From positions 1,034,501 to 1,098,500 of the forward strand of contig NZ_CP025583.1 of assembly GCF_002865605.1 (NCBI RefSeq): a DNA stretch of 64,000 nucleotides, given 5' to 3'. Position 1 is the first letter of the stretch. Every line of letters begins with the position of its first letter. This stretch comes from Paracoccus jeotgali. GTDB taxonomy: Bacteria; Pseudomonadota; Alphaproteobacteria; Rhodobacterales; Rhodobacteraceae. A program made the translations under genes and the position numbers. The notes below the pieces were generated by a model, which had not been told where the DNA came from, did no database searches, and worked only from the letters and a program-made list of their open reading frames with translations. Positions 1-64,000 of the stretch are shown in pieces.

Positions 1-1
1 G

Positions 2-1171
2 CGCCCCATGATCATCGCGGGCGGCGGCGTGCAGTATTCCCGCGCCGTCACCGAACTGACCGATTTCGCCGAGGCGCATGACATTCCCGTCGTCGAAACC
101 ATCGCCGGGCGCGCCAATCTGCGGGCGACCCATCCGCTGAACATCGGCCCCATCGGCGTCACCGGGTCCGACAGCGCCAACGCCATCGCAGCCAAGGCCG
201 ATGTCGTTCTGGCGGTTGGCACGAGGCTGCAGGATTTCACCACCGGGTCATGGACCGCCTTTGCGCCGGATGCCCGCATCATCGGCATCAACGCGGCGCG
301 GCATGACGCGATGAAGCACGTCTCGGTGCCCGTGGTCGGCGACGCAAGGCTGTCGCTGACAGCGCTGGGGCAGGGGGCGGGGGACTACCGCGCGCCGCGC
401 GACTGGGTCGAGTCCGCGCAGCAGCAGCGGGGGCAGTGGGATGATTACGTCGCCGACAATATCCGGCCGGGGAACCGCCTGAATTCCTACGCGCAGGTGA
501 TAGGCGTCGTGAACGCGCATTGCGACAGCCGCGACCGGATCGTGGCGGCCGCCGGTGGCTTGCCGGCCGAAGTCACCGCCAACTGGCGTACGCTAGAACC
601 CGGCACCGTGGATGTCGAGTTCGGCTTCAGCTGCATGGGCTATGAGATCGCGGGCGCATGGGGCGCGCGCATCGCCCAATACCAGCAGGAACCCGATCGC
701 GACACCATCACCTTTTGCGGGGACGGGTCCTATCTGATGCTGAACTCGGACCTCTATTCCTCGGTCCTCAGCAACCGCAAGCTGATCGTTCTGTTGCTGG
801 ACAATGGCGGCTTCGCGGTCATCAACAAGCTGCAGAACAACACCGGCAACGAGAGCTTCAACAACCTGCTCGAAGATTGCCCGACCATCGAAAATCCCTT
901 CCGCGTCGATTTCGTCGCCCATGCCGCCGCGATGGGCGCCGAGGCCGAGCGGGTCGAGAACCCCGCCGAACTGGCCGAGGCGTTTAAACGCGCCAAGGCC
1001 AGCGACAAGACCTATGTGATCGTCATGGATGTCGACGCCTATGACGGCTGGACCACGCAAGGCCATGCCTGGTGGGAGGTCGGCACCCCCCACGCCTCGG
1101 ACGATGCGCGGGTGCGGCAGGGACATCTGGATCAGGAAGCCGGGCGTGACGCGCAGCGGAGGGGGGTCTGA
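2..1171 (+). CDS. iolD: IolD, trihydroxycyclohexanedione hydrolase (5' partial)
   Basis: C-terminal two thirds (about 389 of about 610 residues) of the thiamine-diphosphate enzyme that opens the ring of 3D-(3,5/4)-trihydroxycyclohexane-1,2-dione in myo-inositol breakdown. The reading frame is open at the left window edge, so the ATG at base 8 is internal (Met-Ile-Ile-Ala-Gly-Gly-Gly is the usual start of the central domain). The ThDP-binding signature begins CGDGSYLM near residue 240 and ends with DNGG about 30 residues later. The stop overlaps the iolC start by one base (TGATG), which indicates an operon with translational coupling. Identity is well supported by motifs and by the iol neighbours. 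Confidence 0.93.
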   Translation, partial: RPMIIAGGGVQYSRAVTELTDFAEAHDIPVVETIAGRANLRATHPLNIGPIGVTGSDSANAIAAKADVVLAVGTRLQDFTTGSWTAFAPDARIIGINAARHDAMKHVSVPVVGDARLSLTALGQGAGDYRAPRDWVESAQQQRGQWDDYVADNIRPGNRLNSYAQVIGVVNAHCDSRDRIVAAAGGLPAEVTANWRTLEPGTVDVEFGFSCMGYEIAGAWGARIAQYQQEPDRDTITFCGDGSYLMLNSDLYSSVLSNRKLIVLLLDNGGFAVINKLQNNTGNESFNNLLEDCPTIENPFRVDFVAHAAAMGAEAERVENPAELAEAFKRAKASDKTYVIVMDVDAYDGWTTQGHAWWEVGTPHASDDARVRQGHLDQEAGRDAQRRGV

Positions 1172-2151
1172 TGCAGGACCTGATCGCGGCGGTCGCCAAG
1201 CGCCGTTTCGTGGTGCTGGGGCGTGCGGGTATGGACCTGTTCGCCGATCCGCCCGGCACCAAATCCGAAACTGCCGAGACCTTCCGTGCCGATCTGGGCG
1301 GGTCTTCGGCCAATATCTGCGTCGGGCTGGTCAAGCTGGGTTGCGAGGCCGCACTCGTCACCTCGGTCTCGGATGACGCGGTGGGCCGCTTCGCGACCAA
1401 CAGGCTGTCCCATTACGGCGTCGACACGCGTTATCTGCGGGTGCTGGGCGGCGAATATCGCCTGTCGCTCGCGGTCTATGAAAGCTGCATCGAGAATTTC
1501 CAGAACGTCATCTATCGCAACAACGCCGTCGATTTCCAGATGACCAATGACGATGTTGACCGGGTCGATTACGCCGCCTATGGCGCCTTGATCACCGCCG
1601 GCACCGTCTTTGCCGCCGAGCCATCGCGCTCGGCCAGCTTTCGCGCCTTTGCCCGCGCCAGATCGGCAGGCCTGCCGGTCATCTTCGACATCGACTATCG
1701 CCCCTATTCTTGGGCCTCGGCCGACGAAGCCGCCCGCGTCCTGTCCCGCGCCGGTGCCGAAAGCGACATGATCGTGGGCAACGACGAAGAGTTCGGCTTC
1801 ATGGCCGGCGGGATCGACAAGGGGCTGGACAAAGCCCGCGAACTGGCTTCGCAGGGCAAGCTGGTCGTCTACAAGATGGGCGAGGCGGGGGCAGTGACCT
1901 TTTCCGGCGGGCAAGAGATCCGGACCGGGATCTATCCCGTCACCGCGCTGAAACCGAACGGCGCCGGCGACAGCTTTCTGGCGGGGATGCTCGCCAGCCT
2001 CGCCGATGGGCACGAGCTGCGCGACGCGGTCCTGCGCGGCTCGGCCTGCGCCTCGATTGTGGTGTCCCAACCCGGCTGCGCGCCGGCCATGCCCGACCGG
2101 CAGGCACTCGACGACTTCACAGCCTCACGGCCAGACCCTGTCACAGGGTAA
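1171..2151 (+). CDS. iolC: IolC, 5-dehydro-2-deoxygluconokinase
   Basis: PfkB-family sugar kinase of 326 residues that phosphorylates 5-dehydro-2-deoxy-D-gluconate in the inositol pathway. Visible signatures are the N-terminal DLGGSSANICVGL substrate and dimerisation segment (about residues 45-57) and the C-terminal pfkB signature NGAGDSFLAGML containing the catalytic Asp (about residue 267). Length is normal for a single-domain IolC without the C-terminal aldolase-like domain seen in some fusions. It overlaps iolD by one base and is followed ten bases later by iolB, which has an AAAGGAGAG ribosome site. Confidence 0.93.
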   Translation: MQDLIAAVAKRRFVVLGRAGMDLFADPPGTKSETAETFRADLGGSSANICVGLVKLGCEAALVTSVSDDAVGRFATNRLSHYGVDTRYLRVLGGEYRLSLAVYESCIENFQNVIYRNNAVDFQMTNDDVDRVDYAAYGALITAGTVFAAEPSRSASFRAFARARSAGLPVIFDIDYRPYSWASADEAARVLSRAGAESDMIVGNDEEFGFMAGGIDKGLDKARELASQGKLVVYKMGEAGAVTFSGGQEIRTGIYPVTALKPNGAGDSFLAGMLASLADGHELRDAVLRGSACASIVVSQPGCAPAMPDRQALDDFTASRPDPVTG

Positions 2152-2161
2152 AGGAGAGATC

Positions 2162-3019
2162 ATGCATATCGCACCCCACGACAACCGGAACCAGCCCATC
2201 GTCGATGTCGACCATCCGCTGGTGCCGCTCAATTACTTCAACATCGTCAAGCTACGGCACGGCGAGGTGTTCGACTATGCCGTGCCGGGATACGAGACCT
2301 GCATCGTCCCCGCCACCGGCACGGTCGATGTCGATGTCGACGGCGCAAGCTTTCCGGATCTGGGCAACCGTGTCGAGGATGTCTGGGACGGCGAGCCCGA
2401 GGGCGTCTATGTCCCCGTCGGCGCACAGGCGCGGATGACCTGCAAGACCCCCACCGCAGAGGTCTTCATCGCCGGGGCGAAATTCGACCGCGTTCTCGAA
2501 CCCTTCGACGTGCGCGTGCCCGACCTCGATCTGGTGCAATACGGCTCGGACGAGACCAAGACCCACCGCAAGATCAAGCATATCTTGGGCGCCAACCATC
2601 ACGACCGCGTCGGGCGCCTGCTGGTGTCGGAACTGTTCACCGTGGGCGAGGGCGGCTGGTCGGGGTTCCCCAGCCACAAGCACGACACCGACCGCAAGGC
2701 CGATGACGGCAGCATGATAGAGACGCGCCATGACGAGACCTATAACTTCCGCTTCAAGCCGAATTACGGCTCTGGCCTGCAGATGCTGCAGCGCGAGGAT
2801 AACGAGCCGGGCGACGCCTATCACATCATGGACGGCTCGACCCTGTGCATCGACAAGGGCTATCACCCCTGCGCAGTGCTGCCGGGCTACCAGATGTATT
2901 ACTTCACAATCCTCGGCGGCCTGACGCAGCGCAGCCTGAAGCAGTATTTCCAGCCCACCCATGCCGCGCAGCTGCACACCATCCCCGGCATCATGGACAT
3001 GGTGAGCAAGTTCAAATGA
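2162..3019 (+). CDS. iolB: IolB, 5-deoxy-glucuronate isomerase
   Basis: Bicupin isomerase of 285 residues that converts 5-deoxy-D-glucuronate to 5-dehydro-2-deoxy-D-gluconate, the substrate of IolC. The ATG at 2162 is chosen because a strong AAAGGAGAG lies just upstream; the open frame extends further left but that part overlaps iolC. Family features are the FPSHKHDTD metal-ligand segment and the DETYNF motif in the second cupin. The stop overlaps the following aldolase start (ATGA). Confidence 0.92.
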   Translation: MHIAPHDNRNQPIVDVDHPLVPLNYFNIVKLRHGEVFDYAVPGYETCIVPATGTVDVDVDGASFPDLGNRVEDVWDGEPEGVYVPVGAQARMTCKTPTAEVFIAGAKFDRVLEPFDVRVPDLDLVQYGSDETKTHRKIKHILGANHHDRVGRLLVSELFTVGEGGWSGFPSHKHDTDRKADDGSMIETRHDETYNFRFKPNYGSGLQMLQREDNEPGDAYHIMDGSTLCIDKGYHPCAVLPGYQMYYFTILGGLTQRSLKQYFQPTHAAQLHTIPGIMDMVSKFK

Positions 3020-3846
3020 GCCTTGTCACCCTGTCCGACGTTCTGCAGCCCGCCTTGCGCGATGGCTACGCCGTGGCCGGTCTGGTCACCCTGGGGTGGG
3101 AGGATATGCGCGCCTATGTCGCCGCAGCCGAGGCCGAAAACTGCCCCGTGATCCTGCAGGCCGGCCCCAGTTGCCGCGCCCACACGCCGCTGCCGGTGCT
3201 GGGGCGGATGTTCCGGCACCTGGCGGAACACGCCAGCGTGCCCGTCGTCGCGCATCTGGACCACGGCTATACGCTGGCGGAATGTCGCGAGGCGATCGAC
3301 AGCGGCTTTACCTCGGTCATGTTCGACGGCTCGCGCAAGCCCTTGGCGCAGAACATCGCCGAGACCCGTCAGGTGGTGCAGATGGCGCATGAGGCCGGCG
3401 TTTCATGCGAGGGCGAGATCGGCTTCGTCGGCTATTCCGGCGGCGACGCATCGGCCGGCACTGACCCCGACGAAGCCGCCCGCTTTGCCCGCGAGACCGG
3501 GGTGGACGCCATGGCGATCTCGGTCGGGAATGTGCATCTGCAACAGAACCGCGAGGGCGGGCTGGACATTGACCGCATCCGCGCCATCGAGGCGGTGACA
3601 AGCGTGCCGCTGGTCATCCATGGCGGCTCTGGCGTGCCCATCGCGCAGCGGACGACGCTGGCCCGACAGACGAGGATCTGCAAATTCAACATCGGGACCG
3701 AGCTGCGCATGGTCTTCGGCAGCGCGCTGCGCGAGGTGCTGCAGCAGGACCCCGACCGCTATGACCGCATCGCGATCCTCAAGGAAACGCAAGAACCGAT
3801 GATGCAGGCCGCCCGCCACGTCCTGACCGCCCTGAAGCGAGGCTAG
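3016..3846 (+). CDS. Class II aldolase of the iol operon (IolJ-like)
   Basis: A 276-residue class II, metal-dependent aldolase. The catalytic and zinc-binding segment HLDHGY, the GEIGFVGYSG strand, VGNVHL and the phosphate-binding IHGGSGVP segment are all present. Its position between iolB and iolG suggests that it cleaves 2-deoxy-5-keto-gluconate 6-phosphate to dihydroxyacetone phosphate and malonate semialdehyde (the IolJ role). Specificity cannot be told from sequence alone, and an Fba or tagatose-type activity is possible. The ATGA overlap with iolB fixes the start and shows coupling. Confidence 0.85.
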   Translation: MSLVTLSDVLQPALRDGYAVAGLVTLGWEDMRAYVAAAEAENCPVILQAGPSCRAHTPLPVLGRMFRHLAEHASVPVVAHLDHGYTLAECREAIDSGFTSVMFDGSRKPLAQNIAETRQVVQMAHEAGVSCEGEIGFVGYSGGDASAGTDPDEAARFARETGVDAMAISVGNVHLQQNREGGLDIDRIRAIEAVTSVPLVIHGGSGVPIAQRTTLARQTRICKFNIGTELRMVFGSALREVLQQDPDRYDRIAILKETQEPMMQAARHVLTALKRG

Positions 3847-3876
3847 AGGGCAGTCACTAACTTGACCGGAGAACAC

Positions 3877-4884
3877 ATGATGAAAGTTGCCCTTCTGGGT
3901 GCCGGGCGGATCGGACAGGTCCATGCGCGCGCCATCACCGCCCATTCCGACAGCGAGCTTGTCGCCGTAACTGATGTCGTGACCGCCGCGGCCGAGGCGC
4001 TGGCGTCCACCCATGGCATCGAAGTTCGGACGCTCGACGAGATCCTCGCCGATCCGTCCATCGATGCGGTGCTGATAGCGACTTCGACGGACACCCATTC
4101 CGACCTGATCGAGCGCGCGACCGCTGCCGGCAAGGCCGTCCTGTGCGAGAAACCGGTCGATCTGTCGCTGGATCGTGCCTTGGCCTGCCAGGCCCGCACC
4201 TCTGCTAGCGGCCAGCCCATCATGATCGGCTTCAACCGCCGCTTCGACCCGAATTTTGCCGCGCTGAAAGCCGCCTTGGACGCAGGCGAGATCGGCAAGC
4301 CCGAGCTTCTGTCGATCACGTCGTTCGATCCCGCGCCCCCGCCGGTTGCCTATGTGAAGGTCTCGGGCGGTCTGTTCCGCGACATGACGATCCATGATTT
4401 CGACATGGCCTGCTGGATGATGGGCGGCGCCCCGGCCGGCGTGATGGCTGTCGGCGCGTCGCTGGTCGATCCCGGGATCGGCGCGGCGGGCGATGTCGAT
4501 ACCGCGGTGGTGACGCTGAGCTGGGCCGACGGCCGGATCGCCGTCATCAAGAACTCGCGCCGCGCCGGATACGGCTACGACCAGCGGCTCGAGGTGTTGG
4601 GGTCCAAAGGGCTGCTGCAGGCCGAGAACGTGCTGGAAAATACCCTCACGAGGATGACCGAAGCCGGCTCGCTGCGCGCCAAGCCGCTGCATTTCTTCCT
4701 CGAACGCTACATGCGCGCCTACGAGCTTGAATGGGCCGCGTTCCTCGACGCCTGGCGCAACAAGACGCCGATGCCCGTCACCCTCTCCGACGGCATCAGA
4801 GCCCTCGCCTGCGCCGAGGCTGCAACGCGATCGCAGAGGTCCGGGGAAGCCGTGGCGCTGACGCCGGAGATGATGGGGCGGTAG
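3877..4884 (+). CDS. iolG: IolG, inositol 2-dehydrogenase
   Basis: NAD-dependent Gfo/Idh/MocA-family dehydrogenase of 335 residues that oxidises myo-inositol to scyllo-inosose, the first step of the pathway. The Rossmann motif GAGRIGQVHARAI starts at residue 7, the EKP motif (CEKPVDLS) is near residue 95, and the catalytic HDFD segment (TIHDFDMACWM) near residue 170. ATGATG at 3877 follows a GGAG site; an upstream TTG at 3862 is less likely. This is the last gene of the inositol operon in the window. Confidence 0.9.
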   Translation: MMKVALLGAGRIGQVHARAITAHSDSELVAVTDVVTAAAEALASTHGIEVRTLDEILADPSIDAVLIATSTDTHSDLIERATAAGKAVLCEKPVDLSLDRALACQARTSASGQPIMIGFNRRFDPNFAALKAALDAGEIGKPELLSITSFDPAPPPVAYVKVSGGLFRDMTIHDFDMACWMMGGAPAGVMAVGASLVDPGIGAAGDVDTAVVTLSWADGRIAVIKNSRRAGYGYDQRLEVLGSKGLLQAENVLENTLTRMTEAGSLRAKPLHFFLERYMRAYELEWAAFLDAWRNKTPMPVTLSDGIRALACAEAATRSQRSGEAVALTPEMMGR

Positions 4885-5031
4885 CTGGGTTGGCTCCCGT
4901 GTTGCAGGGTCTGTTATGGTACTTGTGAGCGGAGGTTGGCCCGGCACCGCCACCTGCTCACCGCCACGAATCTCAGGCCGATGCTGCCCCGAGGCGCTTC
5001 AGCAAGGTTCCGGACCGCCCGCAAAGGTCTC

Positions 5032-6480
5032 TCAACCCACTTTCTGATCGACCGACCAACTGGGCTCGGCGTTGGAGACTTTTTTCGCGCTGCGCCTCAG
5101 GGCATTGACGACCTTGTTCAACTCGGTGCCATGAGACGCCTTGACTGAAACAAGGTCGCCCGCCGCGGCGATCTCGACCAGATGACTTGCCGCCTCATCC
5201 GCGTGATCGAAAGAGGTGCCCGGCAGACCCGCCTGGTCGAAGACAGTCTTCATGTGCGGTCCGACAGCAATGAACAGATCGGCGGCAGAGGAGCGGACAT
5301 CCTCCATCAGGCTCCGATGCAGGTCATCGGCGCGGCTACCCAACTCGCGGATGTCGCCGAGAACGAGAATCTTCCGTTTCACCGCACTTCTCGTGCTGAA
5401 GTAGCGCAGCATCATGCGGATCGAGGCAGGGGAAGCATTGTAGCTGTCATCCAGCAATTCAAGCGCTCCTCCATCCGCCATCGTCAGGGCGTGACGCTCC
5501 ATCCTTCGACCGGTGGGACTGAACCGCGACAGCGAGCGCATGGCGGCAAGGTCGCGGCCAGAGGCATGCAGCACACCGGCGCAAAGCAGGGAGTTGCGGA
5601 TATGGTGATAGCCGGGCTGCCCGATGACGTAGGTGACGATCTCTCCCGCGACCGAGATTTCGACATGAGATTCACCCGGATGCATCTGGTAGGACAGCAG
5701 TCTGATGTCCGACTCGTCATTCGTGCCGCAGCTTACAACGCGGACGGCTCGCGCTTCGGCCTTCGCTTTCAGCTCTGGAAAGAAGGGGTCCTCGTCCGGG
5801 ATGACGGCGATGCCCTGGGGTCCAAGGCTTTCGAAGATCGAGGCTTTTTCTTCCAGGATCCATTCGACGGCGCCGTCTTCGTGGTTCCCGATGTGACTTG
5901 TGTCAATGGAGGTCACAACTGCGATGTCGGGCTTCACCAGGCTCGCCTTCGCAAGAATGTCGCCCGGCTTGGTCATCGACACCTCAAAGACAGCGGCGTC
6001 GGTACGGGACCATAGCTCTGCCAAGACGTCGCGGAGAAAACGACCAATGTTTTGATTGAGGAATGTCGCTTGCACGGTTCCACAATGCCTGAGGACGTGC
6101 GTGATCAAATCCTTTGTCGAGGTTTTTCCGACACTGCCTGTGATGGCCACGGCAGTGCCTTGGAACTGCGACCTCGCGTGGCGGGCCAGTGCCTCGTGGG
6201 CCTTGTTCGGGTCCCTGACCAGCACGACCGGCAAATCCACCGAAACGGCAGGTGTCGAGGTCACGATGCAGGCCGCGCCGCGCGCAACAGCCATCCGGGC
6301 GCGCCTGACGGCGATACCGCGGAACGCATCCACGGTGACATAGACATCCCCGTTGCGAGTCGTTCCCGGCGCGGACGACACACCGGTGATGGGGTGTCTG
6401 ACGACCGGCGGTAGCCGCAGTCGTCCTTCCGTGATCCGGGCAATGTCTTCTGGGGAATAGAGGACCGGATTGGACAGCAT
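5032..6480 (-). CDS. MurF-like Mur ligase family protein
   Basis: A 482-residue ATP-dependent amide ligase of the Mur family. The P-loop GSVGKTSTKD lies near residue 114, the central domain has NQNIGRFLRDVL and the SIDTSHIGNHED segment (near residue 190), and the C-terminal domain carries DDSYNASPAS and LGDIRELG, both typical of MurF. It is the last gene of a three-gene minus-strand operon with two ATP-grasp ligases and is far from any dcw cluster, so it is probably not the housekeeping MurF. Inference: it adds an amino acid or dipeptide to a non-peptidoglycan substrate, like the Mur half of cyanophycin synthetase. Exact substrate unknown. Confidence 0.8.
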   Translation of the reverse strand: MLSNPVLYSPEDIARITEGRLRLPPVVRHPITGVSSAPGTTRNGDVYVTVDAFRGIAVRRARMAVARGAACIVTSTPAVSVDLPVVLVRDPNKAHEALARHARSQFQGTAVAITGSVGKTSTKDLITHVLRHCGTVQATFLNQNIGRFLRDVLAELWSRTDAAVFEVSMTKPGDILAKASLVKPDIAVVTSIDTSHIGNHEDGAVEWILEEKASIFESLGPQGIAVIPDEDPFFPELKAKAEARAVRVVSCGTNDESDIRLLSYQMHPGESHVEISVAGEIVTYVIGQPGYHHIRNSLLCAGVLHASGRDLAAMRSLSRFSPTGRRMERHALTMADGGALELLDDSYNASPASIRMMLRYFSTRSAVKRKILVLGDIRELGSRADDLHRSLMEDVRSSAADLFIAVGPHMKTVFDQAGLPGTSFDHADEAASHLVEIAAAGDLVSVKASHGTELNKVVNALRRSAKKVSNAEPSWSVDQKVG

Positions 6481-6537
6481 CAGGAACTCTACAAAATTAA
6501 AGTGGAACGATTAGCGCCTCGCAGGCGTGGCAGAGGA

Positions 6538-7869
6538 TCAGACTGGCACCAGAGCCGGTCGGACCGTGAAGCCTGCCTGATTAGACGTTTCATCAGTCTC
6601 AGCGATCAGGGACACCGAACGGGGCTTTGCGATCCTGGGCCCTTTTCGGCAAGAGGCGATGACGGCGGCCACGACGCCTTTCGGGCCATGAAAAACCGCC
6701 TCGACCGCGGAATCGGCTGTATTCGCCACCCATCCTTGCAGATTGTAGGCGTGCGCCTGACGCTGAAGCCAGCGCCGATAGCCGACGCCGGTGACCTTTC
6801 CATCGATCCGGATGTGAACGGTGGTGCTGGCCGACGCGGCGTCCCGAGCGGTCATGCCCAGGGCATGCTCGATCAGTGCGCCCGCGACATCGCGGCCCCG
6901 ACCGAAGACCGGGAAGTGATGCAGGGCGAATTCGGGCGAGCTGTTGATCTCGCAGATGGCCCAGTCCTGGCTGTCTTGCGGCAGGCTGATATCCGCCGCC
7001 AGCAGATCGACGCCGGCATAGCCCATACCGGGAATGGACTGACGGGCGCGGATGGCGATTTCGACGAAATCCGGGTGGATAAGGGCCGTCACGTCTTCGC
7101 TGTCGCCGCCGGCACCGATATTGGCGACCTCGTGAAGTTGCCAGACCTCGCCCTTGTCCAGAACGTGCTGAGGGCTTCGGCCGGCTTCCTCGAGCCGCCT
7201 GGTCATCGCGGGCGTCAGCACCAGCGTCTTGTCGCCGACATAGGGGATTGCCGCGCGATCTGCGCTCTTCAGGTCGAGAAGTTCTGCCACGGTATGTTTG
7301 CCATCGCCCGTGATGCTGGCGGGATGGCGGCGGGCTGCCGCAACGACTTTGTCGCCGATGACAAAGACCCGGTAATCGCGACCCGGAATGAAGCGCTCGA
7401 CGATCACTCCGCGCCGGCTGATCTTGAGCGCCTCGTCCCACGCGGCACGGAAATGCGCTTCGTCGAGGATATTCACCGTCACGCCCGCGCCGCCGGAGCC
7501 TTCGATGGGCTTGACCACCGCCGGAAAGCTGAGGCTTTTGAAATGCGCGACCGCCGCGTTCAGCTGCCGGGGACCGAAGACCTTGCCGTTCGGTGTCTGA
7601 ACGCCCTGCTTCTGCATCAGCGCCGCAGAGGCGATCTTGTTCCCCGCCAGCCGATGCGCGACGATCCCCATGACAGGCGTCGCCCGGCCCGAATAGCAAG
7701 TCGTCTTGCCGTCCGGGGCAGAGACGAGGAAAAGATTGTCGCCGATCGCATCGACCGTGCAGCCACGGCTCAACGCGGCAAGTTTCAGCAAATGCCCGTG
7801 CAGTTTTCCACCCTTCAGAAAGGCGTCGGGGGCGAAGGCCGACCAGGGTCGGGCAGGGTCGAGCGTCAT
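6538..7869 (-). CDS. ATP-grasp ligase fused to acylphosphatase domain
   Basis: About 443 residues in two domains. Residues 1 to about 330 are an ATP-grasp ligase of the cyanophycin-synthetase/RimK type: VVKPIEGSGGAGV is the ATP-binding lysine and glycine loop, VERFIPGRDYRVFVIG follows, and the CEINSSPEF metal-binding segment is near residue 310. Residues from about 345 to 425 match acylphosphatase, with the catalytic Arg in GVGYRRW and the catalytic Asn in GWVAN both kept. The ATG at 7869 overlaps the upstream gene by four bases (ATGA); another ATG at 7884 is possible. A phosphatase for acyl-phosphates joined to a ligase that makes acyl-phosphates is unusual and suggests proofreading or recycling. 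Product unknown. Confidence 0.8.
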   Translation of the reverse strand: MTLDPARPWSAFAPDAFLKGGKLHGHLLKLAALSRGCTVDAIGDNLFLVSAPDGKTTCYSGRATPVMGIVAHRLAGNKIASAALMQKQGVQTPNGKVFGPRQLNAAVAHFKSLSFPAVVKPIEGSGGAGVTVNILDEAHFRAAWDEALKISRRGVIVERFIPGRDYRVFVIGDKVVAAARRHPASITGDGKHTVAELLDLKSADRAAIPYVGDKTLVLTPAMTRRLEEAGRSPQHVLDKGEVWQLHEVANIGAGGDSEDVTALIHPDFVEIAIRARQSIPGMGYAGVDLLAADISLPQDSQDWAICEINSSPEFALHHFPVFGRGRDVAGALIEHALGMTARDAASASTTVHIRIDGKVTGVGYRRWLQRQAHAYNLQGWVANTADSAVEAVFHGPKGVVAAVIASCRKGPRIAKPRSVSLIAETDETSNQAGFTVRPALVPV

Positions 7870-8789
7870 CTGGTGGGGCTGCATTCTATAGTCCGGGACA
7901 GAGGAGGAGGTGGCATGAGAAGACCCGGTGTCGGGGTTTCAGCAAGCTGAGGCTGCATCGCGATGCGGCGGGAACTTGCGAACATCTCGAAGTTGGGAAA
8001 GCTCTTGCCGGATGAAATGTCGCAGGCAAGACGGGCGGTTGCGGCAATCATCTCTGCGCCGAGCAACATGTCGGTCCTGTCGTTGAAGGCATTGAAGCGT
8101 CCGGGCTCCGGCGTGATCTCGCCAAGATGGATGCCGGATCGCGAGATCAGCAGGTCGATGCGCGCGAAGGGCAGCGGGATGCGCAGGCTGATCTCGGCAG
8201 CCAGCCTTTGCGCCTCTGGCGGAATGCCCGTGCCCCCAAAAAGCCGCCGCGAATATTTTCCGGTCGTCGTCGGTTGAAGCTGCTGATCATACCAGCAGCG
8301 CCGGATATCGGGCTGGCGCTGCGTTTCCAGAACAAGCGGCGTGCGGCCATAAAAGGCATAGAACTTGACGTCCTTGGCCATCGTGCCGTCGGCTTGCAGC
8401 AAAAGTTCCTCTTGCACCCAGGCGTCCTGCGGAATGACCTTTTCGTCGATCAGCGATCGCGCACGTAGTCGCGCCTCATTCCAGCAGGCGTAGGTCTTGC
8501 CGGTCGACAGTTCGAGAACCCGCGTGTCGGAAAACAGCAGGAAGACCCCACGCGATGACACGGAGCCGAGGGGCTTGATCACGCAAGGCGGCTGCGGGAC
8601 CAGTCCGGCCAGAGGAACCGCGAACATATCGGTGCGCGGACGCGGAAAGCCGTGAAAGTCGCAGAAGCGATAGGCCGAAAGCTTGTCGTCGAGCAGAAAG
8701 TAAGGTGACACCCGCCCTTCCTCTTTCCTCATCCGTCGGCATTCAGCCTGCGTCTGCCTGAGAAACGCTTCAAACGAAGACTGGCGCAC
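7866..8789 (-). CDS. TupA-like ATP-grasp protein
   Basis: About 307 residues resembling the TupA-like ATP-grasp family (named for teichuronopeptide synthesis in Bacillus). Visible features are LLDDKLSAYRF and PRPRTD near the N-terminus, the VIKPLGSVSSRGV ATP loop, a conserved DVKFYAFYG segment, and the ARIDLL...GEITPEPG metal-binding end. I place the start at a GTG (8789) because AAGGGAG lies six bases upstream; an in-frame ATG at 8852 has no such site. The C-terminal tail is proline-rich and poorly conserved in appearance. First gene of the three-ligase operon; likely an amino-acid or peptide ligase acting on a surface or secreted polymer. Confidence 0.72.
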   Translation of the reverse strand: MRQSSFEAFLRQTQAECRRMRKEEGRVSPYFLLDDKLSAYRFCDFHGFPRPRTDMFAVPLAGLVPQPPCVIKPLGSVSSRGVFLLFSDTRVLELSTGKTYACWNEARLRARSLIDEKVIPQDAWVQEELLLQADGTMAKDVKFYAFYGRTPLVLETQRQPDIRRCWYDQQLQPTTTGKYSRRLFGGTGIPPEAQRLAAEISLRIPLPFARIDLLISRSGIHLGEITPEPGRFNAFNDRTDMLLGAEMIAATARLACDISSGKSFPNFEMFASSRRIAMQPQLAETPTPGLLMPPPPLSRTIECSPTR

Positions 8790-9049
8790 CGGATACTCCC
8801 TTGAAGGCACACGCGTTTGGAAACCGATATTCAACCGGGGATATAACAGCAAGCATGACCGACAGAAGGTGGTAAATAATCGGATGGTATCGATTGTTTG
8901 TCGAGCCGAGCCGGTGCTGCGGCCGACATGGCGAAGAGAGGACTGCGGCGCTGCGCCGACCGATGGCCGCCACCAGCGTCAGTCGCAAGACCCACCACCC
9001 CGACAGCTCCGAAATTGACCGCCCCCCGTGCCCCATGTAAGCCCGTCCC

Positions 9050-9391
9050 ATGACGGACCCCCACAACATCACCTTCCCTCGCCCCCGGGACGACGAGCCC
9101 TTTGCCTGGGGACTATCCGGCCCCGAGCCGCGCGAGATCTGGGAGCGATTTTCGCCTGCCTATGAGGCGCAGTTGGAGAGGCTGGTCACGACGCTGCGCG
9201 GGATGGGATTTTCGCCCACCATCGGCGGCGCCGGGTCAGAGGATGGGGAGTATGTCCGGGCGGAATACGACCAGAACAGCCGGGTGGTGTTTTTCTATCA
9301 CCTCGAGGATCCCGCCGATGCGCGGTTCATTGCCTCGCTGGATGATGAGGCGCTGCGGGCTTGGATCGTGGAAAGCTGGATCGGCGGTTAG
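9050..9391 (+). CDS. Hypothetical protein
   Basis: A 113-residue acidic protein with no signal peptide or membrane segment, of unrecognised family. Codon use matches the surrounding GC-rich genes and the sequence is balanced and protein-like (for example AWGLSGPEPREIWERF and LRAWIVESWIGG), so it is probably real. It stands between two minus-strand operons, divergent from the ligase operon and convergent with the SDR gene, and I see no functional partner. Confidence 0.6.
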   Translation: MTDPHNITFPRPRDDEPFAWGLSGPEPREIWERFSPAYEAQLERLVTTLRGMGFSPTIGGAGSEDGEYVRAEYDQNSRVVFFYHLEDPADARFIASLDDEALRAWIVESWIGG

Positions 9392-9403
9392 GCAGCCTCC
9401 GCC

Positions 9404-10207
9404 TTATTCCTTGCGCCCCGTGAACCCGCTCATGCTGTCATAGATCCCGAACCACCGCCCCACCACCACGTCAAAGGCGCGCCTGGGCAAGAGGCCGCGC
9501 ACCAGCGGCAGGATGTTGACGATGCCGGGCATGCGCAGGAAGACGCGGTCGCGCTCGATGGCGCGGATGATGCGGGCGACTGCGGGTTCCGGCTTCAGGA
9601 TCGGGATGATGGGCGATCTGACGCCGTCGAACATGCCGGTGTCGATGTAATAGGGGATGACGGTGGTGACGCGCACGCCGGTTGCCGCGGCCTCCATCTC
9701 CAGACGCAGCGAATCCGACCAGCCGATCACGGCCCATTTGCTGGCGCAATAGACCGACATGCCGGGATTCGACACCATCCCGGCGGCCGAGGCGATGTTG
9801 ACGACATGGCCCTCGCCGCGCGCGATCATGCCGGGCAGCAGGGCGCGGGTCAGCTGCATCAGGGCGGTGGCGTTGACGGCCATGGTGCGCTCGATGTCAG
9901 CGGCGCTGTGCTGGGCGAAGGGGCGGCCGACGACGATGCCCGCATTGTTGATCAGCAGATCGACGGGCCGCCCGGTCTGATCGATCCGCGCCGTCAGGTC
10001 CAGCAGGGCAGGGGTGTCGGTCACGTCGATGCGGTGAAACTCTGCCTTCGGACCCAGGCGTGGGGCAGCGGCCGCGATATTGGCCTCGCTCAGGTCGCAG
10101 ACGATCAGGCGGGCAAGGCCCTTTTGCAGCAGGCTTTCGCCCATCAGCAGCCCGATGCCAGAGGCCCCTCCGGTGATCAGGGCCGTGCGGCTGGCGATTT
10201 CGGTCAT
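9404..10207 (-). CDS. SDR family NAD(P)-dependent oxidoreductase
   Basis: A 267-residue short-chain dehydrogenase. The cofactor motif TGGASGIG is at residues 12-19, NNAG near residue 90, and the catalytic Ser-Tyr-Lys set is in IASAAGMVS and YCASK (about 140-160). The hydrophobic C-terminal part (IVNILPLVRGLLP) is like members that act on retinoid, steroid or other lipophilic alcohols. It follows the aldehyde dehydrogenase gene by about 14 bases, so the pair may oxidise an alcohol to an acid through an aldehyde. Substrate unknown. Confidence 0.85.
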   Translation of the reverse strand: MTEIASRTALITGGASGIGLLMGESLLQKGLARLIVCDLSEANIAAAAPRLGPKAEFHRIDVTDTPALLDLTARIDQTGRPVDLLINNAGIVVGRPFAQHSAADIERTMAVNATALMQLTRALLPGMIARGEGHVVNIASAAGMVSNPGMSVYCASKWAVIGWSDSLRLEMEAAATGVRVTTVIPYYIDTGMFDGVRSPIIPILKPEPAVARIIRAIERDRVFLRMPGIVNILPLVRGLLPRRAFDVVVGRWFGIYDSMSGFTGRKE

Positions 10208-10221
10208 GTCGGCTCCCTTGT

Positions 10222-11613
10222 TCAGCGGCCCAGAATGCGGATGGTCAGATCGGCGAGCTTGCCGAAGGGCGGGCCGAGCGCCTCGAAGGCGTTGAAGAGG
10301 CCGGGCTTGTAGACGGCGCGGGCATGGCTCATGCGGCGGAACCCGGCGCGGCCGTGATAGGCGCCGATGCCGCTGTCGCCGACCCCGCCAAAGGGCAGGT
10401 CGTCCTGCGCGACATGCAGCAGGGTGCCGTTCAGCGTCACCCCGCCCGAGATCGCGCCATCCAGAATCGTCGCGCGCGCCTGCCGGTCATTGGTGAAGGC
10501 ATAAAGCGCCAGCGGCCGCGAGCGACTGTTGATGAAAGCGAGCGCCTCATCCAGCGATCTGTAGGACACAAGCGGCAGGATGGGGCCGAAGATTTCCTCG
10601 CTCAGCAGCAGGCTGTCCTCGGGCGCGCCGATGACCAGCGTGGGCGGCAGCCTGTCACCATAATCGCCTGCGGGGCGCAGGAGGGTCGCGCCGGCCGCCT
10701 GCGCCTCGTCCAGCGCCGCGACGAGTCGCGAACGGTGGCGGGCGGTGACGATGTTGGCGTAATCCTTGCGCGCGCCGGCGGGATAGGCGGCCTCGATCCG
10801 GGCGATCAATGCGTGGGCCAGCGCCTCGGCCTGACCCTCGGGCACCAGCACGTAATCGGGCGCGATGCAGGTCTGGCCGGCATTGGTGAATTTTCCCAGC
10901 ACGATGGACCGCGCGGCCTTGTCCAGCGGGTAATCGGGCGCCACCACGGCAGGCGATTTGCCACCCAGTTCCAGCGTCACCGGCGTCAGGTTCGCCGCCG
11001 CGGCCTGCATCACCTTGCGGCCGACCTCGGTCGAGCCGGTGAAGATCAGATGGTCGAAGGGCAGGGCTGAGAAGGCCTGCGCGACCTCGACGCCGCCGGT
11101 CTCGACGGTGACCAGATCGGCGGCGAAATACCTAGCGATCAGCCGCTGCAGCAGATCCGAGAAGCCCGGCGTCAGTTCCGACGGCTTGATCATCGCGCGG
11201 TTGCCGGCGGCGAGGACATCGACCAGCGGGCCGAGGGCGAGGAACAGCGGATAGTTCCAGGGCGAGATGATCCCGACCACCCCCAACGGCTCGTGCCGCA
11301 CCCAGGCCGCGCCGGGTTGAAAGGGCCAGGCAACATGGCGGCGCTGATCGCGCATCCAGCGTTTCAGATGGCGCGCGCTGTGCCTAAGGGCGTTCAGCAG
11401 CGGCACGATCTCGAGCAGTTCGGTCTCGTGCCGGGGGCGGCCGCCGAAATCCGCGTCTATGGTGCGTGCGATGTCGTCGCGGTTCTCGACCACCATGCGG
11501 CGCAGCGTGGCCAGCCGGTCCTTGCGCGTCGCCAGATCGGGCAGGCGGTCCCGCCGCGAGGCATCGTGTATAACGTGGAAAGCCGGAAATTCGGGATGAT
11601 CTGCGTCTGGCAT
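10222..11613 (-). CDS. Aldehyde dehydrogenase (coniferyl-aldehyde type)
   Basis: A 463-residue NAD(P)-dependent aldehyde dehydrogenase. The catalytic Glu is in LELGGKSP (about residue 215) and the catalytic Cys in NAGQTCIAPDY (about residue 250). The short length and the NAGQTCIAPDYVLV form are typical of the class that includes coniferyl aldehyde dehydrogenase and eukaryotic ALDH3 fatty aldehyde dehydrogenases. First gene of a two-gene operon with the SDR. The true substrate, aromatic or fatty aldehyde, is not decided by sequence. Confidence 0.87.
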   Translation of the reverse strand: MPDADHPEFPAFHVIHDASRRDRLPDLATRKDRLATLRRMVVENRDDIARTIDADFGGRPRHETELLEIVPLLNALRHSARHLKRWMRDQRRHVAWPFQPGAAWVRHEPLGVVGIISPWNYPLFLALGPLVDVLAAGNRAMIKPSELTPGFSDLLQRLIARYFAADLVTVETGGVEVAQAFSALPFDHLIFTGSTEVGRKVMQAAAANLTPVTLELGGKSPAVVAPDYPLDKAARSIVLGKFTNAGQTCIAPDYVLVPEGQAEALAHALIARIEAAYPAGARKDYANIVTARHRSRLVAALDEAQAAGATLLRPAGDYGDRLPPTLVIGAPEDSLLLSEEIFGPILPLVSYRSLDEALAFINSRSRPLALYAFTNDRQARATILDGAISGGVTLNGTLLHVAQDDLPFGGVGDSGIGAYHGRAGFRRMSHARAVYKPGLFNAFEALGPPFGKLADLTIRILGR

Positions 11614-12067
11614 GAACAGGCTTTCTTTTCCGATCCGCCGTGACCGACCGGGCAGGCGAAGCCAAGACCGCTTGGGCAGGGTAGCGCTGGATCACATCAT
11701 GCAGATTCGCGGGGGCCGGCCAAGCTGTTGTTGCGGCGCCGTAGCGTCAACCGGAGACCGGGCGGTTTCGTCGGCTTATTGACCGCGATCAGGTCTCGCT
11801 CGCACCGTCCGTTCACCCGAAAACGGACTGAACCGGACAGAGCAGAACAGAGGGACAACCTGACGAAGAATCACCCCAAGATCATCTTATCCTCCGCCTG
11901 TATATAGATAAAATAAATAAAATCATAATTATACGCCGGAAACATAAGAAACACTCAGAAGTCGTATTTGCGCCTTGAGTTCTCACCATGGTTGTTCCAT
12001 CAATCTATGGTGTAGCGAGTTGCAGCTTTAGCGTGTGTCCCCCATCACAAGCGCGAGGCGAAGCGAC
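11614..12067. other. Intergenic region with AT-rich patch
   Basis: About 450 bases between the aldehyde dehydrogenase gene and the RTX gene with no convincing gene. A sharply AT-rich patch at about 11890-11950 stands out against the GC-rich surroundings and lies upstream of the RTX start. It may hold the RTX promoter or a binding site for a nucleoid or Ros/MucR-type regulator; I see no exact consensus. Confidence 0.4.
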
Positions 12068-13995
12068 ATGCAGACCGCAGGCCATCTTTCTCCCCGTTCC
12101 GCCCATGAGGGGTCCGAGCTTCCGGATCATCTCCTTCACGACGCCGGCACCGCGGGCGGCACCATCCACGCGCCCAGCCATTCCAGCGATGGCGGCATGG
12201 TGGTCGGCACCCATGGCGATGATATCATCTATTCCGCGCCGATCGGCGCCGCGCAGGCCCATATTTTTGCGCTCGACGGCGACGATGTCATCCACATCAA
12301 CAGCGGCGACAAGATCGCGCCGCATGGCTCGCACGTCTTTGGCGGCGAGGGCAGCGACACCTTCAACTTCATCACCGAAGGCTCGACGAAGAAGATCGTC
12401 GGCCGGCTCGATGATTTCGACGCCTCGCGCGACAAGATTGCGGTGGACGGCAAAGAGATCGACTTCGCCAACCTGCCCTCGCATGTCCGCATTGTCGAAC
12501 ATAACGAGCAGCCTTGGATCTTGATCAACGGGAACATCCTCTATGCGTTGGAAGGCGCGCGCGAGGTGCCGCCCGAAGAGGCGATCCGGGGCAATCAGGA
12601 ACCGCATTTCATCGAATGGCCGAAGGACTGGGCGCACGGCGTCCCGGCCAGCGCCGACATCGCATACGAGGATTATGTCGACACCTTCCCCGCCTTCGAT
12701 CTGGACCGCGACGAGAGCGAGTTTCACCACCAGCGCGGCGGCCGCGACGCCGAGGAAATCCACGCCGACAATGACGACGGCGTGCATATCGACGGCGGAA
12801 TGGGTGCCGACACCATCTATGGCGGCGATGGCGGCGACTGGATCGATGGCGGCAAATCGACCGACGTGATCCATGGCGGCAAGGGCGATGACAGCATCGC
12901 CGGCGGGCTCGACGACGACTGGATCGACGGCGGCGAGGGCGATGACATCATCTATGGCGGCAGCGGCAACGACACGATCTATGGCGGCGCCGGCAATGAC
13001 ACGCTTTACGGCAACGGCGGCGATGACCGGATCGAGGGCGGCTTCGGCGACGATTTGATCTCGGGCGGGCGCGGCAATGACACGCTGCTCGGCGGCGCCG
13101 GCAACGACACCATCAAGGGCGGGCCGGGCAATGACATCCTGAACGGCGGCGCCGGAATGACCTGCTGGAAGGCGGGGAGGGCGCGGACCGGCTGCTTGGC
13201 GGGGAGGGCCACGACAAGCTCGACGGCGGCGCGGGCAACGACGTTCTGATCGGCGGCAAGGGCAGTGACACGCTGATCGGCGGCGACGGCGATGACCGGC
13301 TGCAGGCGGGCGACGAATACGGCCGCGCCGACGAGGGCGACGTCGACATCCTGATCGGCGGCAATGGCAACGACACGCTGATCGGCGCCGATGGCGGCGA
13401 GGTGATCATGACCGGCGGCGCCGGCAGCGACACCTTTGTCATCGTCAGCAATTCGGTGACCACCATCACCGATTTCCAGGTCGGCGTGGATTTCTACGAG
13501 TTCAACATGACCACCGGTGCGCGCGCCTTCTCGGCCGGGTCCGAATACGCCTGCGAGCCCGAACCCGCCTCCGACGGCAGCGACCGCATGGACATGAAGG
13601 TCACCTACAGCGACGGCACCACGACGCTGTTCAAGGGTCTCGGCCACATGAGCGTCGAGGACTTCACCCGCGACGTCATGGACGGCGAGGCTCCCGCCGA
13701 CCCCGACCGCGTCCCGCCCGAGGACGACCCCGCCTCCACCCCCGACAGCGGCGGCTCGTGCTTCGTCGCCACCGCCACTTACGGCGACCCGATGCACCCC
13801 GACGTCTGCTACCTGCGCGCCTTTCGCGACAACACGCTGCGCAACTACAGGTCAGGGCGCGCCTTCATCGCCTTCTACTGGTGGATCGGCCCCAAACTCG
13901 CCCGCTGGTTCACGCCGCGCAACCCGGCAGGCCGCGTCTCGCGTTTCCTGCTGTCCCGGATGGTGAGGCGGCTGCAGAGGCGGTGGGTTTATTGA
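12068..13995 (+). pseudogene. RTX calcium-binding repeat protein with CFI-box-like C-terminus, frameshifted
   Basis: A large exported-type protein (about 640 residues if repaired) beginning [10 protein letters not shown] at 12068. A roughly 240-residue N-terminal domain precedes about 15 glycine-rich nonapeptide repeats of the GGxGNDxL type (12790-13430) that bind calcium in type I secretion substrates. At about 13155 one A is missing (GGAATGAC where the repeat calls for GGAAATGAC), moving the frame; the next frame continues the repeats perfectly to the stop at 13995. The last 80 residues start with [12 protein letters not shown], matching the CFI-box C-terminal motif, and include a hydrophobic AFYWWIG segment and a very basic tail. 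The break is either a real mutation or a homopolymer sequencing error. No type I exporter genes are adjacent. Confidence 0.75.
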
Positions 13996-14809
13996 GGGCA
14001 TTTTCGGCTATGCAGCCGCTGCCGCTCACGGGATTGGGTTGTTCTAAAAGGCTGACTCGTGGTCGGCTAGGCCACAGCCGTAGGGACATTGTGCGGACCC
14101 TCTTACGCTGGCTAAGGTTAAGGTGCTCTTTCACCTCCGTCACCGAATGGCCTGTGACTTCTGGATCCAATAGTTAGCGGAAGTCGATCATCCTGCGCGT
14201 GGCCGCTTTTGTCTGGGGCAGCCCCGATCTCGTGCAGACGTGTTGCGCGACCAGCAACGGGCTCTAAGGGCTTGCGAGTGCTGTCAATGTGACACTCCTG
14301 CCGCTGGACGAACTAGGGGAGGCGCGAAGCCAGGATACCGCTGGCAAACCGCAAGGGAGCAGCGCGTCCGGCACGGACGTGGCGGTTGATGGTGCAGTCC
14401 ACAGGCGCACTCAGTCGCTCTGTTAATGGCCTAGAGCGATCGCCGGATCGCGGCCGGACAGCAGCTTCGTTTCGTCGAACTGCAGGCGGATGGGCGACCC
14501 CGGCGCTTTCGACGACCTTCATGGCTTCAAAGATGACGCCGCTCTTTCACGAATGGTCGCAGAAGCCACGCCCTGTACTTAGGCGTTGCCGGGCTCGCTT
14601 TCGCCAAAGCACTGCTGGAGCATCGGTAGGATGGACTTGATGAGGTGCGACGCACCATTGCCACCTTCGTCAATGAGGTAAGCCTCTGCAGGAGTTCCGA
14701 GGCGAAGGGCAGACGCAGCGTGTGGCGCATCGCTTCGGCCTTGTGCGCCGGCGGGAGAACCGGCCCCAGCCTGGTATGGTGGGCTAGTTTCAGGGAATGG
14801 CGGAAGCGG
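13996..14809. other. Region of decayed sequence, no intact gene
   Basis: About 800 bases between the RTX gene and the transposase remnant. Short frames on both strands carry no motif I recognise and codon use looks random. It probably includes the decayed 5' part of the IS256-type element and other insertion debris, but I could not define inverted repeats or target duplications. Confidence 0.4.
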
Positions 14810-15354
14810 CTGTCAACAGGGCGTTGGGCCTATGGCTTCCGGCGCGTGGCGGCGAGGGCCGCTCAAGGCGGGAGCAGCACTGCTGGGTACATAAGACCGC
14901 CAACTTCCTCAACGCTCTGCCCAAGTCGATGCACGGCGAGGCGAAGAAGGACCTGCACGCGATCTACCAGGCCGAGGGCCGCGCCGATGCCGAGGCGGCC
15001 TGTCACCGCTTCGCCGCCAAGTACGGCCCGAAGTACGACAAGGCGGTGACCTGCCTCACCAAGGCTCGGACGGCGTCGCTCGCCTTCTACGATTTCCCGG
15101 CCGAACACTGGAAGCACGTGCGCAGCTCGAGCCCGGTCGAGAGCACCTTTGCCACCGGGCGGCTGCGAACCGAAAAGACCAAGGGCTGCCTCTCCCGCGA
15201 GACCACGTTCGCCATGGTCTTCAAGCTCGGCAAGTCGGCTGAACGACATTGGCGCCGCCTCGACGGCGACAACCGCCTCGGTCAGCTCGTCGAGGGCGTC
15301 AGGTTCCGCGATGGCGAGTTCGTTCAAGACGCCGAGGCTCAAGCCGCTGCCTGA
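14810..15354 (+). pseudogene. IS256 (mutator) family transposase, 5'-truncated remnant
   Basis: Roughly the last 180 residues of a mutator-type transposase. HCWVHKTANFLNALPKS, then AFYDFPAEHWKHVR and SPVESTFATGRLRTEKTKG, are hallmark segments of the family. Upstream the similarity breaks off: the stretch before HCWVHKT is only weakly alignable and the first half with two of the three catalytic acidic residues is missing. It lies just outside the left end of the tRNA-Ser island and is not expected to be active. Confidence 0.8.
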
Positions 15355-15621
15355 GCCGTACACCAGGATTGACCATAGCCCTGAGGCTCGCTCAAAGGCG
15401 GTAGCAAGTTGGATTTCTGTTCTATCTCGCTGAACGCCACCCACGTCCAACTGCTTAGCAGACGCTCTCAAAAAGTTCTGCACGTTCAGTTACTTGCAAG
15501 AAATCCGCCTTAACGGCGCAGTCATCAGGTCCAGAGAATACCGGCCCGGAGAGACCGCTTTCAGGCCTGGTTGCATCGTAGGCCAGTGCTCAGCCCCTCC
15601 CGCATACCCTCGGAAACAACG

Positions 15622-15644
15622 GAAAAATCCGGCCACAGCCGGAT
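15622..15644 (-). terminator. Rho-independent terminator, original tRNA-Ser terminator
   Basis: Perfect 7-bp stem ATCCGGC/GCCGGAT (15627-15633 with 15638-15644), four-base loop, followed on the minus strand by a run of five T. It lies about 25 bases past the left attachment repeat in the direction of tRNA-Ser transcription, so before island insertion it would have ended the tRNA-Ser transcript. Confidence 0.65.
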
Positions 15645-15669
15645 CTGGAGAACGCTTTCGCGAGGTCAA

Positions 15670-15686
15670 GTGGCGGAGACGAAGGG
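15670..15686. repeat. attL, 17-bp direct repeat of the tRNA-Ser 3' end
   Basis: GTGGCGGAGACGAAGGG, identical to 30303-30319 inside the tRNA-Ser gene; the match ends on both sides (A versus G before, G versus A after). It defines the far end of the island. Confidence 0.85.
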
Positions 15687-15784
15687 GGCCGAAAATATTC
15701 TCTAACATATTGTTTTATATAAAGTTTTGTGTCTAAAAATTCTGGAAGACCACCTTTTATACCACATGCAAAGATAGCAAGGCT

Positions 15785-15991
15785 TCAACAATTGGAGTTG
15801 TGTCGACGTGCCTCCCCTTCGGTCACCAAGCGATCTTGCAGTGCGCGCAAGATGATATGCTCGATCTCCCAAACTCGGAGACCATGCTCATACGCAAGCT
15901 CCTCGACAAGATTGGCAATTTCAGGATTTTTAGGACCATACATCGGCCAATCATGCAGCTCGTGGCTGTCAGGGTGAGCGCGGATCGTCAT
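15785..15991 (-). CDS. Small hypothetical protein, VapB-antitoxin-like
   Basis: A 68-residue protein starting at the ATG at 15991, chosen because an excellent AGGAGGAC site lies a few bases upstream; the longer open frame to 16090 has no such support. The C-terminal half (NPEIANLVEELAYEHGLRVWEIEHII) resembles the ribbon-helix-helix end of VapB-type antitoxins, which have NP-I-LA-ELA patterns. No toxin gene is adjacent on the same strand. It is the first gene inside the left end of the island. Function uncertain. Confidence 0.55.
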   Translation of the reverse strand: MTIRAHPDSHELHDWPMYGPKNPEIANLVEELAYEHGLRVWEIEHIILRALQDRLVTEGEARRHNSNC

Positions 15992-16194
15992 CAGCTGTCC
16001 TCCTATTGGCACCAAAGCTAGATGTAGCTGGCTACGGCGGCAACGGACTTTGATCGCGATCACGTGCGCTAAGATTCTGAATTCTATCACCCTTTCGTAA
16101 ATCTATGGCTTCATTGGATTTTATTGTGTTCGAGCTACACTCGATGATAAGGTCAGAAGTGCGAACCAACCAAGTAGGCGCGGCGAGTGAGACT

Positions 16195-16941
16195 ATGAGC
16201 AAAAGCTACACGCTGTACATCAATGCCTATACGCCCGAGACCATCCCGATGGCTCGGCTAGCTCAGTACATGCAAAACTTGGCCGCTGTGCTGGGTCATA
16301 CAACAGCGGTTCACTTCGAGACACTGAAGCCTGGCAGCACACAGCTGGTCACGAGAGTCGACTATGAAGAGGTGCCCAAGGTAGAGGCCCACCTTGCCCA
16401 GGTTAAGCGTGGCGAGGGTAGCACCGAGGCGACACGAGCAAAGGCGGAAATCGACCGTTTGCTTTCGGAAGATAACGCCACGGGCTTTGTTTACGAAGAT
16501 GATGATCAGGGGGCTGAAATAATTGTCTTCCCTGGCGCGAGCCGTCCTAAGCCCGCGACCTATGGCCCATTCAATCAAGAAGGTTCGCTTGACGGTATCC
16601 TAATTAGCGTTAGCGGCGCCGATCAGACAGTGCACCTACAACTGCAAAGTGGTGAGATAAGGTACACCGGAATTGACACCAATCGCGATACTGCTCGCCG
16701 TCTTGCCAAATATATGTATGAGCCCGTGCGTATTTTTGGCACAGGACGGTGGCTGCGTGATCAATATGGAAATTGGCTCCTCAAAAAATTTCGAGTCGAC
16801 AGCTTTAGCGTTCTCGCTCAAGAAGACCTAAAAGACGCAATCAGTCATTTGCGTGAAGTTACCGGTAGCGAATGGAAAAGTATGGACGATCCTATTGGGG
16901 TGCTCAAGGCTCTTAGAGAGAAAGGCAATGGACTGCACTGA
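16195..16941 (+). CDS. Hypothetical protein paired with PIN nuclease
   Basis: A 248-residue soluble protein from the ATG at 16195 (MSKSYTLYINAYTPETIPM); the frame is open to an ATG at 16105 but that extension is not protein-like. No known motif is recognised. The second half has beta-rich character (QTVHLQLQSGEIRYTG, PVRIFGTGRWLRD). It overlaps the following PIN-domain gene by one base (TGATG), so the two are co-translated. Codon use is less GC-biased than in chromosomal genes. Possible roles are an antitoxin, an inhibitor or a sensor for the nuclease. Confidence 0.7.
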   Translation: MSKSYTLYINAYTPETIPMARLAQYMQNLAAVLGHTTAVHFETLKPGSTQLVTRVDYEEVPKVEAHLAQVKRGEGSTEATRAKAEIDRLLSEDNATGFVYEDDDQGAEIIVFPGASRPKPATYGPFNQEGSLDGILISVSGADQTVHLQLQSGEIRYTGIDTNRDTARRLAKYMYEPVRIFGTGRWLRDQYGNWLLKKFRVDSFSVLAQEDLKDAISHLREVTGSEWKSMDDPIGVLKALREKGNGLH

Positions 16942-17480
16942 TGGTTGTTTTCGACAGTTCTATCCTGCTCTTAGTTCTCGACCCCAACGCTAAGGCTCCG
17001 ATTGATAATAATACTGGTGCGCCCGTAGATCACGCCGGAGAGAGAATTGAGTATCTAATCTCGAATCTTTCCGCGGATAAGGAGAAAATAATAATCCCAA
17101 CTCCTGTGCTGAGCGAGGTTTTGGTTCACTCTGGCGCTGCGCTGCAACCCTACCTTGAGGCCCTTAATGAACAAGCTGCGTTCAGGATAGCACCATTCGA
17201 TCAGAAGGCGGCGATTGAGGCCGCTCTTGCCATGAGTGATGCGATCAAACGCGGTGGACACAGGGTGGACGCTGCAAACCCAGATGCAACAAAAACGAAA
17301 ATTAAGTTTGATCGCCAGATAGTTGCTATCGCGAAATCAGAAGGCGCTCGTGCGGTCTACTCAGATGACGCAGATGTACATAACTACGCTAGGTATGCTG
17401 GTTTAGATTCCTTCAGAACAGAAGATCTCGATCTTCCGCCAGAAGACCCTCAACAATCCTTAAATTTTGACCCGAATTGA
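16941..17480 (+). CDS. PIN domain-containing nuclease-like protein
   Basis: A 179-residue PIN-domain protein. The first acidic residue is in MVVFDSSILLLVLD, a second in PTPVLSEVL (Glu near residue 57), a third in KFDRQIVAIAK (Asp near residue 128), and the last cluster in VYSDDADVHNYA, so the four-acid active site appears intact. PIN proteins are metal-dependent RNases, often VapC-type toxins. It is larger than a typical VapC and follows a 248-residue partner rather than a small antitoxin, so it may be an unusual toxin or defence nuclease. Confidence 0.8.
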   Translation: MVVFDSSILLLVLDPNAKAPIDNNTGAPVDHAGERIEYLISNLSADKEKIIIPTPVLSEVLVHSGAALQPYLEALNEQAAFRIAPFDQKAAIEAALAMSDAIKRGGHRVDAANPDATKTKIKFDRQIVAIAKSEGARAVYSDDADVHNYARYAGLDSFRTEDLDLPPEDPQQSLNFDPN

Positions 17481-17600
17481 TAGCACGTTTGCACTATCCT
17501 CGGGTAGAAAAAAACGAAAAAGATCGAGGCACAAAAAAAGACAGCGTTGGTCTTTTTCAGGACGACCAAACAAGTGCCTAGTTGTATTATATAGGTGCTT

Positions 17601-19376
17601 TTAAAAGACTACTCTGCCCTGTTTTTTGGGGAGTGCTGAGAAGTGGTCTAAGATCTCCTCCATGATGTCTAGGATCGGGGAGAAGGCGTCAAAATTGATC
17701 GTTGCTTGGTCTTTAGACACTTTCTCAGCTAGAATTCTCTTTCCATAGTGTTTTTTCTTATCGAAAGTCTTCTCGTCAGGGTTGAAGGTTTTTCCGCCGA
17801 GGACTTGAGATACCACGGCGGGTGGAAGGAAGTCTTCGATCATGCTGTCTTTTCCACCGGCGAGCTTCGGGGTCGGAATCACATAGAGATTCTTGGTGAC
17901 GTGATAGAATTTCTTTTTCCCATCAACATTCTTCTTCGAACCTGATGTTGTCTTAATCGCCCCCCAAAGGCCATCTCGCGACCCCTGATCATTATCAACT
18001 AAGAGGATAACAGGAGAAATGAACCCCCTTTTTCCCAAGTCAGCTGTGCGAACCTTGTACTTGTGAATCAGCTCTTTGAGGTCACCGGTGCCGCCGTTTA
18101 AGTGTTGTACTGAGCTTGGGACTCTTAATTTGCTTCCAATTTTTGGATACTGGAACAACTTAACTGCTAGACCATTCGAAGAACCGCTGTCTTGCAGTTT
18201 AGGGCGCGCGGTCTTGCTGCGCTTGATAGCGCATTGCAAATAAATATTGTCTGTTACGCCCTCGCAGAGAACTACAGGCTGCTGAGACGCCACAAAAGTC
18301 TTGTAATCCAAGAAGCGCCGGTACTCTTTGTAGAAGCCTGGCTCCGCTGGCCCTGTGGCCTTGTTGAGCCTTTTATATTCAAACTCAGCGCCCTTCACCC
18401 AGAAGATGTGACTTAGAAACCCTTGGAGGGCGGCTTCAGTTACTTCAACTTCACTTTCGACACCTCCAATTTTAACCTTCTTGGAACAGGTGTCGTTTTT
18501 TATGAAGTTCTGAACTTGAGCTCGGACCTGTTTATAGAGTTCACGCTTGACATTGACCTTCTTATTTACAACGAGGCCAGTAACATCCTGCCTAGACCTT
18601 CTATACTGCATGCGAGTTTTATCAGGATTTATTTCGAAGCCAGATCGCTTAACTTCAGTGCGGATCCTTTTGGATAGCTTCCAGTCTCCAGCCGAGTTTT
18701 CGTCATCACGGTTCGCCGCTATTCCTTCCGGGAACTCACTCTTGTTAGTCGAGAAAGTTATGTCATCCGCATATCTGGTGTAGGTGCACCTGTTTTTCCC
18801 GGAAATCCTTGAAAGTCTAATGTCAAGATGGTTTGCGACGAGATTGGATATAACGGGGGATGTAGGCGCTCCTTGGGGCAAGGAGCCGTTATGGCACGCC
18901 AGTTGTGCAATTATCGTAGCTACTTTCTCTTCGAGCATGAAGTGCTTGTTCTTCATGAAGAAACCACGAACTCTCCCGAAGTTGATTGAGGGAAAAAAAT
19001 CCTTCAGATCGAAGTTCAGTACCCATTTTCTATCAACATGCTGGGCGCCGTTCGTCGAAATGGACAAATGAGGTTTGAAGCCGTGAGATAAAATGCAGTT
19101 CTCTCCGTTGGCTTGCTCTTTCTCAATCTCGGTCAAGCAATTTTGCAGAACCTTCGCCAGTCGGCTTTGAGCAAGTTTAAGCTCTGGAATTGGGGCTGAT
19201 ATTTTTCGGACGCCCTTGGTCGCCTTCGGAATTTCAAATTCCGTATACTTTGCTTCATCCGGAATCTTATAGAGAATGTATGATAGCTTCTTAGGCTCAT
19301 ATCCGACAAGGTGGGCAAGGTTAGAGAGACTTTTGCACGACTTTAGTCTGGATAAGGAACTCATACGATCCGCCAA
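17601..19376 (-). CDS. Retron-type reverse transcriptase with C-terminal Toprim-like domain
   Basis: A 591-residue protein. Residues about 40-320 form a retron reverse transcriptase: NFDLKDFFPSI (motif A acids), LPQGAPTSPVISNLVANHLD, the catalytic RYADDITFS, and a VTGLVVN segment matching the VTG motif of retron enzymes. TNGAQH before motif A sits where retron enzymes have NAxxH. After about residue 370 a second domain has VVLCEGVTDNIYLQ and later PVILLVDNDQG, the Glu and Asp-x-Asp features of a Toprim fold. Retrons with a Toprim joined to the RT are a known class; the domain probably serves as effector nuclease. Start may be Met1 or Met5. It is low in GC for this genome and lies in the mobile island. 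Confidence 0.88.
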   Translation of the reverse strand: MADRMSSLSRLKSCKSLSNLAHLVGYEPKKLSYILYKIPDEAKYTEFEIPKATKGVRKISAPIPELKLAQSRLAKVLQNCLTEIEKEQANGENCILSHGFKPHLSISTNGAQHVDRKWVLNFDLKDFFPSINFGRVRGFFMKNKHFMLEEKVATIIAQLACHNGSLPQGAPTSPVISNLVANHLDIRLSRISGKNRCTYTRYADDITFSTNKSEFPEGIAANRDDENSAGDWKLSKRIRTEVKRSGFEINPDKTRMQYRRSRQDVTGLVVNKKVNVKRELYKQVRAQVQNFIKNDTCSKKVKIGGVESEVEVTEAALQGFLSHIFWVKGAEFEYKRLNKATGPAEPGFYKEYRRFLDYKTFVASQQPVVLCEGVTDNIYLQCAIKRSKTARPKLQDSGSSNGLAVKLFQYPKIGSKLRVPSSVQHLNGGTGDLKELIHKYKVRTADLGKRGFISPVILLVDNDQGSRDGLWGAIKTTSGSKKNVDGKKKFYHVTKNLYVIPTPKLAGGKDSMIEDFLPPAVVSQVLGGKTFNPDEKTFDKKKHYGKRILAEKVSKDQATINFDAFSPILDIMEEILDHFSALPKKQGRVVF

Positions 19377-19423
19377 GTATCTATTTTGGTGAGCCCATGG
19401 GCACTCCTAGGCAACCGAAGGGT

Positions 19424-19577
19424 CACATAAGATATGCTGAAGGAAACCCGATAGGGCATATCCACCTGACGGTGGTTTCATCCGTCGCGAAGCACAACGG
19501 TAAAATCTGCCCACAGGCTCGGGGTGGAAGCTGCCATTCCTTGCGGGGGCCTGCAAGAGGTAAATTCTTATTTTTGT
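19424..19577 (-). ncRNA. Candidate retron msr-msd RNA
   Basis: The 150 bases just upstream of the reverse transcriptase, read on its strand, fold into consecutive hairpins: CTTGC/GCAAG (19540-19557), an 8-bp stem with two wobble pairs (19482-19500), CCACC/GGTGG (19462-19475), and GATATGC/GCATATC (19431-19462). The ends can pair as an a1/a2 stem: ATAAGA at 19566-19571 with TCTTAT at 19427-19432, extended by CAC/GTG after a bulge. Placement and architecture fit a retron non-coding RNA. The branching guanosine and msr/msd boundary cannot be assigned with confidence. Confidence 0.5.
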
Positions 19578-19774
19578 GATCCTGTTTGATCGCCGCCATT
19601 TCCACGGGGGCGATTGCTTCAAACGTCGTTCGGCTTTCTGTCATCCAAAATGCTCGCACACTGAGCTCCTTGCGCCTTCACGGTTGCAGATAGGCAGTGG
19701 CTGCGCGCCAAATCGCAGCTCTCGGGCTAACGCTGGACAGCTCGGAGGCTGCCGGGTCAGGCTATTCCAAGATT

Positions 19775-20803
19775 CTATTTGACCGCAGCACTCAATCGAT
19801 CCGCGCGCTCAATCCGACGCTGGAGCTTTGCGCCAGTGCTTGTCGAAGATTGACTGGTTGTAGCCTGGGAAGTAGCGGACTGCTTGGCGTTATCATTGGT
19901 CTTGGTTGTTGAGTGGGGATGGAGCTGCCGTTGCGCCGAACGTGGACGTAGCGTCCGCTGGCTTCCGTAAGCCACGATTGAGGCAGCCCAGCCGGACTGA
20001 AGATTGCCCGAGATCATTGGAACGATAAACGGAATTGCCACAACCATTACCAGTGACAGGATGACCACTCCAAGGAAGGGTACCATCTTTCCGGCCTTGT
20101 CTGCATTATCTGCGGCTCCAAGGTCGCTGATCAGGAGTGTCACTAGGCCGAAGACCATTGAGAAGACCCCTGCGATCACCACCGGGTAAAGGGCGAAGCT
20201 CGCTAGGGACGAAATCCAGCGGTGGAAGTAGTCCTTGGTCACTTCAAACATCGAGCAGAGGATCATGACCGGGCCCAGGCCGATGAGCAGCGTGATCATC
20301 ATCTTTGCGAGCACCAAAACCGCGCCGGCCAATCCGCCCACTAGAGCGATCAGTGCCATGAAGAACACGCCCATCAGCGCTTTGCTGACCCGAGACATAT
20401 GGGAGGCGGCTTCGTTTCCATATTCTGCCAGCCGGTCCATCTGAAGATCGAAGCGCGCTGCAAAGTAGGCCGACCCTACAGCATCCTCGCCAGTGGCTGA
20501 GCCCACCAGTTTACCGGCAAGTTCGTCCAATCCGTCAATCAGGTGCCCACTGACGAAGTTGAAGTTCGCCCAGTTCAACGCGAACGCCTTGATTAGGCTG
20601 ATCTTGAAGAGAAGTACCAGCATCTCTCGGCCATCCATGGGCCGGATTTGCCATGCCATGTTAATGAAGAGAGCGATGATCGCAACGGTCGCGGCTCCCA
20701 TGATGATCGTGCCGGAAATTTCAGCCACGGCGGCGAACTGCGACGTTGCGACGCTATCGAGGCCCTTGTCCGCAGCATCTACGATGAAAGTGACGATCCC
20801 CAT
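19775..20803 (-). CDS. VirB6/TrbL-like type IV secretion membrane protein
   Basis: About 342 residues with six or more hydrophobic segments (for example IIMGAATVAIIALFINMAW, FFMALIALVGGLAGAVLVLA, FLGVVILSLVMVVAIPFIV) followed by a Ser/Thr/Gln-rich cytoplasmic tail. Layout and the LIGLGPVMILCSMF segment fit VirB6, the polytopic channel component of conjugation machines. ATG at 20803 overlaps the stop of the preceding gene (TGATG) and has GGAGAGAGG upstream. No other VirB gene is present in the island. It may modify or plug into the machine of a helper plasmid, or act in exclusion. Confidence 0.82.
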   Translation of the reverse strand: MGIVTFIVDAADKGLDSVATSQFAAVAEISGTIIMGAATVAIIALFINMAWQIRPMDGREMLVLLFKISLIKAFALNWANFNFVSGHLIDGLDELAGKLVGSATGEDAVGSAYFAARFDLQMDRLAEYGNEAASHMSRVSKALMGVFFMALIALVGGLAGAVLVLAKMMITLLIGLGPVMILCSMFEVTKDYFHRWISSLASFALYPVVIAGVFSMVFGLVTLLISDLGAADNADKAGKMVPFLGVVILSLVMVVAIPFIVPMISGNLQSGWAASIVAYGSQRTLRPRSAQRQLHPHSTTKTNDNAKQSATSQATTSQSSTSTGAKLQRRIERADRLSAAVK

Positions 20804-21213
20804 CACCCTCTCTCCTGACATTGCTCGCGCAGCGCCGCGCGGAGAGCCGAAATGACAGGGAAGTATTCTGCGGTTGCCCAGGTGACATGAGCGCTGTCCG
20901 TCGCCTGCGGATCAGTAAAACCGAGCGCCTCGAACTCCTCTTCTATGCCGGACCAGTCAGGCCAGAGTGCATCGCAGGCACATGACCCCGCGTCTAGCGC
21001 AGCCTGGTGTCGTCGCAGGCTATAGAGGTCGTTCGCGGCGGTATTACGCCATGCATCACGGAATCCGCTGTAGGTCAGTTCGTCCGGGCGCTGTCGAACC
21101 GCGCAGCCGTAGCGATCTACTTGTGTCGGGCTGACAGAAACTGAAGGCGTGGCCGTGTCTGCGCAGAGGGGACCAGCTAAGGCGATCAGAATAAGCGTGG
21201 TAAGCAATTTCAT
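20803..21213 (-). CDS. Small exported protein upstream of virB6
   Basis: A 136-residue protein with a clear N-terminal signal peptide (MKLLTTLILIALAGPLCA) and a mature part with at least four cysteines, probably disulfide-bonded in the periplasm. There is no good lipobox. Family unrecognised. It is coupled to virB6 by a one-base overlap. In IncW/IncN-type conjugation clusters a small exported entry-exclusion or VirB7-type protein often precedes virB6, so a similar role is a reasonable guess only. Confidence 0.65.
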   Translation of the reverse strand: MKLLTTLILIALAGPLCADTATPSVSVSPTQVDRYGCAVRQRPDELTYSGFRDAWRNTAANDLYSLRRHQAALDAGSCACDALWPDWSGIEEEFEALGFTDPQATDSAHVTWATAEYFPVISALRAALREQCQERG

Positions 21214-21228
21214 TTCAGTATCCTCCGG

Positions 21229-21543
21229 TCAGTCGGCGCTTCGAGGTGATTGGTCGATGTGCGTGAAGTCGCGGCTCGGCGCCGCGCTCAGCCAACCTTG
21301 GATCGCGGCGAGATTGCCGTGTTCGCTGAGCACGATTTCCAGCCCTTGGCGAAAGCCCTTCGGGCATTGGTTTGCGTAGCGGCGGGCCTGCGCGCCTAGC
21401 TCAAACGCGTAGCTGTCGTCCCAGATCGCCCCGCTGCGGATTAGCACCCCGATACGTTCCAAGGCGTCGAACGCGCGATCACTGCCTGGACGCCATGCCA
21501 ACCATGGGTTCACCGGGAAGCGCGGTTTAGTGTCGGAGCGCAT
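21229..21543 (-). CDS. Hypothetical protein between mob and virB6 genes
   Basis: A 104-residue basic soluble protein of unrecognised family (MRSDTKPRFPVNPWLAWRPG at the start). It overlaps the end of the relaxase gene by about 17 bases and is followed by the exported protein 15 bases later, so it belongs to the mobilisation operon. No motif supports a specific function. Confidence 0.6.
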   Translation of the reverse strand: MRSDTKPRFPVNPWLAWRPGSDRAFDALERIGVLIRSGAIWDDSYAFELGAQARRYANQCPKGFRQGLEIVLSEHGNLAAIQGWLSAAPSRDFTHIDQSPRSAD

Positions 21544-23047
21544 GGGTATCCTCCCTGTCTTCGCTCAGCGCGTCTCGAGGTGCTTCTTCGCCCTCTGCGC
21601 CTGTTCCATGCTGTCGTTGAGTTGCGCGGAATCCGGCATCCAGGCGCTCAACGCTGCGGCCAAGGAGAGCTGTGATCTGAGCAACGCGATCACGGAGCTG
21701 CGTAACCCAGCCAGTTCCGTGCGCGTCTCCTCGCCGGAGCTGGTCAATTCCCGCGCGGATTCCTTCGAGGCTTCCGTCAACCGCTCGACGCAGCTTAGTA
21801 ATTCGCGCTCTAACGCTGTCAGACCATGCATCGCTCACTCCTTTGGCAGAACGAGACAGTCCACCGGCTCCCCCGCCAATTGGCAGCGGTCCAGTGTCGC
21901 CCGGCCATCGCGTGGGATCAGGTATGTCGCCTCGGGACGGTCGATCACTCGCAGCCCCATCGTGTTCAGGTTCGGCATCAGCCAGGTCATGACCGACCAT
22001 GTCGAAATCCCAGTGCTGATCATCAGGCAGCAAGCTACCAGTGTCGGCCACATCAGGGCTTTCCACTCTGGCCGTGCTGCGTTCGCGCTCTGTCTCATGA
22101 GGTGTTTCCTCACGCGCAGCAGGTAGCCTTCCGTATCGGTCTTGATTGTAGCCAGCGCGTTTTCGGCAATGCCCTTCAAATCGGTCCTGAAGCTCTGCAA
22201 CTGTGTGTCGATCGAGGCGGCGTTCTCTGCCCTGATCCGCTCCATGTCCGCGTTCAGTTTCTCGCTCAGCCGTTGTTTCGGCTCTCCAGTTTTCATGAAA
22301 ACACGTCCCTTTTAGTCTGAATTTTTCTTTTGAGATTGGATCGACGACCGAGACAGAGTCGCCTCGCTGCCGATTGATCTCGTACCCCGCGTCCTGAAAC
22401 GCGCTGATCAAGGTCGCACGATCCGTGATGAGCCCGACCGAGATATGATCACGTAACCAATCATGGATTTCTGCCCGGGCTTGCTTCCGCTCCGCTGACT
22501 CCCTGACTTCTTTGAAGTCGAGCCTGCGTGCTGCATCCAGAGGATCGGCCCATCCATGGGTTCCGTTCATCAAGTCGCGCAGGCTGTCGAAGGCGCGTTC
22601 GTAGCCGGGCGGAGCGATGTTGAGGCTGCGTCCGCTATAAAGCTCCATCCGGGGTGTGCAGAAGTGCAGCTCTACGCGGTCCTCATGGGTGTGGCGCACC
22701 CACAGGCAGGCGTAGCGGTCAGCATCGAGCCCGGCGAAGGCGATCTCTTCGAAGCGGTCGATGACCTCCTGCTGCTGGTCTTTGGAGGGGGCATCCTGGT
22801 AGGCGAAGCTGACGACACCGGCGCGATAGGTCCACTTATGCGGGCAGGCATCGATCAGGTCGATCATGCCCTGAGGATCGCCGCGCATAACCTCCGGCAG
22901 CGGTTCGCGGATCACGGTCATGGGCTGGCCAGCTGCATCTCGGATCAGGTCGCGATTATCGTAATAGGCGAGCACGGTGCGGGCGGTCAGGTATTCGACC
23001 GGCCCCGCACCGCCGCCTTTGCCGTTGGGGAAGAATTTGATCAGCAT
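21527..23047 (-). CDS. MbeA/MobA-type relaxase
   Basis: A 506-residue relaxase starting MLIKFFPNGKGGG. The N-terminal 250 residues form the nuclease domain: WVRHTHEDRVELHFC supplies histidines of the type used in the metal-binding HHH/HEN motif, and YLTARTVLAYYDNRD precedes it. The rest is charged and probably elongated. It would nick oriT and pilot the strand into a helper secretion channel. The start overlaps the mbeC-like stop by seven bases. Two other genes are nested in another frame inside its 3' half. The gene organisation is that of ColE1 mbeA. Confidence 0.82.
   Translation of the reverse strand: MLIKFFPNGKGGGAGPVEYLTARTVLAYYDNRDLIRDAAGQPMTVIREPLPEVMRGDPQGMIDLIDACPHKWTYRAGVVSFAYQDAPSKDQQQEVIDRFEEIAFAGLDADRYACLWVRHTHEDRVELHFCTPRMELYSGRSLNIAPPGYERAFDSLRDLMNGTHGWADPLDAARRLDFKEVRESAERKQARAEIHDWLRDHISVGLITDRATLISAFQDAGYEINRQRGDSVSVVDPISKEKFRLKGTCFHENWRAETTAERETERGHGADQGRERRLDRHTVAELQDRFEGHCRKRAGYNQDRYGRLPAAREETPHETERERSTARVESPDVADTGSLLPDDQHWDFDMVGHDLADAEPEHDGAASDRPSRGDIPDPTRWPGDTGPLPIGGGAGGLSRSAKGVSDAWSDSVRARITKLRRAVDGSLEGIRAGIDQLRRGDAHGTGWVTQLRDRVAQITALLGRSVERLDAGFRATQRQHGTGAEGEEAPRDALSEDREDTHALRH
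21565..21831 (-). CDS. MbeD/MobD-like protein nested in relaxase gene
   Basis: An 88-residue, Glu/Leu-rich helical protein (MHGLTALERELLSCVERL) read in a different frame entirely inside the relaxase gene. The N-terminal pattern T-LE-ELL--VE-L and the coiled-coil content match the MbeD/MobD family of ColE1-type plasmids. A ribosome site AAAGGAG overlaps the end of the preceding nested gene, only three bases away. This arrangement copies that of ColE1, where mbeB and mbeD lie inside mbeA. Confidence 0.7.
   Translation of the reverse strand: MHGLTALERELLSCVERLTEASKESARELTSSGEETRTELAGLRSSVIALLRSQLSLAAALSAWMPDSAQLNDSMEQAQRAKKHLETR
21835..22296 (-). CDS. MbeB-like mobilisation protein nested in relaxase gene
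   Basis: A 153-residue protein read in the same alternative frame as the MbeD-like gene, inside the relaxase gene. A charged coiled-coil N-terminal half (QRLSEKLNADMERIRAENA) is followed by one hydrophobic segment (PTLVACCLMISTGISTW) and a short tail, as expected for a membrane-associated MbeB/MobB that stabilises the relaxosome at the conjugation pore. That such a structured protein persists in a second frame argues for real dual coding. Confidence 0.7.
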   Translation of the reverse strand: MKTGEPKQRLSEKLNADMERIRAENAASIDTQLQSFRTDLKGIAENALATIKTDTEGYLLRVRKHLMRQSANAARPEWKALMWPTLVACCLMISTGISTWSVMTWLMPNLNTMGLRVIDRPEATYLIPRDGRATLDRCQLAGEPVDCLVLPKE

Positions 23048-23481
23048 CCGGGCGGCCTCCGATGCTGTGCTAGGATTTCCTCCAACCGCCGCTCGATGCC
23101 CACCAGCGCCGCCGCCACGCGCAGCGCTTCGACCTCGCTGAACCGGCCCGCGCGGGTCGCCGTGTTCAACCAACGCGCGATCTGGTTGAGATTGCCGCCG
23201 TAGCGCGCCACGGCCAGAACGAGAGAAGGGTCAACGCGGGGCGCGGGTTTGCGCCGCCGAGACTGCGTGGCCCACAGGGCCTCCCGCAGAAGCTCGGCGG
23301 CTGGCAGACCCGCCGCTTCGGCTTTAGCCCGAAGCGCGGCCTTCTCTTGCGTCGAGCATCGGAAAACGAAGGTTTCCGTGCGCGGCTCCTTTGCGCGGCC
23401 TTGGACCGCGCCGGTGGGGTTCGAAGGGGAGGCTTGCCCCCCCTCGCAAGGCCCCGTGTCAGAAGCGTCAGCGTATGACAT
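23041..23481 (-). CDS. MobC/MbeC-like relaxosome accessory protein
   Basis: About 146 residues starting at MSYADASD (an upstream Met at 23514 is possible). The segment GGNLNQIARWLN is the diagnostic motif of the MobC/MbeC family, preceded by a ribbon-helix-helix-like KAEAAGLPAAELLREAL. These proteins bind and open oriT DNA so that the relaxase can nick. It overlaps the relaxase start by seven bases. The oriT is expected just upstream or within the 23.5-23.9 kb region but I could not fix it. Confidence 0.82.
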   Translation of the reverse strand: MSYADASDTGPCEGGQASPSNPTGAVQGRAKEPRTETFVFRCSTQEKAALRAKAEAAGLPAAELLREALWATQSRRRKPAPRVDPSLVLAVARYGGNLNQIARWLNTATRAGRFSEVEALRVAAALVGIERRLEEILAQHRRPPGC

Positions 23482-23942
23482 GGGTCGCCTTGCTCCTTTC
23501 TCCGCTCCAGCCATCTCAGCCCATCCCTTCCGCTCTGGGCAGCGCAGCCAACTCTTCTAGATGCAGGATTTGGAGGCGAAGCTCTGCGCTCCCCAGATGA
23601 GACGGCCAAGTGGCAGGGAGCCAATAGCCCCGCTTTCCTTCGTGCTTGACCTCGTTGAGAAGGCGCCGGAGTTCGAGGCGACCTGACCGAATAAGCCGAT
23701 CATCCCACTCGCGTTCGAACACGCTGCCCCCACCAGGAACGAAGACCAGAGCCCCACGGCTTGGCGCTAGCTGCTCCAGCTGCGTACTCTTCGTTGTATT
23801 TTTACTTATACTCTTAGAGTGACATTCCTGTCGCCTTTTCTGAGACAGCGATGTCACCTCATTGCGGCGGTCCTGCCAGGGTTTCACTATGGAAAGGGTG
23901 ACGTAACCGTCATCCTTTCTTGGTAAGCGTCCGGCCTGACCG

Positions 23943-25441
23943 CTACCCGCGCCATTTCCAAGGCAGCAGGTCATCGACCTTTGTGATCTTGTAATCAGGG
24001 ATACGGGCCAGGGTGTCGGCGAGCCAGGCATGGGGATCGATGGCGTTGAGCTTGGCTGTTTCGATCAGGGTGTAGGCGATGGCGGCGGCCTTTCCACCTG
24101 CCTCGGAACCGACGAATAGGTAGTTTTTCCGCCCGAGGGCGATGGCGCGCATGCCGCGTTCGGCGGCGTTGTTGTCGAGCTCGAGGATGCCGTTGTCGAG
24201 GTAGGGGCGCAGGCGTTCCATCCTGGTGAGGGCGTATCGGATGGCGGCCGCTAGCGGGGATTTCCCCGAGATCGTGGTGAGTTGCATGGCCAGCCAGACT
24301 TCCAGGTCATCGAAGACCGGGGCGGCATGTGCCTTACGGAGTTCGGCGCGGCGGTCCGGTGGCGAACCTCGGGCTTCCTTCTCGACGGCATAGAGCCGGG
24401 CGATGCGGCCGATGGCCTCCTCAGCGATCGGCGAACCTTGCGATCGGTGGATGTCCACGAACTTGCGCCTGACATGGGCCATGCAGGCGACCTCGCGGAT
24501 GGCGCCGGAACGGTAGAGATCCTCGAACCCGGCATAGCCGTCGGCATGCATCCAGCCGCGGAAACGGGCCAGATGATCCTTGGGGTGCTGACCCTTGCGG
24601 TCGCCCGAGAAGCGATACCATGCGGCAGGCGGAGCATCGCCATCCCATGGGCGCTCATCGCGGGCATAGGTCCAGAGCCGGGCCGTCTGGGTCTTGCCGG
24701 TGCCGGGCGCCAGCATCCGCACCGGCGTATCGTCGGCGAAGATCGCCTCGGCCGACAGGACATGGCGCCCGATGGCCTCGGCCAGTGGCTCCAGAAGGGT
24801 GGTGGTCTTGCCGACCCAGTCGGCCAGGGTCGATCGGTCGAGATCGAGCCCTTCGCGGCCGAAGATCTGGCTCTGGCGATAGAGGGGAGATGGTCGGCAT
24901 ACTTGCTGACCAGCACATGGGCCAGCAGACCCGGCCCGGGGCGACCGCGCTCGATCGGGCGCGACGGCAGCGGGGCCTGGACGAAGCGTTCGCAGCAAGC
25001 GCAGGTCAGCCGGGGGCGGACAATCCGGTTCACGATGAAGCGCCCAGGAACATACTCCAGCTCTTCCGTGACGTCCTCGCCGATCCGGCGCAGGCGACCG
25101 CCGCAATCGGCACAGGCATCGGCGCCGGGCATCAGTTCCACCTCCATCCGGGGGATATGATCCGGGATCGGACGGCGCTTGGGTTTGCCCTTCTCCTCGA
25201 TGTCCGGCAGACGCATCCGCGCCGTCATCGCGGCGGCCGCGATCTCGCTGGCCTCAAGAGCCAACTGAAGCTGTTCTGCCGTCTCCGAGGACGCGCCGAA
25301 CCGGTGTGCCCGGTGCCCGGCCAGTTGGTGCCGCAGCTTCTCGATCAGGATCGCCTGCGCCTTCACCTCGGCCAGAAGCCGCGCGGTGAAGCTGCGCAAC
25401 TCCTCGGGATCTTCCGGCAGGGTCAGGGTCTGATCGAGCAT
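23943..25441 (-). pseudogene. tnpC: IS66 transposase TnpC, frameshifted
   Basis: DDE transposase of IS66 (about 500 residues when repaired). The N-terminal part to KYADHLP carries the coiled coil and the CADCGGRL and CACCERF zinc-finger cysteines; the second part begins LYRQSQIFGREGLDLDRSTL in another frame and runs through FADDTPVRMLAPG, WMHADGYAGFEDLY and LELDNNAAERGMR, the catalytic acids. One base is missing in the G run at 24884-24887. If real, the transposase is inactive. Confidence 0.85.
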
Positions 25442-25501
25442 GCAAGGAGTTTATCCCACGGGATTCCTTATGGGAATCATTCTCTTGTGGCCCCCCCCTG
25501 A

Positions 25502-25849
25502 TTATCCCGCTGCCAAGGGCCGCCACGTTCGCTCCGGGGCACGCCAGTCGATCCCTTCCAGGAGCATCGACAACTGCGCCGGTGTCAGCGCCACCTTCCC
25601 CTCCTTGGCCGAGGGCCAGACGAACCGGCCCCGCTCCAGCCGCTTCATGAACATGCAGGCCCCCTGGCCATCCCACCAGATGACCTTCACCAGATCACCG
25701 CGACGGCCGCGGAAGACGAAGAGATGCCCGCCGAAAGGATCCTGCTTCAGCACCGCCTCGGCCTGCGCCGCCAAGGAAGCAAAGCCCTTGCGCATGTCGG
25801 TGACCCCGGCAGCCAGCCAGACCCGCGTGTTGGCCGGAACCGGGATCAC
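25502..25849 (-). CDS. tnpB: IS66 accessory protein TnpB
   Basis: A 115-residue IS66 Orf2-family protein with the family segments [39 protein letters not shown] and [27 protein letters not shown]. Needed with TnpA and TnpC for IS66 transposition, exact function unknown. It overlaps tnpA by four bases. Confidence 0.92.
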
Positions 25850-26241
25850 GCCGAAAGTCCCCGGATCAGCCGCGCCAGCGCCTCAGGATCATAGCTGCCG
25901 CTGATCCGCATCCGGTGACCGCCCGCCAGCTCGATCTCGATGTGGTTCTCGGCGGCAGGTGCCGCCGGAGTAGACCTGGTCTCCGCGACGATCTCTACGG
26001 GCAGAAACCGCGCCTCCTCTGCTGGGGGCGCAACCGAGGTGGGGTCCGGCGCATAACGGGGATCGCGCAGCCACTTGAAGATCAGGTTCGCGTTCACCGC
26101 GTAGCGCCGCGCCACCTGAGCCACGGAAACGCCCGGCGCCGCCGTCTGGAAACAGATCGAACGCTTCTCCTCATCCGTCCAAAGTCGCTTCGTCCGACGC
26201 GCCACGCCATCACCATAGTGTCCACTATCAATGGTGGACAC
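25846..26241 (-). CDS. tnpA: IS66 accessory protein TnpA
   Basis: A 131-residue HTH protein of the IS66 TnpA family: [29 protein letters not shown] is the helix-turn-helix, followed by [16 protein letters not shown]. The GTG at 26241 is the furthest start; a GTG further in (before ARRTKRLW) is also possible. The start lies in a perfect inverted repeat (26215-26244). The IS3 element sits only 20 bases upstream and may have removed or replaced its promoter. Confidence 0.88.
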
Positions 26242-26244
26242 TAT
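26215..26244. repeat. 11-bp perfect inverted repeat at IS66 tnpA start
   Basis: ATAGTGTCCAC, eight-base spacer, GTGGACACTAT. It covers the likely tnpA start, so it could be an operator or a hairpin limiting tnpA translation. Confidence 0.6.
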
Positions 26245-27208
26245 CCGCCTCTTTCACCACGCGTGACGTTGCCCCCAACTTTTATCCAGCGTGAGCGAGA
26301 CTCCGGGACTGAGTTTTGCCCATTTGGGCGGGTTGGGCAACGGGGGCTGGCGCGGAGCTTTGCGGATTGCGCAGCGTCAGGCCCGTTGCGGGTGAAGGTT
26401 TCGGCAAACTCGGCTGGGGTCTGCCAGCTGAGGCGGGAGTGGGGGCGTTCGGTGTTGTAGTCCGTGCGCCAGGCGACCAGCGTTGCGCGGGCATGGTGCA
26501 GGGACGGGAACAGCGTTTCGTTCAAGAGTTCGTCTCGCAGGCGACCGTTGAAGCTTTCGATGAAGGCATTCTGGGTCGGCTTTCCGGGCGCGATGTAATG
26601 CCAGTCAAACTTGCGGTCATCCACGAATTTGAGGATCGCATTCGAGGTGAACTCGGTTCCATTGTCACTGACCACCGTCTGAGGCTTGCCGCGGGTGTCG
26701 AACAGCGTCGCCAGTTCCCGCGCCACCCTTGCCCCCGAGAGCGACGTGTCCGCGATCAGCGCCAAGCATTCCCGCGTGCAGTCATCGACCACGGTCATGA
26801 TCCGGAACCGGCGGCCATCGGTCAGCTGGTCTGACACGAAGTCCAGCGACCAGCGCTGGTTTGGCAGCAAAGGCAGCACCATCGGGCCCGTGTGCCCATG
26901 GCCCGCTTGCGCCCGCCCCGGCGACGGACATGCAACTGCTCTTCGCGGTAGATGCGAAACAGGCGCTTGTGGTTGACCTCGTGGCCCTCGCGCCGCAGGA
27001 AGACATGCAACCGACGATACCCGAACCGGCGCCGGACCTTTGCCAATTCTTTCAGCCGCTCGCGCAGCACAGGGTCGTCTTGGCGGACCACCTCATACCG
27101 CATGGTCATCCGGCAACAGCCGATCACCCGGCACGCCCGCCGTTCGCTCATCTCGTGACTTGCCACTAGATGCGCGACCGCTTGCCGCTTCGCGGCGGGC
27201 GTCACCAC
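26241..27208 (-). pseudogene. IS3 transposase OrfB, frameshifted
   Basis: Integrase-core transposase. The first part (27208-26822) has the HTH_21 segment [23 protein letters not shown]; the second (26882-26241) has the DDE core: [21 protein letters not shown] and [17 protein letters not shown]. Between GRKRAMGTR and [11 protein letters not shown] one base is missing in GGGCCC at 26884-26889. The open frame reads past the element end at 26264 into IS66 sequence. Normally made as an OrfAB fusion by -1 slippage at the A6G heptamer 27208-27214. Confidence 0.85.
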
Positions 27209-27533
27209 TTTTTTCCGAGCAGATCCTTCAAGGCCGAATTGTCGAGCATGGAGTCGGCCAGCAGCTTCTTCAGCCTGCCGTTCTCATCCTCAAGCGCCTT
27301 CAGACGCTTCGCCTCGCTGACATCCATGCCGCCATACTTGGCTTTCCACTTGTAAACGGTCGCATCGCTGACGCCGTGCTTACGGCAAAGATCGGCAACG
27401 GAAATCCCCGCCTCGTGCTCCTTCAGAATGCCGATGATCTGATCCTCGGTGAACCTGCTGCGCTTCATCTCTGGTCCTTTCGGTTAGGCCAGAGTCTACC
27501 TCAAACTGGATTAGGCAGAGGGGGGCAACGTCA
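26264..27533. mobile_element. IS3 family (IS407-like) insertion sequence
   Basis: Inverted ends TGACGTTGCCCCC at 26264 and its complement ending at 27533, flanked by a 4-bp direct repeat CGCG (26260-26263 and 27534-27537). 1270 bp, with orfA and orfB on the minus strand. Inserted within the IS66 element upstream of its tnpA, so it arrived last. Confidence 0.9.
27202..27468 (-). CDS. IS3 transposase OrfA
   Basis: An 88-residue helix-turn-helix and leucine-zipper protein (RFTEDQIIGILKEHEAG, VSDATVYKWKAKYGGMDV, then LKALEDENGRLKKLLAD) of IS3 elements. Near the stop lies A AAA AAG, the classical -1 frameshift heptamer that lets ribosomes enter the orfB frame. Confidence 0.93.
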   Translation of the reverse strand: MKRSRFTEDQIIGILKEHEAGISVADLCRKHGVSDATVYKWKAKYGGMDVSEAKRLKALEDENGRLKKLLADSMLDNSALKDLLGKKW

Positions 27534-27955
27534 CGCGGCAGGGCGGTCAGGCCGGACGCTTACCTTTCTTGCGCTGATCTCTCGCTTGATTTGTTCTGCA
27601 ATCTCGATGGACTCAGCGGTTATTTTGTAGCTGGTCGAGCGAGTTCGGCCGCTTCCACGATCTGTATTAAACCAACCAAGGCGCTCTAGGCTGTTGATAG
27701 CCCGCTGGACTGTTCGAGGTTCGACGCTCATATCCCGAGCGATCGTGGCAACGGCAGGATTCAACTGACCGGTCCGCCAGTTTAGACGAACGTTGATCAA
27801 GTAGGCGCCAAGCGCTTTCTCTGTCCCCGACAGCAAGGGGCTTGCAAAAAGCGCCTTATGCCATTGGATGCGAACAGCTTTGAAGCTTTCAAGATCAGTC
27901 ATGGTAGGACCTGCCTCTCAGCACGTGGGCTAGCCATCAACGCAAGAGCGTTGGA

Positions 27956-28180
27956 TTAGCCAAATTGCTGGGTTTCGGCGCTGGTCGTCGCCACACGATT
28001 ACCGTTGATCCAGTTGTTGAGGTCGGCGCCGTGGTATTTCACGCGCCTTCCAAACTTCAAGAAAGCGGGGCCAACGCGGCGGTGCCGCCACTGCGCCCTC
28101 TTAGCTTTCGGGGCAATCAGATCGAGTTCATCATCCGCGTCATCGTAGAGGCGATTTTCTTCAAATACATGCAATGACAT
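27956..28180 (-). CDS. Excisionase/AlpA-like HTH protein
   Basis: A 74-residue MerR-type DNA-binding protein. AQWRHRRVGPAFLKFGRRVKYHGADLNNWI is close to the HTH_17 pattern of excisionases and AlpA regulators, in which a winged helix reads DNA and the Leu-Asn-Trp ends the fold. The expected upstream AAxLg helix is degenerate. Beside the integrase and the HTH gene, it likely controls excision or transcription of island genes. Confidence 0.7.
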   Translation of the reverse strand: MSLHVFEENRLYDDADDELDLIAPKAKRAQWRHRRVGPAFLKFGRRVKYHGADLNNWINGNRVATTSAETQQFG

Positions 28181-28269
28181 CTATCCAACTCCGCTTGCTT
28201 CGGATCATTTCTGGATAGTTGCATCCGGTTGGCTGTGCTTCTATGGGGGAGCGGAAACCGCACTTCAAG

Positions 28270-28977
28270 TTATTGAAAATAAATGCCTATTGGCGAGGAT
28301 GGCGCTCGCATCCTGACTCTTCTGGTTCGCAGCAATTCACCCCAAAAATGAGCATTCCACACCTCGAAATCTTCAGGGAGTATCACGGGGTTCTGCTCTT
28401 CAGGCAGGGCATCGGACCAGGCATTGTAGTCCCTGTTCCTGTAGTAGATATGGGCGTACGGCAGGACGCACTCGAAGCGTTTGAAACGCTGCCGAAAACT
28501 ATCGACAGACAGAAACCGATAGCCCTCTGGCCATGCCGACACATCGGGTAGACCAAGCCCTCCACTTGCATGAACCTTGTTGATTGCCACCCTACTGGAT
28601 CGAAAGCTGGATATAGCCTTCTGGATCGCAGATTTCTTGGACGCCCCGGTCACCATGAAGTCCAGAGCTCGCCCAAGTGGTACCAGTTCATTACTGTGGA
28701 TCTTGGGCCATTCCCGCCGTGCCGCCAGGTAGTCCATACGGGCATCATCCAGCGATACGACCATACCCTGATAGGCTGTGCGAGCCGCAAAATTCAGACC
28801 ATGCCGATACTTCTTATGCCAAGTAACGATCTCCTCCGCCAATGCGCCTCGATACAAGCGGTGAAAGCTCTGCTCGAAGCGATTGGCCATCAGAAGACAC
28901 TCAACAGCGAGCCAGCGTGCTTCCGGTTCAAGGAGGAACTGCCAGCCGCTGGTCTGGGCTTTCACAAATCTCATATC
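28270..28977 (-). CDS. Hypothetical protein downstream of integrase
   Basis: About 235 residues from MRFVKAQTSGWQFL (28977); an earlier ATG at 29010 would overlap the integrase by 40 bases. Mainly helical, soluble, with no recognised motif. It directly follows and slightly overlaps the integrase gene, so it is probably co-transcribed with it and belongs to the island core. Confidence 0.6.
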   Translation of the reverse strand, partial: DMRFVKAQTSGWQFLLEPEARWLAVECLLMANRFEQSFHRLYRGALAEEIVTWHKKYRHGLNFAARTAYQGMVVSLDDARMDYLAARREWPKIHSNELVPLGRALDFMVTGASKKSAIQKAISSFRSSRVAINKVHASGGLGLPDVSAWPEGYRFLSVDSFRQRFKRFECVLPYAHIYYRNRDYNAWSDALPEEQNPVILPEDFEVWNAHFWGELLRTRRVRMRAPSSPIGIYFQ

Positions 28978-30155
28978 GCAGCCCTCGACCCCACACAGAA
29001 ATCCGACCACCGCCCCATCAAATCGCGCCGCTTGTGTAGCAAATCACTCCTGGCGTAGGCTCGCTCCACTTCCGAACCGACTTTGTGACCCAAGCTCATT
29101 TCCGCAATCTCGCGCGGAAGGTCGCCGGTCTCAGAAGCCCAGTCACGGAAGGCTGATCTGAAACCGTGGACAGTAATCTCCTCGATCTTCATTCGGCGCA
29201 GCAGCATCAGCATCGACATATTTGACAAAGGCTTATGTCGCCGTTGTCCCTCGAAGACACATTCCGAACGTAGGGTCTTCAGCGGTTCGAGTAGGGCTGA
29301 CATTTGATCTGTGATCGGAACACGATGCTCTGCCCCCGTCTTCGTACGTGCTTCAGGTATAGTCCAAACTAGCTCATCGAAGTCGAATTCTTCCCAAACC
29401 GCTTGAAGTACCTCGCTGGTCCGGCATCCAGTCAGGCAAGTAAACATCAATGCCTTCGCCGCCATGCCGCTTTGCCGAGAAAGCTGGGCGTAGAACGCCG
29501 GGACGTCCTGCCACCGCATGGCGTTGTGGTGCTTCACCTTGGCCTTCACGCGCGGCAGGACACGAGCGTCCATGACGACCGTCACGGGGTTCTCGCCTTC
29601 ACGGAAGCCGCGTGAGCGGGCGACGTCCAGAACCGCCTTCATGCGTTGTGCGACACGACGAGCGGTCTCATGCTTCTCGGTCCAGATAGGGGAGAGGACC
29701 TGCAAGACCTCTGGCTGATCAATCTCAGACACAGGCAAGCGGCCGATTTTGGGGAAGGCGTAATCTGCGAGCGTGTTGATCCACTGCTGACCGTGCTTCG
29801 GGTTCTTCCAGGTCGGCAGACGCTCGATATGGACCTGACGCGCGACCTCCTCGAAGCATGGTACCTCCTTGTCGCGATGGTACTTCGGGTTCAGTCCCTG
29901 CTTGGCGAGGCGCCGGTATTCAAGCGCTCGTTCTCGGGCGACTGTCAGGGTTATGATGTCAGCGCCGCCTAGACCGAAGTCCGTTCGGTTGGGCTTTCCT
30001 TGGCGGTTGCGCTGACCCTTCACTGTGACCCGCACGATCCACCGACGGGCACCGGATGGGTCAACCACGAGGTAGAGGCCGTTGCCGTCGCCGTGCCGCC
30101 CCGGGCCGAGGGTGCGGACAAGATTCTTGGTTAGTTTGCCAGAGGTGTAGGCCAT
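28971..30155 (-). CDS. Tyrosine recombinase (P4-type integrase)
   Basis: About 394 residues from MAYTSGKLTKNLV. The N-terminal arm-binding domain of the P4/DUF4102 type (GNGLYLVVDPSGARRWIVR) is followed by the catalytic domain with the first Arg in LTGCRTSEVL, HGFRSAFRDWA carrying the His-x-x-Arg, LGHKVGSEVERAY with the second His and the nucleophilic Tyr. It sits about 150 bases from tRNA-Ser, into whose 3' end this class typically integrates. It would catalyse both insertion and, with an excisionase, loss of the island. Confidence 0.93.
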   Translation of the reverse strand: MAYTSGKLTKNLVRTLGPGRHGDGNGLYLVVDPSGARRWIVRVTVKGQRNRQGKPNRTDFGLGGADIITLTVARERALEYRRLAKQGLNPKYHRDKEVPCFEEVARQVHIERLPTWKNPKHGQQWINTLADYAFPKIGRLPVSEIDQPEVLQVLSPIWTEKHETARRVAQRMKAVLDVARSRGFREGENPVTVVMDARVLPRVKAKVKHHNAMRWQDVPAFYAQLSRQSGMAAKALMFTCLTGCRTSEVLQAVWEEFDFDELVWTIPEARTKTGAEHRVPITDQMSALLEPLKTLRSECVFEGQRRHKPLSNMSMLMLLRRMKIEEITVHGFRSAFRDWASETGDLPREIAEMSLGHKVGSEVERAYARSDLLHKRRDLMGRWSDFCVGSRAAI

Positions 30156-30302
30156 CAGACGTACCACCTTTCATACCACGGAACGAATAGAACCGAGCGC
30201 AATCGAAGTGAAACGAACGCAACCAACGAACGAGAATAAGCGCATAAGTCCATAGACTTATACGCTATCAAGCGCCCCAAGGCCATTCAATGAAAATGGT
30301 AG

Positions 30303-30319
30303 GTGGCGGAGACGAAGGG
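30303..30319. repeat. attR, 17-bp repeat within tRNA-Ser
   Basis: GTGGCGGAGACGAAGGG, the 3' end of tRNA-Ser including the encoded CCA, identical to 15670-15686. The island is joined here, leaving the tRNA gene intact. Confidence 0.85.
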
Positions 30320-30393
30320 ATTCGAACCCTCGATACCGTTTCCGGTATGCACCCTTAGCAGGGGTGTGCCTTCGACCGCTCGGCCACGTCTCC
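30304..30393 (-). tRNA. tRNA-Ser(GCT)
   Basis: 90 nt class II tRNA with encoded CCA. Acceptor GGAGACG pairs with CGTCTCC, the anticodon loop reads CTGCTAA (GCT), a long variable arm follows (ATACCGGAAACGGTAT), and the T arm is GGGTTCGAATCCC. It is the integration target of the island. Confidence 0.95.
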
Positions 30394-31119
30394 ACCGCCG
30401 CGTTTAGCAAAGGCATGCGGCGGTCTACAAGAGGCAAAAACAAGGAGTTTATTCTCAAAGCCATCCGACGATCGAGGTATTGCGGCTGGCGCGGCGATGC
30501 TGGGAGCAACTGAAGCCACGGTTGTCTAGAAGGTGCTGGCGGATCTGCGAAAGCTATCCGTAATCACGTCCCGTATCTCGACATCTGGGTAAAGTGCTCA
30601 TCGCAGTAGCGAGTGATGGGGATCACCGTCCCAACCAACGCTTGGTCGTGCGACTAAAAGCGGAAGCGGCGGTGATCCACCGACCGCTTAACGGGACCGC
30701 CACATATAGGTGGACGCGGACGATTGGGACCTTCAGCGCCATCATCTCAATTGTGATGTCGGTACTGTTAGCACTCCGGTAACCGAGCAAAACGCGTCAA
30801 GACCACCGGTAACGCTAAACGTATTCAATCCGAGCCGCGCGAGACGGCAGCTAGTCGACATCCCGATCGTCACGAGCTTGCGGAGCGGCTGCGCGACACT
30901 TGCTCGTGAACATCGCGTCGCCAACGTCTGTCCAACCGTGGCCGACGAAAGCCGCCAGCTTTGAGCTAGCGCCTCCGAGGAACTGGCCCAGCCTCCTGAG
31001 GGGGCGCTGATCAGGGACATACCTAGCTGTTACGCTTGTCACTCCCGATCAAGCACGGGCCGCAGCGAGTGCGCAGGCAGGACGCGCCGGTGCCGAACGG
31101 CCCCTCCCGTCGCAACCCA
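30394..31119. other. Region without recognisable gene
   Basis: About 725 bases between tRNA-Ser and the next gene. Short open frames on both strands show no known motif and irregular codon use. The tRNA promoter must lie at its left end. Possibly decayed insertion sequence. Confidence 0.4.
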
Positions 31120-31521
31120 CTACCAGACTCGCTGCTCTTTGCGGGACAGCAGGAAGCCGTGGCCCTCGCGGTTGGTGCATTGCAGACTCGTTTTCTCGGA
31201 TCGGCAGTTGATCTCGGCGAAAGCCGCCGACACACCGTAAGGGGCGACGTCTGTGTAGCTCGACTTGCGCGGAGCTTCGCCGCAAACCACCCGGGCCGGT
31301 CCCGTCCGATCGAGTTGGACATGGTGGCCCCAGAATGCGGAGCAGGTTCCCGTGTCAGGCATCGCGGGTGAACCGCTGCGTTCGACGATGCTGCAGCGGA
31401 TCTCACTCGCTTCCATCGAGCCGTTGCAGTAGATGTTGCCTGTGGGGGTGCGGAACCCATAGCCTTCTGCCGATGCCCCTGTGGCGGCGGCAAAGAGGTA
31501 AACGGCGGCAAGGCGTGACAT
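31120..31521 (-). CDS. Exported DUF6636-like protein
   Basis: A 133-residue secreted protein. The ATG at 31521 has GGAGGA six bases upstream. A signal peptide (MSRLAAVYLFAAATGASA) is followed by FRTPTGNIYC, a mid segment ending in VVCGE, a YGVSAAF stretch and CTNREGHGFLLSR, a pattern of conserved cysteines seen in DUF6636 proteins. Function unknown; the disulfide-rich form suggests a periplasmic or secreted role. Confidence 0.75.
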   Translation of the reverse strand: MSRLAAVYLFAAATGASAEGYGFRTPTGNIYCNGSMEASEIRCSIVERSGSPAMPDTGTCSAFWGHHVQLDRTGPARVVCGEAPRKSSYTDVAPYGVSAAFAEINCRSEKTSLQCTNREGHGFLLSRKEQRVW

Positions 31522-31579
31522 CGCTGATCCTCCATTCTTCATCCGGGTTCAGCCCCCGGAGGGATAGCCGCCACATCCG

Positions 31580-31924
31580 CTAGCGGATTGTCAGCCGCAG
31601 GTTGAAGGTTTCGGCCTCGCTCCGTGGGAACAGCTGAAATACGCCCACCCTGTAGGTCTGGCCCGCAGTCTCGAAGCTGTAGTTCGCCTGACAGTCGATG
31701 ACCCCGTTGATCGAAAAACACGCGTTCTCGCTTCCCGAAAGATCCAGGCTGGCCAACTGCCCGGCCCCCGCCCCGAAGGTAAAGCACATCGGGCTCCCCT
31801 CGATGACTGTTCCAGAGACCTCTCCGGACGACGCCCCGGACAGGAACCGGATCTCCTCGCATTGCTGTGCTGTGGCGCCGGTCCCGAGAAAGGCCAAGGC
31901 CAGGAAGGCAGACACTCTGAGCAT
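31580..31924 (-). CDS. Small exported hypothetical protein
   Basis: A 114-residue protein with a signal peptide (MLRVSAFLALAFLGTGATA) and four cysteines in the mature part. It is beta-rich in appearance (ETAGQTYRVGVFQLFPRSEAE). It lies just upstream of the DUF6636-like gene on the same strand and could share its transcript. Family not recognised. Confidence 0.65.
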   Translation of the reverse strand: MLRVSAFLALAFLGTGATAQQCEEIRFLSGASSGEVSGTVIEGSPMCFTFGAGAGQLASLDLSGSENACFSINGVIDCQANYSFETAGQTYRVGVFQLFPRSEAETFNLRLTIR

Positions 31925-32491
31925 GTGCGCTAATCCATCAAACTGACCATGGGATCTTCAAGGATGTCGATCATTCGGCGGCGCGTCAAGAAATAAGCCA
32001 CAGATGCGTGTCACAGTGCACCAGAAACCTGCTGGTGTCCTAACGCCAGAACGGGCGCTGAGCTGCACGGTTTCAGCGCACCCGTTCGCGCAACATGCAT
32101 CTGCTGATCGAAGGTTCTTTGTTTCACTGGTTGAGGGTCGGACAGGACCCCCGCTTATGAATTGTTGGTGGAACGTATCAAGGACGGCGTGAACAGGAAT
32201 TCGTAGATACCTTTACACGCCAGACCCCGGCTGGGTGAGACAAGCACTAGATTTCGAAGGACAAGTTCACTGAGGGGCGTCCTTCAACAGCGAACTACCC
32301 CCGGTTGTTCGATAAGAGATGCTTCAAACGGCGCAACTGTGCCTCGATTAGCTTCGGCAAGCTCAACGGCCGGGATTTAACACGTAGTGCCCAAAGGACA
32401 CTCATTCAGTCACAGCACTTGTGGCTACTTTGTCTGCGATGAGGCGCAAACCTCGCCAGCGTTCGTCCGACGTAACCTGAGCCACCTCGTA
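31925..32491. other. Region without recognisable gene
   Basis: About 570 bases with only short random-looking frames on both strands. Nothing specific seen. Confidence 0.4.
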
Positions 32492-34756
32492 TCACCTCAC
32501 CTCAACCACCGCGCGCCCCAGCACTGACGGCCCGCCCAGATCGAGGAAGCGGATCTCGTAGAGGCCCGGCTCTTGCGGCATCTGCAGGTTCAGGGTCTTG
32601 GCGTCAGTCGCCGTCATCGCCGTCAGCCAGGTGAAGTCGGGCTGCTCTTTCCGGGCCAGCGCGATGCGCTCGTCCGTTCCGGTGCCGCCTCCGGTCCAGG
32701 TGATCGTCACCGTCTCGCCGGGCGCGGCCGAGGCGGGAACCGTCAGGCCGGCGCCGTCGTCCATCGGCGCGTCGGCGGGCCGCACCTCGAGCGGTTTGCG
32801 GCCGAGCGTCTTGGCGCCCTCGTTCAGGACATAGCGGATTTCGTAAAGGCCCGGCGCGTCAGGTGCGGTCACCTCGCGAGAGGTCACGGTCTCGACGCGG
32901 ACATAGCCGCCGTGCTTGCCCTCGGCCTCGCCCGCCGGGACGATGGTGATGTAGTCGCGCGGATTCACGCTCTGCGTCCAGCCGATGGTCAGCTTGGACC
33001 CGGCGCGCACGGCAGGCGGGGCGGTGAGGTCGATCGAGACTCCGACAACTTCGATTGGGACGCTGGCGAGGGTCTTGGCGCCCTCGTTCAGGACATAGCG
33101 CAGCTCATACATGCCGGTTTCGGCCGGGGCGGTGAGGGTGCCATCGGTGTCGTCAGCGACGCGGATATAGGTGCCGCTCTGGCCCTCTTTCGCGCCCATG
33201 GGCAGGATGGTGATGTAGTCGCGGGGGTTGATGGTGCCGGACCAAGTGACGTCGAAGTTGGCGCCGGTGGTGACGGTGGCGGGGCCAGAAACGCCGACCT
33301 CGGGCGCGACGACCTCGATCGCTGCGGTGGCGAGGGTCTTGGCGCCTTCGTTCAGGACATAGCGCAACTCATACATGCCGGTTTCGGCAGGTGCCGTCAG
33401 CGAGCCTTCGGTGTCGTCAGCGACGCGGATATAGGGGCCGCTTTGGCCCTCTTTCGCGCCCATCGGCAGGATGGTGATGTAGTCACGCGGGTTGATGGTG
33501 CCGGACCAAGTGACGGCGAAGTTGGCGCCGGTGGTGACGGTGGCGGGGCCAGAGACGCCGACTTCGGGCGCGACCACCTCGATGGCGGCGGTGGCGAGGG
33601 TTTTGCCGCCCTCGTTCAGGACATAGCGCAGCTCATACATGCCGGTTTCGGCGGGGGCGGTGAGGGTGCCTTTGCTGTCGGCAGCGACGCGGATATAGGT
33701 GCCGCTCTGGCCCTCTTTCGCGCCCATGGGCAGAATGGTGATGTAGTCGCGTGGGTTGATGGTCCCGGACCAGCTGACGTCGAAGATGGCGCCGGTGGTG
33801 ACGGTGGCGGGGCCAGAAACGCCGGCTGCGGGCGCGACGACCTCGATCGCGACGCTGGCGAGGGTCTTGGCGCCTTCGTTCAGGACGTAGCGCAGCTCGT
33901 AGATGCCGGTTTCGGCCGGGGCGGTGAGGGTGCCTTTGTTGTCGTCGTCGACGCGGATATAGGTGCCGCTCTGGCCCTCCTTCGCGCCCATCGGCAGGAT
34001 GGTGATGTAGTCGCGGGGGTTGATGGTGCCGGACCAGCTGACGTCGAAGGTGGCGCCGGTGGTGACGGTGGCGGGGCCGGTGAGCGTCACCGCCGGCACC
34101 TCCACCGGGGGCGGTGGAGCGGGTTCGCTGCGGCTCTCGATGACGGTCTTGACCTGAGCCAGCGCATCCTGAAGCTCTTGCGCGTTGCTGGCGGGGACGA
34201 ACACCCCGCCGGTGTTTTCGGCGATGCAGGCGAGGCTGACATCCTCGCCCAGATCGAAGCCGACCACATGGGCGGTGAAGCCGACCCCCTGCTGGGCGAG
34301 TTCGGCCGCAAGCGCGCAGGGATCGGCGTTGCAGGTTTCTAGCCCGTCAGAAATCAGCACCACGGTCGCCGGATTGTCGCGCCATGACAGCAGCTCGGCC
34401 GCATGGCGCACGGCGGCGCTGAGGGGGGTCTTGCCCACGGGCCGGATCGCGTTCACGCGCTCGATGAAGCCCGCCTTGTCCAGCGGGCCGGGCGCGATCA
34501 GCGTCTCGATATCGGTGCAATCGCCCTGACGGCGGTGGCCATAGGCGACCAGACCCAGATTGGTGCCATCCTCCCAGCCATTGACCAGATCGGCCATGAC
34601 CTCGCGCGCGATCTCGACCTTGGAGCGGCCGTCGATCTGTCCCCACATCGAGCCCGAGGCGTCATAGACGATGGCGACATCCTCGGCCGCGTGGACGGCA
34701 CCTGCCCCGGCGCAGACGATGAGGGCGGTGGCGAGGATCGGTCGGATGCGGGTCAT
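32492..34756 (-). CDS. VWA domain protein with tandem Ig-like repeats
   Basis: A 754-residue exported protein. The ATG at 34756 follows GGAG and starts a signal peptide (MTRIRPILATALIVCAGAG). Residues about 25-200 form a von Willebrand A domain with the metal site DASGSMWG (DxSxS) and a VVLISDGLETCN strand. After a Pro-rich linker come four nearly identical 88-residue beta modules, each with NPRDYITILPMGAKEG and YELRYVLNEG, and two divergent ones to the C-terminus. Likely a periplasmic or surface adhesion or sensing protein; it lies next to a membrane protein gene and a lipoprotein gene transcribed the same way. Confidence 0.85.
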   Translation of the reverse strand: MTRIRPILATALIVCAGAGAVHAAEDVAIVYDASGSMWGQIDGRSKVEIAREVMADLVNGWEDGTNLGLVAYGHRRQGDCTDIETLIAPGPLDKAGFIERVNAIRPVGKTPLSAAVRHAAELLSWRDNPATVVLISDGLETCNADPCALAAELAQQGVGFTAHVVGFDLGEDVSLACIAENTGGVFVPASNAQELQDALAQVKTVIESRSEPAPPPPVEVPAVTLTGPATVTTGATFDVSWSGTINPRDYITILPMGAKEGQSGTYIRVDDDNKGTLTAPAETGIYELRYVLNEGAKTLASVAIEVVAPAAGVSGPATVTTGAIFDVSWSGTINPRDYITILPMGAKEGQSGTYIRVAADSKGTLTAPAETGMYELRYVLNEGGKTLATAAIEVVAPEVGVSGPATVTTGANFAVTWSGTINPRDYITILPMGAKEGQSGPYIRVADDTEGSLTAPAETGMYELRYVLNEGAKTLATAAIEVVAPEVGVSGPATVTTGANFDVTWSGTINPRDYITILPMGAKEGQSGTYIRVADDTDGTLTAPAETGMYELRYVLNEGAKTLASVPIEVVGVSIDLTAPPAVRAGSKLTIGWTQSVNPRDYITIVPAGEAEGKHGGYVRVETVTSREVTAPDAPGLYEIRYVLNEGAKTLGRKPLEVRPADAPMDDGAGLTVPASAAPGETVTITWTGGGTGTDERIALARKEQPDFTWLTAMTATDAKTLNLQMPQEPGLYEIRFLDLGGPSVLGRAVVEVR
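33050..34090. repeat. Four tandem 264-bp repeats in the VWA gene
   Basis: Equivalent positions recur at 33231, 33495, 33759 and 34023, an exact 264-bp period (88 codons), with very high nucleotide identity by eye. High identity suggests recent duplication or homogenisation and potential copy-number variation. Confidence 0.85.
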
Positions 34757-34782
34757 CGGGTCATCTCCTGCAGGGCAAGGGG

Positions 34783-35766
34783 TCAGGCGGTCGGCGCGGC
34801 GGCGGCGGGGGCGGGCATGGGGGTAGGGGCCATCATGGCGCGTTCCTTCAGCTTGCGGAAGGGGCCGGACATCTGCTCGAGCTTCGCCTCCCATTCCGGG
34901 TTCGGGCGCTGCCCGGCGGTGGTGCGGAAGAACACCTGCATCATGCAGGCGATGGCGAAGGGTTCCAGCAGCGCGGCCTTGACGCTCCACGCAAAGAGCA
35001 GCGCGAAGACGACGCCGCCCGCGGCCCAAGCGCCCGGCATCATCCAGATCAGAAGTGCGGCGGGCGCCAGCATCAGCAGGAACACGGCGAAGGAGAGCGC
35101 ATAGACGATCACCGCCAGCCAGGCCGCATTGCGCAGCATCGGGCGCCAGTTCTGGCCGTAAAGCACCAGCGCCTCGCGCGCCGACAGCCAAGCATTGTCG
35201 GATTTGGTGCGGATCGCGTGGGCGAGGATCACCTCGTCCACGAAGCCCACGGCGACGCGCAGAAAGGCCGACAGGATCGTCGCCAATTGCTGTGCGCCGG
35301 GGATCGGCAGCACCGTCAGCAGCCCGCGCACCAGCCCCGAGATGGCGCGGATCACGCCCTTGACCAGCTGATCCAGCACGAACAGCGCGCTGGCCTGCGG
35401 GAAGCGCTGTCGGACCTCGGCCTGCGCGTGCTGCACTTGGCTGCGGCCCTGCGGGATCGCCTCGCCGTCGATCAGCGCGACCAGCACAGCGATATGACCG
35501 GCCTTGACCAGATAGAGGATATATTCCCGCGCCCAATACAGAAACGCCCCGAAAAGGCCAAAGCCCGCGAAGCCGCCCCACATCGTCGCATTCGCGCGAA
35601 AGCCTTCATCCCCGAAGGCGCCGATGCCCCAGCCAAGGCCCACGCCCGCGCCGGTCGACAGGATATAGCCGAGCGTGATGCCGAAATAGACCGCCATCCG
35701 CAGCAGGATAAAGGGCAGGGTGCGTCCCATCAGCCCCAGCGATTGGCGAATACTGAAATCCCACAT
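34783..35766 (-). CDS. Polytopic membrane protein
   Basis: A 327-residue protein with about five to six hydrophobic segments (for example ILLRMAVYFGITLGYIL, FAGFGLFGAFLYWA, AAWLAVIVYALSFAVFLLML) and an Ala/Pro-rich tail. AAGGGACA precedes the ATG. Family unrecognised, though the layout resembles DUF4013-type membrane proteins. It is 26 bases upstream of the VWA gene, so the two probably act together at the envelope. Confidence 0.75.
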   Translation of the reverse strand: MWDFSIRQSLGLMGRTLPFILLRMAVYFGITLGYILSTGAGVGLGWGIGAFGDEGFRANATMWGGFAGFGLFGAFLYWAREYILYLVKAGHIAVLVALIDGEAIPQGRSQVQHAQAEVRQRFPQASALFVLDQLVKGVIRAISGLVRGLLTVLPIPGAQQLATILSAFLRVAVGFVDEVILAHAIRTKSDNAWLSAREALVLYGQNWRPMLRNAAWLAVIVYALSFAVFLLMLAPAALLIWMMPGAWAAGGVVFALLFAWSVKAALLEPFAIACMMQVFFRTTAGQRPNPEWEAKLEQMSGPFRKLKERAMMAPTPMPAPAAAAPTA

Positions 35767-35799
35767 GCTTTGTCCCTTGCCCGAATTGTGGCGGCCCGT

Positions 35800-36180
35800 T
35801 CAGGGCTCGCAGCTGCTGTTGCCATAGCGCAGGCTGCAGGCCCGCGCCGCGCAAGAGGCGATCTGCGGGTCGCGTTCCGCCTTGCGCAGATCCACCGTCT
35901 CGACCGCCGTGTAAGGAACCTGCACGGTCTGCATCACCGGCTCGCAGATCGTCGCCTCGCCCTCGGCCCGACATTCGGTCCGGCCGCTGGGACGCTGCTC
36001 GCTGCGTTCGCGGATGACGGTTTCGCGGGCGTAAACGGGCGGCATCTTCAGCATCCACTCGGCCTGGCAATGGGCGCGCTCGGCGCGGTATTCCGGCGTG
36101 CCGCAGCCGGCCAGCAGCGCCACGACCGCCAGCCCGGCCAGGGCGAGGCAGTCTTGGTGTGCAAGGCGGTCATGATTCAT
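35800..36180 (-). CDS. Putative lipoprotein
   Basis: A 126-residue protein whose N-terminal hydrophobic stretch ends in LLAGCGT, a good lipobox with lipidation at Cys26. The mature part is Cys-rich (five or more) and Arg-rich. No known family. It lies 33 bases upstream of the membrane protein gene and probably begins the same operon. Confidence 0.7.
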   Translation of the reverse strand: MNHDRLAHQDCLALAGLAVVALLAGCGTPEYRAERAHCQAEWMLKMPPVYARETVIRERSEQRPSGRTECRAEGEATICEPVMQTVQVPYTAVETVDLRKAERDPQIASCAARACSLRYGNSSCEP

Positions 36181-36282
36181 GCGGCGGTTGTCCCGGTGGT
36201 CGATTCGGGACGAGTCTGGCAGAACCGGCTGTGCCGCGCCCCCTTCGTTCGGACGGGGCGGGGGCAGAAAAGCCGGGGCGGC

Positions 36283-37161
36283 TCAGATCAGGATCAGGTC
36301 CAGAAAGCGCTGCTCGGCCACCGACAGATGCCGCTCGCGGTGGCGCAGGATGTGAAAGCGGCGCGGTGGCAGCTCGAAGGGCAGGCGGATCAGGCGCCCC
36401 GCATCCAGCAGATGCTGGACCACCAGCGTCGAGAGGATGGCCGCACCGCCGCCGGCTTCGATGGCGGCACGGACAGCCTCGTTCGACGGCAGCTCCAGCG
36501 TCGAGGGCAGATCGCCCAAGGCCAGCCCCGCGCTTTCCAGCAGGGTCTCCAGCGCCGCGCGGGTGGCCGAGCCCGGCTCTCGCAGCACCCATGCGCTGGC
36601 AGGCAGATCGGCGGCAGCGCGTGGCGGGTCGTGCCGCCAGGGGTGTTCGGGGCCGACGACAAGGGCCAGTTCGTCGCCGGGGATCGAGTGGACGGCAAGG
36701 CTGGGGTCGGCGATCTCGCCCTCGACAAAGCCCAGATCGACGCCCGCGTCATGGACGCGGCGGGCGACCTCGGCGGTGTTGTCGGCGATCAGGGTCAGCT
36801 CGATGCCCGGATAGGCGGCGCGGAACTGCTGCATCCGCTGCGGCAGCCAGTAATTCGCCACGGTCTGGCTGGCGGCCAGCCGCAGGCTGCCCCGGCGCAG
36901 GCCGGCCAGATCGGCCAGCAGCCGCTCGGCCTGTTCGGCGCGGGCCAGCACGGCGCGGGCCTCGTCCAGCAGAAGCCGCCCGGTCTGGGTCAGCACGATC
37001 CGCCGCCCGACCCGGTCGAACAGGCGGACGGCGTGGCGCTGTTCCAGCGCGGCGACGGCGGCGCTGACGGCGCTTTGGGTCAGGTTCAGCGCCGCCGCCG
37101 CCTGGGTCACATGCTCACGCTCGGCGACGGCGACAAAGATGCGAAGCTGCTCAAGGGTCAT
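36283..37161 (-). CDS. LysR family transcriptional regulator
   Basis: A 292-residue LysR regulator. [20 protein letters not shown] and [19 protein letters not shown] form the N-terminal winged helix-turn-helix; the effector domain follows ([23 protein letters not shown]). It resembles the CysB/CbbR-like YeiE group. Its start overlaps the YeiH stop by four bases (ATGA); YeiE genes elsewhere usually sit beside yeiH, so it probably controls that transporter. Confidence 0.88.
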
Positions 37162-38243
37162 GCCAGCAGCGTTACCAGAGCGAGGCTGAAGGCCGAAACG
37201 AAAACCCACGCCCCGGCCCCCAGCAGGGCCGGGCGCAGTCCGGCGGCGGTCAGATTGCGGATGTCGGTTTCCAGCCCCATCGCGGCCAGCGCGGTGGCCA
37301 GCAGGAACTGCGTCGCAGCGGTGGTCGCGGGCTCGGTCGCGGCCGGCACCCAGCCGGTGCTGGCCAGCAGGACCATCCCCACGAAGCCCAGAACGAACCA
37401 CGGGATCGGCGCGGCGGTGGTCGCGGCCGGTCCGCCCTTGCGGCGCATCCGGCGCGCGGCGGCATAGCCGAGCGCCAGCACCATCGGCGCCAGCATCATC
37501 ACCCGCGTCAGCTTGGCGATGGTGCCGAACTCGCCCGCCTCGGCGCCGCGGGCATAGGCGGCGGCCACGACCTGCGCGACCTCGTGGATCGAGGCGCCGG
37601 TCCACAGCCCATAGCCCTGCGCCCCCATCCCCATCGCGCCCCCGGCCAGCGGCATCAGCACCATCGACAGCGAGCCGAAGACGGTGACGCAGGCGACCGC
37701 ATAGGCCACGTCTTCATCGCTGGCGCGGGTCACGGTTTTGGTGGCGATCACCGCCGAGGCGCCGCAGATCGAACTGCCAGCGGCGATCAGCTGCGTCAGC
37801 CCCGGCGCGACGCCCAAACGGCGGCCGAGCCAGGTGGTGAAGGCAAAGGTGCCCAGCAGGGTCGCCAGGATGATCGCGACGCCCGTCCCGCCGACCGCCA
37901 GCACCTGCTGCACGGTCAGTTGCAGCCCCAGCAGCACGATGCCCGCGCGCAGGACCGGGCGCATGGCGAACCCGACGCCGTCGCGGGCGGCGGCAGGGGT
38001 GCCGATCAGGTTGTGGAAGGCCAGGCCCAGCAGGATGGCGAGGATCAGCGGGCTGAACATCCCCAGCCCCGGCAGGCGATGCAGCCCGAAGGCCGCGCCC
38101 GCGATCAGCGCCGCCAGCAGCAGCCCCGGCAGCTTGCCCGAGCATAGCCGCCTTGCCAGCGCGCCCGAGGCGAGACCCGCGCCCTTGCCGCCACCGGACC
38201 GATTTCCGTCCTGAAACTCGCTATAGGCCATCATCGTCTCCAC
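37158..38243 (-). CDS. YeiH family putative sulfate exporter
   Basis: About 361 residues with about ten membrane helices; [20 protein letters not shown] and [15 protein letters not shown] are signatures of the UPF0324/YeiH family. The start may be Met1, Met4 or Met5. Members are annotated as putative sulfate exporters (some linked to sulfonate breakdown such as taurine or sulfoacetate) but the substrate is unproven. Operon with the LysR gene. Confidence 0.87.
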
Positions 38244-38351
38244 AATCCTGTTGCAGACGAGATAGTTTCCCGGCGCCGATCATTCCAACGGATTAAACTG
38301 GTCCGAATGATCGCGAAAAGCGAATGGTCCGTCGCAGCACCGGATCAGCGA

Positions 38352-40319
<1,968 letters not shown>

Positions 40320-40436
40320 CTGCTGCCTGCCGTGATTTTGCATGATTGGGCGCGCTTATCTCACATCGCAGGCGGTTGGGGCAAGGCTTTGCGGTGGCGC
40401 GGGTCCGTGACCACTAGGATTGGACGCCGCGCCGCC

Positions 40437-41096
40437 CTATTCCGGTTCGGACAGCCGCGCCTGCCACATCTTCTGGAAACCGGGCCGGCCCTGCGCGTCG
40501 ACCAGCCACTGCCCGATCGCCGGGAACTGTTCCATCAGCGGGCCATAGCCTTGGGCATAGCGGATCGTCTCGGCCATGGCGATATCGGCCACGGTAAAGC
40601 GGTTGCCGACCAGATAGCCGTGGCGGGCCAGTTGATCCTCGACCACGCGCAGGGGACGGATCAGGCGTTCGGCGGCATTGGCGACAAGGGCCTGATCCTC
40701 GCCCGACTGCGCCTGACCCCGGCCATGCAGGAACAGCAGCGTCAGCGCGTCGGGTTCGATCGAGGTGGCGGCCTGAAAACACCATTGCAGCATCAGGGCG
40801 TCCTCCTCGGGCGAGGCGGGGCCAAGCGGCGCGGCGTGCTTGCGCGCCAGATACAGCAGGATCGCATAGGATTCCGACAGCACCAGCCCGTCATCCTCGA
40901 TCACCGGAATGGCGCCGCCGGGCGACAGCTTGCGGAACGAGGCCGAGTGCGTGTTCAGCGGCGCATCGGCGGCGTCGGGGTCGGGCAGGCGATAGGCTTG
41001 GATGACCGGGTGCTGCCGGAAGGGCAGGCCGATCTCGTGACACAGCCAGATGATGCGCGAGGCGCGCGAACGGGTGACGCCGTGGATGGTCAGCAT
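40437..41096 (-). CDS. Glutathione S-transferase family protein
   Basis: A 219-residue GST with a thioredoxin-fold N-terminus (MLTIHGVTRSRASRIIWLC), the cis-Pro and Ser glutathione-binding segment GAIPVIEDDGLVLSESYAIL, and the helical C-terminal domain with GNRFTVADIAMAETI. The catalytic position near residue 10 is Ser. Physiological substrate unknown. Confidence 0.88.
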   Translation of the reverse strand: MLTIHGVTRSRASRIIWLCHEIGLPFRQHPVIQAYRLPDPDAADAPLNTHSASFRKLSPGGAIPVIEDDGLVLSESYAILLYLARKHAAPLGPASPEEDALMLQWCFQAATSIEPDALTLLFLHGRGQAQSGEDQALVANAAERLIRPLRVVEDQLARHGYLVGNRFTVADIAMAETIRYAQGYGPLMEQFPAIGQWLVDAQGRPGFQKMWQARLSEPE

Positions 41097-41148
41097 AGGG
41101 GTTCCGCCTTGGTTGGTTCAGTGTCACATCAAAGGGGTGGCGCGGGGG

Positions 41149-42210
41149 TCAGGTCCAGTCATCGACCCCGGTGCCGGTCAGTTCCGATAGATTCGCCAGC
41201 CCGTGCCGCGCCGCCATCTGGTCCAGATCGCGCGCGATCCGGGCCGCCAGCGACAGCCCGTCATAGATCAGCGCTGAATAAAGCTGCACCGCCGACGCAC
41301 CCGCCCGCAGCTTTTGCCACGCATCCTCGGCCGAGGCGATGCCGCCCACGCCGATCAGGGGGATCTGCCCGTCCGTCAGCCGATAAAGCCGCGCCAGCAC
41401 CCGGGTCGAGGGGATCATCAACGGCCGCCCCGACAGCCCGCCCGCCTGATCGCGGTCGGGGCTGGCCAGCCCGTCGCGCGACAGGGTGGTGTTGGTGGCG
41501 ATGATGGCGTCGATGCCGACGGCCACGGCGACCTCGGCCACGGCGGCAAGCCCCGCCTCGTCCAGATCCGGGGCGATCTTCAGAAAGACCGGGCGCCGCT
41601 CGGGCAGGGCGTCGCGGGCCGCCAGCACGCCCTGCAGCAGCGCCTGCAATGCCTCGGCGCCCTGCAGGTCGCGCAGCCGCTCGGTGTTGGGGGACGAGAC
41701 GTTGACGGTCAGGAAATCGGCGGGAAGCCCGGCCACGCGCACCACCTCGGCAAAATCGGCGGCGCGGTCGGTGCTGTCCTTGTTGGCGCCGATGTTCAGC
41801 CCCACCGGTATCCCCGCCGGACGCGCCGCCAGCCGCGCCGCAATGGCCGCCGCGCCGTCATTGTTGAAGCCGAAGCGGTTGATGATCGCGCGGTCGGGGG
41901 TCAGCCGGAACAGGCGGGGTTTCGGGTTGCCGGGCTGCGGCCGGGGCGTCGCTGCGCCACATTCGACAAAGCCAAAGCCCGCCCGCATCAGCGCCGCCAC
42001 CGCCCGCGCATTCTTGTCAAAGCCCGCCGCCAGCCCGACCGGGTTCGGCATCTCGATCCCCGCCAGCCGCAGCCGCAACCGGGCCGAGGTCACCGGCGCA
42101 CCGGCCAGCGGCACGACACCCGCCGCCAGCGCCTTCAGCGACAGGTCATGCGCGGTCTCGGGCGGCAGGCGGTGCAGCGCGCGCAGGCCCAGCCGCTCGA
42201 CCGGGGTCAC
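41149..42210 (-). CDS. pyrD: Dihydroorotate dehydrogenase (quinone), class 2
   Basis: A 353-residue FMN enzyme of pyrimidine synthesis that oxidises dihydroorotate with quinone. The GTG at 42210 overlaps the upstream stop by four bases (GTGA). The N-terminal helix [19 protein letters not shown] (membrane-binding), the [13 protein letters not shown] segment, NVSSPNT with the catalytic Ser, and [20 protein letters not shown] phosphate-binding end show class 2. Confidence 0.92.
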
Positions 42211-42542
42211 GCCAGATCCCCCAGATCGAAACCCTGCGCCCCGCGCGTCAGCGGCCGCGACCACGCGATGTCCGACAGCCGCAGCCGCCGGTAGAGATGC
42301 GGAAACAGCATCCCACCCCGCGACGGCTCGTGGCGCAGCGCCTCGCCCAGATCCTGCGCCTCGCAGGCCAGCAGATGCAGCCCGTCCTCATCCGCGAAAT
42401 GCTTGTCCAGCGTGCCGCGCAGCGTCTCGGCGGTCGAGAAATGGATATAGCCATCGGCCAGATCGACAGGGGCGCCGGCCGTCTCGCCGTCGCGCTGGAA
42501 CTGTTGCCATTCGGGGTCGCGCAGGACTTTATAGATCAACAT
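42207..42542 (-). CDS. DUF952 domain protein
   Basis: A 111-residue protein starting at [15 protein letters not shown] (42542). The [11 protein letters not shown] motif and [17 protein letters not shown] end are typical of the DUF952 family, which is similar in fold to glutathione-transfer or ADP-ribosyl enzymes but unstudied. It is translationally coupled to pyrD. Confidence 0.87.
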
Positions 42543-42705
42543 GGGACGTGTTTCCGCGCTTGCAGCCCTGCGGTCAAGCCGGTTCGACCGGCAGCGACGC
42601 GCCCCGCCCGCCCCGACCTCGCCGCATCGGCATTTGACGCAAGCCCCGCGACTTGCCAAGCTGACCCGGTCCCCGCGCCTGTCGCATCCAGAAACGGAGC
42701 TTTCG

Positions 42706-44478
42706 ATGATCAGAACCCGCCTTCTTGCCTCGGTCGCCGTGCTGGCGCTTGGTCCTGCCATGGCGCAGGCCGAATCGGTGCTGCACATCCTGCACACGAA
42801 TGATTTTCACAGCCGCGTCGAATCGATCAACAAGTTCGATTCCAGCTGCGATCACGAGGCCGAAGAGGCCGGCGAATGCGCCGGCGGCACCGCGCGTCTG
42901 GCGACCAAGCTGGCCGAGCTGCGCCAGCAATTCGAGGCGGCGGGCGAGCCCTATCTGCTGCTGGACGCGGGCGACCAGTTCCAGGGCAGCCTGTTCTATA
43001 CCACCTACAAGGGCGAAGACACGGCCGAGTTCATGAACCAGCTTGGCTATGACGCGATGGTGGTGGGCAACCACGAATTCGACGACGGGCCGATGGTGCT
43101 GTCCAAGCTGATCGACAATTTGAACTTTCCCGTCGTGTCCGCCAACCTAGATGTCAGCCAGGACAACGAGCTGAACGGCAAGCTGGAAAAATCCGTGGTG
43201 CTGGAGCGCGGCGGCGAGAAGGTCGGGATCATCGGCCTGACCGCGACCGACACCGACGAGACCAGCTCGCCCGGCAAATCGGTGATCTTTCAGGACGATG
43301 CCGAGGCGCTGGCAGCCGAGGTCGAGCGCCTGACCGACGAGGGCGTGAACCGCATCATCGCGCTGACCCATATCGGTCTGCCCCGCGATCTGGAGTTGGC
43401 GGAATCGGTGCCCGGCGTCGATCTGTTCGTGGGCGGCCACACCCACACGCCGCTGGGCGAGGGGGTCGAGGGCTCGCAGGGCGATTACCCGACCATGTCG
43501 GGCGAGGTGCCGGTGGTGCAGGCAGGCTCTTACGGGCGCTATCTGGGCCATGTGACGCTGACCTTCGACGATGACGGCAATGTGACCTCGGTCGAAGGTG
43601 CGCCGATCCTGCTCGACGCCTCGGTGACGCCCGATCCCGACATCCTCGCGCGGGTCAAGGAACTCGCCGGGCCGATCAATGAGCTAAAGACGAAGATCGT
43701 GGCCGAAACCGCCGCCCCCATCGGCGCCGAGCGGACCGATTGCCGGGCGCGGGAATGTGCGATGGGCACCCTTGTCGCCGACGCCATGCTGGACCGGGTG
43801 AAGGATCAGGGCATCGACATCGCAATCCAGAACGGCGGCGGCTTGCGGGCCGGGATCGACGCCGGGCCGATCTCGATGGGCGAGATCATCGCCGTGCTGC
43901 CGTTCCAGAACACGCTCGCCACCTTCCGGCTGAAAGGCGCCGACGTGGTCGCTGCGCTGGAAAACGGCGCCAGCGAGATCGAGGACGGCGCGGGGCGCTT
44001 TGCGCAGGTCGCGGGGCTGAAATACACCGTCGATCCGTCGGCCGAACCCGGTCAGCGCATCAGCGAGGTGCTGGTGATGAAGGATGGCGACTGGAAGCCG
44101 ATCGAGCCGGGCACGGAATATGGCGTTGTGACCAACAACTACATGCGCAATGGCGGCGACGGCTATGCGGTCTTTGCCGAAAAGGGCAGCCAGGCATATG
44201 ATTTCGGGCCGGATCTGGCGGATGTGCTGGCCGAGTATATCGTGGCCCAGGGTGCCGAGTTCGTGGCCGAAACCGACGGGCGGATCACCGTGAAGGGCGA
44301 GGCGGGCGACGCCGAGGCAGGCGACGCTGCGGCAGGTGAGGCCGAGGCTGGCGCAGTGGATGCGGCTGGTGAAACCGACAGCAAGGCTGCCGATGCGCCG
44401 ACCGAGGCTGACGCAGCCCCGGCTGCCGACGCAGAACCCGCCACCGACGCAGCCGAACCGGCCCCGGCCGCGCAGTAA
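42706..44478 (+). CDS. Secreted 5'-nucleotidase (UshA-like)
   Basis: A 590-residue periplasmic metallophosphatase. The ATG at 42706 starts a signal peptide ([20 protein letters not shown]). The metal-binding motifs [27 protein letters not shown] and VGGHTHTPL lead into the C-terminal nucleotide-binding domain ([20 protein letters not shown]). A 65-residue Ala/Glu-rich low-complexity tail closes the protein. It probably degrades nucleotides or sugar nucleotides for phosphate and nucleoside salvage. Confidence 0.9.
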
Positions 44479-44594
44479 CGGCCCCTGCCGCGGTTTCCGG
44501 CCGGCGCGGGCTGGCCGGAAGCGGCGCAGGGGACAGGCAGCGGTTGTCGGCATCGCGGCAAAGGACTATCTGTCAGGCCAGAAAAGAGGTCCCC

Positions 44595-45731
44595 ATGTCG
44601 ATCAACCCCATCCGCCCCTGGCGCAACATCGAACGCCGCCGCTCGCGGCAGATCATGGTCGGAACCGTCCCGGTCGGGGGCGACGCGCCGATCAGCGTCC
44701 AGACCATGACCAACACCGACAGCTCGGACGTGTCGGCCACGCTGGCGCAGATCATCGCGGCGGCGGATGCGGGCGCGGATATCGTGCGCGTCTCGACGCC
44801 GGATCAGTCTTCGACCCGGGCGCTGCGCGAGATCTGCCGGGAAAGCCCGGTGCCGATCGTGGCCGACATCCATTTCCACTACAAACGCGCGCTCGAAGCC
44901 GCCGAGGCGGGCGCGGCCTGCCTGCGCATCAACCCCGGCAATATCGGCGATTCCGCCCGCGTGGCCGAGGTGGTGCGCGCCGCGCGCGATCACGGCTGCT
45001 CGATCCGCATCGGGGTCAATGCCGGCAGTCTGGAAAAGCACCTGCTAGAGAAATATGGCGAGCCGTGCCCGGACGCCATGGTCGAAAGCGGGCTCGATCA
45101 CATCAAGCTGTTGCAGGACCACGATTTCCACGAATTCAAGATCAGCGTGAAGGCGTCGGACGTCTTCCTCGCCGCTGCCGCCTATCAGCAATTGGCCGAG
45201 GCGACCGACGCGCCCATCCATCTGGGCATCACCGAGGCCGGCGGCCTGCGCGGCGGGACGGTGAAATCCTCGGTCGGGCTGGGCAATCTGCTCTGGGCCG
45301 GGATCGGAGACACGATCCGCGTCAGCCTGTCCGCCGATCCGGTCGAAGAGGTCAAGGTCGGCTTCGAGATCCTGAAATCGCTAGGCCTGCGGACGCGGGG
45401 CGTTCAGGTGATCTCGTGCCCGTCCTGCGCGCGGCAGGGCTTCGACGTGATCAAGACGGTCGAGATCCTGGAACAGCGGCTCGAGCACATCAAGACGCCG
45501 ATCAGCCTGTCCATCATCGGCTGCGTCGTCAACGGCCCGGGCGAGGCGCTGCTGACCGATATCGGCTTCACCGGCGGCGGGGCAGGGTCGGGCATGGTCT
45601 ATCTGGCCGGTCGTCAGGACCACAAGACCAGCAACGAAGGCATGATCGACCATATCGTCGAACTGGTCGAGGAACGCGCCGCCCGGATCGAGGCCGAAGC
45701 CGCCGCGGCTGCGACCGACGCAGCGGAGTAG
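44595..45731 (+). CDS. ispG: IspG, HMBPP synthase
   Basis: A 378-residue iron-sulfur enzyme converting MEcPP to HMBPP in the non-mevalonate isoprenoid pathway. The first ATG with an AAGAGGT site is 44595. The conserved cysteines are in [12 protein letters not shown] and [11 protein letters not shown]-terminal TIM-barrel features include [11 protein letters not shown] and NPGNIGD. The C-terminal end is extended by an Ala-rich tail. Confidence 0.95.
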
Positions 45732-45776
45732 GCTGGCGCCCGGCCCGCCACTGGCGGGCCAAGGTGCTGTCACGCC

Positions 45777-46742
45777 TCAGCGGATCGGGTTGCGATATAT
45801 CATCCGGCGGACCGATCCGGTCTTCGAACGCATGAGGATCGTTTCCGTCTCGAGGAACTTCGGCTCGCGCCGCACCCCGCGCACGATCGAGCCGTTGGTG
45901 ACGCCGGTGGCCGAAAAGATCACATCCGCCGTCACCATCTCGTCGCGCGCATAGATGCGGTTCAGATCGGTGATGCCGGCCTTGGCGGCGCGGCCGCGCT
46001 CGTCATCGTTGCGAAACAACAGCCGGCCCCAGATCTGCCCGCCCATGCATTTCAGCGCACTCGCCGCCAGCACGCCCTCGGGCGCCCCGCCAGAGCCCAT
46101 ATACATGTCGATCCCGGTCAGTTCGGGTTCGGCGCAATGCATGACGCCCGCCACATCGCCATCGGTGATCAGCCGGATCGCGGCGCCGGTCGCGCGGACC
46201 TCGGCGATCAGATCCTCGTGCCGGGGGCGTTCGAGGATGCAGACGGTGATGTCCGAGGTCTTGACCCCTCCCGCCTTGGCCAGCGCCTCGACCCGCTCGG
46301 TCGGGCTCATTTCCAGGCTGACCACGTCACGCTCGTAACCCGGACCCACCGCCAGCTTGTCCATATAGACGTCGGGCGCGTGCAGCAGCGTGCCGCGCGG
46401 GGCCATGGCGATGACGGTCAGCGCGTTGGGCATGTCCTTGGCGGTCAGGGTCGTCCCTTCCAGCGGGTCCAGCGCGATGTCGACCTCGGGGCCGTTGCCG
46501 GTGCCGACCTCTTCGCCGATAAACAGCATCGGCGCCTCGTCCCGCTCGCCCTCGCCGATGACGACGACGCCCTTGATGTCCAGCATGTTCAACTGATCGC
46601 GCATGGCGTTCACGGCGGCCTGATCGGCGGCCTTTTCATCGCCGCGGCCGATCAGCAGTGCCGAGGCATGCGCCGCAGCCTCGGACACGCGGGCCAGACC
46701 GAGCGACAGCATGCGGTCGTTGAAATCCTTGGGGGCGGGCAT
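45777..46742 (-). CDS. glpX: Class II fructose-1,6-bisphosphatase
   Basis: A 321-residue GlpX-type phosphatase of gluconeogenesis. The second ATG (46742) is chosen because CAGGAG lies six bases upstream. Active-site elements GEGERDEAPMLFIGE and DPLEGTTLTAKDMP, and the GSGGAPEGVLAA substrate loop, are present. It is divergent from cysS. Confidence 0.93.
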   Translation of the reverse strand: MPAPKDFNDRMLSLGLARVSEAAAHASALLIGRGDEKAADQAAVNAMRDQLNMLDIKGVVVIGEGERDEAPMLFIGEEVGTGNGPEVDIALDPLEGTTLTAKDMPNALTVIAMAPRGTLLHAPDVYMDKLAVGPGYERDVVSLEMSPTERVEALAKAGGVKTSDITVCILERPRHEDLIAEVRATGAAIRLITDGDVAGVMHCAEPELTGIDMYMGSGGAPEGVLAASALKCMGGQIWGRLLFRNDDERGRAAKAGITDLNRIYARDEMVTADVIFSATGVTNGSIVRGVRREPKFLETETILMRSKTGSVRRMIYRNPIR

Positions 46743-46952
46743 GGGCGACTCCTGCAAATGATGTTGGCGCTTCCTTAGGGGGCCGGCGGAAAGGCCACAA
46801 GCCTGAGTGCGCTAACGGCGGGCTTGGCAGCACGCGGCAGATGCGCTAATCGGGTCGCCATGTTCGCCGCACCGACCGCAATCATCTGCATTCACCGCTG
46901 ACGCATTCATGCGGGGCAAGGTGCTTTCTGCCGGTCCCCGCCAGGGGGACCA

Positions 46953-48362
46953 ATGGCCCAGATCAGGCTGACCAACTCGCGCACCCGCACCAAGCAGGAT
47001 TTCACCCCCATCGATCCCGGCAATGTCCGGGTCTATGCCTGCGGCCCCACGGTCTATGACCGCGCCCATCTGGGCAATGCGCGTCCGGTGGTGGTCTTCG
47101 ATGTGCTGTTCCGGCTGCTTCGGCATGTTTATGGTGCAGACGCGGTGACTTACGTCCGGAACTTCACCGATGTCGATGACAAGATCAATGCCCGCGCAGC
47201 CCAGACCGGCCGCCCGATCCGCGAGATCACCGAAGAGACCATCGGCTGGTATCATCAGGACATGGACGCTCTGGGCGCCCTGCGCCCGACGCATGAGCCG
47301 CGCGCGACCGATTACATCGCCCAGATGATCGCCATGATCGAGACCCTGATCGCGCAGGGCCAGGCCTACGCAGCCGAGGGCCATGTCCTGTTCGAGGTCC
47401 GCAAGTTCCCTGATTACGGCCAGCTTTCCGGCCGCTCGCTGGACGACATGATCGCCGGCGCGCGGGTCGAGGTAGCGCCCTTCAAGCGTGATCCGATGGA
47501 TTTCGTGCTGTGGAAACCGTCGACGGGCGATCAGCCCGGCTGGGACAGCCCCTGGGGCCGCGGCCGCCCCGGCTGGCATATCGAGTGCAGCGCCATGTCG
47601 GCCGAGCTGCTGGGCGAGGTCTTCGACATCCACGCCGGCGGCATCGACCTGCAATTCCCCCATCACGAGAACGAAATCGCCCAGAGCCGCTGCGCCCACG
47701 ACACCGAGGTCATGGCGAATGTCTGGCTGCATAACGAGATGCTGCTGGTCGAAGGCCGCAAAATGTCGAAATCGCTGGGCAATTTCTTCACCGTCCGCGA
47801 CCTGCTGGATCAGGGCATCCCCGGCGAGGTGATCCGCTATGTGCTGCTGATGACGCATTACCGCAAGCCGATGGACTGGACCCAGGACAAGCTGCGCGAG
47901 GCGACGAGGACGCTGGATTCCCTCTACGAGGCGGTGGGCGAGGTGGCGCTGGACGACTCTGCTCCGGTCGATGAGGCTGTGGTCGAGGCGCTGGCCGACG
48001 ATCTGAACAGTTCCGCCGCGCTGCACGCGCTGATCCGGCTGGCCGAGGCGATCAAGCCCGCCGACGATTCTGCCAGCGGCGAACGGGCGATGCTGAAGCG
48101 CTCGGCCGATCTGCTGGGGCTTCTGCCCATGACGGCCTCGGAATGGCGCAAGCTGCGGGCGGGGCATGTCGATCTGGAAGCGCTTGCCGAGCGGATGCGG
48201 GCCCTGCGCGAGGCGGCGAAGCAGAGCAAGGATTTCTCGCAGGTCGATGCCTTCAGATCCGCTCTGGTCGCGGCGGGGGTCGAGGTCCGCATGTCCCCGG
48301 GGGGCATCGAACTGATGCCCGGCCCGTCAATGGATGCTGACAAGCTGGGGGCGCTGACATGA
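46953..48362 (+). CDS. cysS: Cysteinyl-tRNA synthetase
   Basis: A 469-residue class I synthetase. [13 protein letters not shown] is the HIGH-type motif with the first zinc Cys just before it (YACGPT), HIECSAMS and [15 protein letters not shown] give other zinc ligands, and RKMSKSLGN is the KMSKS loop. AGGGGGA precedes the ATG. It overlaps cimA by four bases. Confidence 0.95.
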
Positions 48363-49972
48363 CCGACCGCCTCTATCTCTACGACACCACCCTGCGGGAC
48401 GGGCAGCAAACGCAGGGCGTGCAGTTCTCGGCCGCGGAAAAAACCGAGATCGCGCAGATGCTGGACGCGCTGGGGGTGGATTATATCGAGGGCGGCTGGC
48501 CGGGCGCGAACCCGACCGACAGCGACTTCTTTGCCGCGCCGCCGCCGACCCGCGCCATGCTGACCGCCTTTGGCATGACCAAGCGGGCCGGGCGCTCGGC
48601 CGGGAATGATGATGTGCTGGCGGCGGTGCTGAATGCCGGGACGCAGGGTGTCTGTCTGGTCGGCAAGACGCATGATTTCCATGTGCGTGAGGCGCTGGGC
48701 ATCCCGCTGGACGACAATATCGACAACATCTCGGCCTCGATCGCCCATGTCGCCGGGCTGGGGCGCGAGGCGCTGTTCGATGCCGAGCATTTCTTCGACG
48801 GCTGGAAGGCGGACCGCGACTATGCGCTGTCCTGCCTGATCGCCGCGCGCGATGCCGGGGCGCGGTGGATCGTGCTTTGCGACACCAATGGCGGCACGCT
48901 GCCGCATGAGATCGCCGAGATCACCGCGCAGGTGATCGCCGCCGGCATCCCCGGCGCGCGGCTGGGCATCCACGCCCATGACGACACCGGCAATGCGGTG
49001 GCCTGCACGCTGGCGGCGGTGCGCGCCGGCGCGCGGCAGGTGCAGGGCACGCTGAACGGGCTGGGCGAGCGCTGCGGCAACGCCAATCTGACGACGCTGA
49101 TCCCGACCCTGGCGCTGAAGCCTGAATTCGCGGGCCTGCTGCCCCAGATCGCGCCCGAGGCGCTGCGCGGGCTGCTGAAGACCTCGCGGCGGCTGGACGA
49201 GATCCTGAACCGCGCCCCGCAGGCCAATGCGCCCTATGTCGGGGCCTCGGCATTCGCCCACAAGGCGGGGCTGCATGCCAGCGCGATCATCCGAAATCCG
49301 ACGACATATGAACATGTTGCGCCCGAAACCACAGGTAACGCGCGGATCATTCCGATGTCGAACCAGGCCGGCCAGTCGAACCTGCGCGCCCGCCTCTCTG
49401 ATGCCGGGCTGACCGTGCCCGAGGGCGCCGATCTCGGCGCGATCCTTGCCGATGTGAAGGCGCGCGAGGATCGCGGTTACGCCTATGACGTGGCCGAGGC
49501 GAGTTTCGAACTGCTCGCCCGCCGCCACCTTGGCGCGCTGCCGCGCTTCTTCGATGTCGAGCGCTACCGCGTCATCGTCGAGCGCCGGCGGAACGCCAAG
49601 GGCGCGCAGATTTCGGTCTCCGAGGCCGTGGTGACGGTGCGTCTGCAGGGTCAGCGGGTGATGTCGGTCAGCGAGTCGCATGGCGAGACGGATCTGGACG
49701 ATCGCGGCCCGGTCAACGCGCTGTGGCGCGCGCTCGGCAAGGATCTTGGCCCCTATCAGGCGAGCATCGACGACATGCGGCTGGTCGATTTTCGGGTCCG
49801 GATAACGCAGGGCGGCACCGACGCCGTCACCCGCGTCACCATCGACAGCGAGGACCGGCAGGGCACGCGATGGTCGACGGTCGGCGTGTCGGCCAACATC
49901 GTCGATGCAAGCTTCGAGGCGCTGCATGACGCGGTGGTCTGGAAGCTGATCCGCGACGGTGCCGCCCCGTGA
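48359..49972 (+). CDS. cimA: Citramalate synthase
   Basis: A 537-residue DRE-TIM enzyme that joins pyruvate and acetyl-CoA to (R)-citramalate, an isoleucine precursor route without threonine. [14 protein letters not shown] is the catalytic DRE segment, [11 protein letters not shown] gives metal-binding His, and the C-terminal LeuA-type regulatory domain is present, so isoleucine feedback is likely. The length and sequence fit CimA rather than LeuA. Coupled to both neighbours by four-base overlaps. Confidence 0.9.
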
Positions 49973-50727
49973 CGCCCGAGGAGTGCGCCCGCACCCTGCA
50001 GCAGTCGGACCCCGACCGCTTCGCCGCCGTCATGGCGGCGCAGCCGGCGGACCGGGCAAGGCTGGCAACGCTTTACGCGGCGAACCTCGAAATCGCCTCG
50101 GCCGCGCTGAGTTCGGCCGAACCGTTGATCTCGCAGATGCGGCTGCAATGGTGGGCCGATCAGATCGACCGTATTGCACGAGGCGCCGCGCCGGACCCGC
50201 ATCCGGTGCTGATCCCGCTGGCCGAGGCTTGGGGGGCCGATGTGGCACCGCTCGCCGATCTGGTCGAGGCGCGGCGGCGTGACGCCATGCGCGAGCCCTT
50301 CGATCTGCCCGGCGACGTCATCGCCCATGTCGACGCCTGCACGGGCACGCTGATGCGGCTGGCGGCGTCGGCCTGCGGGCTGCCCGCCGATCACCCGGTG
50401 ATCCCGCTGCAGGCTCGCGGCGCGGGGTTGGCTGCGTGGCTGCGCGCCTATCCGCGTCTGCAAAGCCTCAATCTGGGGCTGCAGAGCGGCGCGGAACCGG
50501 CGCTGGCCTCGCTTGCGGTGACGGGGTTGCAGGCGCTTGATTCGGCGCGGCTGAGTGCTCGAAAGGACCAGCCGATCCCGAAACGCGCCGCCCCGGCGCT
50601 GTTTTCAGGGGCCGGCGCGACTGCCGCGCTGCGCGCCATCGCGCATGGGGACACGGCACAACTGTCAGAATTCAAACGGAAACTGTCCTATCTGCGGCTC
50701 TCCTTTCAGGGCCGCTGGCAGGATTGA
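49969..50727 (+). CDS. Squalene/phytoene synthase family protein (NDUFAF6-like)
   Basis: A 252-residue protein of the squalene/phytoene synthase superfamily. TLYAANLEIASAALSSAEP and ISQMRLQWWADQID match the NDUFAF6-like branch, which lacks the second Asp-rich motif of true synthases. Such proteins are linked to complex I assembly in mitochondria but the bacterial role is unknown. It overlaps cimA by four bases. Confidence 0.8.
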   Translation: MTPEECARTLQQSDPDRFAAVMAAQPADRARLATLYAANLEIASAALSSAEPLISQMRLQWWADQIDRIARGAAPDPHPVLIPLAEAWGADVAPLADLVEARRRDAMREPFDLPGDVIAHVDACTGTLMRLAASACGLPADHPVIPLQARGAGLAAWLRAYPRLQSLNLGLQSGAEPALASLAVTGLQALDSARLSARKDQPIPKRAAPALFSGAGATAALRAIAHGDTAQLSEFKRKLSYLRLSFQGRWQD

Positions 50728-50806
50728 GGTTTTTCCCGGCCGCGTTAATCCCGATTTCACCTCTGTCTGCCAGTCTGCCCCTCATGCGCTGAGAGAAGGA
50801 GCAGGC

Positions 50807-51892
50807 ATGACCGGCCATGCGACCGGACCCTTGGCAAACCCGCCCATCCCCCGCCCGGTGCGGGTGCTGATCGTGGATGATTCGGCCACGATGCGAAAAC
50901 TGATCGCCATTCGCCTGCGCAGCGATCCGCGCATCAACGTAGTGGGCGAGGCTGCGGACACCCAGCAGGCGCGCCGGGCCATCGCCGCGCTGCGCCCAGA
51001 TGTGCTGACCTTGGATGTCGAGATGCCGGGCCAGTCCGGCATCGATTTCCTGCGCGAGATCATGCGGTTGCGGCCGATCCCTGTCATCATGGTGTCGTCC
51101 GAGACGCAATCCGGCAGCGCCGCCGCAATCGAGGCGCTGTGCAGCGGCGCCATTGATTGCGTCGGCAAACCGCGTCCCGGTTACGGCAACACCGGCTTCG
51201 CCGATCTGCCCGCGCTGGTGGTCGAGGCCGCTGGGGCCGATCTGCGGCGACGGCGCCCGCCCATGCCGCGGCCTGCGCCCATGCCGTCGCAGGGCTTCGC
51301 GTGGAACGGCCGCATTCTGCTGATCGGCGCCTCGACCGGCGGGGTCGAGGCGGTCGAGCGCATCATCGCCGCGCTGCCGGTCAACTGCCCGCCGACGCTG
51401 ATCGTGCAGCACATGCCGCCGGCCTTTCTCGCCAGTTTCGCGCAGCGCCTGAACCAGCGCCATGCCCCGCAGATCGCGTTGGCCGATGACGGCGCACCGC
51501 TGCAACAAGGCCGCGTGCTGATCGCGCCGGGCGGGGCGGAACATCTGGCGCTGGGGTTGGAACGCGGGCTGCGCTGCCGTCTGCTGGCCCAGGACAAGGT
51601 GAACGGGCACCGCCCCTCGGTCGACATGCTGTTCGGCTCGGGCGTGGGTGTGGCGCGGCGGGTCGTAGCGGTGACGCTGAGCGGGATGGGCAGCGACGGG
51701 GCGATGGGAATGCTGGCGCTGCGCCGGGCCGGGGCGGCCTGTCTGGCGCAGGATCAGGCGAGTTCGGTCGTCTGGGGGATGCCGCGCATCGCATGGCAGA
51801 TCGGCGCGGCCGAGCGGCTGGTCTCGCTGGACCGGATGGCGGGGGCGCTTCTGGATCTGACCGGGGTTCAGGGGAATGAACGCTGTGATTAG
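50807..51892 (+). CDS. cheB: CheB-like protein-glutamate methylesterase
   Basis: A 361-residue response regulator with an N-terminal receiver (VLIVDDSATMRK; phosphoacceptor Asp in LTLDVEMPG) and a C-terminal methylesterase domain with the triad in GASTGG, VQHMPP and GMGSDGAMG. GAAGGAG precedes the ATG. It would demethylate chemoreceptors or deamidate their glutamines. No other chemotaxis genes are adjacent. Confidence 0.9.
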   Translation: MTGHATGPLANPPIPRPVRVLIVDDSATMRKLIAIRLRSDPRINVVGEAADTQQARRAIAALRPDVLTLDVEMPGQSGIDFLREIMRLRPIPVIMVSSETQSGSAAAIEALCSGAIDCVGKPRPGYGNTGFADLPALVVEAAGADLRRRRPPMPRPAPMPSQGFAWNGRILLIGASTGGVEAVERIIAALPVNCPPTLIVQHMPPAFLASFAQRLNQRHAPQIALADDGAPLQQGRVLIAPGGAEHLALGLERGLRCRLLAQDKVNGHRPSVDMLFGSGVGVARRVVAVTLSGMGSDGAMGMLALRRAGAACLAQDQASSVVWGMPRIAWQIGAAERLVSLDRMAGALLDLTGVQGNERCD

Positions 51893-52027
51893 GCCCCGCG
51901 CGACGCCAATTTGCGGGTCAGGGATCATCCCGACGCGCCGTCGCGCCCGGCTGCCATTGCGGCGCATGGCTGCGGGCGGCATAACCTTGGGCATCCCGAA
52001 TCGGGCGAGGATCTGAAGGTGACGACG

Positions 52028-53140
52028 ATGCAATATGAAAAACCCGGCCCTGTCGAGCGGGACTGGTCCGACGCGATCTCTCCGATCGAGGAGATCATCG
52101 AGGATGCCCGCAACGGGCGCATGTTCATCCTGGTCGATCACGAGGACCGCGAAAACGAAGGCGATCTGGTGATTCCCGCGCAGATGGCGACGCCCGATGC
52201 GATCAACTTCATGGCGACGCATGGCCGCGGGCTGATCTGCCTTGCGCTGCCGGGCGAGCGGATCGACGCGCTCGGCCTCAGCCTGATGTCGCCCAAGAAC
52301 TCCAGCCGCCACGAGACCGCGTTTACCATGTCGATCGAGGCGCGCGAGGGCGTGACGACCGGCATTTCCGCCCATGACCGCGCCCGCACCGTGGCCGTGG
52401 CCATCGACCCGATGCGCGGCGCCGCCGATATCGCCACGCCCGGCCACGTCTTTCCGCTGCGCGCCCGCGACGGCGGTGTGCTGGTCCGCGCCGGCCATAC
52501 CGAGGCCGCGGTCGATGTCGCGCGTCTGGCGGGGCTGAACCCCTCGGGCGTGATCTGCGAGATCATGAACCAGGACGGCACCATGGCGCGACTGCCCGAT
52601 CTGGTCGCCTTCGCGCAGAAACACGGGTTGAAGATCGGCACCATCAGCGACCTGATCGCCTATCGCCGCCGGCACGACAATCTGATTGCCGAACGCGCGC
52701 AACGTGCGGTCCGCTCGGTCCATGGCGGCGACTGGATGATGCGGGTTTTCGCCGATGAGACGCAGGGCGCTGAGCATATCGTGCTGTGCAAGGGCGATCT
52801 GGGCGCGCCGGGGCCGGTCATGGTGCGGATGCACGCGCTCGACCCGCTGGAAGATGTGCTGGGGATCGGCCGTACGGGAGAGCTTCCCGCCGCCATGCGC
52901 CTGATCGAGCGCGAGGGCAGGGGCGTCGTGGTGCTGATCCGCGACCTCGACAAGACGCTGACGCCGGAAGGCGAGGCCAGCCCGCGCACGCTGCGCCAAT
53001 ACGGGCTGGGCGCGCAGATTCTGTCGACGCTGGGCCTGCACGAGCTGATCCTGCTCAGCAATTCCGCGCCGCTGCGGGTGATCGGCCTTGACGCCTATGG
53101 GCTGAGCATTGTCGAAACCCGCCCGATCCCGCACGAGTAA
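52028..53140 (+). CDS. ribB: 3,4-dihydroxy-2-butanone 4-phosphate synthase (RibB) with RibA-like domain
   Basis: A 370-residue two-domain protein. The RibB domain (residues 1 to about 210) keeps LVDHEDRENEGDLVIP and the TGISAHDRA, GHTEAAVDLA-type active-site loops. The C-terminal domain has the RibA fold but lacks the zinc cysteines: where RibA reads HSECLTGDxxGSxRCDC this has HALDPLEDVLGIGRTGEL. So it is expected to make dihydroxybutanone phosphate but not to open GTP. ribH follows three bases later. Confidence 0.92.
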   Translation: MQYEKPGPVERDWSDAISPIEEIIEDARNGRMFILVDHEDRENEGDLVIPAQMATPDAINFMATHGRGLICLALPGERIDALGLSLMSPKNSSRHETAFTMSIEAREGVTTGISAHDRARTVAVAIDPMRGAADIATPGHVFPLRARDGGVLVRAGHTEAAVDVARLAGLNPSGVICEIMNQDGTMARLPDLVAFAQKHGLKIGTISDLIAYRRRHDNLIAERAQRAVRSVHGGDWMMRVFADETQGAEHIVLCKGDLGAPGPVMVRMHALDPLEDVLGIGRTGELPAAMRLIEREGRGVVVLIRDLDKTLTPEGEASPRTLRQYGLGAQILSTLGLHELILLSNSAPLRVIGLDAYGLSIVETRPIPHE

Positions 53141-53143
53141 GCC

Positions 53144-53689
53144 ATGGCCATGATCTCGCATTGCGAACTGCCGCTGCCCCGCTTCGACCAGCCCCCGCGG
53201 CTGCTGATCGTCGTCTCGCCCTATTACCGCGAGATCGCCGACGGCCTGATCGCCGGTGCGCGCGGCGTCGCCGAGCAGGTGGGCGCCATCACCGATCTGA
53301 TCGAGGTGCCGGGCGCGCTGGAAATCCCCACCGCCATCGGCATGGCGGCGCGCAGCGGCCGGTTCGACGGCTTTGTCGCGCTGGGTTGCGTGATCCGCGG
53401 CGAGACGACGCATTACGAGACCGTCTGCAATGACAGCTCGCGCGGTCTGACCCTGCTGGGTCTGGAGGGTCACGCCATCGGCAATGGCATCCTGACCGTC
53501 GAGACCGAGGATCAGGCCATTGTCCGCGCCGATCCGACCGGCCAGAACAAGGGCGGCGGTGCCGCCGCCGCGGCCTTGCATCTGATCGCGTTGTCGCGCA
53601 GATACGCGCCCCGGCCCGACAGAAGCGAGACCGGGGACCGCGACCCGATCCGGCTTGCGGGACGGCTGGAAGGATCACCGAACGCATGA
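53144..53689 (+). CDS. ribH: 6,7-dimethyl-8-ribityllumazine synthase
   Basis: A 181-residue lumazine synthase that joins the RibB product with the ribitylamino-uracil. Strand segments LIVVSPYYREIADGLI, the VPGALEIPTAIG phosphate loop, GCVIRGETTHYETVC and NGILTVETEDQA are diagnostic. It overlaps nusB by four bases, a common ribH-nusB arrangement. Confidence 0.93.
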   Translation: MAMISHCELPLPRFDQPPRLLIVVSPYYREIADGLIAGARGVAEQVGAITDLIEVPGALEIPTAIGMAARSGRFDGFVALGCVIRGETTHYETVCNDSSRGLTLLGLEGHAIGNGILTVETEDQAIVRADPTGQNKGGGAAAAALHLIALSRRYAPRPDRSETGDRDPIRLAGRLEGSPNA

Positions 53690-54174
53690 CGAGCAGCAAC
53701 CGCAACAACGACCGGCGCCAGAAAAGCAGCGCGGCGCGGCTCTATGCCGTGCAGGCGCTGTTCCAGATGGAGGCGTCGGGCCAGTCCGCCAGCCAGGTGC
53801 AGCGCGAGTTCGAGAAGTGGCGCATCGGCGTCGAGATCGAGGGCGAGACCATGCCCGAGGCCGATGAGGCGCTGTTCGTGCGGGTGCTGGACGATGTCGT
53901 GACCTGGCAGGGGCGGATCGACCAGATGACCGACCGGGCGCTGGTCGCGCGCTGGCCCATCGACCGCATCGACCCGGTTCTGCGCGCGCTGTTCCGCGCC
54001 GCCGGCGCGGAACTGGTCGCCGCCAAGGCGCCGCCGCGTGTGGTGATCAGCGAATATGTCGCCGTGACCCGCGCGTTTTTCCCCGACGGGCCAGAGACGA
54101 AGCTGGTCAATGCGGTGCTCGACCACATGGCCCGCGACGCGCAGCCCGATGCCATGGGTGACGCCCGCGCCTGA
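53686..54174 (+). CDS. nusB: Transcription antitermination factor NusB
   Basis: A 162-residue all-helical RNA-binding protein that with NusE loads antitermination complexes on rRNA. RLYAVQALFQMEASG, ALFRAAGAEL and KLVNAVLDHMARDA are typical. Coupled to ribH. Confidence 0.92.
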   Translation: MTSSNRNNDRRQKSSAARLYAVQALFQMEASGQSASQVQREFEKWRIGVEIEGETMPEADEALFVRVLDDVVTWQGRIDQMTDRALVARWPIDRIDPVLRALFRAAGAELVAAKAPPRVVISEYVAVTRAFFPDGPETKLVNAVLDHMARDAQPDAMGDARA

Positions 54175-54284
54175 CGGTGAGACGCGCGCAACCTTTGAAA
54201 TTCGGCTTGGGTGATGTTACCTTTAAGCCACAAGCGTCAGAGGTTCGGGTGCCGAAATCCGCACGAGGCGCGTCAGAGGTGCAC

Positions 54285-54605
54285 ATGCCCAAGCTCATCC
54301 GGCTGTATATCGTCAACATCTTCTACGGCTTTCTGCTGGCGCTGGTCTTTACCGGCACGCTGGTTGCCTTCGATGTCGGGCATCTGCGCCACCTGCTGAC
54401 CTCTGTCAGCGCGGGATGGATCGCGGGCCTGGGCCTGCTGTTTCTCAACACGCTGCTGTTCGCAGGGGTGCAGTTCGCCATCGCGGTTATGCGCATGGCC
54501 GAGCCGAGCCGCCGCAGCCCGCCCGGCGGCAAGCGGCAGCGCAGCGCGCCGGCGGCCGCGATTCCGGCGCTGGCGGCGGCGGTTCCGGCACGAAAGCAGC
54601 GCTGA
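54285..54605 (+). CDS. Small two-helix membrane protein
   Basis: A 106-residue protein from MPKLIRLYIVNIFYGFLLAL (54285). Two membrane helices (FLLALVFTGTLVAFDV and IAGLGLLFLNTLLFAGVQFAIA) are followed by a basic, Ala-rich cytoplasmic tail. The upstream extension to 54177 is not protein-like. Conserved in appearance but of unknown function. Confidence 0.7.
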   Translation: MPKLIRLYIVNIFYGFLLALVFTGTLVAFDVGHLRHLLTSVSAGWIAGLGLLFLNTLLFAGVQFAIAVMRMAEPSRRSPPGGKRQRSAPAAAIPALAAAVPARKQR

Positions 54606-54955
54606 CAGGCCATTCCGACCGCAACAGACGGCGATTTCATCATCCCAATCTGTTGCGTTCATGCCACGTTCCCGCGCCGCCAAGTGCCGCTTTTGGCCCG
54701 TCTCCTCTCGCAACCTGCCCCCGTCAGCGCCCGTTCCTGCTGCCGGGAAACCGCACCCAACCCCCTTATCTTGAACCGTTTTTCGGCATGTGCCCTTTCC
54801 GTCACCATGATGTGACAGTTTTGTTCCATGCCAAATTGTCACATCCTGGTGAGTTTCGCTGTTGTTCCCGCTTGGGTGGAACACGCGACCGGGGGGGACT
54901 ACTTGGCTTGGTGATGATGACGCAGCAGCGTCGCCCGTAGAACGAGGATAAGATC
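54606..54955. other. Intergenic region, no gene seen
   Basis: About 350 bases before the DUF481 gene without a credible gene. It should contain the promoter and leader of that gene. Confidence 0.4.
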
Positions 54956-55882
54956 ATGAGAGCAATTGCAGTTCTGTTCGGCGCAACCGCCCTTGCCGCC
55001 AGCTTCACCCTGCCCGCATTCGCACAGTCGGAAATCGCCACCGGCGCCGACGTGACCGGCGTCAGCCGCGTGGATGACCGCATCGACGACATTCAGGAAG
55101 CGGTTCAGGACGATTTCGACCGCTCGGTCGACCGCGACCGCTTTGGTCCCGGCGATCGCCGTCAGGGCCTGTTCGGTGGCGTCTCGATGACCTATGCCGG
55201 TTCGTCGGGCAACAATGACAGCCAGAAATTCGCCCTCGCCGGCCGCGTGTCCTATAATCAGGGCCCGTTCGCGCAGTCCGTCGGCATCGGCATCGAGTTC
55301 GGCGAAGACACGGACGGCAAGAAGGACAAGGAAGAAGTCTACGCGATCTATGACGCGCAGTACTACTTCAACGACCAGTTCTATGCCTTTGCGCTGGGCC
55401 GGATCAACCAGGACGGCATGGTCGACGAGGATCTGTCGGACCTGAACGCCGGTCTGCTGGACGCGCAGGAAATCAGCGAGCTGGAAGGCCGCAAGAAGCG
55501 TGACGCCTTCCTGGGCTTCGGTCCCGGTTACCGGATCATCAACACCCAGGACACCGCATGGCGTGTTCAGGCCGGTGTTGGCGTCCGCTACACCAAGGCC
55601 GTGGACTACACCGCGACCAACAACCTGCGCTCGGACACCGAGACCGCCTATATCGCCTCGTCGCGGTTCTACCACCGCTTCAACGAGATGGTGTTCCTGA
55701 CCAACGACACCGACTATCTGACCTCGGACGAGGCCGGTGACGCGATCACCAACGAACTGGGCGTCAACTTCAAGATGTCCGACGCGCTGGCGACCCGTGT
55801 GTCCTACACCACCGCCTATGAAGAAAATCGCGAGATCCGCACCGACAATACGCTGGGGGTTTCGCTGGTCTACGGGTTCTGA
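54956..55882 (+). CDS. DUF481-like outer-membrane beta-barrel protein
   Basis: A 308-residue exported protein with signal peptide (MRAIAVLFGATALAASFTLPAFA) and a barrel of repeated beta strands (LFGGVSMTYAGSSGNND, FAQSVGIGIEFGED, YYFNDQFYAFALGRI) ending in the outer-membrane-type GVSLVYGF with terminal Phe. Fits the DUF481/YdiY family. A strong terminator follows. Function unknown. Confidence 0.82.
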   Translation: MRAIAVLFGATALAASFTLPAFAQSEIATGADVTGVSRVDDRIDDIQEAVQDDFDRSVDRDRFGPGDRRQGLFGGVSMTYAGSSGNNDSQKFALAGRVSYNQGPFAQSVGIGIEFGEDTDGKKDKEEVYAIYDAQYYFNDQFYAFALGRINQDGMVDEDLSDLNAGLLDAQEISELEGRKKRDAFLGFGPGYRIINTQDTAWRVQAGVGVRYTKAVDYTATNNLRSDTETAYIASSRFYHRFNEMVFLTNDTDYLTSDEAGDAITNELGVNFKMSDALATRVSYTTAYEENREIRTDNTLGVSLVYGF

Positions 55883-55906
55883 TCTGATCCGGACCCGATG
55901 CGACAG

Positions 55907-55931
55907 GGGCGGCCTTCGGGCCGCCCTTTTT
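55907..55931 (+). terminator. Rho-independent terminator after DUF481 gene
   Basis: GGGCGGCC, loop TTCG, GGCCGCCC (55907-55926), then five T. A perfect 8-bp stem with stable tetraloop. Confidence 0.92.
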
Positions 55932-55959
55932 CGTTGCGCGGGCGTGATCGGGTTCTCGC

Positions 55960-56098
55960 AACGAAAAAGGCCGCCCCCGAAGGGACGGCCCGGTGGCGGG
56001 AACCGCAGCGACCGTGAGGCGCAGGTTTTCCCGAAAGCCTGGAGCACCAGGTGGGCGCCGGTTAACGTGACCAGGGCCACGACAGAGCCAGCCCCCAT
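55960..56098 (-). ncRNA. Candidate small RNA with own promoter and terminator
   Basis: On the minus strand a perfect TATAAT (56110-56105) is followed about 7 bases later by a likely start at 56098 and about 110 bases on by a terminator hairpin GGCCGTCCC/TTCG/GGGGCGGCC with a T run (55990-55964). No stop codon closes an open frame before the terminator, so a short RNA of about 140 nt is more likely than a protein. It does not match SRP RNA, RNase P or tmRNA motifs I know; 6S-type or a novel sRNA is possible. Confidence 0.4.
55964..55990 (-). terminator. Convergent rho-independent terminator
   Basis: Minus-strand stem GGCCGTCCC/GGGGCGGCC with TTCG loop (one mismatch) followed by TTTTTCGTTGCG. 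That tail is an exact inverted copy of the sequence after the plus-strand terminator (55927-55938 versus 55957-55968). Confidence 0.8.
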
Positions 56099-56261
56099 CG
56101 AGAAATTATAGGCCAGTGGAAAAAGTGGCCTTCACGGGAAGAGCAGAAACCCGCCGGAGCCACAGATAAGAGCCACCCCTGCGCCTTTCAAGACGGTCCG
56201 CGGCGGAAATTCCCGCACCCGGGGTCTTGCACGCCGTTTCTGATCTGTTCATGTTGCGGCG

Positions 56262-56717
56262 ATGGATGACAGCCCTCTGCCCAGCCAGCCCGGTTTCCGC
56301 ATCGCACGCGGCGTTTCGCGCCTGCTGCGCAGCCTTGACCATGCGGTGCTGTCGGAATTCGTGCCCGAACGCGGACTGCGCGTGGACGTGATCTCGATTG
56401 CGGCGAATGGCGAGATCTGGATCGTCGAATGCAAAAGCTGCCGCGCGGATTTCACCGGCGATCGCAAATGGCAGTCCTATCTGGATTACAGCGACCGCTT
56501 CTTCTGGGCCGTCGATGCGGGGTTCCCGGACGAGATCCTGCCCCCCGACACCGGCTTGATTCGCGCCGACGCCTATGGCGGCGAGGTGCTGCGCCAGGCC
56601 CCGCTGACCAAGCTCGCCGCCGCACGGCGGACCCGGCTGACCCGCGATCTGGCCCGCAGCGCGGCGCTGCGGTTGCAGATGCTGCAGGACCCGCAGGGCG
56701 CGGGGCAGGGCGGCTAG
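56262..56717 (+). CDS. mmcB: MmcB family DNA repair protein
   Basis: A 151-residue nuclease-like protein. VDVISIAANGEIWIVECKSCRADFTGDRKWQSYLDYSD matches the PD-(D/E)xK-like MmcB family (Asp, Glu-x-Lys), which in Caulobacter is part of the DNA-damage response. The start at 56262 is the first good ATG. Not in an obvious operon. Confidence 0.85.
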   Translation: MDDSPLPSQPGFRIARGVSRLLRSLDHAVLSEFVPERGLRVDVISIAANGEIWIVECKSCRADFTGDRKWQSYLDYSDRFFWAVDAGFPDEILPPDTGLIRADAYGGEVLRQAPLTKLAAARRTRLTRDLARSAALRLQMLQDPQGAGQGG

Positions 56718-56732
56718 GCAAACGCCCGCGGA

Positions 56733-56948
56733 TCAGCGGCGCGGCTTGCCCTTCTTGCCGGTGCTGCCCATGGCGCGCGCGACCTCGACCGCCGCCAGCA
56801 ATTCCTCGGCGATTTCGGTGGCTTCGTCGGGGTCGAAATCCAGCGGCAGATCCACCCCGTCGCCTTCGATATAGATCCGGACCATGCCGCGATCGGTGGG
56901 ACCGATCTGGATATTCGCGGCCGTGTCGCTTTCGCTGTTGATGCCCAT
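56733..56948 (-). CDS. DUF6324 family protein
   Basis: A 71-residue acidic protein from MGINSESDTAANIQIG (56948), matching the small DUF6324 family of Rhodobacterales; LPLDFDPDEATEIAEEL is the core. AGGAAAAGGAACAG precedes this ATG. Function unknown. Confidence 0.85.
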   Translation of the reverse strand: MGINSESDTAANIQIGPTDRGMVRIYIEGDGVDLPLDFDPDEATEIAEELLAAVEVARAMGSTGKKGKPRR

Positions 56949-57043
56949 GCGCTGTTCCTTTTCCTTCCTGTTAGCCCGCCGGCATTTTTGCGGCAAGTCC
57001 GGCTTGCATCCCTCGGCGCGTGGCGCTAAACGACGCTCACCGT

Positions 57044-57120
57044 GCCGCCTTAGCTCAGTTGGTTAGAGCGCTGGATTGTGGATCCAGAGGTCCCCCGTTC
57101 AAGCCGGGGAGGCGGTACCA
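57044..57120 (+). tRNA. tRNA-His(GTG)
   Basis: 77 nt with encoded CCA; anticodon loop TTGTGGA (GTG), T arm CCCCGTTCAAGCCGGGG. Position 1 is G paired with U72 and the discriminator is A73; no G-1/C73 pair is encoded. This is the form known in many alphaproteobacteria, matched by an unusual HisRS. Confidence 0.95.
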
Positions 57121-57268
57121 CCCCCCAGATGACGATCTTGCGGCCTGTCCGGCGGCCCGGCAATGGCCCGCGCCGCCCCGGATCGAAATATCCTGTCGCG
57201 CCGGGAACGCGGCGCGCCCTGTCTGCGTTCATCCTGCATACCTGCCCAATGCATATAGGAGCTGAGAT

Positions 57269-57697
57269 ATGGCACAGAACGATCACACCGCCGACAAGAT
57301 GAAATCCGACGTCAAGCAATCCGCCCAGGAAGCCGCTGACGAGGCCCGCCAGGCGGCGCGCAAGGTCGCGGACCGCGCCGGCGACACCGCCGACCAGATG
57401 CGCGATGCCGGCGGCGATATCGCCGACAAGGTGCAGGACATGGCCCACACCGCGCGCAACCGTGCCGGTGAGGCGGTCGAGCATGCCAAGGAGATCGGTT
57501 CGGAATATGCCGACGCCGCGAAATCCGAGGCACGCCGCCTGTATCGCCAGGGCGAACGCCGGGCCGGTGAGGTCGCGGAATATGCGGGCGAATACTATGA
57601 CGAAATGTCGCAGATGGTTCGTCGCAACCCCGCTCAGGCCCTTGGGATCGCCGCCGGCATGGGCTTTCTGGTCGGTCTGATCCTGGCACGTCGCTGA
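57269..57697 (+). CDS. YqjD/ElaB-like DUF883 protein
   Basis: A 142-residue protein with a long Ala/Glu/Lys-rich amphipathic coiled coil and one C-terminal membrane helix (ALGIAAGMGFLVGLILARR). ElaB/YqjD proteins attach ribosomes to the membrane in stationary phase in E. coli. It starts an operon with the next gene, five bases away. Role here inferred from family only. Confidence 0.82.
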   Translation: MAQNDHTADKMKSDVKQSAQEAADEARQAARKVADRAGDTADQMRDAGGDIADKVQDMAHTARNRAGEAVEHAKEIGSEYADAAKSEARRLYRQGERRAGEVAEYAGEYYDEMSQMVRRNPAQALGIAAGMGFLVGLILARR

Positions 57698-57701
57698 TCA
57701 G

Positions 57702-58367
57702 ATGTTCGATTATGTCAACAAGCTGCAACTGGCGCTTGGCGACAAGGCGCGCCGCACTGGCCTGAAGGCCGGTGCGGGGGCCGCCCTGCTGGTCGGCGCC
57801 GGTTTTCTGGTCGCCGCCTTGTGGAGCTGGCTCGCCTGGAACCTCGAACTGGGTCCGGCGCTGGCCTCGCTGATCATCGCGGTGCTGTTCATGGTGATCG
57901 GCGGCATCATCTGGATGATGGCCAAGGCGCAGCATCACCCCATGCCCACCACCGACGAGCTGAAGCACGAGGTCGAGGCGCGGCTGGCGCTGGCAACCGA
58001 CGCGGCGCTCGACAAGGCGAAGTTCAAGGCCGAAGAGGCCATGGACAGCGCTCAGGCGCGGGTGGTGTCGCTATATGATCAGGCGACAGGCAAGGTGCGC
58101 CGGGTCGTGAACCGGACCGAGGACAAGGCCCGCGATCTCGCCTCGGACGCCGAACAGATGGCCGGAACGGCGGCGCGCAAGGTCGGGCTGACCGACGACA
58201 ATATCGACGCCATGCGCGATACGGTCGACCGGGCGGTCCATTCCCGCGCGGCGCCGGGGATCGGTGTGGCCGGGGCCTTCGCCATCGGCATCGCCATAGC
58301 CTCGGCGCTGAAAGGCCGGTCGGACGATGACGAGTATGACGATTTCGACGATTATGACTACGTCTGA
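57702..58367 (+). CDS. Holin-X-like membrane protein
   Basis: A 221-residue protein with two adjacent N-terminal membrane helices (AALLVGAGFLVAALWSWLAW, LIIAVLFMVIGGIIWMMA), a helical charged domain, a third helix (GVAGAFAIGIAIASAL) and an acidic tail (DDDEYDDFDDYDYV). Resembles the phage-holin (actinobacterial holin-X) family that is common beside DUF883 genes, thought to be envelope-stress proteins rather than true holins. Confidence 0.75.
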   Translation: MFDYVNKLQLALGDKARRTGLKAGAGAALLVGAGFLVAALWSWLAWNLELGPALASLIIAVLFMVIGGIIWMMAKAQHHPMPTTDELKHEVEARLALATDAALDKAKFKAEEAMDSAQARVVSLYDQATGKVRRVVNRTEDKARDLASDAEQMAGTAARKVGLTDDNIDAMRDTVDRAVHSRAAPGIGVAGAFAIGIAIASALKGRSDDDEYDDFDDYDYV

Positions 58368-58385
58368 CACTGCCGCGAGAACCTG

Positions 58386-58414
58386 AAAGGCCCGCTGTCA
58401 CCGGCGGGCCTTTT
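58386..58414 (+). terminator. Rho-independent terminator
   Basis: AAAGGCCCGC and GCGGGCCTTTT enclose a short loop, closing the DUF883-holin operon. It is bidirectional and may also serve the convergent TRAP operon. Confidence 0.85.
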
Positions 58415-58419
58415 GCGTA

Positions 58420-58779
58420 TCAGGGCGGGCAGGGGCGCAGGCGGATGGGCACGCCCGGTTCGGCCCCGATCTCGGCGCAGCGCTCGCCGCTGCACAGCGT
58501 CCAGCCCGACAGCGTCGCGCCCGAGGCTGCCAGCAGCAATTCCGGCTGCGGCGGCAGGTCGGGTTGCCAGACCCACCAGCCATCCTCGCGCCGCGCATCC
58601 GGCCCCGGCTCCATCCCCGCGCCCGATCCCTTGACCGCGGCGCGAGTCAGGGTCAGCCCGTCGGAATTGACCGACCACTCCTCTCGCCACTCGATCCGTT
58701 CGACCGAATGGGTCCAGTGCAGGGAAAAGCTGCCGCCGGACAGCGCGATCATCGCCGCACCGGCCAGCAGGCAGCTCAT
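58420..58779 (-). CDS. DUF1850 domain protein
   Basis: A 119-residue exported protein (MSCLLAGAAMIALSGGSFSL) with the family segments WTHSVERIEWREEW and GAGMEP. DUF1850 proteins are found almost only with TAXI-TRAP transporters. It is translationally coupled to the permease by a four-base overlap. Confidence 0.85.
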   Translation of the reverse strand: MSCLLAGAAMIALSGGSFSLHWTHSVERIEWREEWSVNSDGLTLTRAAVKGSGAGMEPGPDARREDGWWVWQPDLPPQPELLLAASGATLSGWTLCSGERCAEIGAEPGVPIRLRPCPP

Positions 58780-60878
58780 GCCTGCGCGGCCAGCTTGCGC
58801 CCGCGCCACCAGATCAGCGCGGCGAACAGCGCGGTCAGCGCGAAACCGATCTGGTCGGTCATCGGCAGGGCCGCGATCAGCGTCAGCGCCCCGGCGATGG
58901 CCAGCAGCCTTTCCGGCACCGACAGGCGATGGCCCAGCCAGCCCACGACCGCAGCCCCCCACAGCCCGATCGACAATCCGCATTTCAGCACGATATAGGC
59001 CACCGCCAGCGGAAGCCCGATCGAATCGGCCAGCGCCCCGCCCGGCTGCAGCATCAGCGCCGGGGTATAGACCGCCATATAGGGAATCACGAAACCGGCC
59101 GCAGCGACCTTGATCGCCTCGAGGCTGATGCGGAAGCCCGATTCCCGCGCGATGGGGGCGGCGGCAAAGCAGGCCAGCGCCACCGGCGGCGTCAGATCGG
59201 CGAGGATGCCGAAATAGAACACGAACATGTGGCTGACGATCAGCGGCACGCCAAGCGCCAGCAGCGCGGGCGCGGCAATCGACGAGGTGATGATATAGTT
59301 CGGGATCGTGGGAATCCCCATGCCCAGCACGATGCAGGTCAGCATGGTCAGGATCAGCGACAGCAGCAGCGAGCTTTCGCCCACATTGACGATGAAGATG
59401 CCGAAGGTATTGGCCGCGCCGGTCAGGGTCATGGTGCCGATGATCACGCCCACCAGCGCACAGGCGACGCCCACCGGCAGCGCCGTCTTGGCCCCGTCGG
59501 CAAGGCTTTCGATCACCTGCCAGATGGTTGCGCGCCCGCCATTGCCGAACAGGCTGACGGCCAGCAGGGCGCCTACGATCAGCCACAGCGCGACCTCTTG
59601 CCGGTTGCTGAGCAGATAGGCGACCATCAGCCCGATGCCGACCCAGAAGATCGTCCGCAGCACGGTCGAGGGGAAGCCCAGCATCAGCGACGCGCCGAGG
59701 ATCAGCATGATCGTCAGCGCCAGGCCGACCGCGCCCGCAAACAGCGGCGTGAAGCCGGAAAACAGCAGATAGACCAGCACCGCCAGCGGCAGGATCAGAT
59801 ACCACCCCTCGCGCAGCGCCCGCCGGGCCGAGGGCAGATCCTCGCGCGCCATGCCGCGCAGGCTGCGGCGCCCGGCCTCGAGATGGACCATCCAGAAGGC
59901 CGAGGCGAAATAGAGGATCGCCGGCACGATGGCGGCGCGCACCACCTCGACATAGGCGATGCCCAGCGTCTCGGCCATGATGAAGGCGACCGCGCCCATG
60001 ACCGGCGGCATGATCTGCCCGCCCATGCTGGCCGTCGCCTCGACCCCCCCGGCGAAGGCGGGGCGATAGCCAAAGCTTTTCATCAGCGGAATGGTGAACT
60101 GCCCGGTGGTGACGACATTCGCCACGCCCGAGCCGGAAATCGTCCCCATCAGTCCGGAACTGACGACCGAGACCTTGGCCGCGCCGCCCATCTTGTGCCC
60201 GACAAGCCCCAGCGAGACGTCGGTGAACAGCTTGATCATCCCGGCTTTTTCCAGAAACGAGCCGAACAGGATGAACAGGAAGATATAGGTCGCGCTGACG
60301 TAAAGCGGCGTGCCATAGATGCCTTCGGTGCCGAAGGACATCTGCTCGATCACCTGATCCAGTCCATAGCCGCGGGTCTGCAATGCGCCGGGGAAATACT
60401 GTCCGAACAGCGCATAGATCAGGAAAAACCCGGCGACGATGGGCAGGGCCGGGCCCATCACCACCCAGGCGGCGGCAAAGACTGCGACAAGGGTGACGAT
60501 GCCGACCACGATGTCGATATTGTTGATGCCCCCCGCTCGCAGCATCAGCGGCACATATTCCACCCATTGATAACCCGCGATGGCCACGCCCGTCAGCCCC
60601 ATCACCCAGGCCACCACCTGCAGGGGCCGCGCCTTGCCATGCAGCAGCGTCAGCAGCGGAAAGCCCAGCAGCAGCAGGAAGCCCAGGTGGATCGAGCGCT
60701 GGATCTGGCTGTTCAGGTTGACGATATGGGCCGAGATCGCGATCTGATACAGCGAGAACGCCACCGCGATCCAGAACAGCGCGCGCCCCTGCGGGCTGCG
60801 CGGAAAGCTCTCGGCCAGCGGGTCATGCAGACCCAGATCCGTGTCGGGCAGGGTGTGCGGGTGGGAGTCGATTGTCAT
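58776..60878 (-). CDS. TRAP transporter permease, fused 4TM/12TM
   Basis: About 700 residues with roughly 18 membrane helices; the small DctQ-like part is fused to the large DctM-like part, as usual in TAXI systems. ATG at 60878 has GAAGG upstream. Family segments include SGSGVANVVTTGQFTIPLMK and GGQIMPPVMGAVAFIMAE. It imports a small organic acid driven by an ion gradient; substrate unknown. Confidence 0.9.
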   Translation of the reverse strand: MTIDSHPHTLPDTDLGLHDPLAESFPRSPQGRALFWIAVAFSLYQIAISAHIVNLNSQIQRSIHLGFLLLLGFPLLTLLHGKARPLQVVAWVMGLTGVAIAGYQWVEYVPLMLRAGGINNIDIVVGIVTLVAVFAAAWVVMGPALPIVAGFFLIYALFGQYFPGALQTRGYGLDQVIEQMSFGTEGIYGTPLYVSATYIFLFILFGSFLEKAGMIKLFTDVSLGLVGHKMGGAAKVSVVSSGLMGTISGSGVANVVTTGQFTIPLMKSFGYRPAFAGGVEATASMGGQIMPPVMGAVAFIMAETLGIAYVEVVRAAIVPAILYFASAFWMVHLEAGRRSLRGMAREDLPSARRALREGWYLILPLAVLVYLLFSGFTPLFAGAVGLALTIMLILGASLMLGFPSTVLRTIFWVGIGLMVAYLLSNRQEVALWLIVGALLAVSLFGNGGRATIWQVIESLADGAKTALPVGVACALVGVIIGTMTLTGAANTFGIFIVNVGESSLLLSLILTMLTCIVLGMGIPTIPNYIITSSIAAPALLALGVPLIVSHMFVFYFGILADLTPPVALACFAAAPIARESGFRISLEAIKVAAAGFVIPYMAVYTPALMLQPGGALADSIGLPLAVAYIVLKCGLSIGLWGAAVVGWLGHRLSVPERLLAIAGALTLIAALPMTDQIGFALTALFAALIWWRGRKLAAQA

Positions 60879-60978
60879 GTGATGCCTTCGCAGACGCGCG
60901 CGCAGCCTGTCCGGCTGCAGCGAAAGGGCCAACGGGAAAAGCGTCGGCCGGGGCGCCGAAACGCCCCGGCCGGTGACG

Positions 60979-61935
60979 TCATTCGGCCTTTACGCCGACC
61001 TCGTCATAGTATTTCTGCGCGCCCGGATGGACCGGCACCGGCATCCCCTGCAGCGCCTTCTGCACATCAATGTCATTGGCGGCGGCATGGGCGGCCTTCA
61101 GCTCGTCCACATTCTCGAACAGCGATTTGGTCATGGTATAGGCCGTGTCCTCGCTGACCGCGTCCGAGCTGACCAGGAAGTTGATGACCGCGACGGTGGA
61201 CACCGCCTCGTCCTGCCCGCCATAGGTGCCGGCCGGAATCTCGCCCGCGACATAGGGCGCGCCCAGTTCGGTCGCGATTTCCTGCGGAATGGCGACCACG
61301 GTGATCGGGATCGAGGTGGACAGATCCTTCAGCGAGGCGACGCCCAGGCCCGCCGATTGCAGCGTCGCGTCAAGCTGGCGGTTCTTCATCAGCTCGACCG
61401 ATTCCGCGAAGGGCAGGTATTCGACCTTGCCCAGATCGTCATAGCTCATCCCGGCGGCTTCCAGGATCGCGCGGGCGTTCAGCTCGGTCCCCGATTTCGG
61501 CGCGCCGACCGAGACCGATTTCCCCTTGAGATCCTCGAGCGTCTTGATGCCGGATTCGGCGCTGGCGACGATCTGGATATAGTTCGGATAGATCGCGGCG
61601 ATCCCGCGCAGCTTGTCCAGCGGCTCGGCAAAGCCCGCATCGGCATCGCCCTCGACCGCCAGCTTGACGCTGTCGCCCAGCGAGAACCCGATCTCGCCCT
61701 TGCCCTGCTGCAGCAGGTTCAGGTTCTCGACCGAGGCCTTGGTCGACTGGACCTGCACCTTGGCGTCCGGCAGCGCCTCGGTATAGATTTTCGACAGCGC
61801 GACACCCATCGGATAGTAAACGCCCGAGGTGCCGCCGGTCAGCACGTTGATGAAATCGGCAGCCCCGGCGGCCAGCGGTGCCGCAGTCAGCGACAGCCCC
61901 AGCAGGGTCGCCGTCAGACGGTTGCGAATGGTCAT
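60979..61935 (-). CDS. TAXI family TRAP transporter binding protein
   Basis: A 318-residue periplasmic receptor from the ATG at 61935 with GGGAGGAA upstream. Signal peptide MTIRNRLTATLLGLSLTAAP is followed by FINVLTGGTSGVYYPMG and GKSVSVGAPKSGTE, TAXI-family hallmarks. It is first in the operon, ahead of the permease and DUF1850. Ligand unknown (TAXI members are linked to glutamate or other acids). Confidence 0.92.
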   Translation of the reverse strand: MTIRNRLTATLLGLSLTAAPLAAGAADFINVLTGGTSGVYYPMGVALSKIYTEALPDAKVQVQSTKASVENLNLLQQGKGEIGFSLGDSVKLAVEGDADAGFAEPLDKLRGIAAIYPNYIQIVASAESGIKTLEDLKGKSVSVGAPKSGTELNARAILEAAGMSYDDLGKVEYLPFAESVELMKNRQLDATLQSAGLGVASLKDLSTSIPITVVAIPQEIATELGAPYVAGEIPAGTYGGQDEAVSTVAVINFLVSSDAVSEDTAYTMTKSLFENVDELKAAHAAANDIDVQKALQGMPVPVHPGAQKYYDEVGVKAE

Positions 61936-62062
61936 GTAATTCCTCCCACGGTTCTTCTTGGATGCGCCAAGACTAGGGGTGTTTGGCCGCGGGGTCAAAA
62001 GGAAAGCCCCGCCGAGGGGGCCGGGCCGGATAGGCTGGACGAGCAGCGAAAACGCTGACAGA

Positions 62063-62425
62063 TCAGGCGTTTGCTTCGCGGATCTTCTCGGACGCTTCCT
62101 TGTTGTAGGCGATGCCGGCCTTGTCGAACAGCTGGTCCAGCTCGCCCGACAGCGTCATCTCGGTCACGATGTCGCAGCCGCCGATGAACTCACCTGCGAC
62201 ATAAAGCTGCGGGATCGTCGGCCAGTCCGAAAACTCCTTGATTCCTTGACGGATATTCTCATCCGACAGCACGTTCACGTCGCGGTATTCGACGCCCATA
62301 TAGTTCAGCACCCCGGCCACGCGGCTGGAGAAACCGCATTGCGGCATGTCCTTGGTGCCTTTCATGAACAGGACGACCTTGTTGTCGTCCAGGGTCTGCT
62401 GGATCTGCGCGCGGGCTTCGGTCAT
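62063..62425 (-). CDS. grxD: Monothiol glutaredoxin, Grx4 family
   Basis: A 120-residue monothiol glutaredoxin with the CGFS active site (MPQCGFSSR), [10 protein letters not shown] preceding it, and [20 protein letters not shown] binding glutathione. These carry 2Fe-2S clusters and pair with BolA proteins; a BolA-type gene is just upstream (10 bases). Confidence 0.95.
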
Positions 62426-62435
62426 GTGGCTGTCC

Positions 62436-62678
62436 TCAATCGGGGGCTTTGGTGGTCAGGGCGAGAGCGTGCAACTGGCCGGCAGGGCCGTCCATCTTGC
62501 CGTCGAGCGCGGCATAGACGGCGCGTTGCTGCTGAACGCGGTTCTGACCGCGAAAGGATTCGTCGATCACTTCGGCGGCAAAATGGTTTCCGTCGCCGGC
62601 GAGATCGGTGATGGTGATCTGCGCATCGGGAAAACGCGCGCGGATCAGCGCTTCGATGTCTTTGGCTTCCATGGCCAT
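62436..62678 (-). CDS. BolA family protein (IbaG-like)
   Basis: An 80-residue BolA from the ATG at 62678 (AAGGAA upstream). [25 protein letters not shown] and the H-x-x-x-x-x-x-K end ([11 protein letters not shown]) match the IbaG-type. Together with GrxD it forms a Fe-S cluster carrier complex. Confidence 0.92.
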
Positions 62679-62884
62679 GCTGCATTCCTTCACTTTCCAG
62701 AACATCTAGGCCACGCCCTGCTGCACTGCAAGGGGTGGGGCCGGGCCGGGGGTCGCGCAGCTTGGCAAAACAGCGCGCCTGACGGGGCGACGTGTCGCTG
62801 CTTCGGGTTCACGCACACGCCAGTTGCAGGACCGGGCTTCACTGCCTAGACTTGCCCGCAGCCAACCCCTGATCCGCAGCAGCC

Positions 62885-63214
62885 ATGCCCCGCCTGTTTC
62901 TCTCTCTGATCTTCGTCGCCGCGGTCATTCTGATCGGCGCCGTCCCGCGTGGGGTCATGGCGCATGGGACCGGGGACGTCATGCCCTGCCATCAGGCGAT
63001 GCAAGCGACCAGCACCGTCGATCACTGCGATGTGGAAACGGGCGCGCCGTCCGGCGCTTGCGGCGTGATCTGCATCGGATCGGTGGCGGATTGGCCGCAG
63101 CCTGCAATCTCCTTGCCGGTGCGGCTGCACCATGTGCTGCCGCGGCGTGCGGTCCCGCTGGTCCTGCGCGGGCGGCAGACCGACCCGGACGACCGTCCGC
63201 CGAAATCCATCTGA
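62885..63214 (+). CDS. Small exported Cys/His-rich protein
   Basis: A 109-residue protein with a hydrophobic signal segment (MPRLFLSLIFVAAVILIGAVP) and then MPCHQAM, DHCDVETG and CGVICIG, a set of Cys, His and Met residues suited to metal binding. It precedes a cytochrome c gene. Family not recognised; a copper-related role is only a guess. Confidence 0.6.
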   Translation: MPRLFLSLIFVAAVILIGAVPRGVMAHGTGDVMPCHQAMQATSTVDHCDVETGAPSGACGVICIGSVADWPQPAISLPVRLHHVLPRRAVPLVLRGRQTDPDDRPPKSI

Positions 63215-63493
63215 GCATCCGACCAGCCGGGCCTCGGCCCACCTAGCGATGTGCCCCTGACGGGGTGTGATGGATATCTGCGATGACATGTGACCTGACA
63301 CGACGCGGCCCTCGGCCCGCGTTTGCAGCGAGGCCCGCCGCGTATGAGCGGCCGCGTCGCGACCACATGCCGCAGCTTTCCTCACAGCCGATCCTGTCGA
63401 CCACATCCCCCTGAGACAGCCGCCATCTAAAGCGGTGGCGATCCTTCCCGGCGCGGCCGCCCCTAACGCCGCGCACCTTACGGAGCTTAAAGA

Positions 63494-63931
63494 ATGAACA
63501 AATACCTGATCGGCACCCTCGCCGTTGCCGCCGTTGCGGTCGCGGGCTGGTATGGCGCGCAATCGCTGACCGCCGACGACCCCACGCCCGGCCCCGTGGC
63601 CGAGGGCGCGCCGATGGTCGAGGTCGCCGTCCCGGCCCAGCTTTCGGCGCAGGCCAAGCAGGGCGAGGGCTATTTCAACGTCGCCTGCGCCTCGTGCCAC
63701 GGCGCCGATGCCGCCGGCCAGGACGGCATCGCCCCGCCGCTGGTGCACCGCATCTACGAGCCCTCGCATCACGGCGACATGGCCTTTGTCATGGCCGCCC
63801 GCGCCGGGGTTCAAGCGCATCACTGGCCGTTCGGAAACATGCCCCCGGTCGAGCAGAACCTGACCGATGGCGAGATCGGCGCGATCATCGCCTATGTCCG
63901 CGAGTTGCAGCGGGCCAACGGGATCTTCTGA
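63494..63931 (+). CDS. Cytochrome c family protein
   Basis: A 145-residue membrane-anchored class I cytochrome c: an N-terminal helix (LIGTLAVAAVAVAGWYGA), heme-binding CASCHG, an axial Met in FGNMPPV, and a helical C-terminus. It acts in the periplasm as an electron carrier. Coupled by TGATG to the next short frame; a gene starting at 63969 runs off the window. Confidence 0.9.
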   Translation: MNKYLIGTLAVAAVAVAGWYGAQSLTADDPTPGPVAEGAPMVEVAVPAQLSAQAKQGEGYFNVACASCHGADAAGQDGIAPPLVHRIYEPSHHGDMAFVMAARAGVQAHHWPFGNMPPVEQNLTDGEIGAIIAYVRELQRANGIF

Positions 63932-63968
63932 TGCCCGGTTATGCCGCCCCTGCGGATCGGGCGCGCGG

Positions 63969-64000
63969 ATGAGGCGCCTTGCGGTCCTTTTGGCCGTGGT
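63969..64000 (+). CDS. Start of an exported protein gene (3' partial)
   Basis: ATG at 63969 begins MRRLAVLLAVV, the start of a signal peptide; the window ends after about ten codons. It follows the cytochrome gene closely and may be in the same operon. Product cannot be assigned. Confidence 0.5.
   Translation, partial: MRRLAVLLAV

Follow-up and report, generated by a model that had tools for sequence, protein, structure and literature searches.

The window, that is, the whole stretch of 64,000 nucleotides that was analysed, carries on its minus strand a single uninterrupted open reading frame that encodes a reverse transcriptase (RT) fused to a Toprim domain and terminates at 17601, with a structured non-coding RNA (ncRNA) upstream of it. 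The sequence-only reading had proposed an RT-Toprim retron at 17601..19577, without describing any ncRNA. Its lower limit is the end of the gene, while its upper limit lies too far out, as the protein starts at 19364 and the ncRNA, placed here, occupies 19391-19520. The elements of the retron are the following:

17601..19364, minus strand: RT-Toprim fusion protein of 587 amino acids (open frame, family models, solved relatives, fold comparison)
18762..18773, minus strand: YADD, RT catalytic motif, residues 198-201 (its Y and both D residues are present in all 33 aligned proteins)
18249..18263, minus strand: EGVTD, residues 368-372, with Toprim catalytic E368 and D372 (Eco2 E374 and D378)
17988..17999, minus strand: VDND, residues 456-459, with D457 and D459 of the Toprim DxD (Eco2 D460 and D462)
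19391..19520, minus strand: retron ncRNA (msr-msd), 130 nt from a1 to a2 (conservation, covariation, covariance model)
19508..19520, minus strand: inverted repeat a1
19507, minus strand: predicted branching guanosine, context GGCA-G-ATTT
19482..19500, minus strand: msr hairpin, 8-bp stem and 3-nt loop
19405..19471, minus strand: predicted msd template, roughly 65-67 nt; copying would begin at A19405, and the distal end is uncertain
19391..19403, minus strand: inverted repeat a2

Family and catalytic residues of the fusion protein

The start used was the ATG at 19364 (587 residues, MSSLSRLK...), and a methionine occupies the equivalent position in four relatives (L001, L002, L022, L023); the alternative start, TTG 19376, would add four residues. 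By analogy with Eco2, for which limits of 1-368 (RT) and 369-586 (Toprim) are given in PMC12405507, the RT would span approximately residues 1-360 and the Toprim domain residues 361-587.

The NCBIfam model of retron Ec67 (NF038237) matches the protein over positions 1-572 of its 572 with 681.6 bits (cut-off 450), and the PADLOC model RT-Toprim_I-C does so with 702.1 bits, the best score of the next type being 353.7 bits (RT-TIR_XII). The chains of Eco2 (Ec67) are the best solved relatives (E 2e-100, residues 4-581 in the numbering from the TTG start), and Eco2 is also the best match in a fold comparison of the protein, in which Toprim was compared as part of the fusion. A Pfam search returned RVT_1 only (70.7 bits), leaving Toprim unmatched at E 0.1; the Toprim assignment is made because the full-length family models, the mapping of residues to Eco2 and the fold comparison agree on it.

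Residues F46, Y199, D201, D202, E374, D378, D460, D462 and E515 of Eco2 map by alignment to F43, Y198, D200, D201, E368, D372, D457, D459 and E510. All nine, and K542 as well, recur in each of 33 aligned proteins, hand-picked from the best 120 listed of 7998 scored database proteins. The Toprim part carries the glutamate, the glycine and the DxD (E368, G369, D372, D457, D459 and E510). The NAxxH motif reads NGAQH; as N105 and H109 are present in all 33 proteins and the alanine is a glycine in six of them, this one included, the motif is intact save for its second letter. YADD, VTG (residues 261-263), EGVTD and VDND occur once each in the protein. The RT motifs that the sequence-only reading had named, YADD and VTG, belong to a retron-class RT according to the family models, and the C-terminal domain that it had called Toprim-like from EGVTD and VDND is upheld by residues at the catalytic positions of Eco2, full-length models and fold. 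The same can be said of the RT-Toprim retron as a whole, given the two model scores, the catalytic residues kept and a retron ncRNA beside the gene. A separate observation concerns the catalytic lysine of Eco2, named as K562 in PMC12405507: position 562 of the deposited chain (9i2f/9lm3, as aligned) is an aspartate, not a lysine, and the lysine common to all 33 relatives (K542 in this protein) is the counterpart of Eco2 K546 by a hand count on the alignment.

The family is already described and widespread, and the present retron is a further member of it, a known kind of system, since a name and a curated model exist for the Ec67/Eco2 family, along with several structures and a mechanism already in print. 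With 7970 of the 7998 scored database proteins matching at E 0.001 or better (the weaker ones maybe via the RT alone), the basic finding is unsurprising. No paper naming this particular retron was found among open-access literature searched by title.

The msr-msd RNA and its conservation

The a1 and a2 repeats of the window pair across 13 bp. In the three pairs formed by the window, L001 and L002 almost all ncRNA columns agree (123, 122 and 122 of 131), whereas just 26, 34 and 33 of the 75 columns preceding them do. Two aligned sets were studied for covariation. In eight related sequences 98.1% of the cells in the two helices are paired and 11 of 21 pairs changed on both sides; in 15 more distant sequences, excluding the window and its near relatives, 95.7% are paired and 19 of 21 pairs changed on both sides. 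Since the sequences were excised by a1/a2 pairing, with A-G and T demanded at the inner ends, the a1/a2 helix is paired in part by construction; outer ends of some excised ncRNAs were trimmed before alignment. The msr helix, free of that selection, has 96.9% and 89.2% of its cells paired in the 8- and 15-sequence sets. For four of the five covariation measures no shuffle out of 500 equalled the alignment in either set; the remaining measure, further pair types, was reached by 102 and 215 of the 500. A search for the a1/a2 stem, omitting L003 and L013 as duplicates of the window and L002, found no equal among 30 shuffles at 10 of 18 loci, the window's included, and one to four equals at the other eight, and so is not decisive alone for every relative.

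A covariance model built from the 15 distant relatives, with the window's clade left out, has 19392-19519 as its sole match in the window up to E 10 (95.5 bits, E 2.4e-20). Among 394 family genomes it found nine matches, all nine directly upstream of an RT-Toprim frame; the count was made in the direction from model to gene only, and the nine genomes comprise three sources of the model, the window's own and five new ones. The ncRNA is thereby placed to the base, by a model that located it in five genomes outside its training set.

The branch at G19507, the first templating base A19405 and an msDNA of about 65-67 nt are predicted by position from the RNAs of Eco2 and Ec67. The guanosine also stands at the branch position in the five loci that came to light through the RNA model (L022, L023, L024, L028, L029); in the aligned sets it had been demanded by the search that excised the sequences. 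For Eco2, PMC12405507 gives a branch at rG15 after a repeat ending at A14, a stem-loop at 20-42 and a last copied base opposite rG52.

Other searches with or around the ncRNA were negative. Rfam at gathering thresholds listed two tRNAs and a 6S RNA in the window and not the retron ncRNA; the 6S RNA, at 55996-56152 on the minus strand, scores 47.3 bits against a cut-off of 46.4. Blastn of the ncRNA gave no match in phage and plasmid collections, a 19-base pattern of it was not found in viral contigs, and the msd as query matched only itself in the host genome. A consensus promoter scan of 17400-19800 gave four sites in the region against 1.9 expected, none of them upstream of the ncRNA on its strand.

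Conservation is strong in the msd. In the window, L001, L002, L022 and L023 (four lines rather than five, L022 and L023 being 99.5% identical in the compared coding part), no change is seen in 59 of 64 msd columns and in 32 of 38 msr columns, compared with 959 unchanged positions out of 1473 in the coding sequence and 136 out of 491 at third codon positions. Six chosen pairs were compared over a slice that begins 80 nt and stops 13 nt before the end of the ncRNA, and so extends a little beyond the predicted msd. Identity in this slice and in the coding sequence was 97.0 versus 81.4, 95.5 versus 77.5 and 80.0 versus 53.8% for the window with L001, L002 and L014, 94.0 versus 80.0% for L017/L018, 93.8 versus 75.1% for L015/L024 and 59.4 versus 63.5% for the gammaproteobacterial pair L009/L011 (0, 0, 4, 0, 4 and 6 gapped msd columns excluded, respectively). 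The excess is seen in five alphaproteobacterial-type pairs and is absent in the one other pair, which makes it a lead and not a result: by these sequence comparisons, the RNA with its msd seems to be conserved far more than the gene in the alphaproteobacterial branch. Folded as DNA, the predicted msDNA does no better than its shuffles (z -0.16 and -0.13 in two runs), so that no fold is claimed for it. As 12 of 15 sequences, the window's included, have z above -1.5 (L005, L006 and L020 are lower), a poor hairpin is not peculiar to the alphaproteobacterial branch. Because the letters are conserved far beyond the gene despite a weak predicted DNA hairpin, the msd of alphaproteobacterial RT-Toprim retrons might be read by sequence and not by hairpin alone, as a DNA with a fixed motif recognised by the retron protein, by a host factor or by a phage factor; we regard this idea as rather doubtful.

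The mobile element and the occurrence of relatives

The surroundings of the retron contain the following features:

15670..30319, no strand: stretch read as an integrative mobilizable element carrying the retron, about 14.6 kb, with 17-bp direct repeats at 15670-15686 and 30303-30319
19775..20821, minus strand: TrbL/VirB6-type conjugal transfer protein, the next gene past the ncRNA
21527..23173, minus strand: relaxase of MbeA/MobA type, under family cut-offs
23041..23514, minus strand: NikA/MobC-like mobilization protein
23943-25106, minus strand: IS66 transposase in the element, between the mobilisation genes and the integrase
28971..30167, minus strand: tyrosine integrase, adjoining tRNA-Ser(GCT)
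30304..30393, minus strand: tRNA-Ser(GCT), the integration site

A second copy of the tRNA gene's 17-bp end lies at 15670-15686, and the stretch between the two repeats is read as an integrative mobilizable element. That this copy lies within a mobile element, as had been proposed, is borne out by the integrase, the tRNA gene, the direct repeats and the mobilisation genes. When the flanks were joined without the element, several genomes of the genus gave a match running uninterrupted over the junction (one such match covers 1-341 of 517 at 82%). Seven of eight such loci were scanned for tRNAs, and six, one being the window's, had a tRNA-Ser(GCT) and one had none; the left flank being repetitive in the genus, these loci may not be the same chromosomal place. 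In many genomes of the genus the flank 15420-15686 (relatives L042-L047) finds matches at several sites each, frequently linked to tRNA-Ser sequence, and these copies may be remnants of earlier integrations at tRNA-Ser.

Two adjacent genes of the same element, at 16105-17480 on the plus strand, are convergent with the retron and encode proteins of 278 and 179 residues. The former has no match in Pfam, NCBIfam or PADLOC, and the latter reaches 23.3 bits for PIN, just below the Pfam cut-off. None of eight proteins of the element and its flanks was matched by PADLOC, so a second component was not seen. Just outside the element, 12035-13249 on the plus strand encodes an RTX-type calcium-binding repeat protein (163.9 bits), and another open reading frame lies at 13402-13995.

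The host genome has a single match to the Ec67 family model, a model that also gives matches under its cut-off in three of 14 control genomes. At the level of the order, the protein has a match at E <= 1e-60 in nine of 390 genomes, counting the window's, and 20 genomes of the same genus are among the non-matching ones; at the level of the class, six of 385, again with the window's, pass the family cut-off, two of the six with an internal stop. Phage records gave 57 protein matches, of which one (MT836041.1, 32.6% identity) covers 80% or more of the query, plasmid records 215, of which 17 have such coverage, and a scan of viral contigs with the protein gave no relative. The locus adds an Eco2-family member on a tRNA-Ser element in an alphaproteobacterium.

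Proposed cycle and comparison with known systems

The protein family, the catalytic residues of RT and Toprim, and an ncRNA that is conserved, covaries and lies where a retron should have it are observed at this locus; the branching, the inhibition, the trigger and the RNA target we infer from Eco2, and since domains, residues and RNA layout are the same, the same cycle is the best inference. The RT would bind the ncRNA made upstream of its own gene, prime on the 2'-OH of G19507 and copy the msd, and the product would be a branched RNA-DNA hybrid staying bound to the fusion protein. In this self-inhibited msDNA complex the Toprim nuclease would be kept inactive. Attack on the msDNA by a phage, or its alteration, would release the Toprim domain, which would cleave RNA, probably tRNA, and halt translation, the infected cell dying or stalling ahead of phage production. 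According to PMC12405507, Eco2 is an msDNA-bridged trimer with an inactive Toprim, the Toprim domain by itself is toxic and acts as an RNase, and four sequenced escape phages carry a frameshift in denB. PMC12956279 states, citing others, that DenB relieves the inhibition of Eco2 and that Toprim cleaves tRNA; PMC11555353 reports that T5-like phages without a tRNA-rich region infect Eco2-bearing bacteria less well. Taken together, it is very probable that the open reading frame and its upstream RNA are a type I-C (Ec67/Eco2-family) retron working by an Eco2-like msDNA/Toprim cycle.

The main alternative is a working retron of the same family with a Toprim output or trigger unlike that of Eco2, for instance cleavage of DNA or activation by an agent that is not a DenB-like nuclease. 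The residues of the trimer loop that do not align, the changes from S513 to M508 and from H281 to Q285, and a host far from E. coli speak for it, as does the fact that the related Toprim domains of OLD and Gabija are nucleases, with GajA known bound to DNA (PMC12405507). Against it, the protein shares its metal-binding carboxylates and its overall fold with Eco2, and we consider such a departure possible, although not the likely case. It is improbable that the retron is an addiction or stabilisation module of its element instead of a phage defence: its carriage by an integrative mobilizable element and the toxicity of the isolated Eco2 Toprim, cited above, would suit such a role, but relatives are found in varied settings, on plasmids and beside type I restriction-modification genes (L002, named by eye), and Eco2 defends against phage.

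A decayed or silent copy is less probable still. The internal stops in two of the six class-level genomes indicate that decay occurs in this family, and the NGAQH departs from NAxxH; yet no stop interrupts the frame, the catalytic carboxylates that were mapped are in place, the two repeats of the ncRNA pair, and relatives retain both RNA and protein although their third codon positions are just 51-58% identical. To an RT of another class (group II intron, DGR or DRT) with a C-terminal part unrelated to Toprim we assign practically no weight. It would account for Toprim being unmatched in Pfam and for weak scores with the models of group II intron RT (TIGR04416, 61.6 bits), Drt2 (34.0) and Drt3a (33.7), but these are far under the cut-offs of 300, 390 and 200, and on these scores the group II intron and DRT readings were rejected; the Ec67 and I-C models span both domains and a retron ncRNA adjoins the gene, so that family scores and ncRNA in effect refute it.

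The preferred reading, an Eco2-like retron, leaves room for differences in detail. Retron-Eco2 (Ec67) of E. coli (PDB 9lm3, 9i2f, 9s1f) has the same one-protein RT-Toprim build (586 residues against 587 here), the same catalytic carboxylates and, in the layout given in PMC12405507, a single msr hairpin between the a1 and a2 repeats. The proteins are about 36% identical. NAYKH of Eco2 is NGAQH here, the metal-site S513 is M508, H281 is Q285 and R70 is S67, and residues 329-333 of Eco2, with the trimer contact R332, fall in an alignment gap, in a region that varies among the 33 relatives. As these details (NAxxH, S513, H281, R70 and the R332 loop) are not kept, trimer formation and the precise mode of inhibition may not be the same. 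Moreover, Eco2 is reported with a long DNA hairpin, unlike the msDNA predicted here, which is without a significant one, and it resides in E. coli, whereas this retron has an alphaproteobacterial host and another mobile element. Other close systems are the RT-Toprim retrons of Oceanicola sp. 22II-s10i (L001; protein 88% identical, ncRNA 123 of 131 columns) and Litoreibacter arenae (L002; 82%, 122 of 131 columns), with neighbourhoods unlike the window's, the former beside a 441-residue relaxase-like protein and the latter beside type I restriction-modification (named by eye). The RT-TIR (type XII, 353.7 bits) and RT-protease (type XI, 341.5 bits) retrons have a related RT and an effector also fused in one protein; that effector is a TIR or a protease, and the part of this protein that they match best does not extend past residue 392, approximately at the end of the RT.
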